This document shows, piece by piece, positions 1-64,000 of a stretch of 64,000 nt of DNA. Both the position numbers and the translations under genes were made by a program. How positions within the stretch are numbered: position 1 is the first letter of the stretch; each line of letters begins with the position of its first letter. The DNA lies in the NCBI RefSeq assembly GCF_022539505.1, contig NC_061510.1, positions 399,572,249 through 399,636,248 of the forward strand, in the 5' to 3' direction. The notes below the pieces were generated by a model. The model did no database searches. It had not been told where the DNA came from and was given only the letters and a program-made list of their open reading frames with translations. The DNA comes from Lolium rigidum (lineage: Eukaryota; Streptophyta; Magnoliopsida; Poales; Poaceae).

Positions 1-392
1 GGCAGAATCTGTCAAAACAGAACAGTCCGTAAAGATGGATTTTATTAGGCCACCAGACTTGCTCAAATGAAAATGCTCAAATTGAATGAAAGTTGCGTAC
101 ATATCTGAGGATCATGCTCGTAAATTGGCTTAATTTTCTGAGCTACCTACAGGGAGATAGACCCAGATTCGTGACAGCAAAGAAATCTGGAACTGTGCAG
201 TAATCCAAATCTAGTACTTACTTTACTATCAAAGACTTTACTTAGCACAACAAAACATAAAACTAAGATAAGGACAGGTTGCTACAGTAGTAAACAACTT
301 CCAAGACACAAATATAAAACAAAGTACTGTAGCAAAATAAACACATGGGTTATCTCCCAAGAAGTTCTTTCTTTATAGCCGTTAAGATGGGT

Positions 393-1166
393 TCAGCAGT
401 TTTTATGATGCACTCGCAAGAAATAGTATTCGAAGCAAAAGAGAGCATCAAGAGGCAAATTCAAAACACATTTAAGTCTAACATGCTTCCTATGCATAGA
501 AATCTTGTAAATAAACAAGTTCATGAAGAGCAAAGTGACAAGCATAGGAAGATAAAACAAGTGTAGCTTCAAAATTTTCAGCACATAGAGAGGCATTTTA
601 GTAACATGAAAATTTCTACAACCATATTTTCCTCTCTCATAATAACTTTCAGTAGCAACATGAGCAAACTCAACAATATAAGTATCACATAAAACATTCT
701 TGTCATGAGCCACATGCATAAACTTATTACTCTCCACATAAGCATAATCAATTTTATTAGTTGTAGTGGGAGCAAATTCAATTAGATAGCTATCATTATT
801 ATTCTCATCACCATAATCATCATATGTAGGAGGTATATTGTAATCATAATTAATTTTCTCCTCAATAGTAGGTGGACTGAAAATATCATATTCATCATTG
901 CAAACATCATATATAGGAGGTAAAGTATCATCAAAGTAAAATTTCTCCTCCATGCTTGGGGGATTAAAAATATCACAACTAGCTTCCCCAAGCTTAAATT
1001 CTTCCATAGCATTAGCAACAATGGTGTTCAAAGCATTTATACAAATAACATTACCATTAGCATGCATATAAAGTTCCATAGGTTTTTTAATTTTCTCTTC
1101 AAACACCTCATGTCCTAACTCAAGATAAATACTATAAAGATCTCTAATTTTTTTGTTGTTTTCCAT
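393..1166 (-). CDS. W1 internal ORF, 257 aa, function unknown
   Basis: This is a single open frame that starts MENNKKIRDLYSIYLELG, about 220 bases inside the 5' LTR. It is rich in Asp, Glu, Asn and Tyr in the first two thirds (repeated 'PP.YD' and 'F.PP..EEK' patterns at about residues 68-118) and hydrophobic/basic in the last third (about 190-255). I see no zinc knuckle, protease or reverse transcriptase motif. Proteins of this kind are often found in non-autonomous Triticeae gypsy elements, but the role is not known to me. The hydrophobic tail may be a read-through of decayed sequence. It is a transposon protein, not a host gene. Confidence 0.55.
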   Translation of the reverse strand: MENNKKIRDLYSIYLELGHEVFEEKIKKPMELYMHANGNVICINALNTIVANAMEEFKLGEASCDIFNPPSMEEKFYFDDTLPPIYDVCNDEYDIFSPPTIEEKINYDYNIPPTYDDYGDENNNDSYLIEFAPTTTNKIDYAYVESNKFMHVAHDKNVLCDTYIVEFAHVATESYYERGKYGCRNFHVTKMPLYVLKILKLHLFYLPMLVTLLFMNLFIYKISMHRKHVRLKCVLNLPLDALFCFEYYFLRVHHKNC

Positions 1167-1356
1167 TAAGCCTAACTAGTGAAAATAAAAACAAGTACAT
1201 GACTAGACATGATAACAAAATAAATTAAATGCAAGTAACTAATTTTTTTGTGTTTTTGATAAGTGCAGCAAACAAAGTAGTAAATAAAATAAAGCAAGAC
1301 AAAAACAAAGTAAAGAGATTGGATTGTGGAGACTCCCCTTGCAGCGTGTCTTGATC

Positions 1357-1374
1357 TCCCCGGCAACGGGGCCA
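1357..1374 (-). promoter_or_regulatory. Primer binding site, tRNA-Asp type
   Basis: The minus strand reads TGGCCCCGTTGCCGGGGA. The 3' end of plant tRNA-Asp predicts TGGCGCCGTTGCCGGGGA, so there is one mismatch. It sits just inside the LTR end at 1385, as expected for the minus-strand DNA primer site of an LTR retrotransposon, and it fixes the element's orientation. Confidence 0.8.
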
Positions 1375-1384
1375 GAAATTTGCT

Positions 1385-2976
1385 TGATGCGTGTAGTTGA
1401 CACGTCCGTTGGAAACCCCAAGAGGAAGGTGTGATGCGCACAGCGGCAAGTTTCCCTCAGTAAGAAACCAAGGTTTAATCGAACCAGTAGGAGTCAAGAA
1501 GCACGTTGAAGGTTGATGGCGGCGGGATGTAGTGCGGCGCAACACCGGAGATTTCGGCGCCAACGTGGAACCCGCACAACACAACCAAAGTACTTTGCCC
1601 CAACGAAACAGTGAGGTTGTCAATCTCACCGGCTTGCTGTAACAAAGGGTTAACCGTATTGTGTGGAAGATGATTGTTTGCAGAGAAAACAAGTAAAACA
1701 AGTATTGCAAGCAGATTTGTATTTCAGTATTAAAAGAATGGACCGAGGTCCACAGTTCACTAGAGGTATCTCTCCCATAAGATAAAAGCATGTTGGGTGA
1801 ACAAATTACAGTCGGGCAATTGACAAATAGAGAGGGCATAACAATGCACATACATGGCATGATAAGTATAGTGAGATTTAATTGGGCATTACGACAAAGT
1901 ACATAGACCGCCATCCAACCGCATCTATGCCTAAAAAGTCCACCTTCAGAGTTATCGTCCGAACCCCTTCCAGTATTAAGTTGCAAAGCAACGGACAATT
2001 GCATTAAGTATGGTGCGTAATGTAATCAACAACTACATCCTCGGACATAGCGCCAATGTTTTATCCCTAGTGGCAACAAGCACAACACAACCTTAGAACT
2101 TTCCGTCACTCGTCCCGGTGTCAATGCGGCATGAACCCACTATCGAGCATAAATACTCCCTCTTGGAGTTAAAATCAAAAACTTGGCCAAAGCCTCTACT
2201 AGTAACGGAGAGCATGCAAGATCATAAACAACACATATGTAATAACTTGATAATTAACATAACATGGTATTCTCTATCCATCGGATCCCGACAAACACAA
2301 CATAGAGTATTACGGATAGATGATCTTGATCATGTTAGGCAGCTCACAAGATCCAACAATGAAGCACAATGAGGAGAAGACAACCATCTAGCTACCGCTA
2401 TGGACCCATAGTCCAGGGGTGAACTACTCACTCATCACTCCGGAGGCGACCATGGCGGTGTAGAGTCCTCCGGGAGATGAATCCCCTCTCCGGCAGGGTG
2501 CCGGAGGAGATCTCCGAATCCCCGAGATGGGATCGGCGGCGGCGTCTCGGTAAGGTTTTCCGTATCGTGGTTTTTCGCATCGGGGGTTTCGCGACGGAGG
2601 CTTTAAGTAGGCGGAAGGGCGAGTCGGGGACTCGACGAGGGGCCCACACCACGGGCGGTGCGGGCCCCCTTGGCCGCGCCGCCATGTGGTTTGGCCACCT
2701 CGTGGCCCCACTTCGTATGCTCTTCGGTCTTCTGGAAGGTTCGTGGCGAAATAGGCCCCCGGGTCTTCGTTTCGTCCAATTCCGAGAATATTTCGTTACT
2801 AGGATTTCTGAAACCAAAAACAACGAGAAAACGAGAACTGGCACTTCGGCATCTTGTTAATAGGTTAGTTCCAGAAAATGCACGAATATGACATAAAGTG
2901 TGCATAAAACATGTAGGTATCATCAATAATATGGTATAGAACATAAGAAATTATCGATACGTCGGAGACGTATCAG
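1385..2976 (-). repeat. 5' LTR of W1, about 1592 bp
   Basis: Boundaries are set by TG at 2976 and CA at 1385 on the minus strand, followed by 10 bases and then the primer binding site. The LTR opens with a perfect hairpin (GATACGTC / GACGTATC with a 3-base loop). The 2189-2976 portion is repeated at 47140-47932, and most of the LTR is repeated in opposite orientation at 61120-62322. The ORFs on both strands in this interval are LTR sequence and not genes. Confidence 0.85.
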
Positions 2977-3770
2977 CTACTCCCATCGGGAGCGCTAGCC
3001 GCGCACCCGATAAAAAATATGGCAACTTCGCCAACAAAGAAGAATAAAGTTGAAGACATCGGCATCAACAATCAAGATCTTCGAGTAGTACAACTTGAGT
3101 CTATGCGCGACTGCAAACACCCGCCCATAGACTCGGGGGCTACTCCCATCGGGAGCGCTTCGCGCACCCGATAGAAAGCAACTTCGACTCTACATCAAGC
3201 ACAAGATTCAACAGATGATCAAGACATTCGGCGAAGACAACTTTAGTCCCTGCCCGAAGCTTCACTTCGGCCAGACACTCGGGGGCTACTGACGTGGGCA
3301 TAACCCTTCGGGTACTCGACATTGCCATACCCGGTGCAAACTATGAAAGTGGACCAAGCACGAGGACTCGACAAGCTCGGACCCGCACGCGCCTCAACTT
3401 GGACTACAAGGAAAGAAGACTCCAATATGAATCCTACTAGGACTCTTGTAAACCCTAGCTTGGCTGATATATAAAGCCAGGCAGGGGCACCCCTTAGACG
3501 GACAATCAGAAACATAATTTTAGAGGCAACACGCCTAGACACCGCAACCCGCGGATTAGAACTAGACTAGATTCAACAACTCCGCCTATGGCGGCCCCCT
3601 GTATACATATATTCATATAGTGGATTGCTAGTAGGACGTAGCGACCCTCCACCGCGGGGGCGTGAACCTGGGTACGTCGTGTACCGCCTCGCTCCCGGAA
3701 CTTCCGTCGTCGCCTTTCTCTAAAAACCCAAGCCCCTCATGGTGGGCATTGCCGAGGAACCGCCTCGTCA
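2977..3770 (+). mobile_element. LTR retrotransposon Z, 3' end (internal tail plus 3' LTR)
   Basis: Plus-strand element whose left part is cut off by W1. The internal tail 2977-3289 carries two copies of a unit 'ctcgggggctactcccatcgggagcg...gcgcacccgata' type. A purine-rich tract (actcgggggctac) lies directly before the LTR. The LTR starts TGACGTGGGC at 3290 and ends CGTCA at 3770. It is inserted in the gag region of element Y1: the Y1 reading frame resumes at 3771. The likely target duplication is tcagg (3771-3775) with its partner outside the window. No protein is encoded in the part present. Confidence 0.75.
3290..3770 (+). repeat. 3' LTR of element Z, 481 bp
   Basis: TG...CA ends with short inverted termini (TGACG / CGTCA). 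A TATA-like box (gatatataaag, about 3468-3478) about 180 bases into the LTR supports plus orientation, with the transcription start probably near 3500. Confidence 0.7.
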
Positions 3771-6117
3771 TCAGGGCACCACCTTGGCCGGTGGTACCTA
3801 TCCTCTTCTTCATCTTCTGACTCCTCAAAGTCTTCATCTTGAGATGACTCAGCTCGTTTGTTCTGTGGCGGGAGAGGCCCTAGACGCTTGAAAACTGAAA
3901 CTTCCCCTGCATCCTTCTTCCGACGTCTACACTCCGGGCAGTTGTCGACTGTGGGCAATCGGCTCATTCCTGAATCCCAGCAGTGTTTAAAGAAGGGACA
4001 GTCCCAGTGTCTATCCATGTCTTCCTGCTCCCTTGACCTATCCTTAGCGCGGTGTTCATATCCATCGTCGTCTCTATCATTCCGACGACGTCTTCCATTG
4101 TCCACGTCAGACCGATGATGTCTCTCGTCATCTCTGTCGTACTCGCCGACGTCGGTCATACCGATACTCATATTTGTTAAGGAGATGCGTGGAGAGTGGT
4201 CGTTGATATCGCACGCTTCTCACTTGTTCCTCGGTGAGGTACCGTCTCGTCATCATATCGGGGCCGGTCGCGTGGATCGGCCTCCTCTTTTTCCTTGCTG
4301 CGGGAGTGACTCGCTTTCCTCTTTATCCTTACCATGGTGGCGCACGAGGCCCTGCCATGTTAACATCGAACGAGAAATCCAGTCGACGCCTCGCGGAGTG
4401 GTTGGGTTCCACCATGTTGACGCCAGGGAACGGATGTGTGTCCACTTTCATGGCAAACTGCCCAAAGAGCAGTCGGCCTTGTTCTATCGCCATTTGGATC
4501 TGCTGGCGAAAACCCTTGCAGTCATTGGTGGTATGGGTGAACGAGTGATGCCATTTGCAGTATGGCCTCCCGTTCATTTCCTGTGCTGTAGGGATTTTAT
4601 GGCCTTCGGGTAACTTCAGCTGTTTTTCCTTAAGCAATAGATCGAAAATCTGCTCAGCTTTGCTCAAATCGAAGTCAAACCCTTTTGCAGGCCCTTGTGG
4701 TTTTACCCATTTGCGGGACACGGGATTTCCCCCCGAGCCCATTCAGCTACAGCTACCTCTAGGTCTGGTGCAGGATCTTCAGCTTCTTCCATCTCGACCA
4801 GGCCTACCGGACGCTTGAACTTGTCTTGGTACAATTCAGGGTGCCGCTGCTCATACAATGTGAGTTTCTGGACCATGTGCGACTGTGAACTGTACTCTAC
4901 GTGGAAAGCCAGATCCTTGTTCGGCGTTGCGAGGCCCAATGCTGCCAAATCAACTGCTTCTTTTTCAGTTAAACGAACCGAATAACATCGGTTCCTAACA
5001 GTTCTGAAACGTTGAATATATTCTGACACAGTTTCTCCCCGCTCGCCGCACTCGTGTTAGATCGGCAATGCCAGCTTCGGTAGCTTCTGAGTGATATTGC
5101 ACGTGAAACTGCTCCTCCAGCTGCTTCCACGTCCGAACTGAGTTTGGCGGCAACGAGGTGTACCATCCAAAGGCTGATCCCGTGAGAGATTGTGCGAAAA
5201 ACCTCACACGTAACGGGTCTGACGCTGAAATCATGCCCAGCTGTGCCAAATATCGGCTCACGTGCTCAATTGAGCTAGACCCTTCTGCTCCATTGAATTT
5301 TGAGAATTCAGGGAGCCGATATTTGGGTGGCAGCGGGATCAAGTCATACTCGTCGGGGTACGGCTTGGAATAGCCGATTGTTTTCCTCTTCGGCAAGATG
5401 CCGAACTGATCTCTCAAGATGGTGCTGATCTGTTCCATGGTATTAGTCGTAGGGACCGAGATCTCGTGACTCGTTCCGGTGGCATATTTAGCTAGCTATG
5501 CTTGTTTGTCAGCGTATGCTCCAGGAATCCCTGTTGGTGCAATCTGGTTCGTGCGCGCCAAAGTATTGCAGTCCGGCACGTATGTGCACACATATCCATG
5601 TGGGATCTCCTTAGGCGGCTCATATAGGAATTGGCAATCGCTAGGATCGCCTCCAACCTTGTAGATGACGTACGCCGGTGAATCTGGTGGCTCTGGCGCT
5701 GCAAGCGCGAATGGTAGCGGCGGTCTGATCTGGAGCGGTATTTCTCCCTGGTGAGTCCCTAGGGTAGGTCCTGTCGGAGGCAAGGTACCGATCAACAAGT
5801 CAACAACTGACGGTTGCTTTCGAGCAGCACTTCCATCTCTCAGAATGGCGGTGTAGAGAATGAGCCACCATGTAATTAATTTCCTGGCGCAGGGCTCTGG
5901 TGCGTTCCTCTGAAGGGGTAGACAGATCCACTTCATCAAGAACACCTTCAGGGGAGAACCCCTTCCACCTTATGCCATGTGACCGGGTCCTCATGAAGGA
6001 GCCGATGAGATCGGCTTCCAAGATGGCTTTCATCTCATCATATTTCTTCTTTTGCTCTTCGGGCAGATCTGCGTACGTGACAGGTTCGCCCACCACCTCA
6101 TCCGCAGCTTTTGACAT
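3771..6117 (-). pseudogene. Y1 gag, frameshifted
   Basis: The likely start is the ATG at 6117-6115 (MSKAADEVVGEPVTYADLPE). Gag-like protein runs through several frames: an N-terminal part (about 6117-5800), a linker, the retrotransposon gag core (about 5370-5000, including FNGAEGSSSIEHVSRYLAQLG and a W-x-S-L-P-P-N-S segment), then a Cys/His knuckle-like stretch CKWHHSFTHTTNDC (about 4600-4560) and a second Cys/His cluster (CPFFKHCW...CPEC, about 4010-3920) followed by an acidic tail. At least four frame changes separate these blocks, so no complete Gag can be made. The gag role (virus-like particle formation) is known for the family. The segment is truncated by the insertion of Z at 3770/3771. 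Confidence 0.75.
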
Positions 6118-6175
6118 GGTTGCTGCAGATGTCAACGTAGTGGCTGTAGAAGGTCCCACCGGGCGTGCCAGAATG

Positions 6176-7341
6176 TGTTGCGGTCAAAAACCCACCGGCG
6201 AGTAAACGACGGGCAACACCGTAGAGCCGGGAGGCTCCCAGGACTGCGGTGGACCCTGGTCCCTCGGGCGACGGCCCGCAATGCCTCTGGCGCACGTCCT
6301 GGTGTTTGCGAGGGCGTGCCACCTGACCTATACCTGGTCAGGAAGTTGATGGATTGCTTCGACTAGTTTCCTGCATGGCAAACACGTAAACATTAAATAC
6401 GAGCCCCGATCGGCTCTTAGGTTGCCCTGTGGATCGGCTCAAAGAGCCGATTGCCCCATGGTTCATGTTTGATTTATAATGACATGGGGATCATGCTATA
6501 TCGATATCAAGCTAAACTAATCTACGATAGTTTGGGGTTTTCACCGCATAATCGGAACATCCTACGCGTAGTTGAGCCTAGCGTATACGTAAGATGATGG
6601 AAAACCAGCCCTAAAGAGGCCTAAAAACCAACATGAAGTTGATCCCGGAACAATCCCTCTAGGGCTTAATAAACCACACCTTACGCACTACCGGATCGTT
6701 CAACCCGTTTATAAGGCCTAACCATGCGGATATCAAACCAATCCTTGAAGAATCAAGGAGCAACTATAACGGATTAGATCTACTAAATAAAGAACAAGCA
6801 AGATGCTGCCCTTACACCTAAGATAGGTGTAAGGGCAGCTAGATATCGAGGGGTAGCGTAGCTAAGCAAGTATATCATGAAAGCATCGACGTCAGCCCCA
6901 AAACATCTACGATAAGGGCGTTGCTCGCCATCAAAAAGGCTTCAGCACGAGCAACACCAATAACGAATAAACTGATACTGCCTAGATCGCAAGATGCGAT
7001 CAAGGCAGCATGATGCTTACCCGGGAGAAACCCTCGAAACAAGGGGTGGCGATGCGCCTAGATTGATTTGTTATGAACATGATCGTCCTCCTTCTCAATA
7101 ACCCTAGATACATATTTATAGTCCGTAGACTTTCTAACTTGGGAATAAACCCAACTGTGTACGAGCTAAACTCTATGTCTTAATTCTAACCGACACGTAA
7201 CCTACTATAATTTACAGATACACGGGCAATCTAGCCCAAACTTCTTATACAAGGCCGGTTCAGGAATATTTTCCGTGTATATCCTTTAAGCCCATCTAAT
7301 CACGGCCCATCTTCAGACTTGGTTAAAATTTGGTGATAACA
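6176..7341 (-). repeat. 5' LTR of Y1, 1166 bp
   Basis: Starts TGTTATCACCAAATTTTAAC on the minus strand at 7341 and ends CAACA at 6176. The same LTR, clearly diverged, is at 19859-21026 (1168 bp). The LTR contains many short 'agccgat/atcggct' motifs around 6400-6460. No gene is seen. Confidence 0.8.
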
Positions 7342-7609
7342 GAGCCACACTTGGCCATTTTTTCACTTTCTTCACAAGAGGGGTGTATTGCTCTCCTCTC
7401 TTCTTCACATGCACAAGAGGTGTTTGATGAAATGCTTAAGAGGATTTTCCACTTGAGTTTACACAAATCAAGCCACACTTAACTTGTTTTTTTCTTCTTC
7501 ATCGAGGTTAACAACTTTATCCTTTTCATCCGTAATTGATAAAATGCATGTGTATATATACATCGTGATGTTCCGTAATGGTTTTGATCAGCTAAATTAT
7601 ATCATGCAG

Positions 7610-10218
7610 ATGAATCGGCAATGGATGTACATTGACCGACGGTTTGACGAGTTCACTTCGGGCCTGGATAATTTTATGGCTGTGGCGGAGGCAAACAAAC
7701 ATGGTGGCTTCATGTATTGTCCATGTGTCAACTGCAAGAATACCATAAATTACGCTCACTCGAGTCTCATTCACAGCCACCTTCTGCGATCCGATTTCAT
7801 GCCCAGTTACTATTGTTGGACCAAGCACGGAGAAAGAGGGGTTATGATGGAAGACAATGAAGAAGAGGAAGAGGATGATGACGGTTATCTCAATTTCCCT
7901 GAATACGATGATACTGCAGAAGGCAATGAAGACAATGAAGTAGAAGATCAAGAGGCACCAGATGAGCCTGCTGATGATGATCTTGGTCGGGCTATTGCTG
8001 ATGCAAGGAGAGAATGTGAAACTGAAAAGGAAAGGTTGGCCTTCGACAAGATGATAGAAGATCACAACAAATTGTTATACCCAACCTGCGAAGATGGCCA
8101 TAAAAAGCTAGGCAGCACACTGGAATTGTTGCAATGGAAGGCGGAGAACGGTGTCACCGACTCAGGATTTGGAAAGTTGCCGACAATAATTAAGAGGAAG
8201 CTTCCAAGGGGTAACGAATTGCTCGCCAAGTACGTACGAAGCGAAGAAGATTGTCTCGCCCTCTAGGATTAGATGTGCAAAAGATACATGCATGCATTAA
8301 TGATCGCATCCTCTACCGCGGTGAGTACGAGAATTTGGATGCATGTCCGGTGTGCACTCGCATTGCGGTATAAGATCGACGAGATGACCCTGGTGATGTT
8401 GAGGGCGAGCGCCCCAGGAAGAGGGTTCTCGCCAAGGTTATGTGGTATGCTCCTATAATACCACGGCTGAAACCCTTGTTCAGAAATAAAGAGCACGCTA
8501 GGTTGTTGCGATGGCACAAAGAAGACCGTAAGAAAGATGTGATGTTGAGGCACCCTGCTGATGGATCCCAATGGAGAAAAATCGATAGAGAGTTCCCAAA
8601 CTTTGCACAGGATGCAAGGAACTTAAGGTTTGGTCTAAGTACGGATGGCATGAATCCTTTTGGAGAGCAGAGCTGCAGCCATAGCACCTGGCCTCGTGAC
8701 TCTTTGTATATATAACCTTCCTCCTTGGTTGTGCATGAAGCGGAAGTTCATTATGATGCCAGTGCTCATACTAGGCCCGAAGCAACCCGGGAACGACATT
8801 GATGTGTACCTGAAGCCATTAGTCAAAGAACTTCTACAGCTGTGGTCCCTAGCAGGTATACGTGTGTGGGACGAGCACAAGCAGGAGGAATTTGACCTAA
8901 GAGCGATGCTTTTCGTAACCATCATGACTGATCTGCTCTTGGTAACATTTCAGGACAGTCAAACAAGGGATACAATGCATGCACGCACTGTTTACATGAG
9001 CTCGAAGGTGATTATTTGGAAAAAGGTCAGAAGGTCGTGTACCTGGGGCATCGTTGATTTCTTAGGACTACTCATCCCGTAAGAAAGAAAGGCAAGCATT
9101 ACAACGGTGAGGTTGATCACCGGAGGAAGCCTCCCCATCGTGATGGTGTTGATATATTTGGTATGGTCAAGGATCTAGATGTAATATTTGGAAAGGGTCC
9201 TGGCGGACGGTCTATTCCGAATGACGATGCCGGACACGCGCCCATGTGGAAGAAGAAATCTATTTTTTGGGAGCTAGAATATTGGAAAGTCTTAGAGGTC
9301 CGCTCTTCAATCGATGTGATGCACGTGACGATGAATCTTTGCGTGAACCTGCTAGGCTTTCTGGGCGTGTACGGGAAGACAAAAGATACACCAGAAGCAC
9401 GGGAGGACCAGCAACGTTGGAAAGACCCCAAAAAGCTGCATGAGAGAGTTAAAAGACGTCATTTCTCCAGCTACGCTCTTACAAAAGCAGAGAAGGAAAT
9501 ATTTTTTGAATGTCTGAGCAGTATCAAGGTCCCGTCTGGATTCTCCTCCAGTATAAAGGGAATAATAAATATGGAGAAGAAAACATTCCAGAACCTGAAG
9601 TCTCATGACTGTCACATGATAATGACACAGTTGCTTCCGATTGCATTGAGGGGGCTTCTACCGGAAAATGTTCGACTGCCCATTGTGAAGCTATGTGCAT
9701 TCCTCAATGCAATTTCTCGAAGGTAATAAATCCAGAAATTCTACCGAGGTTGCGGAATGATGTGGTCCAATGTCTCGTTAGTTTTGAGCTGGTGTTCCCA
9801 CCATCCTTCTTCAATATTATGACACATCTCCTCGTTCACCCGGTCGATGAGATTTCCATTCTCGGTCCTGTGTTTCTACACAATATGTTCCCCTTCGAGA
9901 GGTTCATGGGAGTCTTGAAGAAATATGTTCATAACCGTGCTAGGCCGGAAGGAAGCATCTCCAAGGGCTATGGAACGAGAGGAGGTCATTGAATTCCGTG
10001 TTGACTTTATTCCCGACCTTAAGCCGATTGGTGTTCTCGAATCGCGGCATGAAGGGAGACTAAGTGGAAAAGGCACGCTAGGAAGGAAATCAATGATATG
10101 TAGGGACGGGATTTCTTTGACTCAAGCACACTACACAGTTCTACGAAGTTCCACCATGGTGGCTCCGTATATCGGTGACCACAAGAACTTTCTACGCTCC
10201 CAGAACCCGGGGCAGTGA
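7610..10218 (+). pseudogene. CACTA TNP2-type transposase, decayed
   Basis: The frame opens with MNRQWMYIDRRFDEFTSGLD at 7610 (transposase-associated domain, with the C-P-C-x2-C zinc-like motif at about residue 35) and an acidic linker, and stays open to a stop at 8264-8266. The tnp2 domain continues in other frames: CLKRKFIMMPVLILGPKQPG-like text around 8735-8795, 'VYLKPLVKELLQLW' around 8800, and the DUF4218-like part from about 9550 to 10000 (NMFPFERFMGVLKKYVHNRA). Frame breaks are near 8264, 8350, 8700, 8930, 9080, 9720 and 9975. Known role of intact relatives: cut-and-paste transposition through subterminal repeats. This copy cannot make the enzyme. Confidence 0.85.
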
Positions 10219-10383
10219 ATATTGAGGAAGAAGATCCTAATGGCGCCGGTGAGGAAGAAGATCATCATAATGGCTCCGGAACCGTAGTTATCACCCAGGT
10301 ATATAAATTAATTAAGCCGATGTTGATCGACTAGATGCATTAACTAATTAAATTGTACTGACTATGAATTATTTCTTGTTTAG

Positions 10384-11454
10384 CCCTCCGGATCGAGCAC
10401 TTCTTCTGTAAAGTCGAGGAAGCGAGGCCCGGCCAAAAAGTTGGACGACGGTGTTAGGCACGACATCACCCACATCGCTAAGGATGGTAAACCGATTGCT
10501 CCAGAGAAAGGTGCAAAGGCATTTATAGCTCAATGCGGAGTGCTTGTTAGGGACCACGTCCCGATCACCGTTCAAGAATGGAACAAGCCGAAGGGACTAG
10601 TGTTGTCTACAGAGGAAGAAGCTCAAGGTCTTTATATCGATGATGTAGCCAAAAATAGCATTCTGACCAAGCTTATGTCACATTTCAACCTAGTACCCGA
10701 AGAGGGGGATGACGCTGAAAAGGCCAAGATGGAGCAGGCCCTCCGCGAGTTTGCCAAGAAGAAGATGGCTGAACTATTCAAGAACCACAAGAAAAGATTG
10801 CGCGGCCTTATCAAGAAAAAGAAGACTCCGGACAGTGAGAAGGTAAAAAATCACTGGGATGAATTCGTGAAGTACAGCACGGAATCAGAAGAATTTAAGA
10901 AAAGGTCGGCAACAAATAAGGCAAATGCTGCGTTGAAGCTATATCACCAAATTCTGGGTCCAGGTGGATACAGGGCTAAACGTCCTAAGTGGCAGGCAGC
11001 TGAGGCGGAACTGACCAGGAAAGGGATCAGATTAGGGACACACGGTTGGATCGACCGGTGTAAGGAGTGGTTCTACGGGATTGGGGGAACGTTGCATCCA
11101 GAAACAGGGAAGTGCATCTATAAGAAAGCTCATCTGAAGTTTCCCATTGAAGCCCTGGAACAAGAACATAAGGATGTGGAGGAGGGGAGGTTCCAGCCCG
11201 AAAGAGAGAACGATGAGCTGACACGCGCCCTTGGGAACAAAGAACATGGCGGACGAACACGAGGCACAGAAGGCTCCGTTCCGTGGAAGTATGGCTTTCC
11301 TGCAGAAAGGAAGAGATTTCCTGATAAAAGCCATGAGAGGAGAAAGGCAAGGGAAACAGACCGCATAGAGTCCTTAGAGGAGGGTATGAGCACCATGAAA
11401 TCCCAATTAATCATGGTAACCCAAGTACTTACATCCCAGATGGCTCAGGGGTAG
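10384..11454 (+). CDS. CACTA second protein, Ptta/En-Spm plant transposase family
   Basis: Exon begins after a clear acceptor (tttcttgtttag, 10383) and is open to a TAG at 11452-11454; a donor for the previous exon is at about 10297 (cacccag|gtatat). The protein starts PSGSSTSSVKSRKRGPAKKL. It has a basic N-terminus, then 'AFIAQCGVLVRDHVPITVQE', a helical Lys-rich middle, and the Ptta/En-Spm core with 'LGTHGWIDRCKEWFYGIGGT' (about residue 220). A possible coiled coil is at the C-terminus (RIESLEEGMSTMKSQLIMVT). In related Pooideae CACTA elements this protein continues into a Ulp1-like domain; here a stop precedes it. It may be a DNA-binding partner of the transposase (inference from the family). 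Confidence 0.7.
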   Translation, partial: PSGSSTSSVKSRKRGPAKKLDDGVRHDITHIAKDGKPIAPEKGAKAFIAQCGVLVRDHVPITVQEWNKPKGLVLSTEEEAQGLYIDDVAKNSILTKLMSHFNLVPEEGDDAEKAKMEQALREFAKKKMAELFKNHKKRLRGLIKKKKTPDSEKVKNHWDEFVKYSTESEEFKKRSATNKANAALKLYHQILGPGGYRAKRPKWQAAEAELTRKGIRLGTHGWIDRCKEWFYGIGGTLHPETGKCIYKKAHLKFPIEALEQEHKDVEEGRFQPERENDELTRALGNKEHGGRTRGTEGSVPWKYGFPAERKRFPDKSHERRKARETDRIESLEEGMSTMKSQLIMVTQVLTSQMAQG

Positions 11455-12166
11455 GCTGTAGATCCAAATGCATTGCTCAATGCCCTCGTCCCGCTGCAAT
11501 CTCAACAACACCGGAAAAGCAGCATGGCTTCCAGTCAGCAGGTGGATAATGATGATGATGACCAGGTGGTCGAGCCTCCTCGCTACCCCCCGTGGATGAT
11601 CTCACTGAGAGCCATCCCTGTGAGCTGCATGTTAAAGTTTTCAACCTATCCTTCAAGGCGGCGGTCGGCATCCTCTTACCTACAAGGTCTTACCTGAGCT
11701 GAGAGCTGATTATGACTGCTCACTTGGACAGTCCTCTAGAGCGAGCAAAGAAGCAAAAAAAAGTCGCCCAGCTTGGACAGCAGGACATTCAGGCCATACC
11801 CCACTTCGTCGTGCAGCCCTATGATGATCCAGAGACGGCATCGATGATCGAACGGGAGGCTAGAGCTCAGGGAGCATCAGTTGAGTACGAATATTATTAT
11901 CCAACGGCTCAAGTGGTAAACAAGTATAAATACGGAAAAGATCTCGTCAAACCTGGCGAGCTCGCGCGTCTAGGGACTCAGATGCGAAGGTTGCATGACT
12001 GGTACCTGAAAGCCTGTCGAAGAGGTGATCGCTACCTCACGGTGTATCTTAGAGATGAGCATTACTTCCGGGGGTCGAGGAGATAAACCTTGAGTTAGAA
12101 GAAGCTGTTTCAGTTATTCAATCAAGACGCCCTCGACAAAGCTGTCATCGGTTGCTACTGCTCGTA
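11455..12166 (+). pseudogene. Linker region of CACTA second gene
   Basis: Downstream of the TAG at 11452 the coding potential continues: 'SSQQVDNDDDDQVVEPPRYP' near 11520-11580, then in a different frame an open stretch 11712-12086 with 'ARLGTQMRRLHDWYLKACRR' (about 11970-12020), a type of segment seen before the Ulp1 domain in CACTA proteins. A donor (gctc|gtaagt) is present at about 12164. At least one frame change is needed, so this part of the gene is broken. Confidence 0.6.
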
Positions 12167-12271
12167 AGTGATTTATTTATGTAATTAAGTCTGTAGCTCA
12201 GCGCTCATTCATTTGCACTAACAATTATCCTCACTATATTCTTTGTCTACGCTATACATTTAATTATGCAG

Positions 12272-13259
12272 AATGAAGAAGCTCGAATGCAAAAGAGGCA
12301 AGCTCCTACCGCTGGGGTTCATTGACCCAGACACAGTTCATGAAGTTACGGTTCGAGACTTCGCCAAGGACACAAAGGACAACATGTTAATGTTTTTAGT
12401 GAAGCAAGCAAACAAAGAGGATATATTCTTTCCCTACAACTTCAAGTGAGTGTTATATATAACATACATTATGATTGTGCACCTTCCACTTTATTCTCGT
12501 AATCACTGAGCTATGCTTGTGCAGATTCCACTTTATTCTCCTAATCATTGATCTTCACAAAGGAGTCGTAAATGTCATGGACTCGAAACGTAAAGAATAT
12601 GCGGAATGGGCGAACATGGCTGCCATCCTCCAGAGGTAATTTCAATCAATTTCGTATTGGCATCTTCATCTATTCTAATTTGACGATATCATCAACTAAT
12701 CAATAACTCATTTACTCATTACTTTTTGCCGGGCAGGGCCTGGAAACGGTTCATCACTACTGTTCCGGGTACATGGAAATCGGAGCTTACATTTCAAGAT
12801 TACCCTGTAAGTAGTACTATATATCTATGTCCGTGAAACTCTATATATGATATTTACTTTCAATACGATGCTTGATTATTAGTTTGATCGAACTATTTTT
12901 TCGTAAAGTGTATGAGGCAGGAATGCGGGAATAACTTATGTGGATACTACGTCTGCCCCTTCATTCGTGACATGGCATGTCCCAAGGGTGGGGATGCCCG
13001 TATACACCACACTCGTGTACGATAACAAATTCTCACAATTATCTTAATTAGTACCATCTATTGTATTGAGTTCCATTCATATATTGATGATCTCCTTTTT
13101 TAAATATAGATGAAACGCCTGCGGGACACTCTCATAACGGAGGATCAAATACGAGCAATTCAAGAGGAAATCGCGATATTCTTTCTTACCGAGGTCATTA
13201 CCCCAGGTGGAGAGCACTATGCGAAGGTCATAGATATGGAGGAACTCCGTAGAGGCTAA
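12272..13259 (+). CDS. CACTA-encoded Ulp1/C48-like cysteine protease domain (five exons)
   Basis: Exons inferred from consensus splice sites are 12272-12445, 12525-12635, 12737-12806, 12909-13016 and 13110-13259 (TAA at 13257). The second exon has FHFILLIIDLHKGVVNVMDS, matching the His and Asp parts of a Ulp1 active site. The fourth has RQECGNNLCGYYVCPFIRDM, with the Gln and the catalytic Cys in the usual spacing. Ulp1 proteases cleave SUMO-type conjugates; in transposons the substrate is unknown. It is probably the 3' end of the gene starting at 10384. The catalytic residues all look intact although the upstream gene is broken. I have not verified that every exon junction keeps the frame. 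Confidence 0.7.
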
Positions 13260-13384
13260 TAGATTTAGTAAAGAGATCCGACTAGCTTAATATTGTAAAT
13301 ATGCATGCATTACGTGTACTGTTGACGATGTCTATATATATTCACGACGATATTTTGTGGTTTCTTGAATGATATATATGCATT

Positions 13385-13503
13385 GCTGAAACTCTGCCAC
13401 GGCAGAGAAACGCCCTGTTTCTCTGCCGCGGCAGAGAAACGCTGCTACAGCCTAAACCTGTGCCGCGGCAGAGAAATAGCAATTCTCTGCCGCGGCAGAG
13501 AAC
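13385..13503. repeat. CACTA subterminal palindromic repeats
   Basis: Four copies of a CTCTGCCGCGGCAGAG-type palindrome lie within about 110 bases (13396-13410, 13420-13437, 13463-13474 partial, 13483-13501), between the protease stop and the X insertion. Such short subterminal repeats are where CACTA transposase partners bind. Here each unit is itself a near-perfect inverted repeat. Confidence 0.7.
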
Positions 13504-13508
13504 CACAG

Positions 13509-16500
13509 TGTGGTGACCCGACATACCACTGCATGGTGTAGTATGCAAGTCTGATATAACACCAATGAAACACCGTTCCACTAGTATTATATCGCTCAGA
13601 GTGGTACAACAGAAACATATGCGGGTCCAAGGCATGTCTGTAGAATTACAATAATGACTCTGTTACATAAGATCATCACAGCCTCCTACTTTACAATGAG
13701 GTAACACTGCAATTAAACTTCAGAAGAACGACTCGTAGTATAGTCCTATCACGAACTCTATTTGTAGAGTATTTAACTAGCTATAGAGGCTAAGCATAGA
13801 TTCTAGCTAAGTAGGAGCTAGGTTTAGGAAGCTAGTTCCCTTCTATGGCTAAACTAGGTTTTTTCCTTTCTGGATGTGGTATCTGACTCCTCTAGTAGGG
13901 TTCTGTCCCTTGAAGTAGTTATTGACTCCTCGGCCTTCGAGTTGCACTGTAGATCCTCCTTTGATGCCTCCATATCTAAGCAGGGGATTTAAGAGTGGGA
14001 TGAGTACGAGCGTACTCAACAAGTTCATTATAGGAAAGAGGTGTTTAATGCACTAGCTACGGCATTAGACCAGAAAGTCTAATACCAATGCAAGTTTTCA
14101 TAACCATTTCTTCAAAAGGTTGTTTTTATTCAGAAGAACTATGTCCGTCAGCCTTCACCGGTTGACTAGAACTTCATGGAGTTCCTTTCCGGCGGCGTTC
14201 GCAGTTCCATATCCCGGAACAGGGAGTGACAGTTCACGATTCATTACTCTCTGCAGAGGTGTGTTGCTTTACCCATAAGAGATCTTAACCTTGGTGCCAA
14301 CCGAGCTGCAGGCTCGTCCACACTTCCTTTGGTGTGAGGCCCGGTATAAGGTCATAACCAATCATATTCCTCCGCTACCTCGCACACCCACCCTTTGTTG
14401 CATACCCCGACCCTGGGTCCTCGCCGGTCCTCTTATACCAATTAAGGATGGACCCCGACCACGACGACAGTTTGGGACTCGTTAACCAAACTCCTTCGCC
14501 GGTAGCTGCAACCCATCATAGACCACATTACCGTGGGGAATTAGAAGGGGATCCCCACCCTCTAGTTGTTCCGCAAGCAGTAACCGCTACGGTAAGCATT
14601 GCATTACCGTGGGGAATTAGAAGGGCTCCCCACCCTCCAGTTACTCCGCAAGACACAACCGCTATGGTAAGCGCATCCGTTGATGTACAAGAGGTGGAAA
14701 TACGATTGACTATTCTGTCCCACTCCAGATCTTATGGTTAACACGGGTATTACGGCACAAGAATCACTGGACGACATTTGTTGTTTAATCCTAGATGGAT
14801 ATAAACCCTTGCAATGGAACCTCCACCATATCAACACAATCCATGGTTCCATTGCCCACCACTTAGTCATATTCATAGTTATGAAAGTAGTGATTTTGCT
14901 TTTTATGCAATAGTGATAAACATAGTACTTTGCAAGTAATTTGGTAAAAATACTCAAATGACATGAGCAAGTGATGAACTTGCCTTTCTTGACTGCAAGA
15001 TTATGCAGACAAGGTCTTCGATACGCAATAACTCCAAATTCTGAAATAGCATCATCGTCCGGTAAGGACGATGTTTGAAAGATTGGCAAGGATGCAATAA
15101 TGCATAAGATGAGATGCAATCGCTCTAAGCGTGACCTAACCCCGATGATTTAGGATTAGTGAGTTGTATTGAGTAGTTTAGGGTGTGTTGTACTTTTAGA
15201 GTGATTCACAAACATGGTTCTTATTCAGGGTTGTGTTGTTTTAGAATCATAAGCAGGTGGTAAAATAATAGTAGTTGTATAATAAGTAAAGTGTAGTTGT
15301 CAATTTTAGGTCCTAAAATGCATGGTTGATGATTACTTATTATATAATTCAAAGGAATAACTTTTGAAGAACATGTTCTATAATGGAGAACAAGTATGAT
15401 AATTAGTTTTGTGGGATTCTATGGTTTCCTATGGTTCTAATTGGTTTCTGGAGTAAGTAGTAGATGGATCACATCCTAGTTGGATTCATCAATACCAAGG
15501 GCTTGTAAGGTTGAGTTAAGCCTAGGCATCTTGAGCAATTTATTATAAATAGTTGCTATCAAAATTGGTTCATCATGTTGGGGATAGCTAGCTAGGGTTT
15601 ATAGGTCCTTATAAGCAGGGTTGATGATGGTTCTTTATTTACTTCAAAAGAATAACTTTTGAAGAACATACTTCTTAAGTAATAAGAAGTATTGCAATTA
15701 GGGTTGAGGTGGTTTAGGTTTTACTGTTGGTTCTATTAAGTAAGGAATAATTGGCTCCTAAATAGGATGGTGGATAAGTATCCAACACTAATAGGGTTTA
15801 GTAGACTATGGTTATGTAATGCTCAATATTTGGCTTGGTTGCTCCTAAGGTTCATCATATTGGTGTGATGCTAAATAGGAATGAATAAGGGTGATGGCTT
15901 TGGTAATAGGACCTAGGGTTTACACTTGGTTGTCCTTACTTGATTATTTAGGTCTGATGAAGATGAACACATGGGATACCCATGTATTAGTGATAGGTCT
16001 TCTACATTTTATGTGGCCAGGACAAGTATTTAGTTGCTACTATGGTTCTATGTTTTGAAAGAAGGTACCATGATCACATGTTCTAACCTAGAGTTTAGGT
16101 TAGAAGCAATTTAAGTTTCATATTGATTATTGGAGCTAGGATTCCTAATTGAATTAGGGTGTTGGGATTACACATAAAATGATGAGGTTATCACTTTATT
16201 TATAATGGAACTAGGGTTTCCTAATTACCCTATAATTCTTGGATTAATAACTTCATTAGTAAAGTTGAAGTTATTAATAACTTTGAAATGAAAATAATAT
16301 TGGATTTGACATTTTCTTATTTTTAAAGAATTATTAATTAAGACAATTATTAATTAGGGTTTAAATCCTCCTATTAAGGATTTAAGAAATTATAAGCAAA
16401 GGAAAATTAGTTTTAATATTTTCCTGATTTGCTTACTGGTTTTATTAATTTTAGAAGTTTTTCTTAATTATTGAATTTTAATTAAATTTGGAATTAAAAT

Positions 16501-19500
16501 TAAAGGCTTAATTAACAAGTATTAATAATTGAATTTTTATTAAAAATAAAAATTTCATATTATATTTTTACTGGAAAGAGTTTTCTTTTCTAAGAATTTT
16601 GATATCTTATTTATATTTTTCTGAGTTATAAATAATTTTCTAAATTATTTCAAAGTTGCAGATCTTTTCTGGATTCAAATAACAAATAATTGCTAAAGCT
16701 ACCCGGCCAGGATACACCCACAGTCCATGACTAGTGGGGTCCTAGCCACGTCACACGCCACACGGTCATTGACCGGGGTCAAAATCGATGACCTGGCGCT
16801 GGAGCTCACTGCCGGCGATCCAGTCGTCGACGGCGACGGCGATGTGGTGCTCCCGCGGACGCGCTATTGGGCTCAATCGACTTGCCGTGACCAGGTGAAC
16901 CTTATGGCGGCGGTGCCGCTGGCTAATGGTCACCGGAGATCACTCCGGTGAGTGTCTCCACGGCGGCAAACTACGGTGAGGTATCAAATTGGAGCTAGGA
17001 TGCATGCTAGGCAATAAATAAGGGCTCAATCGACGCGCAAGCTCACCCTGATAACGTTGGTGTGATCGTCGAAGTCGATGATGGCCGGAGGCGAGCTTAC
17101 CGTCGCGAATTCCGGCGAACTGCCTCGGATGAAATCGACGGAATTCGCCTAGCTGAGATCACCCCGGGCCAATTCCTCTCGTGGGCGTAGCTTGTCGAGG
17201 ACGGTGGTCACGGTGGTGTGCTCGGCTTGGCTCGGGAAGGCTTCAGTCGCCGGCGGTAATGGAGACTGGGGTGGCCAGGGTTTCGGCATGGGGTGAAATG
17301 GAGCAGAGGAAGAAGAAAGGGAGACTAGGGTTCGTCCAGGGGTCTTTATACTGCACGGGAGCACGCCTCGTCACACCATCGAGCAAGGAGGAGGCGCCAG
17401 CGCTGAGGAGAAGAGGAGCACGCCGTCGTGCTGTCCACCATGCGAGGAAGAGGATGAGGACGATCTCCTGGCGTGGATATTTCCTTGAAGGGGTATGTTG
17501 GGCCGGGCTGGGCTGCACTGCAGGCTGCTGCTGGGCTGCCGAGGTGGGCTACTGCGGCCAGGTAAGCCTTTTTCTCTCTTTCTTTTTCTCCTATATTTTC
17601 TGTTTTGTATTTGCTCATTTAAATTCATATTTGAATTCTGTTATTTTTGCAGGTTTCTTAATTATGTAAATTCCATTAGAATTTAGTGCAATGATTATTA
17701 CCGCACTATTCTATTTTAACACGTATTTTATATTGGATTATATATTGCCTACTTTTGGATTTATTCAAAATATCAAATAGGCATGAATTTATATTCTCAT
17801 TTTTTAATTTCATGTTTTTCTTGTGAATCAATCTGTTTTGAATTGTTGGAGTTGAGTATTTCTACTCTAAGGATTTTAGGAGTTATCATTAGGGTTGGAT
17901 CTATTAATTGAGAATTTGGTCACTTGCATATGATTTTATGTGAGCCTATTTGTTAGGGTCTTATAATTATTATTATCATCCTATTTCAATGTTATCACTA
18001 TTCTTATCTTTGAAAATATCTAAGGTAGATATTGTTTCCAGAATGGTTTGGTCTTGTTTACAAGGTTAAGTGGTTGATTACCACACATGGGTTTAAGTAA
18101 AGGGTTTAACATCAGGTGCTTCTTATGTTCAATAATTGAAGCATAAGGTTTAATTAGAGTGCAACACTAGGGTTCTATTTATATTTACCTATTGACACAT
18201 GAGTTGAAACTCAACTGTTGCCTAGGTTTTTATTGTGATCAAATAAGTGATATACAAACTAGGGTTGAGGTATAGTTCTAAGTTGTAGATATGGGATGAC
18301 ACCATGGTGCATTGGCTAGGGTTTAATCTCCCCTAACCATGTTAATATGGTTACTTGCTTCATATCTTATGTGCTTCTCTAATCACTAAGGATTTGAGAA
18401 TTGGTTTTATCTTCTACCAAACACTTCTATTAATATCCTTAATTTATCATTAAAGTAACTACATTAGTTATAGTTCTTTTTATAGTTAACTTTGGTCATA
18501 TGAATGTATGGTTTCTCACCATATAAAGTATAGAGTTTAACTAAGGTTTGCTTAGATTCTTCAATTTATGAAATATAGATGTGGTAGGATTCTACTTATG
18601 ATTACCATGTGGTTCACAAGTTAAAATTAGGATATAAGCCTAGGGTTGCTTACTAGTGATCTCCCTATGATTTCATGTGGGGAATAATATCTACTAATCA
18701 TATAAGGGTTAGCATTTGGATTATTCTTCTATTTCCCAAAGCATGGTCATGGATTAGGCATGATCCACTTGTTCTTAATACCTCTACCTCAAGTTCTTAG
18801 GGTTTATGATCATCACTCAATTTATAATGATCAAGGTTTGGATTCCTAAAGTATCTCTCACTAAATAGGTTTCTCACTTCCATGATCAAGCATTGTCTTG
18901 ATCAACTAAGGTATAGTACTTCTAATTTACCTTCTTGAATGGGACTGCTATGGTTGCCTTATTAGTTTATATCCCAGGAGAATGCTTGAGATATTACTTA
19001 GGGTTCTTTCCAGGGAATGATGATATAATCATCTGGGTGTATGGATAGTTCTTTCCCTCAAATCCAAGTGTTGCCTCACTAACTTGAGTGTAACACCATA
19101 ACTTAATCTCCCTCATAAATGAATAGTTATTCTAGGGTTTAGGATGTACTCTTAATATCTTCTTAGGTATCTAGGCTAAGACTCCACTTGGCTATCTTGG
19201 TTGAATTAATCTCATTCTTACTTTATCAATTCATGGATATAATCTTGTTTCACTTGATATTAGGTTATCTCACCACTCCAAGGGAAATGGTTTACAACCT
19301 AATACTTTAGTTCAAAGGTTATCCTTTATTCTTAAATAGGTCAAGCTAGAATTAGTATGATTGGTCTCTCTCATTTGGGAAGGTCTTCAATACTAACCTA
19401 AGGTTAGGCTCCATAGAGAATGATGTTGTCACCAATATCTATAGTTAACATAAATGGGTCCTCTCTCTAGGAAATGTCTTGAATAATATCCTAGGGTTCC

Positions 19501-19764
19501 TCTTAAAGATGATGATTTGAATACTTGGATGTATATCCAAGGTTTAGCTCAAGGTTTGTTGCTTCTCTAATAATTATTATAGAAATCTCACCTCTCTAGA
19601 TTTGATGTATAATAATATGGAATAGAGAAGAATATATATTTCTAGAGTTGATCTCCTTGTCATGTTTCCAAGAATGAAGTAAAATGAATACCATGAGGTT
19701 CATGGTAGGGTCAAGGATTAGTTTAAGCCATGGAAAAGATAAGTGAAGAATAGTTTCTCCAATT
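13509..19764 (-). repeat. 3' LTR of X (left copy), truncated
   Basis: Contains the unique outer part 13509-14262 and the shared part 14263-19764. AT-rich over much of its length, with a GC-rich island at 16700-17530 holding open frames on both strands. These frames are conserved between the two LTRs simply because the LTRs are near-identical, and I do not call them genes. It ends abruptly at 19764/19765, where Y2 sequence begins. Confidence 0.85.
17342..17350 (-). promoter_or_regulatory. TATA box of X LTR (left copy)
   Basis: The minus strand reads CAGTATAAAGACCCC in a GC-rich context. The identical site in the right LTR is at 24134-24142. It is the best candidate for the core promoter of the LTR and marks the end of a very long U3 region. 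Confidence 0.5.
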
Positions 19765-21026
19765 TTTATAGACACCGGCATCGGGAAGATAGCGCGGGAA
19801 CATGCTAGATGGCGATGTTGTGGATGTCGAAGGGTGTCCCGCCGGGCGTGCCAGAATGTGTTGACGTCAGAAACCCCCTGGCGGGCAGAGACGGGCAACA
19901 CCGTAGAGCCGGGAACAACTAGGGCTGCGGCTGGCCCCAGTCCCTCAGAGCGACGGCCCGCAAAGCCTCTTGGTCGCACGTCCGATGCTATCGCAAGGGC
20001 GTGCCACCTGACCTATACCTGGTCCGGAAGGTGTGGATGATGCCTCGCTTAGTTTCCTGCAGGGCACACACGTAAACGTTAAATACGAGCCTCGATCGGC
20101 TCTCAGGTTATCCTGCGAATCGGCTCAAAGAGCCGATTCACCCATGATTCGAGACAAGGTGTCCGAATATATGGTGGTCCCGCTTGATCAAGATAAAGCT
20201 GATTAGATCTACAACGATTTAGGGTTTTCACCGCATAATCGGATCATCCTACTCACGATTGGGCCTCGCGCTCGCGCACGGTGACCGTAAGCCGATCCTA
20301 GACAGGGCCTAAAAACCAACACGAGGTTGATCCCCAGAACATCCTCTCTAGGGCTAGCGAACGCCACCCTACACGCCGCTGGATCCTCCAACCCTTTGTA
20401 AGGCCTAACTATTGCGGATGTTAAACTAATCCTTGATGAAACAAGGAGCAACCGTAACGGATCAGATCTACTAAACTATGATCAAGCGGGTGCCGCCCCT
20501 ACACCTAAGATAGGTGTAAGGGCGGCTAGACATGCAAGGGTCGCACTACGATAGCATATTATACGAGGAACAATGCTAACCCTAACATGTCTAAGATAAC
20601 TACGTTGCTCGCCATCAAAAAGGCTTCAGCACGAGCAACGCATGAACAACGGGGATAGGCATTACGCTGCCTAGATCGCAAGATGCGATCTAGGCAGCAT
20701 GGTGCTTACCGGTAGAAACCCTCGAGACGAAGGAGTTGGCGATGCGCCGAGATTTGTTTTGGGGTGAACGTTGGTTGTTGTTTATTCCATAAACCCTAGG
20801 TACATATTTATAGTCCAGGGGACTTTCTAATGTGGGCGTGCACTAAATCGTGCACAGGTAAAACTCTATCTTCTAATCTAAGATGCGATCTACTATGTTA
20901 CAGATACACGGGCAGTTTATCCCAACTTGGTATAAAAGGCCGATTCACGTATCTCTCCTAAATATAATCTTCAAGCCCATCTTGATCGCGGCCCACCTCT
21001 GACTTGGTCAAATTCTGGTGATAACA
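19765..21026 (-). mobile_element. Gypsy element Y2, 5' LTR and a stub of internal DNA
   Basis: The LTR 19859-21026 has the same termini as the Y1 LTR (TGTTATCACC... and ...CAACA). Internal leader 19765-19858 includes the same TGGCACGCCCGG primer-site context. The rest of the element is missing: the internal DNA is joined directly to the left X LTR at 19764/19765. It inserted in the right X LTR, not between two intact LTRs. Confidence 0.8.
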
Positions 21027-24000
21027 GTTGCTTTACCCATAAGAGATCTTAACCTTGGTGCCAACCGAGCTGCAGGCTCGTCCACACTTCCTTTGGTGTG
21101 AGGCCCGGTATAAGGTCATAACCAATCATATTCCTCCGCTACCTCGCACACCCACCCTTTGTTGCATACCCCGACCCTGGGTCCTCGCCGGTCCTCTTAT
21201 ACCAATTAAGGATGGACCCCGACCACGACGACAGTTTGGGACTCGTTAACCAAACTCCTTCGCCGGTAGCTGCAACCCATCATAGACCACATTACCGTGG
21301 GGAATTAGAAGGGGATCCCCACCCTCCAGTTGTTCCGCAAGCAATAACCGCTACGGTAAGCATTGCATTACCGTGGGGAATTAGAAGGGGCTCCCCACCC
21401 TCCAGTTACTCCGCAAGACACAACCGCTACGGTAAGCGCATCCGTTGATGTACAAGAGGTGGAAATACGATTGACTATTCCGTCCCACTCTAGATCTTAT
21501 GGTTAACACGGGTATTAAGGCACAAGAATCACTGGACGACATTTGTTGTTTAATCCTAGATGGATATAAACCCTTGCAATGGAACCTCCACCATATCAAC
21601 ACAATCCATGGTTCCATTGCCCACCACTTAGTCATATTCATAGTTATGAAAGTAGTGGTTTTGCTTTTTATGCAATAGTGATAAACATAGTACTTTGCAA
21701 GTAATTTGGTAAAAATACTCAAATGACATGAGCAAGTGATGAACTTTCCTTTCTTGACTGCAAGATTATGCAGACAAGGTCTTCGATACGCAATAACTCC
21801 AAATTCTGAAATAGCATCATCGTCCGGTAAGGACGATGTTTGAAAGATTGGCAAGGATGCAATAATGCATAAGATGAGATGCAATCGCTCTAAGCGTGAC
21901 CTAACCCCGATGATTTAGGATTAGTGAGTTGTATTGAGTAGTTTAGGGTGTGTTGTACTTTTAGAGTGATTCACAAACATGGTTCTTATTCAGGGTTGTG
22001 TTGTTTTAGAATCATAAGCAGGTGGTAAAATGCATAGTAACTGTCATACACGCCCAAGAATAGTAGTTGTATAATAAGTAAAGTGTAGTTGTCAATTTTA
22101 GGTCCTAAAATGCATGGTTGATGATTACTTATTATATAATTCAAAGGAATAACTTTTGAAGAACATGTTCTATAATGGAGAACAAGTATGATAATTAGGT
22201 TTGTGGGATTCTATGGTTTTCTATGGTTCTAATTGGTTTCTGGAGTAAGTAGTACATGGATCACATCCTAGTTGGATTCATCAATACCAAGGGCTTGTAA
22301 GGTTGAGTTAAGCCTAGGTATCTTGAGCAATTTATTATAAATAGTTGCTATCAAAATTGGTTCATCATGTTGGGGATAGCTAGCTAGGGTTTATAGGTCC
22401 TTATAAGCAGGGTTGATGATGGTTCTTTATTTACTTCAAAAGAATAACTTTTGAAGAACATACTTCTTAAGTAATAAGAAGTATTGCAATTAGGGTTGCG
22501 GTGGTTTAGGTTTTACTGTTGGTTCTATTAAGTAAGGAATAATTTGCTCCTAAATAGGATGGTGGACAAGTATCCAACACTAATAGGGTTTAGTAGACTA
22601 TGGTTATGTAATGCTCAAGATTTGGCTTGGTTGCTCCTAAGGTTCATCATATTGGCGTGATGCTAAATAGGAATGAATAAGGGTGATGGCTTTGGTAATA
22701 GGACCTACGGTTTACACTTGGTTGTCCTTACTTGATTATTTAGGTCTGATGAAGATGAACACATGGGATACCCATGTATTAGTGATAGGTCTTCTACATT
22801 TTATGTGGCCAGGACAAGTATTTAGTTGCTACTATGGTTCTATGTTTTGAAAGAAGGTACCATGATCACATGTTCTAACCTAGAGTTTAGGTTAGAAGCA
22901 ATTTCAGTTTCATATTGATTATTGGAGCTAGGATTCCTAATTGAATTAGGGTGTTGGGATTACACATAAAATAATGAGGTTATCACTTTATTTATAATGG
23001 AACTAGGGTTTCCTAATTACCCTATAATTCTTGGATTAATAACTTCATTAGTAAAGTTGAAGTTATTAATAACTTTGAAATGAAAATAATATTGGATTTG
23101 ACATTTTCTTATTTTTAAAGAATTATTAATTAAGACAATTATTAATTAGGGTTTAAATCCTCCTATTAAGGATTTAAGAAATTATAAGAAAAGGAAAATT
23201 AGTTTTAATATTTTCCTGATTTGCTTACTGGTTTTTATTAATTTAGAAGTTTTTCTTAATTATTGAATTTTAATTAAATTTGGAATTAAAATTAAAGGCT
23301 TAATTAACAAGTATTAATAATTGAATTTTTATTAAAAATAAAAATTTCATATTATATTTTTATTGGAAAGAGTTTTCTTTTCTAAGAATTTTGATATCTT
23401 ATTTATATTTTTCTGAGTTATAAATAATTTTCTAAATTATTTCAAAGTTGCAGATCTTTTTTGGATTCAAATAACAAATAATTGCTAAAGCTACCCGGCT
23501 AGGATACACCCACAGTCCATGACTAGTGGGGTCCTAGCCACGTCACACGCCACACGGTCATTGACCGGGGTCAAAATCGATGACCTGGCGCTGGAGCTCA
23601 CTGCCGGCGATCCAGTCGTCGACGGCGACGGCGATGTGGTGCTCCCGCGGACGCGCTATTGGGCTCAATCAACTTGCCGTGACCAGGTGAACCTTATGGC
23701 GGCGGTGCCGCTGGCTAATGGTCACCGGAGATCACTCCGGTGAGTGTCTCCGCGGTGGCGAACTACGGTGAGGTATCAAATTGGAGCTAGGATGCATGCT
23801 AGGCAATGAATAAGGGCTCAATCGACGCGCAAGCTCACCCTGATAACGTTGGTGTGATCGTCGAAGTCGATGATGGCCGGAGGCGAGCTTACCGTCGCGA
23901 ATTCCGGCGAACTGCCTCGGATGAAATCGACGGAATTCGCCTAGCTGAGATCACCCCGGGCCAATTCCTCTCGTGGGCGTAGCTTGTCGAGGTTGGTGGT

Positions 24001-26923
24001 CATGGTGGTGTGCTCGGCTTGGCTCGGGAAGGCTTCAGTCGCCGGCGGTAATGGAGAATGGGGTGGCCAAGGTTTCGGCATGGGGCGAAATGGAGCAGAG
24101 GAAGAAGAAAGGGAGACTAGGGTTCGTCCAGGGGTCTTTATACTGCACGGGAGCACGCCTCGTCACACCATCGAGCAAGGAGGAGGCGCCGGCGCTGAGG
24201 AGAAGAGGAGCACGCCGTCGTGCTGTCCACCATGCGAGGAAGAGGATGAGGACGATCTCCTGGCGTGGATATTTCCTTGAAGGGGTATGTTGCGCCGGGC
24301 TGGGCTGCACTGCAGGCTGCTGCTGGGCTGCCGAGGTGGGCTACTGCGGCCAGGTAAGCCTTTTTCTCTCTTTCTTTTTCTCCTCTATTTTCTGTTTTGT
24401 ATTTGCTCATTTAAATTCATATTTGAATTCTGTTATTTTTGCAGGTTTCTTAATTATGTAAATTCCATTAGAATTTAGTGCAATGATTATTACCCCACTA
24501 TTCTATTTTAACAAGTATTTTATATTGGATTATATATTGCCTACTTTTGGATTTATTCAAAATATCAAATAGGCATGAATTTATATTCTCATTTTTTAAT
24601 TTCATGTTTTTCTTGTGAATCAATCTGTTTTGAATTGTTGGAGTTGAGTATTTCTACTCTAAGGATTTTAGGAGTTATCATTAGGGTTGGATCTATTAAT
24701 TGAGAATTTGGTCACTTGCATATGATTTTATGTGAGCCTATTTGCTAGGGTCTTATAATTATTATTATCATCCTATTTCAATGTTATCACTATTCTTATC
24801 TTTGAAAATATCTAAGGTAGATATTGTTTCCAGAATGGTTTGGTCTTGTTTACAAGGTTAAGTGGTTGATTACCACACATGGGTTTAAGTAAAGGGTTTA
24901 ACATCGAGTGCTTCTTATGTTCAATAATTGAAGCATAAGGTTTAATTAGAGTGCAACACTAGGGTTCTATTTATATTTACCTATTGACACATGAGTTGAA
25001 ACTCAACTGTTGCCTAGGTTTTTATTGTGATCAACTAAGTGATATACAAACTAGGGTTGAGGTATAGTTCTAAGTTGTAGATATGGGATGACACCATAGT
25101 GCATTGGCTAGGGTTTAATCTCCCCTAACCATGTTAATATGGTTACTTGCTTCATATCTTATGTGCTTCTCTAATCATTAAGGATTTGAGAATTGGTTTT
25201 ATCTTCTACCAAACACTTCTATTAATATCCTTAATTTATCATTAAAGTAACTACATTAGTTATAGTTCTTTTTATAGTTAACTTTGGTCATATGAATGTA
25301 TGGTTTCTCACCATATAAAGTATAGAGTTTAACTAAGGTTTGCTTAGATTCTTCAATTTATGAAATATAGATGTGGTAGGATTCTACTTATGATTACCAT
25401 GTGGTTCACAAGTTAAAGTTAGGATATAAGCCTAGGGTTGCTTACTAGTGATCTCCCTATGATTTCATGTGGGGAATAATATCTACTAATCATATAAGGG
25501 TTAGCATTTGGATTATTCTTCTATTTCCCAAAGCATGGTCATGGATTAGGCATGATCCACTTGTTCTTAATACCTCTACCTCAAGTTCTTAGGGTTTATG
25601 ATCATCACTCAATTTATAATGATCAAGGTTTGGATTCCTAAAGTATCTCTCACTAAATAGGTTTCTCACTTCCATGATCAAGCATTGTCTTGATCAACTA
25701 AGGTATAGTACTTCTAATTTACCTTCTTGAATGGGACTGCTATGGTTGCCTTATTAGTTTATATCCCAGGAGAATGCTTGAGATATTACTTAGGGTTCTT
25801 TCCAGGGAATGATGATATAATCATCTGGGTGTATGGATAGTTCTTTCCCTCAAATCCAAGTGTTGCCTCACTAACTTGAGTGTAACACCATAACTTGATC
25901 TCCCTCATAAATGAATAGTTATTCTAGGGTTTAGGATGTACTCTTAATATCTTCTTAGGTATCTAGGCTAAGACTCCACTTGGCTATCTTGGTTGAATTA
26001 ATCTCATTCTTACTTTATCAATTCATGGATATAATCTTGTTTCACTTGATATTAGGTTATCTCACCACTCCAAGGGAAATGGTTTACAACCTAATACTTT
26101 AGTTAAAAGGTTATCCTTTATTCTTAAATAGGTCAAGCTAGAATTAGTATGATTGGTCTCTCTCATTTGGGAAGGTCTTCAATACTAACCTAAGGTTAGG
26201 CTCCATAGAGAATGATGTGGTCACCAATATCTATAGTTAACATAAATGGGTCCTCTCTCTAGGAAATGTCTTGAATAATATCCTAGGGTTCCTCTTAAAG
26301 ATGATGATTTGAATACTTGGATGTATATCCAAGGTTTAGCTCAAGGTTTGTTGCTTCTCTAATAATTATTATAGAAATCTCACCTCTCTAGATTTGATGT
26401 ATAATAATATGGAATAGAGAAGAATATATATTTCTAGAGTTGATCTCCTTGTCATGTTTCCAAGAATGAAGTAAAATGAATACCATGAGGTTCATGGTAG
26501 GATCAAGGATTAGTTTAAGCCATGGAAAAGATAAGTGAAGAATAGTTTCTCCAATTATTGTTACTTGATTTCCAATTAAATGGTTGTTCATATGTTATGG
26601 CATGGAACATTATGTTGTGATCTTTAATAAGATCAAGTAGTTGGTCCTTGATTAATAAGTTCTTGTGTTGATTTTAATTCCATTTGATCTAAGCCCTTAG
26701 ATCAACTTATCTCTACCCGAAACAAGGTTTTAGCAAAGTCACATTAAGGTTTATAGCACTGGACTTGATGAGCTACTTCAATTCCACCAAGGTCAAGTGA
26801 AACTTCAGTTACTGTGACTGTTTTACTTTAAAGCGCGAAAATTTCCCTGATTTTCTATGCATGAATGCAATACACACATCTGTTTCCTCTATTTTTTATA
26901 ACCCCAATACCTGGGATACTACA
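21027..26923 (-). repeat. 5' LTR of X (right copy), truncated
   Basis: The shared part 21027-26554 matches 14263-19764 with about 1% or fewer substitutions in the stretches I compared by eye. It has one 28-bp extra segment at about 22032-22059 (gcatagtaactgtcatacac... type) absent from the left copy. The unique part 26555-26923 completes the LTR start. Its missing end was displaced by the Y2 insertion, whose target duplication is gttgc (21027-21031; the same bases are at 14263-14267). Confidence 0.85.
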
Positions 26924-26928
26924 CACAG

Positions 26929-27132
26929 GTCCGGTTCGTACCACGAACCGGGACCAAAGGCCATCCACCGCGAGCTCCCTGGCCGCACCACGTGGCGCCG
27001 CCTTTAGACCCGATGCAACTTTGAACCGGGACTAAAGGGGGGACCCTTTAGTCCCGCCTAATTGGTCCCGGTTTGGAAACCGGGACTGAAGGCCCAAATG
27101 GACCGGGCCTATAGCCCCGTTTTCCACTATTG
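26929..27132 (+). repeat. CACTA 3' terminal region with inverted 'accgggac' motifs
   Basis: Dense short inverted repeats: ggttcgtaccacgaacc (about 26932-26948), and several 'ccgggac/gtcccgg' motifs at 26948, 27018, 27050, 27066 and 27080. Together with the terminal GTTTTCCACTATTG this is the usual 3' end architecture of grass CACTA elements. It resumes directly after the X target duplication. Confidence 0.75.
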
Positions 27133-27247
27133 AAAATGATACTTATATGTAAAAGTAATGCTGCTTCCACTGTACTAATTATTATGACTTGGTGGCAATC
27201 CCACGAACATTGTGCTGGTAAAATCAAAATCACGAGTTTGAGATGGC

Positions 27248-28620
27248 CTAGTTCTCTATCGACGGATCTTGGACGTGCCCTGCAAATATAACTGCGCCGG
27301 TCACCTCCTCCACTATGAAGTATGCAAAGGGATGGTCAGCTACAAAATCCACCCCAGGAGGTGGCGACTCCGGCATATCACATCCATACTCAAAATCCGT
27401 AAAGGTGACTGCCGCTGCTTCGGTGCCTTCCTCGTTTACCTCGATGACCGCCTTGTGGATGATGTCGTTCAAGACTGTTGGCAAGCTAGAGTCATCAGGC
27501 TCTACCATGTCAGACAGATCGGCTTGATCACCGAACGGCAATTTAAGCCCTAGCTTCTCAAGAATAGTGACGACGCTGCTTTCGAAGGACATCTTAAACT
27601 TGGGCACCCGGAATTCGTCAACTTCGACCTTCTCCTTGGGCAGGTGTTCGTGTAGGAAGCCAGGCTGTGATGCTATCATGTCAACTAGGTCCGGCAAGCC
27701 ATCATGGTCATCTGGAAGGAAGATACACATAGAGAACTTCGTGCGCTTGTTACGACCAGAGGACATCCTCTTACGCTTCTTACGATTAGAGGATACATAG
27801 CCTGTCAACATGTCAGCATAACAGAATGATGTCGTATATATAATCGGAGCACCCATAGTGTGGGATAACAGGCAAGATTGAAAGGATCAACACACTAGCC
27901 AAACGGATTACCTTGCGGAACTGCCATCTCATACCGGAGTTTGAGCACCTTGAACCCATCATGCACGGCGATGAACTGGGACGACAGGCTCTTCATGAAC
28001 GGCGTGTCGATGGTGCTGCCGTCCAGCCGGTAGAAAAGCTTGTCCTTGGTGCGCTTCTCGTTGAAGGGATTAACCCACTTGCCCTTGAAGTATACGGCGT
28101 TGCCGAGCACGACGCGGGTGAGCGGCGTGATCAATCCCGGACCAAAGACGGAACCGATCAGATATTGCGTGGCCTCTGCGACCCATGCGTTGATCTGGCC
28201 CCGTGCCGCCTCCGGATTGCTGATGAAGTCGACGCTGCTGGCCTCGGCGCTGAACTTGTCCACGACGGTGCGGCGGTAGGCGGCCTTCAGCGGGCACGTG
28301 AGCTCGCTCCACACGCCGCACGCGAACGCGATGCGTGGACCGCCGGCGCCGGACTCGTCCTTGAGCGCGGTCTCGACGACGCCGGCGACGGACTCCTCGA
28401 GCTCGCCGCGTGACCGCGCGCCCACCACGCGGAGGATCTCGTCCAGGGTGGCGCCCCGGGCGCCGGCTGCCAGGAGCGCCAGCGCGGCGTAGATGGACAG
28501 CGGGGAGAACACCAGGTTGCTGTCCGCGTTCTCCTCGGCCAGGCACCTCGCGAGGCCGGCAGAGAGCGCCGCCAGGCCGCCAGTGTCGGCCTGCGCCGTC
28601 GGCTTCCTCGGCACTTCCAT
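27248..28620 (-). CDS. Serpin (plant serine/cysteine protease inhibitor), two exons, 420 aa
   Basis: Exon 1 is 28620-27912 and exon 2 is 27801-27248; the 109-bp intron (27911-27802) has GT/AG ends and keeps the frame. Family features: NLVFSPLSIYAALALLAAGA (about residue 34), VVLGNAVYFKGKW (about 190), FSMCIFLPDDHDGLPDL, hinge EEGTEAAAVT, and DFVADHPFAYFIVEEVTGAV near the C-terminus. Serpins trap target proteases by inserting the cleaved reactive loop; plant ones usually act in the cytosol, and no signal peptide is seen. Two oddities: a Lys/Arg-rich extension of about 20 residues right after the intron, and a reactive loop without the common Leu-Arg. Length is slightly above the usual ~395. 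The gene looks intact. The CACTA 3' end lies only 115 bases beyond the stop. Confidence 0.88.
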
Positions 28621-29004
28621 CGCTGACGGTCGAGAAACAATGATGGGTTCTTTTAGGTTGATGTATAGTGCACGCTAAAAGGATCGGATTTACTTATGGA
28701 TTGCTAGAGACCTTACGAGGTACGAGTAGTTTCTAAGTTGGTAACCGCCTCCGCCCGGCCGGCCGATCTAGAATCCGTTGTTGGATGCGAGAACAAAAGA
28801 AGTGCAAACTTGGTCGGTACTCTAGGCTGAGCACTTGTTGCTAGTATCGAGGAAAACAAGTCCCGTCTCCGAGTCCGACCACGCATCATATTCACTCGTA
28901 TAAAAGCCTCACACACGGGCCCTGCTACAGCTGCGCGCGGCATCACATTTAGATAGATTTAGGTCTGTTGCAGATCGATCGGGAACCCGTGCACAACGTC
29001 CACC
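28621..29004. promoter_or_regulatory. Shared divergent promoter region of serpin and the 29005 gene
   Basis: 384 bases separate the two start codons. On the plus strand a good TATA box (gtataaaag, 28899-28907) lies about 100 bases before the ATG at 29005. On the minus strand a weak TATA-like CTATACATC lies roughly 45 bases before the serpin ATG. No duplicated element is seen here. Confidence 0.5.
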
Positions 29005-29574
29005 ATGGACAAGAATAAGGCGGTCGGCTACAACGAGGGGTTCACCGACAAGCAGCGGGTGGAGTTCTGGATACGGGAAATAGAGGCCGGCCGGGAGCAG
29101 CTGTTCATCGATACCATCTTGCGGAGCGGCACGGAGGATCGACCCAAGCCCTGCTTCTGCCCCAATCCGCCGTCAGCTAACAAGCCGGGCCCGCCGCCGC
29201 CGCCGCCGCCGCCGGAAAACGGGTTCAGCCTCGTCACGGTGCTAGCGCTGTACGCGCCGGTACCGCAGGCGTCTCGTGATCAGCTGAATAACATGACGCC
29301 GTCGACCGCCGCCCAAGGAAAGAAGCCCCGGTGCACTCCGACCGCCCCTCGCCGCGTCCGGAAGGAAGGTTCGCAAGACCACACGCACGCGCGCTCCTTG
29401 GTACAGAAGCCGCGGCGGCCGTCGTCGACGTCCGAGCTAGACCAGGCGCCGCAGAACTCCTTCAAAACGGTGACGGTGCTGTGCGCGCCGCCGCATCTGG
29501 CTCGCGAGGTGAAGAGGCCGTCCACGTCCACCGAGTGCGCCCCGCAAGGCGAGAAGAAGCAGCGTGCTGTGTAG
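29005..29574 (+). CDS. Single-exon gene, 189 aa, function unknown
   Basis: Start chosen for its strong context (ccaccATGGAC) and a TATA box about 100 bases upstream. The protein begins MDKNKAVGYNEGFTDKQRVE. It has a short helical N-terminus with 'VEFWIREIEAGREQLFIDTI' (residues about 19-38), a Cys-x-Cys-Pro (CFCPNPP), a run of nine prolines (about 67-76), two similar hydrophobic motifs 'FSLVTVLALYAPV' and 'FKTVTVLCAPPH' about 75 residues apart, and a basic Ser/Thr/Pro/Arg-rich remainder ending KKQRAV. It is GC-rich like the neighbouring serpin and unlike the surrounding repeats. No signal peptide or membrane segment. I do not recognise the family. It is probably disordered; a grass-specific gene or a long open frame in a non-coding transcript are the alternatives. 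Confidence 0.5.
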   Translation: MDKNKAVGYNEGFTDKQRVEFWIREIEAGREQLFIDTILRSGTEDRPKPCFCPNPPSANKPGPPPPPPPPENGFSLVTVLALYAPVPQASRDQLNNMTPSTAAQGKKPRCTPTAPRRVRKEGSQDHTHARSLVQKPRRPSSTSELDQAPQNSFKTVTVLCAPPHLAREVKRPSTSTECAPQGEKKQRAV

Positions 29575-30911
29575 TCCGTCTCCTTGTCCCGCTCGTTCGA
29601 TTTCTTCGATCGGTTATGTAATGTGCTTTTCAATCGATCAATCATGCAGAGCTTTTGGATACCTGGTTTGTAGGGAATTTGTTTTCCAGGAACCTACTAC
29701 TCGGATAACTGACTAACCAACTAAATCCTGTTATTTGCATGTAGCGACAAAAAAAAACTTCTCAATTGCACATGTGCCGCAACTAAGATATTTTAGTAAA
29801 AATTGCATGGGTTTGCAGCAGGTTTTTGTTTTCCTAATTACCGCATAGGTTGAAACTAATATTTTGCCCAGTGGAGTCATAACTGATTTTTTTTAGAACA
29901 TGGCTAATTCCCGGTTGAGCTGAGAATTAGCTTAATTCCTGGTCAACCTGGTTTCATGTGTAATTTACATGCAACTAAGGTAAAGGATATGCAATTGCAC
30001 ATGTATGTACAATTACACATCCATATGTAATTCTTCTATGCACGAATCACGATGCAAATCTAACGGCTATCGAGTTGATCTGAAATTAATTTAATTCCCA
30101 ATCAATCTGGAATTAGCAAAAGAGTTATTTTTATGGGAGATAAAAAATTTGAAGCATGTGTCTCCCACTTTCTAGTGTCTCCGATTGCTTTTCCTAAGTG
30201 GAAAGTGTCGGCGTTGCTATGGAAGCAAAATGACCGAAAATAACCTTGTCCAGCCTATCAGCACCTTACATAGGAAAAGCCCATGAGCTAGAAGGCCCAG
30301 CATACCAAAAAGAAACATGCCGTATATTTTTTTTTGATAAAGGGAATATATTACTCCTAGTTTCTGCAACAACGAAAAAGGTCCCGCTACGGTATTCCAG
30401 CCCTAGCAGCAATAGTACATCCACCATCAAGACAACACGTGAACTCTAGGCTCTCCAAAAACAACGCCTCCAAGAAGAGAATAGTGCACAAGCGTCGTCG
30501 TCGTCTGATCGAAAGATCTTAAGTATTTACCCTGAAGATGGTCTTCACTCTTAAAACGATGTCTTCAACAAGACCATTACCAGGCACAACCTTAAAGTCA
30601 GACCTTAGATTTTCATCCTGAGAGGTAAGACTTCGAACTTCACCTGTGCTGCCGCCCACATATGCATACTCATGCTGCGAATTCCAGAATACCAAGCAAG
30701 TCCTCAACAACGGAGAGACTCAAACCTTTAATCGTTAATCCTCGAATCCGGCCTTCATGATATTCTTCGCTTCTGATTTTACCATGGACAAAAAGTAATA
30801 CTAAAAAAGAAACAACATGTATCACTAGTTCAGCCGATCGATCGTGAGTTAAGTGCCATGTCAGGCTAGTCACCTGAGCTCCCGGTGTGCCCAATGAAAA
30901 GACTAGCGATG
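29575..30911. other. Intergenic, old repeat debris
   Basis: No supported gene. A poly-T run followed by 'gataaagggaatatatta' (30327-30354) resembles the reversed 3' tail of a LINE. Positions 29930-30009 occur again, identical, at 46846-46925. The stretch 30010-30911 has no counterpart in the second copy of the block, where a Copia element replaces it. Confidence 0.5.
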
Positions 30912-31215
30912 GTACATCTAATTTACCCAAATCCTTTGGATTGCACCACACCACCAGGCGTCCACGCTGGATATATACCTGAGACCGAGGCATATAGTTT
31001 AATCAAGGAATAATGATGCCGAGATATGGAAAGTACATCCATATATAGCATACCTTATTATCAACAAAATCAATTACTGTTTGATAGTATATCGAAGACC
31101 TCCACAGAAAAAAACAATTAAGTGCCATGAGTTATGGAAGAATGAAGGAAATTAATTAATTTTGAGCTGTACTCGTAGGTTAAGTTAATGAATTTCCTTG
31201 GTTAAAAAGATAGGG

Positions 31216-32060
31216 GATTTTTTTTACATAAACATACCTCTTTATTCAATCAAAATAGAAGTTACATCATTGACTAGAAAAGGTACAATAGAAACTGGGG
31301 GCTCATCTAACCAGACTTGTTGATCAGATCCACGAGCTAGCCTAGCTAATTCATGAGCTACCGAGTTTGCTTCATGAAAATTATGTTCAAACTTAACCTT
31401 TCAAAATTTGAAAACCCGGTCCTCCCTCATTGCTTGGACCAACATTGAGACTATCAACATCATACAACTCTGTTGCATCAAACTGTTTGAGCCAAAATTA
31501 AATCTTGTTTTAAGGCCAACAATTAACACGCCGTAGACAAATTTTAACTTGTTATTACTCGCGGCAACGAAGTTTCCGCAACTATCACTGATTACTGGGC
31601 CTATAGTGCCTGGGAGAACATCTGTCTGCAGGCCTTTGTCTAACTATTTCTTCGCAACTTCGGTTTAGGAGAATGAGCACTAAGAAAGTTAGAATATAGT
31701 GCTCCAATAGTCATGGCCGTACCTGCTAGGTCCTTCACCTTTTCACCATGAGTAGCTTGCCGTCGCTCCCACCAGAGGTACCATCTTCCGATTGCGATTA
31801 GTTCAGGTATAGTTGACTGTCCCAATGTCATAGAAAAGTTATGTTCAGAACATAAAAGATATTCTAAAACAGCTTGTCTCGTGCGATCATTGATACAATT
31901 AAGCTTGATCGATTAATTCCTCCAACCCAAGCTTTCTCCAAATAGGCTGGCGCGTAAGCAATGGAATAGCATATGCTTTGTATCTTCCACTCCAATCTCA
32001 CAAATAGGACATTATGCGCTAACTTTGATATGTTTGTTTGCTTGGCATGGTTTAGAATTC
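31216..32060 (-). pseudogene. LINE 3' remnant (zinc-finger RT tail and RNase H), copy 1
   Basis: Minus-strand reading gives CPICEIGVEDTKHMLFHC (about 32015-31960), then 'ELIAIGRWYLWWERRQATHG' (about 31810-31750) and an RNase-H-like end with 'FEHNFHEANSEAHELARLAR' (about 31390-31330). It closes with a poly-A tail seen as T8 at 31218-31225. This is the 3' part of a plant L1-type LINE with stops and frameshifts. The insertion pre-dates the segmental duplication because both copies carry it at the same place. Confidence 0.75.
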
Positions 32061-32138
32061 CAGATTTACCAAACCTTGTCTGTGTGATTTTCACGCGTGG
32101 TGAGATGGCAACTTTTATTTTTTCCCACGGATTTTTCT

Positions 32139-32148
32139 GCCACGTGGC
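32139..32148. promoter_or_regulatory. G-box palindrome upstream of vWA pseudogene
   Basis: GCCACGTGGC, a 10-base perfect palindrome of the ABRE/G-box class (bZIP/bHLH sites), about 170 bases before the ATG at 32320, followed by an inverted CCAAT motif (tcattgg). Conserved at 54248-54257 before the intact gene. Confidence 0.45.
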
Positions 32149-32319
32149 TAATTCTCATTGGTTCGCTCGCGTAATCACCTCCAAAAGATATGCCCCGTGT
32201 GTACAATAAATTCCTCCCCAGTAAAGGACGCGTCTTGCTATCGTATTTAACCTGATGCCAAGCTAGGAATCGAGGCGCTCATCTCTCTCAATCTCAAGAA
32301 AATCGTTGGTGATCTCAAG

Positions 32320-33400
32320 ATGCGGCATGATCATGTGCACCTCTGTGTACTACTAGCACTCTTTCTGGTTTCTTGGACCCAAGGAGGGGATGGAGCAACA
32401 CACGTAAGTTGTACATGATTCTTTTTTGAAATTATTTCTTCGATCTACAGACTTGCGATTACAAGTTTGATCATTGTAATCCAACAAGTAATATTATTTA
32501 GTCAAGCTTCCAGATCTTCATGTTCAATTTAGGTTACTGCGACCTTGCTAACTTGTTCGTATCAATTTCCGCAGCACCCTGCAGTGATGGGGGGCAGTGA
32601 TCAGGTAATATTGGGGGAATTCTCTGCTAACGTTTGATTTTTCCTACTGTACTAATAGGATACAATGATCACTGCCCCCCATCACTGCAGGGTGCTGCGC
32701 CTGTTGGAGCTGGCGGCCGGTTGGCCGTCACCTGCTCGTCGTCATCGAAGACGACGACCGGATCCACCGTCTGGCTGTGCCGTTGCCAATACTGCAGGAT
32801 TCAGGCAGCGACACCGTTCTGGTGAACGTGGTGTGCAGCTACAGAGACGCCGCGACCGGCGGGGACGTCAGCGTGACGGCGGAGAATGCGGTGGTGGCGA
32901 GGCCAGAGGACGCATGTGAAGCGGAGCGGTCGGCGGAGGTGGAGCGGGAGCGCGTGCGGGTGCAGGCGGCGGAGGACATGGCGGCCGCGCGGGCGGCGGC
33001 GGAGCAGGGCGCGCACGAGGAGGCGGTGAAGATATTGGAGAAGCGGGAGCGGCTGGTGGCGCAGTCGTCGGTGGATGGCGACGCGGTGATCGTCGGGCTG
33101 GCCGGCGAGCTGCGGGAGATGCGGGAGCGCGTGTCTAGCCGAGAGAGGTACGAAGGGTCAGGGCGGGCGTATGTGCTCGCCGGCATGAGCGCGCACGCGC
33201 AGCAGCGTGCCAACTCAAGGCAGCAGCAGGAGTCATTTGAGTCGTTCGGCGAGGCGGCGGCAGACGAGGCGACGACGTTGTCGTACGCTACGCCGGCCAT
33301 GCGCGCCATGCTTCGGCGCTCGAGGGGAGCGTCTGTGGAGCAGAAGGTGCGCGAGTCTGGAGATGAAGTCTCACAGAGTTATTATGGAGTGCCACTACTA
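32320..33400 (+). pseudogene. vWA-domain gene, rearranged copy 1
   Basis: Exon 1 (32320-32403, signal-peptide-like MRHDHVHLCVLLALFLVSW) and the 30-base exon 2 (32575-32604) match the intact gene at 54429. After the next intron the locus is scrambled. Positions 32666-32698 are an exact inverted copy of exon 2 with its flanks, and 32694-32800 are an inverted copy of the start of exon 3 (54814-54920; 2 differences). Then the sequence jumps to the C-terminal part of exon 3 (from about 32810, equal to 55830 onward). About 900 bases holding the vWA core with its metal site are missing. The remaining frame encodes only the C-terminal domain (EEAVKILEKRERLVAQ region to SQSYYGVPL). Short shared bases (gctgc, ggatt) are at the joints. 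No functional vWA protein can be made. Confidence 0.88.
32571..32698. repeat. Perfect 33-bp inverted repeat inside vWA pseudogene
   Basis: Arms 32571-32603 and 32666-32698 are exact reverse complements with a 62-base loop. The arms are exon 2 of the vWA gene and its inverted copy. A transcript through here would form a strong hairpin. Confidence 0.92.
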
Positions 33401-33425
33401 GTACAGTTAATCATTTCAAAACGGA

Positions 33426-34277
33426 GATTGCTACCACTAGTAGTAATCGATTGGGTAGGTAGGCGCGCAACACCGTGCCGCTTCGCTAGCTCCGCTCCGT
33501 CTGGAAAAACCCGTCCCGTCCCGTCCCGTCCCGGCCGCACCGCTTCCGCTCCGATGACACAGCAGTGGCGGACGTCTGTCTCTCCACGGAACCAGTTCCT
33601 CCCTCATAAACTGCTTCTTTTCTCCTTGCCGCGCCAGGACAAAACATGCATCCATCCTTTCATTTCATTGCTAGCTAAATAAAGTCTTTTCTATCAACTG
33701 GCCATCAATTAAGCGCTGCCCGATCAGTGTGGGGCGTCCGTAATTAATTATGCGCTGACCAAATACGTTCTGGCTCTCATCGATCCATCCGTGCGTGCGT
33801 GCGTCACGTGCTACGCGTTATGCATGCATGCTGCACAACTACTCCAATGCAAAATCGGTGGGATTAATTTCCTTTTTCTTCTCCATTCATTCATTTCAAA
33901 AAAAAAACGTACGCAGTCCAGCTCATTAATTTATTTATTTATTATATAATCGGTACTGTACGTCCGTAATTAGCAGCTACTACCTGCTACCAAACTTTAT
34001 TCAGTGTACGTAATTGGATCCGGACACAGCTCCATTTTTGCTCAAAGATTAGTCGCTGTTGGCGCGCCGTACGTCGTGATTCCATCCATCACGAACTATC
34101 TATCTACTAGTACCTACTACTCACGTGTGCTCAATCATATATATTACAAGTTTTATTTCCCTCCGTCTGCGCTTAATTATTACTAACATATTTATATCAC
34201 AAACCCGCCCCTAGAAGCACTCCTTACTGGATTAGCAACAAATCCGTGGATATGACTCTTTTCTAAATTCAATACCC
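33426..34277. other. Intergenic, no gene seen
   Basis: Holds a short (CCCGT)n tract at 33509-33533 and AT-rich DNA around 33900-33950. Open frames here do not resemble known proteins. Confidence 0.5.
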
Positions 34278-34280
34278 TTA

Positions 34281-35486
34281 GAGCATCTCCAGCCGACTTT
34301 CCGACGAGGCCCCTACGACGCTTTTTTTTTTTTCTCATCCGGATGGACTAAAATGGCCTAGTCGCACCCCGCAACCTCGTTTTCGCCCGGATTTGGGCTT
34401 TCATCCGTCCGGCGAGTCAAGGTCATCCCCGCCCCCCCGGGAGCGCTCGGGGACTCCGGACGGAACGAAAGTGCGGGAAAAACATCAAGAAAACTTCCCG
34501 CGCTGATGGTGGCCCCGACTTGTCGGCGACAGACAACAATCGTATCCGCGCGCTTCAAAAGCCTACCACTGGTCAGACTTCGCCGGACGCGTAGCTTCCA
34601 CGCGGCGTCGCCTAGGATTCGATTCCCTCTATTTATCGCGGAACCTACCACGTCTGGCCGCATTCAGCACCGCCGTCTTCCTCCTCTCCCCAACCCTGTC
34701 TTCTCTCCCCAATCCGCCTCCACCAGCGAGCAATGGCTGGCCACGGCACGGCAAACAACGGCTTCGGCTGCCGTTCCCTACACCAATGGGAGGCGGGACT
34801 CCTGCACATGGCGAGCTACCCCGGCGCCGCCGGACTTCTGCGTGCCCGGAGGATGGCGCCTGAGCGCGGGGGGAGTCCCGATCCCGCCGCTTCCGGTGGG
34901 AGGCGACGAGCTCGACGCAACTATCGACGTTGTGCGGGTCACCCTCACCGAGGAGCAGCGCGCGGAGGAGCGGTACCTCGCCGACAACTACGACACCTAG
35001 AACGAGTTCTTCCGTCTCCGGCACGAACGGGAACTCGCAGTGTACGACCTTCATGCCCCTCCTCCAGCGCGTAACAACACCGCCGGCCGCCGCCGCTGGT
35101 GGGGTGCGCTGGGCCGCACGCTCGCCCGTGTGCTAGCGCACATCGAGGTCGGCAACTCCCCCCTGACGATGCCGCCGGAAGCGCCGCCGCCCGAGGACGC
35201 CGGGAACTCGAGCGATGATGGCATGTAGTACGCTATTATTAGTTTTAGTTTATGTTTCCATCTGGCCGATTTCAAATATATGTACGAACTCTCCTATATA
35301 AGTTAAATATATTTAAATTTTGCTTATGTTTAAACGAGTTTCGCCTAGTTTTGTCTGAATTCGCCGTATTTTGTCAAAAATTTTCATCCACCCTGGGCTC
35401 GCCGCTGGGAAAATGGGCCTCCCCAGACCAAAAAATACATCCTTCTCCGGATTTCGGCCTGGGGATCCCAATGGCTGGAGATGCTC
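34281..35486 (+). mobile_element. PIF/Harbinger-like DNA transposon, 1206 bp
   Basis: Terminal inverted repeats GAGCATCTCCAGCC (34281-34294) and GGCTGGAGATGCTC (35473-35486) are perfect over 14 bases. They are flanked by TTA on both sides (34278-34280, 35487-35489), the target preferred by PIF/Harbinger elements. No DDE transposase is seen; it carries one protein-like frame instead. Probably non-autonomous. Confidence 0.75.
34506..35228 (+). pseudogene. Conserved unknown protein carried by the PIF-like element, one internal stop
   Basis: The frame is open from at least 34506 to a TAG at 34998 and continues in the same frame to a second TAG at 35226. Around the first stop the text reads 'RYLADNYDT stop NEFFRLRHERELAVYD', where similar grass repeat proteins usually have Trp, so TGG to TAG is likely. 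Downstream is 'RWWGALGRTLARVLAHIEVG'. This kind of protein (GGVP.PP...WW..PGRTL..VL.HIEGGN) recurs in Triticeae repeats, as I remember it. Its function is unknown. GC content is higher than that of the flanks. Confidence 0.5.
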
Positions 35487-35489
35487 TTA

Positions 35490-36095
35490 CACTGCATGCC
35501 TTCAACGAGGTTTTCCCAACTCTCTGGGCAATATGGTGGGCATGCAAGCAGGAAAATCATACAAAATGAGGACTCAATTGACTGACACTAATTGCAGCGG
35601 TCAAGAGACCGGAACGGGACAAAGGGGTTCTAGGTGCTCGCTCACATGCGATAGTGAGGTGGTCTCTACCACCCTCCGGGATGCTGAAGATCCACGATGA
35701 TTGTGCAGTAGCGAAGGTGCATAATCGAGGAGCTGTGGGTGTTATCTGTCACGATGGCCACGACCTGCGGTGGTCTTCAACGGAATGGTAAACCCTGAGG
35801 TTCTATACAGCCACTAGACTGTGCTAAAGCACTAAAGGTCTCCAGGGATGACAACTGCTTGTTCCCTAGGATTGCCCCGGTGTTGTATGAACGCGGTCAA
35901 TGGAGAGCCTTCGATGGGGTAACACTGCATGATGATCCTCATGAACACCGCGAAGCAAATATGGAGGCTCACATGATAGTTCTCCTTGCTACTACTCTAG
36001 CAATAAGACGTTACACATCCTCCTCCTGATTTCGATTTACCTGTAAACATTATGGTTAGCTAATGAAAGCTTCGGCTGTTCTACTAAAAAAAGTG
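35490..36095 (+). pseudogene. LINE 3' remnant, RNase H-like
   Basis: Plus-strand frames give 'KIHDDCAVAKVHNRGAVGVI' (about 35690-35745), typical of the RVT_3/RNase H fold at the end of plant LINE ORF2. Farther on is 'REANMEAHMIVLLATTLAIR' (about 35950-36010), matching the usual REAN.EAH.LA..A end. It is followed by stops and a short A run (36085-36091). Frameshifted and partial. Confidence 0.6.
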
Positions 36096-37799
36096 GCACA
36101 ATACGTATGTGTGCACCTCGCATATATAAAAACAAGTTCGTGTATATTGGAAAAAAAACAACAACAAGTCGGCGTATTGAAAAAAAAAAACAATATTAAT
36201 TTCAGCATGGAGGGAGTAACCACCCACATCTAATTAGTACTGACCAAATTTAAACATGTATGCATATAAACCTTAAGGAATTAACTAAGCGCCTGGACTA
36301 ATTAGATTTCAGAGACCACTATTGAACCACAAGAAATTGGCAGTGACCATATCCATCTACCCGTCACCACCAGCCGCTGTCGTGGCACCGCCGTCGCCAT
36401 GGACCTCTTGCTACTCCGCCGGTGAAGCCTCATCTCCCCTCCGTCATCTGCAACCATGCCACCGCCCACCATGGAGGACCAAGGCCGAACCGTTATCCTC
36501 TATAGCCAGTTGATCTCGGGCTAGGGTTTGTGTTAGTGCTCAATTTGGTGGCTCCGAGCGGTGGGATAGAAAAAAGGGGAGGCGGGGGTTCCGGGGAGAT
36601 GCTTTGCAAGGCTGGGGGATCTAGCCGGTTGCATAGATGGAGGGAAGGGGGTTGGTGGAGGAGGGAGGTCGTGAGGGTGGGGATGGGTTCCCTCTGTTCG
36701 CGTTTGGCATGGTGGGAGCTGGTTGCTGGTTTTTTGGGCTGCACCAAACTTTCTTGCATCTCGCACCTATTGGACTAGGTTATTGGCACTAAATCAAATT
36801 CCTTAGGCACCAAATCAAATTATTTCGATGGGTTTCACGAGAGAGCACAATATCTCGGTGGGATGCTAGCTCATCGTTTCGTGCCTTGGCCCACGGATTG
36901 GCATCTCATCCCTCCATTCTGATCACATCCAACAGCTGATATCGTCCTCCTCCTATCTCTTGTTCCACCCTACATCCAACGACTAATTTTCATCTCCCTC
37001 AGACCAAATTCGAAGCAAATTTGAATCCAAAGACACTACATATGTTGTTTCCGGGATCGTTATTTCACGCGATGAGATGGTTAGTGCCTTATTTTCATGT
37101 GCAAACACAAACAAATGGTTATTCATAGATTTTTGTGTCAGGGAGGCACGACTCGCCGGTAGAGGGTATGTTTGGAGGCCGATGGTGAATCGATGATCAG
37201 TGGGAGGGAGGAAGATTGTGTGAGATGTTGGGAGAACACATCGACAATGGAAGACTTGGAAAGGGATAGAAGAGAGGGGTGGATGCACATGAAAATATTG
37301 TTATGATGGTCAATGCAAATGAAATATTAGCCATTGTCACTAGCTAGTTGCACCCTGTATCGCTAACACTGATTGAAAATCTGTATACTCTTGTGCTAGC
37401 AAAGGATTTATTTACCGAGCACATACAAAAATCTTTCCCGGTGACATTAAAATAACTCTTGATTAGATCACTTATAAATCAAACCAAAGCTAGTAGCAAA
37501 TGAATAGAATTTATCTCAACTTGTCCACATGTTGTTTGCTTTCATAGTAGCATGACTCCTTATTTTGGTTTTGGTTTCCATGGAGATCGATTTCAGGACA
37601 GAAGAGCCGCGTGAGAGGAGGAGGTCACTAGGAGAGCTTGGGTGAATTTTATTTGGAATCCCAATGTTACTCAAAAGAGACAAATACGCAAATTAATTTG
37701 GGGATCATCCTAAAAAATTGGCGCGTTCCCGCCCTTTGCCTGGTGAGCGCCAAACAAACATGCCGCCACGAATATTCAAAATATTTTGACGTGGGCTCA
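36096..37799. other. Intergenic, no convincing gene
   Basis: A GC-richer piece at 36340-36760 has open frames on both strands (Pro/Ser-rich, low complexity) but no recognisable domain, start context or splice pattern. The rest is AT-rich single-copy-looking DNA within this window. Confidence 0.4.
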
Positions 37800-38560
37800 A
37801 CTCAAGTGAAAGGAGTCGAAAACGATGGACCGACACCATCCTCCCCGTCTTCGATCCCCTTTCTCCGGTCCCGAATCTCTTCGCGTCACCGGGCCGCCTC
37901 CTCCTCGCCGGCTACGCCGCCCCACCTCGCCGCCCCTCTGTCCCTCCCTCGCCGCCCCTTCTCCTCTACCACACCACCGGCTCCTCCTCGCCATACATCC
38001 CGGCGTGATTACCAGCGCCGCCGCGAAACCGTAGAAGTGAGTAGGCCAGACCGGCGTCGAGGAACTCCACATGGTGCTGGCCCTCGCCGCCGCCGACGCC
38101 CGGGGCTAGATGAGGCCGCTGTCAGAGCGGCTGGAGCTGCACAAGCCGTGGCCGACCATGGTGCCCGAGCAGCACCAGCAGTGGCAGGGGATGAAACCAG
38201 TGCTGGATGTCCTCGACGGCGCCCGCGTCGACCTCGCCCGCCACTGTAAGTTTCCGATCTGATCTCCTAGCCTCCTCCCGGCCTTAATTCCATCTGGCTC
38301 AAGCTCGACCACGTGCAGAAAACGGAGGAGTGGATCGAGGCCAGCCTTCATCAGCTCCTGCCCGTATGTGCTCGCGCAAGGACAGGCCGCGCGCCGTCCA
38401 GAGCTGCAGCTGTCCGTGGACCCTGACGCGCAAGGGGACGAAGACCTGGACATGCCCGACCATGAGGAGCTCGGCCAACAATGGAAAGGTCGGGGTTTCC
38501 CCCTGTTCTGCCATGTGCTATATTCTACCTGCAGTGATTACTTTTGTTATTGTGAAATAT
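37800..38560 (+). other. GC-rich gene-fragment-like segment, unknown
   Basis: After a GCGCG-TTCCCGCC stretch (about 37721-37733, E2F-site-like) there is a Pro/Arg/Ser-rich open region. It is followed by a possible exon 'MRPLSERLELHKPWPTMVPE' (about 38109-38168) that ends at a good donor (cact|gtaagt, 38246-38247). A second possible exon starts after gtgcag (about 38319), reading 'KTEEWIEASLHQLLPV'. No complete frame joins them. It may be a captured or decayed gene end. I do not recognise the protein. Confidence 0.35.
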
Positions 38561-41213
38561 GAGCTTCATCATCCACTGAATATTGAAGCTTGCACATGGT
38601 CACACTAGCTAGCTCGATCCCATTTATCAAATCGCTTCCTGGTCAGATGCCACTTTGATGAGCAGTACTGGGAGGACTAGAGCAAGTGACACCATCATAT
38701 GGCTGCAACTGTACATACAGATCAAGAAAGATCTATGTAGCTAGGCATGCAGACTTTGCGCCTAGTGTTCTGGAAGTTTCAGGTAGCTTTCGTTCATTCG
38801 TGCAGCAAATGGACAGTTTCAGGTAGCTAGCTAGCTGAATGATAGCTGAAGGTTCGTGTGTGGTATCTTGTGGTGTGTCTGTGGCATTGCTTCAGGTTGA
38901 GGTTCAACTGCTGTGTGTGTGGCTGCTCCAGAATGTCTTTTTGTTTTTTACATTCACGTTCAGACTAAAAATTGCAGCTAGCTAGGCAATGGCAATTGTG
39001 TCTGTGTGTGCTGTTGCGCAGCTTCAGGCTTGTGTTCTTGTGTTGTCCAACAAGTTTGAATCGATTTTCCCATAGTGTGAAATAAATCTGGCATGTTTAT
39101 AGCTATTGTTAATACTTGCAAGATTGTAATAATTATCCAACAAATCTGGTTTTGAAATTAAGATACTTTGAACTGTCTGATTAGAAGTTGAAGAATCTTT
39201 ATTGCTGTTAATAATCTTGTGATGATTACATTTACATGCCGAGGATCTCCATGCCACCGTGACAACTAGTTGCTGCTAATAAACGAAGCTTCTCTACAGC
39301 TGACCATGATGTCCTTACAGGATTATTACAAGGAGGACTATATGGCATTTGGAAGAAGCTATAGTAGCTTCCATCTGTAGCCTGATGCATCATCACTTGG
39401 AGGAAGGAAGCTGGAAGGCCAACGGGGGATACAGGAAATCTCTATGTATGCAGCCTAGGCCGCGTGGTCATACATATGCAAGCAACTATGTTTTGTCATT
39501 TCCGGGCTGGTGTGCATCCCTTATGCGGTTATGCCTTGATGCTGATTGCTTGTTAGTTTTCTCGTAGATTAGACTTGTGAATGAGCTGATTTTATTGTTT
39601 GTAGGTCATATTGGGTTGTTCTGTATGCATTATTGTTTTGATTGGACTATTCTTGTTTGCTGTACATGTTTGAATGTCCAAAACACAGCAAGGTCGTGGC
39701 AAATTTTTGAACATGCTTGCTAATTAATTTAGAAAAAGGTAAGAATGTCATTTGTCCTCTGATTTATTTTCTATGTACTCATATATTGTTGTTTGATGTC
39801 GAGTTAAGAGTGCTAGTCTGTATATATGTCACATCTAGTTGAAGCACTCGATGCTTTTCCCTTTCAAGTTTCAACAATATATAAGTTGCTATATATATCA
39901 ATCTTGGTAGCTAGGTAGGCTGGGATATTATTTGGCATTGGATTATTTATGTATCATGAATTTGCATGTTGATGTCGTATCTTACTAAATAAATCTGCTC
40001 TGAACTTATTAAATCTGCTTCAAAGCTGAGCACCATCATTCTTTGTCCTTACAAAATCTGCTTCAAAGCTGACCACCAACATTCTTTGTTCTTGCCGGAG
40101 GCTAACAACAGGAACCTGCCCTGCCTGATGCATCCATCACTTGGAAGGAACCAAGGGAGACACCATCATGTTGATGCCTTGGTCTACGATGCATATGGTC
40201 ACAATGCATTGAGCCTCCCAAAATTCAGGTCCAAGAGAAGTCCCTTAACACTAGCATTCACGTGTTGTATGTAATACCCGTCACAGGAAGGGATAGGATT
40301 GCAGAAACTTCTGTGCTGCTGCGCATTGGCATATTGTTTTCGTTTCTTGTTTGGTGTTGTTTGATGTTGCGGAAGTCCTAAAGATGGCTGCTGTTTGGTG
40401 CCTGATAGGTTGTGCTTTGTCCACAATTATTGTCTAAATTGTACTAGTATTTGTTTGTTGTGCAGGTTTGGATGTACAATAAACAGGCACTTTCATGCCA
40501 AATTTTTTAATGGCCTCGCTAATTAAATTTGATTGATTAGCAAGCTCAACTGCTACTAGTTCGGTTTCTTAAAGAAAATTCTGTTCATCATGGAAAGAAG
40601 TAGGAAGAAACAGTATAGCTAGCCAGTTTGTTACGTGAGAGACACCTATATCGTTTTACTTGGGCAAGTTTGGCTGAGCGATGGAAGGAAAAAGGCTGAG
40701 CACATTGGCAGGTAGAGAATCGGTGGATGCTGGTCTAATTTGGTACCCAGAATCGACCTTTGACTACATGTGGGAATCGGTCTAATACGATGAGCTAGTA
40801 CAATACCTCAGTGAATCGATCAATAAAATATGCAACAAGCTGGATGCCACATGTACATGGTAATCCCGATTCTATTTTCTAGCAAGGAGACATCATTATC
40901 GGGCAGAATTGGAAGCATTCGCCTATCCTTTTCTAGTGATCGATTAATCGCGCTCTCGTTGGTAGGAGTATTTGGGTCTTTTCTTCTCCAAACAATCGTG
41001 CGTATCAGATGCACTAAAGGAACCAGGAGTTACGTTTTGATCTTATCTTTTTACAGATATATAGGCTTGCTCCGTTCGTTGGTTCCTTTTGATGAGCTAG
41101 CTAGCTAAGTGCGCACTTCATCCATCCATCCATCTATTCTCTTATTTCCAAATTAAAAACAAGCACACCGATCAGTCTTATACGATCATCGATCAGCTTA
41201 GTCCCTTTTTATG
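38561..41213. other. Intergenic with members of a diverged local repeat
   Basis: No gene. Two stretches, about 39290-39740 and 40020-40560, share order and wording (gctgacca...cctgatgcatc..tcacttgga..gaa, later '..ttgctaattaa'). They resemble pieces at 41600-41760 and 44170-44560. Short open frames here are not supported. Confidence 0.4.
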
Positions 41214-41215
41214 TA

Positions 41216-41341
41216 CTACCTCTGTCTATTTTTAGATGTCAAAATTTTATCTAAATTCGGATGTATGTAGACACTTTTTTAGTATATAGATACATCCAAG
41301 TTTAAATGAATCTCCTGACATCTATTAATAGACGGAGGGAG
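41216..41341. mobile_element. Stowaway-type MITE, 126 bp
   Basis: Ends CTACCTCTGTCTATT and (reverse) CTCCCTCCGTCTATT, flanked by TA on both sides (41214-41215, 41342-41343). Inner text 'agatgtcaaaattttatc' and 'agatacatccaag' is typical of grass Stowaway elements mobilised by Tc1/mariner transposases. Confidence 0.85.
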
Positions 41342-41859
41342 TAGCAAAATCATAGTGTATAACCTTTGGTGCGTGAACAGAAGTTCGTTTCTTCCTGGCA
41401 ACGAAACTATACCTTGATATTCAGTGGGATAGTTCCATTGATGATTACTTGATCCCAGTTAAGCTTAGTTTATTCCTTTGCCAAGTATTACACTTTCGCT
41501 GTTAGGAGCAACTGTTGAGTCGATGACACACATTAGAACCATCTGTTGCACCTTTAAAGAGATTATAATTTATTTATTATTCTTGAGAAATCTCCTATAG
41601 CGGAGCTGACCATCATTTCTTGTTCTTCTTAGAGGATAACGAGGTACCAGGTGGAGCCTGACGCATCGCTTTGAATGAAGCAGGCTGAAAGACCTTGGGT
41701 ACAAGGAGGTTTGAGTTTTTAAGCACGGCTCGTTGATGACTCGCTAAGAGTAACTTCTATTGTAATTTAAACGTCATTTCTCCGTGTCTGTCGTCCACTA
41801 CGACTTGCGTTACCTTCAAAGCGACTGCGAACACGGAGAAGAGCTCAACACTTAAAGAA

Positions 41860-42780
41860 AAGTGTAGGTTAGTTTTAGCAAGTCATAGACAAGCCATGAT
41901 TCTTAAGGAAACAGTGGTTAGGGTAAGAGAGTCCTAGTGGACGTCCGCACGGTAGCAACGACGGATACAAAATGAGCCCACGACTTAATTTAAAGTAGAG
42001 GTTAGTTTTAGCGAGTCGTAGAAGTGCATTGCTTTTCGAGGAAGCATCGGTTAGGGTAAAGCGAGTTGTAGTGGACATCGGCGCGGTAGAGACAACGGAC
42101 ACAGAGACGAGCCTGTCACATAACTCAAAATATATGTTAGTTTTAGAAAGTCCTACCAGACATCCGTGTGGTAATGATGATGGACATGGAGACGAGCCCA
42201 CCAAAGTAGAGGTTATTTTAGTGTCGATAAGCCGTACATTGTCTCAATGAAGTGCAGTTAAAAAAGGCGCGATAGCGCCGTGAAATACAAAATTCTATTA
42301 CTACTCAATGGTATCTTAATGAAATAACGGTGTAAAAACATGCTAAAAATGCACTCATCATGTATCTCAAGAGTTCCTATTATGTAAAGCTAGCTAGATT
42401 CATAATTTTAGTTAAAAGTTCAAATTTTCCAAAATAAACATAACATGGCTTAGGGTAACTCGAGTCAGAAATCAGTGTGTGTCACAAGAAAACCGATAGA
42501 GTAACACATGTGGAGTGGGCGTCACTGCGGTAGGTACAACGGACATGAAGATTAGCCCACTACATCAACGAAATGAGCTGATATGGTAAGAGAGACGTAG
42601 GCGAGATGTTCGTTTTCTCAAGGAAGAACTAGTTAGAGTAACATCAATCATAGTGGATGTTGGCGTGGTAGCGGTGACAGAGAAGAAGACGGGGCCTACG
42701 CATCAAGGAAAGCACTACCGAGGGTGACACGATTAAGAGAAAGTAGTGGTTAGGGTTTTGGAGTCCTAGACGAGTTGTGC
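41860..42780. repeat. Degenerate tandem repeat, unit about 130 bp
   Basis: A unit with the ordered words 'ggttagttttagcaagtc', 'gttagggtaa', 'tcctagtggac.tc.g', 'gtag..acaacggaca' and 'gagcccac' recurs at about 41872, 42000 and 42133, and in more decayed form from 42460 to 42780. The units are too diverged for a recent array. The open frames across it reflect the repeat and are not genes. Confidence 0.6.
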
Positions 42781-45700
42781 TTCTCAAGAAAGTAGTAGTT
42801 GGGTCAAGGGCAACAGGTAGTCAAGCAGCCACTTGTTTACGGGAGACATTTTGAGTTTCAAATATGCTATCATGTAGTTGACGGGTATCATTTCATGTGG
42901 AATCTTTTTGATAAATTTTTCTTTGGTGCATGTGTCATTTAAGGAACCAATAGACACACTTAAAAATGTGATATTATGAGCTATTTTCTTGAGTAGCAAT
43001 GTATTTTTCTGTATCCTCCAAAACTAATACTCTAGAAACAAATCTCTATGCATGTCTTTGTCGAGGCAGCAAATAATTTATGTATCCATGAGATCGATGC
43101 CAACAATGCACACATGTGGTAGTAAAGATTTTTACGTGTTGCTTTTAGATTATTGCAGCAAATTAAAGGTTTCATTATTGCATGGGATTATGAAGAAAAA
43201 ATATACATCATGGTTAGAAGTGGCAAATAATTCAAGATTGAATTTAAGAATGAACATTTTTATCAAAGTAAAACCTTAGTAAAGCGTAGAAGACACATAG
43301 CAGATCACATATAAAATATTATGTGAGATGGCTGCACAGCCAAACAGATAGTAGATCTAGCTATTTGTTTAGGTGACACATGACAAATTCTAAAGTAGCT
43401 GAAGCGATACAGTGATATTTAGGAGTTAAACAAACTTACAAAAATACCCCCTCCTTGCTCAAACTAAGTGCATATACGATTTTTTTGAAGTCAAACAATG
43501 CAAAATTTGATCAAGCATGTAGAAAATAATATCGACATGTACAATACAAAATTATTACCATTACATTCGTAATGATATATATTTCATATAGTATACATTA
43601 AATATTGTAGATATAAATATTTTTATCATTAAACCTTGCCAAACTTTACATTATTTGTATCAAAGCTACACTTTAATTATCCTCCGCAACAATAAAATAT
43701 GGTTTCCCTGTAGGAACGAAAATGGCAACCAGCTAGCTTTACGATGAGACAAGTGACTTACTTTTTTACACTAGTATATAGCAAGGGCAAAAAAAAGTTG
43801 ACATGAATTTTCCTTTGCACCGATAGTAAACTATCTAGGGTGGAGAATCTTGAGCGCGTATAAGGAATTCTCCTAGAATAATGGACGGAAATACGGAATC
43901 GAAGCAGTCACGTACGCGTGGGCATGCATGAGAAATCCGAAGCCTCAGTCGATTAGCACAAGATGAAACTAGCCTTTCCTTCAACCCGATCGAGCTTCTG
44001 CCAACCATCCTTGCTCCATCGAGCCATCACCAATCAAAATAGAAACAAATCACTCCAGAATATGATCACTCGCTGCCGGTGCATGCACGGCGAAAAGTTT
44101 TTCTTGGTTCATGATTGATTTCCAAATACCACCCCGCTTTGCTCCAGGAAAAACAAAAAAGTACAGTAAAAAACTCTCCTTTAGAGGAGCATATCATCAT
44201 TTTTTGTTCTTCTTCGAGGATAACGAGGTAGCAGCTAGAGCTTGATGTACCGCTTTGAAGGAAGCTGGCTGAAAGACCTTGGGTGCAACGATATGTCGAG
44301 GAGCAGTAAGCCTCTTGTATAACACCTTGATCAGCTATGTGATTTATAAGTTGCAATGCATGGGCTGATGCATGTGCGGTTGTAATGAGTAATGACTGTC
44401 CCAGGACTGATGATTGTATGAGCTGTGCTTTATGCATCTTTCTTTTTTCGTATATATTGTCTGCTGTGTGATCTTGATGACCGAAAAACAGGGATGGTCA
44501 TGCCAAAATTTTCAATTTTCTTGCTGTGTGGCTTTCGAACTATTGTCTTGATCATGTTTTTATTTTGATGAAACCCATCTTGTTACTTAAGAATGGAGTT
44601 GAATTCTACTACATGTAGTTAGGCCAAGCTGGCTGAGCTGGGTGGGAATGAGTTCTGACTTGACGGGTTTGTACTAGCTAGGCTACTAGTCCCATCCTGA
44701 GAAATGGAAGTCGTGAAGAACCTAACCTCCCAGCAACTTCCGAACGCTACCAGAAGCTCCTCTATTGGAGCTCGTATGCAAAATTTACGACTCAGAGAAA
44801 AAGACATTGGGAAACCTCAGGATCCATCATCCTATCACACGTTTACGATGAAGAGATGACACAAAGAAAGGTAACATCTAGCGTATTATGCAAAGGATGG
44901 TCACATGAGACATAACTTGTTGCGCAAGAAAAGCTTAAGTTATAGTCATCTCGAAGCATAAAATAACAAGGCACGGCAAGAAGAAAACACATGTAATGAT
45001 ACACACTTGTTATCTCCTGGTCATGGAGACAAGCTCAACACATAAATGAAAAAAGGGGTTGGGGTCACTAGAGCTGAAACGATGATTTTCTATGGCTTTT
45101 CAAGTTATGTACTATTCCAAAACCTAAATGATCATTTTTCATGGTTTCTAAATTTTATTTAACATATTAGTCTTTTTTTTCTAACAGATTTAGTCGATTA
45201 GTCATGCTAGAATTCACTTTAGCTAGCTAACTCTTCTTGCTCGTGCCGTTTACAGGAGAAAACGTTTAGCTAGCCAAGATCATACCTAAGCCAACTAGTT
45301 GTAGTTGAGACTTTTAGCTAACTATATTGCAATCTGAGTCGGTCAGCGTAGAACTGGGCAGTGCATGGTGCCGAGCCTGGGTGCGTTGGAGAGGACACCT
45401 AGATCCTTGAGTTCAAGTCACTTGGAGATGAATATTTTAGTGAGCAGATCGAGTGACGTCAATGTTTACCGTGTGTGGCCTGTCGGGGTGTTTGCCTACC
45501 AGTCGTTTCTCTTGCCTAGCACCGCTGGCCGGAAGGGAACAATACTAGCGGAGTTAGCAGAGTTCCGTTCGGGAATAATTGCCGCAGTCTGATTCGTATG
45601 GATCTAGAAAATTGTTAGATACACACAAATCAGACAAACATACGGCACTTATTTGCGAACGGAGGAAGTATTTGCGAAGAGATCAGGAATATGCATACAT

Positions 45701-46440
45701 GTTTACGCGCCTGCTGCATGTTGTATAAAGTGTACTATTACATGTCCAGTAGTTGACCGAATTAAATAAATTATCTCACACAAGACTTCGTTCTGCATGC
45801 ATTGTTGCATTTGGTTGTCACACACCTCATAAGATGGGCCAGTAGCATGGAAACAAGCACTGAGAGGTCTCTTTCCAGTTCAGTTTCTGTCGTAGGTGGA
45901 AGCCCAACAACATTCTGTAAAAGGCCCAAACAACAATACGGGGAGCAAGATGGGAGGATACTCCAATATTTAGTCCCACCTTGCTAAGCCAAGAGAATGG
46001 AGACTAACTTATAAGGGGAACTTTTTGTTGTCACCTAGATAGTAGTAAAAGCACATGGAGCACACATAAATAGCGCGTGCGCTCGCGTGAATATTCGCGA
46101 CTTAAGACTTTGGACGCTTGGCGACGGCGACACTACCCAAACATATCTACTTTTTTCTGCATGAAATTTTCATTAGCTCCATTTAATCTAGTTTTTCCAA
46201 GATGTGCCACGGTTGCATTTGGTTGTGTCACACGGGGAGATCTCTTGACTGGTTGGTGGCAACATTCCTTTAGTGTGTGTGTGTGTGAGAGAGAGAGAGA
46301 ATTAGGTTTCTCCGACCCCTACCTCTAATGAAGATTAACAGGTTTGACGTCCTCAAATACTTAAATTCAACCCATCGCAATAAACATCTCGAATAAGTAA
46401 TTGTAGGAGAGACTAATGTGCCCCATTATTGGTAGAATTT
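42781..46440. other. Intergenic, repeat debris, no gene
   Basis: A possible old MITE lies at about 43444-43690 (starts taccccctccttgctc, AT-rich interior). Another member of the local repeat series is at 44170-44560. A (GT)n(GA)n microsatellite is at 46273-46301. Nothing with protein-coding support. Confidence 0.45.
46273..46301. repeat. (GT)n(GA)n microsatellite
   Basis: About seven GT units run directly into about seven GA units. Confidence 0.9.
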
Positions 46441-46544
46441 CACTAAGTCTCCGATTATTACTATTCGAAAGAGTTGTTCCTTCAATATTTTAGTGTTAAA
46501 TATAATAGAATAAAATGATACTTATATGTAAAAGTAATGTTGCT

Positions 46545-46683
46545 CATGCGTTGATCTGGCCCCGTGCCGCCTCCGGATTGCTGATGAAGTCGACGCTGCT
46601 GGCCTCGGCGCTGAACTTGTCCACGACGGTGCGGCGGTAGGCGGCCTTCAGCGGGCACGTGAGCTCGCTCCACACGCCGCACG
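46545..46683 (-). pseudogene. Serpin fragment, 139 bp
   Basis: Identical at every position, by eye, to 28184-28322 in exon 1 of the intact serpin (minus strand, covering the VWSELTCPLKAAYRRTVVDK to GQINAW part). Nothing else of the serpin survives here. The left joint (ttgct/catgcg) and right joint (cgcacg/tgagcg) are blunt, without the flanks seen in copy 1. Confidence 0.9.
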
Positions 46684-46954
46684 TGAGCGTATTTTACTAA
46701 CTTTGTTTTGATTGCCACCTCTGCATCTAATGTACAGACATTGTAAGTTTATCCCTTTCATACAAAGGCACTATGTAGGATTTATTTCCCAAGAAGCATA
46801 GTATAATTTATAATGGTGCTCTTTTAGGGTTATAGATGCCATAAGGCTTAATTCCTGGTCAACCTGGTTTCATGTGTAATTTACATGCAACTAAGGTAAA
46901 GGATATGCAATTGCACATGTATGTATCAATAAGCAAGTTTCAGACGAGGACTTA

Positions 46955-47152
46955 ATGGAGAAAACCTTATGCACTTTCCACCCCTCGATGAGGATATTGC
47001 AACAGCAGTATCGTCAACAGAAATACACAAAGTATTCTGAGCTTATATACACATTACTTCAGGCTGAGAAGCATGATGAACTTCTCATGGAAAATCACAA
47101 TGCTCGCCCAACGGGCGCCATGCCAATCCCTGAAGCACAGAGCCTCTACTAG
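46955..47152 (+). pseudogene. Copia gag fragment, first copy of a 217-bp repeat
   Basis: Encodes MEKTLCTFHPSMRILQQQYR and onward to 'GAMPIPEA', then runs into the W-family LTR fragment and stops. Positions 46923-47139 are repeated at 47927-48143, where the gag continues normally. This copy is therefore a partial duplicate and not the original gag start. Confidence 0.75.
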
Positions 47153-47932
47153 AAACGGAGAGCATGCAAGATCATAAACAACACATGTGTAATAACTTGA
47201 TAATTAACATGACATGGTATTCTCTATCCATCGGATCCCGACAAACACAACATAGAGTATTACAGATAGATGATCTTGATCATGTTAGGCAGCTCACAAG
47301 ATCCAACAATGAAGCACAATGAGGAGAAGACAACCATCTAGCTACTGCTATGGACCCATAGTCCGGGGGTGAACTACTCACTCATCACTCCGGAGGCGAC
47401 CATGGCGGTGTAGAGTCCTCCGGGAGATGAATCCCCTCTCCGGCAGGGTGCCGGAGGAGATCTCCAGAATCCCCCGAGATGGGATCGGCGGCGGCGGCGT
47501 CTCAGTAAGGTTTTCCGTATCGTGGTTTTTCGCTTCGGGGGTTTCGCGACGGAGGCTTTAAGTAGGCGGAAGGGCGAGTCGGGGGCCGGACGAGGGGGCC
47601 ACACCATAGGGCGGCGCGGGCCCCCTTGGGCCGCGCCGCCACGTGGTGTCGCCACCTCGTGGCCCCACTTCGTGTGTTCTTCGGTCTTCCGGAAGCTCCG
47701 TGGAAAAATAGGCCCCCGGGTCTTCGTTTCGTCCAATTCCGAGAATATTTCGTTACTAGGATTTCTGAAACCAAAAACAGCGAGAAAACAGGAACCGGCA
47801 CTTCGGCATCTTGTTAATAGGTTAGTTCCAGAAAATGCACGAATATGACATAAAGTGTGCATAAAACATGTAGGTATCATCAATAATATGGCATAGAACA
47901 TAAGAAATTATCGATACGTCGGAGACGTATCA
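47140..47932 (-). repeat. W-family LTR fragment (W2)
   Basis: Matches 2189-2976 of W1 in the same orientation, with scattered differences and small indels in the GC-rich part. It has the true LTR start (TGATACGTCTCC on the minus strand at 47932) but lacks about 800 bases of the LTR's other end and all internal DNA. It separates the two copies of the 217-bp gag segment. Confidence 0.85.
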
Positions 47933-47958
47933 ATAAGCAAGTTTCAGACGAGGACTTA

Positions 47959-48564
47959 ATGGAGAAAACCTTATGCACTTTCCACCCCTCGATGAGGATA
48001 TTGCAACAGCAGTATCGTCAACAGAAATACACAAAGTATTCTGAGCTTATATACACATTACTTCAGGCTGAGAAGCATGATGAACTTCTCATGGAAAATC
48101 ACAATGCTCGCCCAACGGGCGCCATGCCAATCCCTGAAGCACATGCTAATGCTCATTTTACTAGTAAATTTGGAAACCATAAAAGGAACTTCCGAAAATT
48201 TAAGGGAAAGTGGAAACTGAACAATGGTCAAAAGACCAACGGTCCATCTAAGGGGAATGGTCATTTCAATAAAAATAACCAAAATGACAACTCTCAAACT
48301 TGTCAAAGGTGTGGATGTACGAATCATCGTACTAATGAATGCAGTATGCCCGAACACCTCGTGGAACTATACATGAAGTATGGCAAAGAAGTCAAACAAG
48401 TTCATGGAAACAAAGCTGAAGCTCACTTCAACGACATACAAGACAACTCTCAAGTTGGTCCATCTCAAAGTTCTATTGAAGAATTTGAGCCAAAGGACGA
48501 TATCATCCTCGATGAAGACATGCTTGTGGACTACACCCAAGATGTTTTTGGAGACCTCAATTAA
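47959..48564 (+). CDS. Copia gag, C-terminal part with zinc knuckle
   Basis: Open for 201 codons with a stop at 48562-48564. It starts within the UBN2/retrotransposon-gag-like region (MEKTLCTFHPSMRILQQQYR). This is followed by an Asn/Lys/Gly-rich basic segment and the CCHC zinc knuckle CQRCGCTNHRTNEC (48301-48342), then an acidic tail ending in DVFGDLN. Known role: nucleocapsid-type RNA binding during retrotransposition. The true N-terminus lies upstream and is missing, so this is not a full gag. The first ATG here is simply the first Met after the W2 fragment. Confidence 0.7.
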   Translation: MEKTLCTFHPSMRILQQQYRQQKYTKYSELIYTLLQAEKHDELLMENHNARPTGAMPIPEAHANAHFTSKFGNHKRNFRKFKGKWKLNNGQKTNGPSKGNGHFNKNNQNDNSQTCQRCGCTNHRTNECSMPEHLVELYMKYGKEVKQVHGNKAEAHFNDIQDNSQVGPSQSSIEEFEPKDDIILDEDMLVDYTQDVFGDLN

Positions 48565-51232
48565 ACTCCATAAACACTTGATGTCATTTAGCCATTAAAT
48601 TACTACAAAATATTATATTGTATACCAATAAGTAGAATAAAGTCTATCAGACTATGTAAAAAGTCTATCAGACTATGTATATTGTATTATGTGAATCAGA
48701 CATAATACTGTAATGTATTTATATTTGATATTTGTAACATAAATACTATGTTGGTGAATATGAATAAATATATATTCTATACATTCTATTTTATTTACGG
48801 GTAACAATCCGATGAAAAAAAAAATCCTATTTAAGTGAGTGGTACCACCACTACTATCATTTTTAAGGGAAACAAAACATTTCCAAACTCTTACTAAGAG
48901 TAAGGACGATGTTATGACCGTAAATAGGCATAACAGAACAATTAGTGGTTCCTAAAGAACCATATTCATACTCCCTATATGTACTATTATTGTAGTTCAG
49001 AATGCACTCTTGTGTTCTGATTATACCTTTATTCGGATTATGTTATACATACATAAAACCCGTACCTTATGTTACAAGATAATTTTCAAAACCTTGATAA
49101 ATTCAAGACTTGGAAAGATTGCCTTGATCATCCTGGAATAGGTATGATAAGAAAATTATTAACAATTATGTTGGTCACAACTTAAAAGTTGCAAATCTCA
49201 TGTCATCAGACTTTATGTGCACCACATGTGCCATGAGAAAAATAATTTTAAAGCTCTCTCACCTTAAAATTACAATGACCACTTATACATATTCTTAATA
49301 TACCAACATCTTGTTGTAGACCTGCGGTCTTACATGCGCAGATCTATTCTAGATCATTCCAACTGCATATCATACTGCTTCCCCTTGCAGTAAGTACGTG
49401 GAAATGAAACAAGTATTTCCTATCTGCGATATTTTGGTTCTTACCAATATCACCACTCCAGCATATAGGATCTATGTGAGATATTATTATTTATTTATTA
49501 TCCGTCAATCATGAATATCTCAAGCTCCTATCAGGAGAATAGCTTATAACCCGTACGCTGATTACACTTAATATAAGGACATTTTCGGCATTAGGGGGAG
49601 ATTCGTACCACAAAGAATGCCGATAAATTACAAATGCCATCAGACATTCAGTCCTCATATTCACGTACTTAAAAACTGAACATAAAAGTTCAATATATTT
49701 GCAACACATTGCAAATTTGCCACATACATTTACTTATGACAAAGACGTCATGAAATTACATTATGCATGCATGCAATGTGCCATAAAATAGTGGAAGTAT
49801 CTCGTACCACCACTATTCTCCCCAAATGAGAGCATTAGGGGAGAAACATGGTCACATGAGAAATGAGTTCTCATATGTATCCGCGGAAATAGAGGAAATT
49901 ATCTCCTCAACTAGTAAATGTAGTTCAACCTCAAGTTGAATAAAACATAACGGATGCTCATCATCCAAACCCAACATAAATGTGCACACTAAAGTGTTGG
50001 GAAATCGAAACACCTTGACTCCATTGTTATGGGAAATCACAAGGAGTTAAAAAGATGAAAATTTTATTTCCACAATTTTCGTTGATTCAACATAAACGTA
50101 TAATATAAAGACTACATTTGTCGACAAATATTTATTCTTGAATTGCTAAACCTTTAGGGCCCTGAACCAAAATCCATGGTAGAGTGCCTCATGTACTCAT
50201 ATATTGGTTCAACTAGAAGGAGGCAATTAAATAAGAATAGCACTCGCTCAACAAACGAGAGGTATTTACCACAGTAATAGACTCTCCTCGTAATCATCTT
50301 CCCTCTTGGAAGACAAGTGACTTTTCGTTCACAACGAAAACAATGAGGTGGTGAAAAAGCGAGGCTTGTAGCACAAAGGGTTCACGCAGAGACCCAACAT
50401 CGATTATGATGTAACATACCCTCTTGGTATAAGTGGAATTATGTTTCGATATTAATATTATTGGCAGTACAAATAACTATCTATGCAGTTCATAAACGCG
50501 GTGATTTCATACTCATATGCATCACTCATTTCGGATATCTATATGAATGTCCAAAACTTATCACAACATATATTGTGTAAAACATCAAAAGTCACTCCAT
50601 GACTTACTAAAGTCGAAAATTGTGTGGTACAATCGGCTATGAGAGTTCTTTATTCAAAGGATACTCTGATAAAGATTGCTTACATGTAGTTATTAAACAA
50701 AATCCCTCCCTGGATTCTACATGACCTATGTGTATGACGATGATTTTATCATCATAGTCTATACAACACTTTTTCAAGTGTTCGCAATCATATCAAGACG
50801 GATATTATGTTGTTAAGATTTAACAGAATCATCTACCATTATCTATCAAGATAATACCATTTGCATTTTCTCAAATGGATCTGATTTATATACAAAACAA
50901 TATTGCAAAATGAATGCAAAGTTTAGGGGGAGAAAACTCATAGAACTAAATTTATTAATTATCACCTGATAAATAAATATTGTATTCTCTTCCTTATGAG
51001 TTTTCCAACGGATTTCTCATATAGGTTTTAATGAGAGAATAATATACCCACGGTATATCAAAATTTCTATATTTTCCTCTTATATTTTCCACAGGATTTA
51101 GAAAGATATAAGACTATACAAGATCAATGATTCTCAAGATTTCAAGATCAAAGAAGGATTTTGCAACACTCAAGACATATAAAGATTCTTAAGACAATGA
51201 AGCTTGGAATACAACGTTTGTCCAAGGGGGAG
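48565..51232 (+). pseudogene. Copia pol remnants
   Basis: Heavily decayed. Recognisable fragments in changing frames: 'CLDHPGIGMIRKLLT' (about 49115-49170), a reverse-transcriptase start reading 'NEVVKKRGL' then 'GFTQRPNIDYD' (about 50342-50410), 'SDIYMNVP' (about 50530-50560), and a Y-D-D-D-like stretch (about 50730-50745) where Copia RT has Y-V-D-D. Many stops; no integrase or RNase H core can be followed. Confidence 0.6.
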
Positions 51233-51476
51233 TGTTAGGAACTGTTATTAGCGTTAGTATCAGGCTAATTAGGCAGTTATAATTGTATAGGAATATTCTA
51301 TGGAATATTCTGCCTAGCAGTTAGAATCTCGTGTTGTCCAAACGCTGTCACAGTGACGGAAAGATGTAAACCGACATATGTACCATGTCTGTTCGGCTAG
51401 TATATATAGCCTGCAGTCACAATCAATAAAGAATCCATTTTCACTTCACACTCTCTCGCTTTCTCGTTTCTTCACA
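51233..51476 (+). repeat. 3' LTR of the Copia element, 244 bp
   Basis: Starts TGTTAGGAACTG directly after a purine tract and ends TTCTTCACA. It contains a TATA-like tagtatatatagcc (about 51399-51412) and an aataaa signal (51424-51430). The boundary is confirmed by the empty site in copy 1. Confidence 0.85.
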
Positions 51477-51782
51477 GGTACATCTAATTTACCCAAACCC
51501 TTTGGATTGCACCACACCACCAGGCGTCCACGCTGGATATATACCTGAGACCGAGGCATATAGTTTAGTCAAGGAATAATGATGCCGAGATATGGAAAGT
51601 ACATCCATATATAGCATACCATATTATCAACAAAATCGATTACTGTTTGATAGTATATCGAAGACCTCCACAGAAAAAAACAATTAAGTGCCATGAGTTA
51701 TGGAAGAATGAAGGAAATTAATTAATTTTGAGCTGTACTCGTAGGTTAAGTTAATGAATTTCCTTGGTTAAAAAGATAGGGG

Positions 51783-52625
51783 ATTTTTTTTACATAAACA
51801 TACCTCTTTATTCAATCAAAATAGAAGTTACATCATTGACTAGAAAAGGTACAATAGAAACCGGGGGCTCATCTAACCAAACTTGTTGATCAGATCCACG
51901 AGCTAGCCTAGCTAATTCATGAGCTTCCGAGTTTGCTTCATGAAAATTATGTTCAAACTTAACCTTTAAAAATTTGAAAACCCGGTCCTCCCTCATTGCT
52001 TGGACCAACATTGAGACTACCAACATCATACAACTCTGTTGCATCAAACTGTTTGAGCCAAAATTAAATCTTGTTTTAAGACCAACAATTAACACGCCGT
52101 AGACAAATTTTACCTTGTTATTACTCGCGGCAACGAAGTTTCCGCAACTATCACTGATTACTGGGCCTATAGTGCCTGGGAGAACATCTGTCTGCAGGCC
52201 TTTGTCTAACTATTTCTTCGCAACTTCGGTTTAGGAGAATGAGCACTAAGAAAGTTAGAATATAGTGCTCCAATAGTCATGGCCGTACCTGCTAGGTCCT
52301 TCACCTTTTCACCATGAGTAGCTTGCCGTTGCTCCCACCAGAGGTACCATCTTCCGATTGCGATTAGTTCAGGTGTAGTTGACTGTCCCAATATCATAGA
52401 AAAGTTATGTTCAGAACATAAAAGATATTCTAAAACAGCTTGTCTCGTGCGATCATTGATACAAGCTTGATCGATTAATTCCTCCAACCCAAGCTTTCTC
52501 CAAATAGGCTGGCTCGTGAGCAATGGAATAGCATATGCTTTGTATCTTCCACTCCAATCTCACAAATAGGACATTATGCGCTAACTTTGATATGTTTGTT
52601 TGCTTGGCATGGTTTAGAACGGATG
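51783..52625 (-). pseudogene. LINE 3' remnant, copy 2
   Basis: Same remnant as at 31216-32060, with the T-run at 51783-51791. Slightly better preserved: the zinc-finger and RNase-H-like parts each read through about 95-105 codons on the minus strand. It lacks four bases present in copy 1 (near 31898). It is interrupted at 52619 by the Mutator-like element. Confidence 0.75.
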
Positions 52626-54155
52626 AAGCCTGGTAACCGGATGGGTAGCTGCGCATGCCCCTAAAAGCTGACACGTGTCTAACACCGCTAGTTGTCCGTG
52701 ATGCTTCTCTGACTCGTAGCACTGTGATTAGGTCCCCCTCCCACTGCCCCCCTCCACGCCACTCATCTCCTATCCTTCCCAACCACACCCCTAATACACA
52801 ACAGATGGTATCGACCGACCGCTGCCGCCGGCTGGCCTCGCGTGGCCGCGCCCCCAACGCCACCCAGCTAGCTCCTTTCCAGGAACCCTCCGACGCCGTT
52901 CCTACCGTCACCGGCCTCACCTACCTCGCCGTGATGGCCACCAAGCTTTTTCTTCTTCAAGGATTCTCCCCATTCCCGGCTACTGCGCTACTAGTCGCTG
53001 CCTTCGTTCTCACCGCCAGCCCACAACAGCGCCACCGCAACAACGCACCAAAGAAAAGAAAGCAAAGCAATGGAGCCGGCGAGCAGTCTCCCCGTCCCCC
53101 TGTAGCACTCCCCTCCCCATACCTTCTACGGCGTCGGCTTCGCCAAGCTCCTCCCTGTAAGAGGTGCGTGCGGATCATTTCTTGCTTCTTCTTTCTGGGC
53201 GGGCGTGGGATTGACTCTGCTCCGCGTCGCCCAGATCTCGTGGCTCCGCCGCCTCTCTCGGACCTGGACGGGCTCTTGCACGCGATTTGGTTTCCGCCGG
53301 CTGCCTTGGAGATCAGCTCGCGCCGCTCCGCCCTGTTGATTTAGTATCGAGTCTGTCAATGCGTCCTCTCAAAGAGGGCTAACAGAGGGAAGATAACTGC
53401 GCTTGATTCTTCTTGGATGCTGCGATCGCCATCGATTTGCTAGGAGCATGTTTTAATTATATTGATGCTTCTGGCGTTAGCAGAACCAGGAATGGTGGTG
53501 TCTTCGTCAAGATGGTCATGGCGGCCGGCGGCGTTCGACGGAGTGTTGCTGACTGGACGGACTGTCCGGCGGTGGGATTCCAAAAATGGCTACGGCGAAC
53601 GCCGGATCAAGCGGTTGGCTCGATTCAGTGCAGGGTTGGGGCTCACGCGTGTGGGCAAGGCCAGCTTCGATTCCTTTCCATTGACTCCATTCCTTTTCAT
53701 GCTTGATTGGATCTTGTTCTGTACATGTTCTCAGATTGGAAATTGCTGCTAGTTGTTTCCAAAAAATTCTATCTTTCTCAGATTTATTTTGTATTAATTA
53801 TGATTGATGTAGGATGAGCTGCTGATTTGATTTATATGGAAGCCATCGGTCCTAATTTACTAAAATTAGCGTCTTCCAGTCCTATAGTGGATTAGCGCTA
53901 TAGATTTAATGGAGAGAGAAAATAATCTCTTGACAAGAAGCAAAGTATCCGCGGTACCATTTTTCTATTCTCTCTCCGTGGAGTAGGTTACACGCACATG
54001 CATTTTTAGCAGTTCTTTTTTGTCACCATATGGGCAGACTCTTGCATGAACCGTGTACTTGCCGTTAGTCGGCAAATCAATCCAACGGTGCTAAAAAATA
54101 TCCAACGACGCTGCATGCATGCGTAGCTACCCATGTGACTACCAAATCCACTCTC
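52620..54155 (+). mobile_element. Mutator-like element (Pack-MULE candidate), 1536 bp
   Basis: Flanked by a 9-10 bp direct repeat tggtttagaa (52610-52619 and 54156-54165), present once at the matching uninterrupted site in copy 1 (about 32050-32059). Its ends are imperfect inverted repeats: ATGGGTAGCTGCGCATGC near 52643-52660 versus ATGGGTAGCTACGCATGC read inward from the right end (54116-54133). A 9-bp duplication is the signature of Mutator-type transposition. No transposase is seen. The interior is GC-rich and gene-like, as in Pack-MULEs that carry captured host gene pieces. Confidence 0.75.
52655..53344 (+). CDS. Open frame in the Mutator-like element, 229 aa, captured-gene-like
   Basis: Starts MPLKADTCLTPLVVRDASLT. 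The region 52800-53340 has the base composition of a grass gene 5' end. Alternating basic and Pro-rich segments (residues about 55-70, 120-165) surround one hydrophobic stretch (about 87-118, 'YLAVMATKLFLLQGFSPFPA'). A possible donor (tgtaagagg, 53155-53163) suggests the original exon ended inside this ORF and that the rest reads through an intron. I do not recognise the source gene. More likely a captured fragment than a working gene. Confidence 0.35.
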   Translation: MPLKADTCLTPLVVRDASLTRSTVIRSPSHCPPPRHSSPILPNHTPNTQQMVSTDRCRRLASRGRAPNATQLAPFQEPSDAVPTVTGLTYLAVMATKLFLLQGFSPFPATALLVAAFVLTASPQQRHRNNAPKKRKQSNGAGEQSPRPPVALPSPYLLRRRLRQAPPCKRCVRIISCFFFLGGRGIDSAPRRPDLVAPPPLSDLDGLLHAIWFPPAALEISSRRSALLI

Positions 54156-54165
54156 TGGTTTAGAA

Positions 54166-54428
54166 TTCCAGATTTACCAAACCTTGTCTGTGTGATTTTC
54201 ACGCGTGGTGAGATGGCAACTTTTATTTCTTTCCACGGATTTTTTCTGCCACGTGGCTAATTCTCATTGGTTCGCTCGCGTAATCACCTCCAAAAGATAT
54301 GCCCCGTGTGTACAATAAATTCCTCCCCAGTAAAGGACGCGTCTTGCTATCGTATTTAACCTGATGCCAAGCTAGGAATCGAGGCGCTCATCTCTCTCAA
54401 TCTCAAGAAAATCGTTGGTGATCTCAAG
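54166..54428 (+). promoter_or_regulatory. Upstream region of the intact vWA gene
   Basis: About 263 bases between the Mutator-like element and the ATG. It contains the G-box palindrome GCCACGTGGC (54248-54257), an inverted CCAAT motif (about 54266-54271) and a weak TATA-like gtatttaac (about 54352-54360). Nearly the same as 32060-32319 in copy 1. The transposon has moved everything farther upstream about 1.5 kb away. Confidence 0.45.
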
Positions 54429-56415
54429 ATGCGGCATGATCATGTGCACCTCTGTGTACTACTAGCACTCTTTCTGGTTTCTTGGACCCAAGGAGGGGAT
54501 GGAGCAACACACGTAAGTTGTACATGATTCTTTTTTGAAATTATTTCTTCGATCTACAGACTTGCGATTACAAGTTTGATCATTGTAATCCAACAAGTAA
54601 TATTATTTAGTCAAGCTTCCAGATCTTCATGTTCAATTTAGGTTACTGCGACCTTGCTAACTTGTTCGTATCAATTTCCGCAGCACCCTGCAGTGATGGG
54701 GGGCAGTGATCAGGTAATATTGGAATTCTCTGTTAACGTTTGATTTTTTCCTTCTGTACTAATAGGGTAAACTCGATTCAGTTATTATAGATCTCAATGC
54801 GTTGTGCGCATATATCCTGCAGTATTGGCAACGGCACAGCCAGACGGCGGATCCGGTCGTCGTCTTCGATGACGACGAGCAGGTGACGGCCAACCGGCCG
54901 CCAGCTCCAGCAGGCGCAGCGTCGAACGGAACAGTGGTCGTCAAGACGCACACCGAGTACTCGGCCGTCGCGAGGAACTCGTCCAGCGACAGCTTCGCCG
55001 TGCTCGTGCACCTCAAGGCTCCCGGGATGAGCGACGCCGGTGCGGCAGGCGACGCGCAACCACGCGCCCCGCTGGACCTCGTGACGGTGCTTGACGTGAG
55101 CGGCAGCATGCACGGGCAGAAGCTGGCGCTGCTGAAGCAGGCGATGCGGTTCGTCATCGACAACCTCGGCCCCGACGACCGCCTCTCCGTCGTGTCCTTC
55201 TCCTCCGGTGCGCGCCGGGTGACCAGGCTCGTGCGCATGACGGACGCCGGGAAGGCCCTGGCGGTGAGCGCCGTGGACTCCCTCAAGGCGGGCGGCGGCA
55301 CCAACATCGCCGCGGGGCTCCGCACGGCCGCCAGGGTGCTCGACGAGCGCCGCCACAGGAACGCCGTCTCCAGCGTCGTGCTCCTCTCCGACGGCCAGGA
55401 CACCTTCACCGCGGTGAGACGACGGGGCAGCGACTACGAGGCGCTCGTCCCGCCCTCCTTCCTGCGTGCCGGCGGCGAGTGGTCCGCGCCGATCCACACG
55501 TTCGGGTTCGGCAAAGACCACGACGCGGCGGCGATGCATGTGATCGCCGAGGCGACCGGCGGCACGTTCTCGTTCATCGAGAAGGAGGCGGTGATCCAGG
55601 ACGCGTTCGCGCAGTGCATCGGCGGGCTGCTGTCGGTGGTGGTTCAGGAGGCGCGCATCGCCGTCACGTCCGTGCATCCGGGGGTTCGTGTCGTCTCGGT
55701 CAGGTCCGGCCGCTACGAGAGCCGCGTGCACGAGGACGGGCGCGAGGCCACGGTCCAGGTCGGGGAGCTGTACGCCGACGAGGAGAGGCGCTTCCTGCTG
55801 TTCCTCGCCGTGCCAAGAGCCGCCGAGGATTCCACCGTTCTGGTGAACGTGGCGTGCAGCTACAGAGACGCCGCGACCGGCGGGAACGTCAGCGTGACGG
55901 CAGAGAACGCGGTGGTGGCGAGGCCAGAGGACGCAGGTGGAGCGGAGCGGTCGCTGGAGGTGGAGTGGGAGCGCGTGCGGGTGCAGGCCGCGGAGGACAT
56001 CGCGGCGGCGAGGGCGGCAGCGGAGCAGGGCGCGCACGAGGAGGCAGTAAAGATATTGGAGAAGCGGGAGCGGCTGGTGGCGCAGTCGGGGGATGGCGAC
56101 GCGGTGATCGTCGGGCTGGCCGGCGAGCTGCGGGAGATGCGGGAGCGCGTGTCTAGCCGAGAGAGGTACGAAGGCTCAGGGCGGGCGTATGTGCTCGCCG
56201 GCATGAGCGCGCACGCGCAGCAGCGTGCCAACTCGAGGCAGCAGCAGGAGTCATTTGAGGCGTTGGGCGAGGCGGCGGCAGACGAGGCGACGCTGTCGTA
56301 CGCGACGCCGGCCATGCGCGCCATGCTTCGGCGCTCGAGGGGGGCGTCTGTCGAGCAGAAGCTGCGCGAGTGTGGAGAAGAAGTCGCACAGAGTTATTAT
56401 GGAGTGCCACTATGA
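54429..56415 (+). CDS. vWA-domain protein with putative signal peptide, three exons, 587 aa
   Basis: Exons 54429-54512, 54684-54713 (30 bases) and 54766-56415; all junctions are GT/AG and phase 0. Exon 1 encodes a signal-peptide-like MRHDHVHLCVLLALFLVSW. The vWA domain (about residues 140-320) has the metal-site motif DVSGSMHG at 148, Thr217 (GGGTNIAAGL) and Asp247 (LLSDGQD), so metal-dependent binding is plausible. After it comes a Vwaint-like beta region (RRFLLFLAVP...VLVNVACSYRD, about 380-400) and a helical C-terminus (AAARAAAEQGAHEEAVKILE). Relatives of the WAV3/WAVH group have an N-terminal RING; none is present here. The function is unknown: secretion and ligand binding are inference. 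If exons 1-2 were not used, translation could begin inside exon 3, but no good ATG in frame precedes the domain. The paralogue at 32320 is broken. Confidence 0.85.
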
Positions 56416-56445
56416 GTTATCATTTCAAAATGGACATTTTTTAAA

Positions 56446-57879
56446 TTTGGAGTTTGTTTCTCTTGAGGAGACGGCCTCAATCCGTAAGATCTCATGTCTA
56501 AGAATGAAAACAAAGTTCGTTTCTTTTCTGAGAACGATCTGAGAGTTCTGTTTGCAAAAAATTGTTCATATATGCACCTGATTTTGGTTTGCAAGTTTCA
56601 TGCACTATATGTGAAACTTCTGACACTTTTTCTTTATAGAAGTCCTACTAGTAATTTAAGTCACTTTAATTTATTGTATATACTATATCTTCCGTTCCAT
56701 ATTTGCTTGTTTCTTCTTTGTTTCGTTTTGTTTTGTTTTAACTAGCATAGTGATCCTCGCAAATATGAGGGCATCGTCTCTTTAGCTCTAGTTGGTTGAA
56801 AGTGTTCAAGAAATAGAAAAAGGTTTCATTATTACATTATATCTCATTATACAACTACGCAAATGCTTTTTCAAAAAAAAATCATGTAGGCAATTAACAA
56901 CTTTGGCAATTTGAAATTTGTGGACAAACAATTATCATATCATATGTTGAAACACCCATGTAAGTGATATTGGATCTCTAAACCGAACTATAGTTTTTAC
57001 ATGATGTTGGATCAGTAAGCGCATGTTAGTTATCACTGATTTAAAAAATCATCAAAGTAAGATAAATTTCTCCATCCTTTTTAATAGGTAGATCACATTA
57101 AATAGTGATAATACTAGTTTTGTTCCAGTGTTTCTTCCTCTCATTTACTCACTCCATGTCACAATGTGCAACGTTTAAGGTGAAATTTTGGCCATCATTT
57201 TTATTGATATACTGTTAGATAGCACACACGTTAACATGTTTATACATCAATAATCAAAGTTGGAGAAGTCTGGCTCTATGTTTTCCAGACTCCTAACTTA
57301 TCGTGATCTTTATCCAATCTCTTAGCTTGTCTTGATCTTGATTCATTGGTTCTACACACATGGTCACATGTATTTTCTATGTTCTGCAAAATGACTATGC
57401 GGCTTGGATAGCATAGTTCAAGACTATTCAGTCGCCAGTTGTACTGTGTAATTGGAATGGTATGGACTCTTATGGTCATTTTCATACATGGGAGAAAGAT
57501 ACATACATTAGTTCTAATAATATGTCTACCATACAAACCAAGCAATATCTGTATATACAATTCATCATAATTAAGTGTATGTTTTTCAATTCTTCTAGTT
57601 TAAAAACAGTATTGACACAATGTGTGGATACTAAATATGAAACATATTAAACAGGAATTTGTGTAGTAATTCAGACCTGCGTAGAGGGACGTTCATGTCC
57701 AAAACGTGTCGACTAATGTTGTATCTTCATAAATTTTGAAGCTTGGACATTCCGTTTCTCACTAAGTTGTATTATTCCTTCAATGAAGGGACATTCTAAT
57801 CCTCGAAAGAATTAGTAGGTGTTGAGTTTGCACTGCGTGTATCGTTGAGCTGGTAAAAACTTTAGTGTGAGGGACGTCC
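56446..57879. other. Intergenic, AT-rich, no gene seen
   Basis: Short open frames only. No inverted-repeat element could be delimited by eye. Confidence 0.5.
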
Positions 57880-58890
57880 CCATCTATAGTGAGACTAATG
57901 TATGGCTTCATTAATCGTAATTGAAAAGGCTTATTACAAAATTAATTTGGATTTCCTTCTCAATTGTTTGAATCTTAGTGGTTTCAATTCCACTTGGTCT
58001 GGTTGGATGAGACAAGTAATAATGGGAGGGACTCTAAATGTTAAAATAAATATCTCTCTCGAGAAAATAAAATTGGTACACACAAAGGGGTTAAACAAGG
58101 TGACCATATCTCCCCTTTGTTGTTAACTGCTGCTGGATATGTGTTATCTAGAATATTTAGGAAATCCCAAACAAATGGCTTAATGTGGGTTGGTTACACA
58201 CATTATTGAAAATAGAATTTGTATTTTATGATTTGTTGATGTTGCAGTATTGATGTTTCTGGATGATTTGGATATGCCTTTGAATGTTAAGATATTACTA
58301 TATCTTTTTTTAAGATATGGCAGGGTTGAAAATTAATTTTGATAAAAGTGAAATAATGATGGTCATGGAGGATAGTATTAAACTTGAGACATATGCTATG
58401 ATGCACCAATTTGTGGATCAAAAATTAGAATAAAATATCTTAAGATTATTAAAGATAAAAGTTTGAAGCTTTTAGATGGATGGCAGGAGGTTCCATGTCT
58501 TTGGTTGGTAGGAAAGTCAAACATAATTATTCAGAAAACAGGCGTATGAGAATAGGTGATGGAGAAAAGATGCCTGGTGCTTGGTGCACATCACAACCTT
58601 TGAAAAAGGTGCCCCCGCAATTGTTTTTGGATTTGTAATGAGCATAGAATTTTAGTTGTTGAAGCTTCTATAAATTGGCAGCTCTCTTTTAGAAGATGGT
58701 TGAATGAGGAACAACAAAATATTCTGAGAATCTTATCAGATTTGATTATTACTTGTCTGTTAGGTATAGGACAAGACAAACCAGTGTGGCTTTGACAAAA
58801 CCGTGATTTTCTCTATTAAGTCTTCGTATAAAAAATACATGGTAATTTGAGAAGAAGGAATTTCAAATATTCGTGGAAAGCAAAAATACC
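57880..58890 (+). pseudogene. LINE reverse transcriptase remnant
   Basis: Plus-strand frames give 'IVIEKAYYKINLDFLLNCLN' (57912-57971; the usual motif is 'DFEKAYDKV'), then 'GFNSTWSGWMRQVIMGGTLN'. A 'KGLNKVTISPLC' block (about 58087-58122) sits where K-G-x-x-Q-G-D-P-L-S-P is expected, and 'MAGLKINFDKSEIMMV' lies at about 58317-58364. The YADD position reads F-V-D-V after a stop. Several stops and frameshifts; no endonuclease or 3' tail in the window. Confidence 0.65.
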
Positions 58891-59640
58891 TCCGAATTTA
58901 AATTTTGGCGGCCGCCGCCCAGCGAGAATGCTACCACTACGCCCCGGCGAGAATCCTGGCGTCCCTGGTGAATTTGGTGTCGCCGCAGGCTCTATCGGCA
59001 CCCTCGCCAACGTTGCTCGCTAATGTCGTGTTGCTGAGCATCATGCTCACGACAACGACGAAGTAGCTGTCAATAAGCAGCGCCATGTCTGCGTCCTCCG
59101 CCGTGTGTTGTTAGCAAGCAGCGACGAGTACGGTGCTAGCTTTACACAGCTACTATTATAGCAACGGAGTTAGTGAATGGTGATGAACACCTCTTGTACC
59201 TGTGAGGTTGAGATAGGACAGGGGAGAGCAAGATTGTAGATTATTATGCCGAAATGTTAAGAAGAAAGGCAGAAGCAGCTCTTGTGCGTTGTAATCTAAA
59301 GGGGATGTGTAGTGTGTGCTACAACAGCGAGGAGGCCGGGTCAACGGATGGTGGAGAGTGTTGAGTGCGGTGGATAAGTGGAGAGTGTTGCATAGGGTTA
59401 TCAACTCACGGACAACTAACACCGTTTGCCACATGTCAATCTATCACCGCGTGCTCACGTATACACCCGGTCACCAGGCTTCTTCCGTATGGATGCACTT
59501 TCCATATCTGGGCATGATTATATTCCTTGATTAAACGATATGCCTTGATCTCATGTATATATCCAGCTTGGACGCCTGGTGCAGTGGTGTTGTGGTGCAA
59601 TCCAAAGGGTTTGGGTAAATTATATGGACGTGGCTACACA
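58891..59640. other. Short GC-rich patch and unknown DNA
   Basis: 58905-59130 is GC-rich with open frames but no recognisable protein. 59420-59485 resembles, in reverse, the left end of the Mutator-like element at 52620 (acgga.gaagcctggt.acc). No partner end was found. Confidence 0.3.
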
Positions 59641-59857
59641 GTGCTATACCATCATATTGTCTACCACGGTGCCCCCCATGTCCGAATCGTTTTTTTCCCA
59701 AAATAGCATGTGGTCCCTAATGACCCACAAGTATAGGCGGTGTATCGTAGTACTTTCGATAAATAAGAGTGTCGAACCCAACGAGGAGCAGAAGGTGTTG
59801 ACAAGCAGTTTCGATGAAGGATTCACTGTAAATGCTCACAGACAAGTATTCGGGGGT

Positions 59858-59957
59858 NNNNNNNNNNNNNNNNNNNNNNNNNNNNNNNNNNNNNNNNNNN
59901 NNNNNNNNNNNNNNNNNNNNNNNNNNNNNNNNNNNNNNNNNNNNNNNNNNNNNNNNN
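59858..59957. other. Assembly gap (100 N)
   Basis: Exactly 100 N inside V internal DNA. A round number suggests a gap of unknown true length. Confidence 1.
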
Positions 59958-61119
59958 AAAATAGCTTAAAAAACTATTGTGGTATTGAATATGTTGCTTA
60001 TGTATCTTATTTCTTATAAGTTGCTTGTTGAGCGGTAACCATGTTTCGGGGACGCCATCAACTATTACACCTTTGTTGAATATCATGTGAGTTGCTATGC
60101 ATGTTCGTCTTGTCTGAAGTAAGGGTGATTTATCATGATTAAATGGTTTGAGTATGCATATTGTTAGAGAAGAACATTGGGCCGCCAACTAAAGCCATGT
60201 ATCATGGTGGAAGTTTCAGTTTGGACATTAATCCTCAATCTCTTATGAGAATATTATTCGTTGTTGAATGCTTAAGCATTAAAGAGGAGTCCATTATCTC
60301 GTTTTCTATGTTGTCCCGTATGGATGTCCTTAAGGTGAGATTTATCAAAAACGAGAAATCAAATGCGATCTATCTCCTTGGACCTTTGTACAGTGCGACA
60401 TAGAGGTACCCCTTTGTGACACTTGGTTGAAACATATGTAATGCAATGATAATCCATGGAAATCCGAGCTAATTAGGACAAGGTGCGAGCACTATTGGTA
60501 TTCGATGCATGAGGCTTGCAACTTATAGGATGTTTTATGCATAACACATATGAATTATTACTACCGTTGACAAAATTGTTTCTATGTTTCCAAAATAAAA
60601 AGCTCTAGCACAAGAGTAATCCCCGCTTCCTCTCGCGAAGGGCCCTTTCTTTTACTTTATGTTGAGTCAGCTTTACCTACTTCTTTCTATCTTAGAAGCA
60701 AACACTTGTGTCAACTCGTGTGCATTGATTCCTACATACTTGCTTACTTGCACTCATCATATTACTTTGTGTTGACAATTATCCATGAGATATACATGTT
60801 GAAGTTGAAAGCAACCGCTGAAACTTATATCTTCCTTTGTGTTGCTTCAAAACCTTCTATTAAGAATCTATTGCTTTATGAGTTAACTCCTATGCAAGAC
60901 TTATTGATGCTTGTCTTGACAGTACTATTCACGAAAAGTCTTTGCTATATGATCAGTTGTTTAGTCATTATCTTTACCATTGCTTTGAATCACTTCATTC
61001 ATCTCATATGCTTTACAATAGTATTGATCAAGATTATGATAGTAGCATGTCACTTCGTAAATTATCCTTGTTATCGTTTACCTACTCGAGGGCGAGTAGG
61101 AACTAAGCTTGGGGATGCT

Positions 61120-62322
61120 TGATACGTCTCAAACGTATCTATAATTTCTTATGTTCCATGCTAGTTTTATGACAATACTCACATGTTTTATATACACTTT
61201 ATATCATTTTGATGCATTTTCCGACACTAACCTATTAACAAGATGCCGAAGCGCCAGTTCTCGTTTTCCGCCGTTTTTGGTTTCGTAAATCTTACACAGG
61301 AAATATTCTCGAATTGGACGAAACAAAAGCCCACGGTCTTATTTTCCACGGAGCTTTCCAGAACACCGAAGGAGAGACGGAGAGGGGCCAAGGTGGCCAC
61401 ACACCCTAGGGCGCCCTCCGACTCTGCCCCTTCGCCTATTTATTCTCTCCGTCGCGAAAACCCTAGTACCGAGAGCCACGATACGAGAAAACATACCGTA
61501 GACGCCGTCGCCGCCAATCCCATCTCGGGGATTCAGGAGATCGCCTCCGGCACCCCGCCGGAGAGGGGAATCATCACCGGAGGACTCTACATCATCATGC
61601 CCGCCTCCGGATTGATGCGTGAGTAGTTCATCCTTGGACTATGGGTCCATAGCAGTAGCTAGATGGTTGTCTTCTCCTCTTGTGCTATCATGTTTAGATC
61701 TTGTGAGCTGCCTAACATGATCAAGATCGTCTATTTGTAATGCTACATGTTGTGTTTGTTGGGATCCGATGAATATGGAATACTATGTCAAGTTGATTAT
61801 TGATCTATCATATATGTGTTGTTTATGATCTTGCATGCTCTCCGTTGCTAGTAGAGGCTCTGGCCAAGTTGATACTTGTGACTCCAAGAGGGAGTATTTA
61901 TGCTCGATAGTGGGTTCATGCCTCCATTGAATCTGGGACAATGACAGAAAGTTCTAAGGTTATGGATGTGTTGTTGCCACTAGGGATAAAACATCAATGC
62001 TTTGTCTAAGGATATTTGTGTTGATTACATTACGCACCATGACTTAATGCAATTGTCCGTTGTTTGCAACTTAATACCGGAAGGGGTGCGGATGCTAACC
62101 CGAAGGTGGACTTTTTAGGCATAGATGCATGCCGGATAGCGGTCTATGTTCTTTGTCGTAATGCCCTAAGTAAATCTCATATTAGTCATCATGATATGTA
62201 TGTGCATTGTTATGCCCTCTCTATTTGTCAATTGCCCAACTGTAATTTGTTCACCCAACATGCTATTTATCTTATTGGAGAGACACCACTAGTGAACCAT
62301 GGACCCCGGTCCATTCTTTTAC
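61120..62322 (+). repeat. 3' LTR of V, truncated
   Basis: Homologous to the reverse complement of 2976-1730 (W1 LTR). More diverged than W2 is from W1, with the GC-rich middle strongly altered (61380-61560). Lacks the last ~390 bases, so no target duplication can be identified. Confidence 0.8.
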
Positions 62323-62516
62323 ATCTTGGGCCACATGCCTCACCACCATCTATGGGCCATCCGGGCTTGCCGGATCTAGGCCATGCCGTTGATATACCCA
62401 TAAAGTATACCCACAACATTGATCCAGAACTATACACCCAAAGAGAACTTGGCATGTACATACCAGTGCATGCATCAGACGTACTGATCCAGAACACAAA
62501 ATAACATGGAAACTAA

Positions 62517-62879
62517 GGCCCTCCACAACGTATGCTTTTTTCGGTGCCCGAAATGAGTTTGAGGCATCGAGCACCGGTTCCCTACGTTGCCCGGGGGGTG
62601 CCTGAAATTTTTTTCTGGGAATCGATGCTTCTACTTGCTCCGATGCCCCAACTCTCCAGCTAATAAAATACTACTATATGTGTACTATTGCATGCACCTA
62701 GGAGCAATTCATGTGAAGAAAAAAACGCTGAAGATTGGCAGTCCATTTGTTTACCAAGTTGTGGATCCGGTGCCCAAATCATCACGCTGTGAGACCGGTG
62801 CCTCAAAAAGATTTCTGGGCATCGTTGTTGATGTGGCAACCTTTTTGTGTATCGGGCATCGGTGACGCTGTGGAAGGCC
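62517..62879. mobile_element. MITE with TAA target duplication, 363 bp
   Basis: Starts GGCCCTCCACAACG and ends CGCTGTGGAAGGCC (inverse GGCCTTCCACAGCG): 12 of 14 bases pair. TAA on both sides (62514-62516, 62880-62882), fitting the PIF/Harbinger target. No coding content. Internally it repeats words such as 'gcatcg' and 'ggtgcc' several times on both strands. Confidence 0.7.
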
Positions 62880-62882
62880 TAA

Positions 62883-63335
62883 GGTAGACATGTGCCGTAC
62901 TTAACATAGCAGACATACTGATCCAGAAAACTTCGCATGGAAGCTAGCTTTATACATCCAAAGAGAACTTTTGTTTTGCATGCTTTATACATCTGCTTGT
63001 TTGCATCATTCCATGAATTTTTCAGTTCAGCAGGACATAAAAAAGAAGCATTTCTGAAAGCCATCATGAATTTTACCCCTGAAGCAGAGAAGAAAATCTC
63101 CAAAATCCATGCAGTACCACTCTTAGTTCATTCAGAACCTGTGTAATTGATTGTAAAAAATGGTTAGTTTACATCTGAAAAAGACATGCAGTACCCTTTT
63201 AAAAATGTAATTGTTGTAATGCAAAGATAATCATGGAACCCTGGTGTTTTAAATGTACTTGCTATGCTCAAGTGATTTGGGTAGCCTAATTTTTTTGTAG
63301 AATATGAACTAAGACATACAGAACTTTGATTGCAG
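62883..63335 (+). other. Region upstream of FAR1-like exon, probably intron or 5' leader
   Basis: Ends with a good acceptor (tttgattgcag, 63325-63335). A 70-codon open frame at 62937-63146 has no recognisable domain. 'catccaaagagaact' and 'tactgatccaga' here also occur at about 62445 and 62480, a small local repeat on both sides of the MITE. Confidence 0.4.
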
Positions 63336-64000
63336 ATTTGAATCCAAATGATTCTCCAGGAGGACTAGATCTAAATGAACCAGTAATTGAAGGTAACAGG
63401 GTAATCGAAGATGTCAGTTTGTTCAATGATTTGCAAAAAGAAGTAACAAGCAGCATCCCAAGGACCTTGAGCAATCCAGATGGGACCAAAAGTTCAGAAC
63501 ATAGCAAGCATGTGAGTGGAAGCAACACTGGTGCTTCAGCTGACACAAACCCTGAAACTGGTGAAACACTATCAACTGATGATTTCGGGGGTGATGAAGA
63601 TGAGGATGAAGTCCAGTCAACGCCATGCAGCCAAACTGAAGTCGAGACCCCTTTCAAAGGGAAGATCTATGATTCACGGGAGGATGCGAAGATGCAGTAC
63701 AACCGATATGCTAAGAAGGTTGGGTTTTCCATCAAATGCAGTACATCCAAAGTTTCAAAAGATGATGATCAGAGAGACAAACAGCTATTTGTTTGCAACA
63801 AGAGCGGCAAAAATGAAGACATCAATTATTTAGAAGCACCACCTGTTAGGCAAAGGAACAGAAGCATCACCAAGAAAACTGAATGCAAAGCCAGATTGAG
63901 GATTAAAAGGAAATGATCAAAGTTGTATGTGACATACTTCATTGAAGAACACAATCACAGTTTGATGAAGAAGTTTTCCTTCAAAAAGTATTTGAGATCT
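63336..64000 (+). pseudogene. FAR1/FHY3-family (FRS) gene, 5' exon, in-frame stop, cut by window end
   Basis: The exon follows the acceptor at 63335 and reads DLNPNDSPGGLDLNEPVIEG, then an acidic segment (DDFGGDEDEDEV), then the FAR1 DNA-binding domain: 'KIYDSREDAKMQYNRYAKKV' (about 63664-63723), 'FVCNKSGKN' and 'ECKARLRIKRK'. A TGA at 63914-63916 interrupts the domain. The same frame stays open to the window end with 'VTYFIEEHNHSLMKKFSFKK', the expected rest of FAR1. A GGA-to-TGA change is the simplest reason. Family members are transposase-derived transcription factors. A FAR1-bearing Mutator transposase is also possible, because the MULE part lies beyond the window. Confidence 0.75.

Follow-up and report, generated by a model that had tools for sequence, protein, structure and literature searches.

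The closest described systems are templated insertions at DNA breaks and small RNA loci derived from duplicated genes. In persimmon, OGI is a pseudogene produced by segmental duplication that carries an inverted repeat of sequence from its paralogue, gives rise to 21-nt RNAs and silences MeGI (PMC7048303, PMC9459113). In poplar, psi-ARR17-IR comprises incomplete, inverted duplicates of ARR17, which survives whole at another site; these are predicted to form a hairpin and give rise to 24-nt siRNAs, with methylation of the target (PMC9636151, PMC9459113). YUP of Mimulus, a small RNA locus that arose when a coding gene was duplicated incompletely or in inverted orientation, is known to affect petal colour; the gene it came from has no connection with pigment production (PMC12371187). 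Duplicated rice pseudogenes have antisense potential to their parents (PMC2708354), and inverted duplication has been described as an origin of miRNA genes, the foldback containing sequence of the parent (PMC3237417); both the rice small RNAs and the miRNA genes are defined by sequenced small RNAs. Outside plants, breaks in yeast are repaired with templated or filler insertions that include short foldback inverted insertions (mostly about 5–34 bp) and insertions made of two inverted pieces that share a single source locus: the pieces come from beside the break and their junctions carry microhomology (PMC11724301).

The locus described here shares features with each of these systems. The window is a 64-kb stretch of the genome of annual ryegrass, Lolium rigidum (G000:C3:399572249-399636248), and within it copy A (32320-33398) is a broken duplicate of an intact neighbour, copy B (54429-56415), the two starts lying about 22 kb apart. 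On paper, copy A would work like a miniature OGI or the inverted ARR17 segments, with a stem of 34 bp. A search of one literature library for this locus found no paper. A further copy, C, is found some 1.8 Mb away (locus L009, 4167-6177), and its translation is the deposited protein P0002, from which the exon boundaries of B were transferred. B matches the deposited L. rigidum protein P0001 (528 aa, 'E3 ubiquitin-protein ligase WAV3-like') with 100% identity across 96% of the query, and Pfam finds vWA (PF00092) and Vwaint domains in both deposited proteins. A signal-peptide-like start is present in P0002 and in the DNA of B. The deposited model of B begins MRCAQTADP and omits exons 1 and 2, both of which are present in frame in the DNA (54429-54822), as in P0002. 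The features are as follows.

30911-32319, plus strand: 5' flank and promoter of A, 98.3% identical to 51477-52619, then 98.4% from 54156 on
32140-32147, plus strand: G-box of A
32320-32403, plus strand: exon 1 of A, signal-peptide-like MRHDHVHLCVLLALFLVSWTQGGDGATH, identical to B
32575-32604, plus strand: exon 2 of A in forward orientation, HPAVMGGSDQ; the hairpin's 5' arm spans 32570-32603
32605-32659, plus strand: 5' part of intron 2 of A, with branch-site-like TACTAAT at 32650; collinear with B up to here
32660-32665, no strand: filler at the first junction, 3-6 nt without an assigned source
32666-32699, minus strand: inverted exon 2 short of its final base, with 5 nt of intron 1 (B 54679-54712, 34/34), which makes up the 3' hairpin arm
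32690-32691, plus strand: candidate cryptic 3' splice site in a palindromic CTGCAG, 35 nt past the branch-site-like A; 82-aa product
32694-32800, minus strand: inverted copy of B 54814-54920 (105/107), comprising the last 9 nt of intron 2 and 98 nt from the start of exon 3
32796-33429, plus strand: 3' coding tail of A, Vwaint (PF14624), of a lineage different from the 5' half; reading frame open to 33682
32797-32798, plus strand: candidate cryptic 3' splice site in a second CTGCAG, leaving 3 nt of the inverted block; exon 2 and tail in frame, 332 aa
52620-54155, no strand: MULE-like insertion of 1.54 kb upstream of B, with a 9-10 bp site duplication (GGTTTAGAA) at both ends
54429-54512, 54684-54713 and 54823-56415, plus strand: exons of the intact gene B, 569 aa by the P0002-like model

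The 5' half of A retains the promoter motifs – CCACGTGG (32140) and TATTTAA (32244), both also found upstream of B – together with exon 1, exon 2, the intact exon 2 donor and roughly half of intron 2. A preliminary description had proposed that the G-box region and the first two exons were kept, and the alignment bears this out: 32048-32662 is 98.4% identical to B 54156-54769, with five mismatches in 610 ungapped sites between 32048 and 32660. Beyond this point A lacks the stretch of exon 3 that encodes the vWA domain. The predicted 332-aa product of A carries PF14624 only and lacks PF00092, which places A outside the vWA genes as judged by Pfam domain.

Between these halves lie the two inverted pieces, which share 6 bp (microhomology GCTGCG) and both derive from one 242-bp stretch (B 54679-54920); the tail and the end of the inverted block have a further 5 bp in common (microhomology AGGAT). 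The preliminary description had reported a perfect inverted exon 2 of 33 bp, and the match is in fact 34/34 (32666-32699 against 54712-54679). It had also reported 107 bp of inverted exon 3 with two differences: the match of 105/107 stands, but nine of the 107 bases are intron, exon 3 beginning at 54823 by the P0002 model. While its coordinates and counts were right to within a base or two, that description requires correction on the overlap of 6 bp and on the order of the pieces, which is wrong for a single inversion, as well as on the 3' tail (95% identical to B), whose history is other than that of the 5' half. A single inversion of exon 2, intron and exon 3 is impossible because the reverse complement of the block reads exon 3–exon 2; with the pieces misordered and the tail of different ancestry, simple inversion is ruled out.

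The inverted repeat itself is no chance event. Its arms (32570-32603 and 32666-32699) are complementary at 34 of 34 positions across a spacer of 62 nt, and no second perfect repeat of this kind in the window exceeds 20 nt when the arms may be up to 1 kb apart (the runner-up has 20 nt). Perfect inverted repeats of at least 16 nt within 400 bp were absent from all five mononucleotide shuffles, and the longest within that distance in five other loci (46 kb) was 15 nt. Imperfect inverted repeats are frequent in the window (18 pairs, including that of A, with arms of at least 25 nt no more than 400 bp apart).

Comparison of the three copies shows that A is a mosaic. Upstream, divergence is 1.45% for A-B, 4.43% for A-C and 4.70% for B-C, and from promoter to intron 2 the corresponding values are 0.82%, 3.15% and 3.32%. 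In inverted exon 3 they are 1.92%, 2.88% and 0.96%, and in the tail 6.29%, 4.20% and 4.97% (5.52, 3.98 and 4.00% with the ends trimmed). Informative sites group A with B in 58 of 76 cases from 30911 to intron 2 and in 6 of 40 in the tail (Fisher p 1.9e-10), a test that omitted inverted exon 3 itself (where one of three sites groups A with B). Because grouping with B prevails before the junction and fails after it, the change of ancestry is located at the rearrangement. As judged from these site patterns, A is a B-like 5' half, sister to B, joined to an older and separate tail with inverted filler at the join. No closer donor of the tail was found among the 23 matches listed (20 of them at loci other than A, B and C): C (94%) and B (93%) are the nearest. 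Further relatives of the vWA-gene tail lie at 31.8 and 34.7 Mb of G000:C3 and at 97.5-100.8 Mb of G000:C7, where there are at least five matches within 0.2 Mb.

The arrangement in A is derived, since B, C and the distant paralogues at L010 and L011 are collinear in their aligned parts. Among the 11 genome matches listed for 32571-32800, the inverted layout occurs only in copy A's own. A site in exon 2 and another in exon 3 distinguish B from C within the copied sequence, and at both the inverted block has the base of B, which marks its template as a local one of A/B type. Over the whole 5' half A and B differ by 1.23% (21/1712 sites), which, at the grass substitution rate of 6.5e-9 per site per year, would place their split near 1 million years ago.

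We propose, with a probability of roughly 0.7, that copy A is a scar of break repair with local template switching: a chimeric duplicate that has lost its vWA domain and is probably inert and functionless. The pathway may have been microhomology-mediated break-induced replication or a templated insertion of the polymerase-theta type. Forward synthesis would have reached the middle of intron 2, switched and copied exon 2 backwards (34 nt), jumped by way of the 6-bp microhomology to a second backward stretch, 107 nt of intron 2 and exon 3, and returned by way of the 5-bp microhomology to the forward tail of a vWA gene of older lineage. The inverted block would then be filler DNA and the hairpin in any RNA a by-product. 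Three switches, with microhomology at two, can produce the block. Junction microhomology is present at two of the three junctions (6 and 5 bp); at the first, where 3-6 nt have no assigned source, none that is convincing was seen. The insert is copied from nearby templates (34/34 and 105/107) and carries A/B-type bases, as expected of a templated insertion. Selection for a regulator need not be invoked to explain what is seen: microhomology at all but one of the three junctions, inverted templates from close by and halves that make a chimera. Unlike the yeast insertions, that of copy A is seen in one plant assembly, lies inside a gene duplicate and has one piece of 107 nt against foldbacks of mostly about 5–34 bp in yeast (PMC11724301). 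The junctions, the template sources and their order, the loss of the vWA domain, the mosaic divergence and the derived state relative to B and C are observed; the repair pathway, a history of one event and the lack of function are what we infer from them. Gene conversion at a separate time could have produced the tail mosaic instead, against a history of a single event.

One alternative is that the inversion is an artefact of reads or assembly: there is a single assembly, built for a self-incompatible species from Nanopore and Illumina reads with Flye and Hi-C (PMC9664059). The stretch from A to B is, however, free of gaps (the sole N run in the window is 59858-59957), inverted exon 3 differs at two positions from B and C alike, and two non-collinear pieces joined by microhomology are unlike what a long-read foldback chimera would probably give; the assembly was, moreover, polished with short reads (PMC9664059). 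We regard an artefact as very unlikely. Another, that a transposon such as a Pack-MULE took up the fragments in inverted order, draws on the MULE-like element upstream of B, but a repeat scan of 31800-33600 found no terminal repeats flanking the inverted block and both pieces come from a single gene region, which leaves capture scarcely credible. The MULE-like insertion has, some 11 bp in from either end, 28-nt inverted repeats (82%), contains a reading frame (52655-53344) and sits about 270 bp upstream of the start codon of B; A and C have empty sites, and the insertion may alter the regulation of B. Elsewhere in the window are a direct repeat of 5.5 kb (14263-19767 and 21027-26559, 98.5% identity, together spanning 14263-26559), a minus-strand serpin gene that spans two open reading frames (27248-28620; split by an intron or a disruption) and a frame with the transposase-associated domain PF13963 (7484-8266), probably part of a DNA transposon.

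The remaining alternatives give A a function, and they turn on how an RNA from its promoter would fold and be spliced. Such an RNA would contain a perfect 34-bp hairpin and be partly antisense to B and C: the 130 nt of 32570-32699 are computed to fold with the full stem at -86.3 kcal/mol (200 shuffles: -37.7 +/- 3.6; z -13.6; MFEI 1.31), in agreement with the RNA hairpin of 33 bp first suggested. The figure of about 135 antisense bases given with it is sound as a length (32666-32800), but not as one antisense stretch, for the bases form two non-collinear blocks that pair with B in an order unfit for one continuous duplex, and 58 of the 115 antisense 21-mers match the spliced coding sequence of B perfectly (40 of 115 for C). 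Plant MIRNA foldbacks are shorter than 300 nt with a near-perfect duplex, and by sequence that of A (130 nt, 34 bp, MFEI 1.31) is of this kind. A also has the make-up of an inverted-repeat pseudogene silencer, namely a paralogue pseudogene with an inverted repeat of target sequence, although with a stem of just 34 bp. Rfam gave no matches in the window at gathering scores, as expected for a newborn gene. Copy A might be a working or newborn silencer, along the lines of the siRNA source or antisense regulator that the preliminary description had suggested. A single 21-24 nt RNA, cut by a Dicer-like enzyme out of the 3' arm, would then silence B and perhaps C as OGI does MeGI; pairing of the 107-nt block with B mRNA could have the like effect. 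The strength of the perfect stem, the promoter motifs retained and the perfect antisense 21-mers are consistent with this, as are the rice gene-pseudogene pairs with antisense small RNAs; yet 21 of 38 such rice pairs lie within 10 kb (PMC2708354), against about 22 kb between the starts of A and B. The stem would probably accommodate roughly a single dicer product, the antisense blocks lack collinearity with B mRNA, and the 1.54-kb insertion sets the upstream regions of A and B apart, making their co-expression uncertain. Since the stem contains the acceptor at 32690, its use would delete the hairpin, as would that of 32797; splicing at 32797/32798 would leave 3 nt of the antisense blocks. Both changes private to A in inverted exon 3 are of C-to-T type at CG or CHG (2/2), a weak hint of methylation. 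Such changes make up 1/5, 0/2 and 1/14 of those private to A upstream, in the 5' part and in the tail, and 1/8, 0/3 and 5/20 of those private to B (with none private in the template of inverted exon 3), counts too few to conclude that there is a methylation-type signature. On balance we think a silencer unlikely.

As for splicing, an acceptor at 32658/32659 is unlikely, since it probably lies too near the branch-site-like A (3 nt). Use of 32690/32691 would drop most of inverted exon 2 and the hairpin and retain 110 nt of the antisense block; its 82-aa product has no Pfam match and no candidate in a database clustered at 90% identity, which makes this weak evidence of absence, and a small secreted peptide from this acceptor was rejected. 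Splicing at 32797/32798 would instead yield a vWA-less protein of 332 aa, with signal peptide and Vwaint tail, and several observations are in keeping with this: the donor is kept, the acceptor hexamer is the same CTGCAG as at exon 3 of B, the frame is restored, Pfam detects Vwaint in the product, and the tail is free of premature stops and frameshifts. Between the tails of A and B dN/dS is 0.43 (15 synonymous and 20 nonsynonymous changes, a synonymous excess; Fisher p 0.025), so that some constraint acted on these lineages, which also speaks against inertness; it may have acted before the rearrangement, or on B alone. Changes private to the tail of A (6 synonymous, 10 nonsynonymous) are indistinguishable from neutral (p 0.20), in keeping with an inert copy. 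Two more points tell against the repair scar: the frame of the tail is still open despite the lost stop, and divergence from B is not significantly lower in the inverted block than in the tail (p 0.21). Against a protein, the acceptor lies 142 nt from the branch-site-like motif, the resulting intron has 45% A+U versus 65% in B, the frame would be restored by chance one time in three, and the normal stop is lost. None of 68 protein matches is 100% identical (best 92%), although clustering of the database at 90% could hide one. We hold a coding role to be very doubtful. Equally doubtful is a combined reading, that of a newborn silencer of the OGI type before selection, in which one repair event would have made a promoter-driven perfect hairpin and the two CTGCAG acceptors would form a splice switch between antisense RNA and vWA-less protein.

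Plant inverted-repeat silencers and some miRNA genes are assumed to have started out as hairpin-bearing pseudogenes. If copy A is inert, as the repair scar proposed here would be, it is a clean case of one repair event turning a duplicate into such a pseudogene. With A and B separated by about 1 million years, presence or absence of the rearrangement among ryegrass accessions could test the effect of a newborn hairpin.
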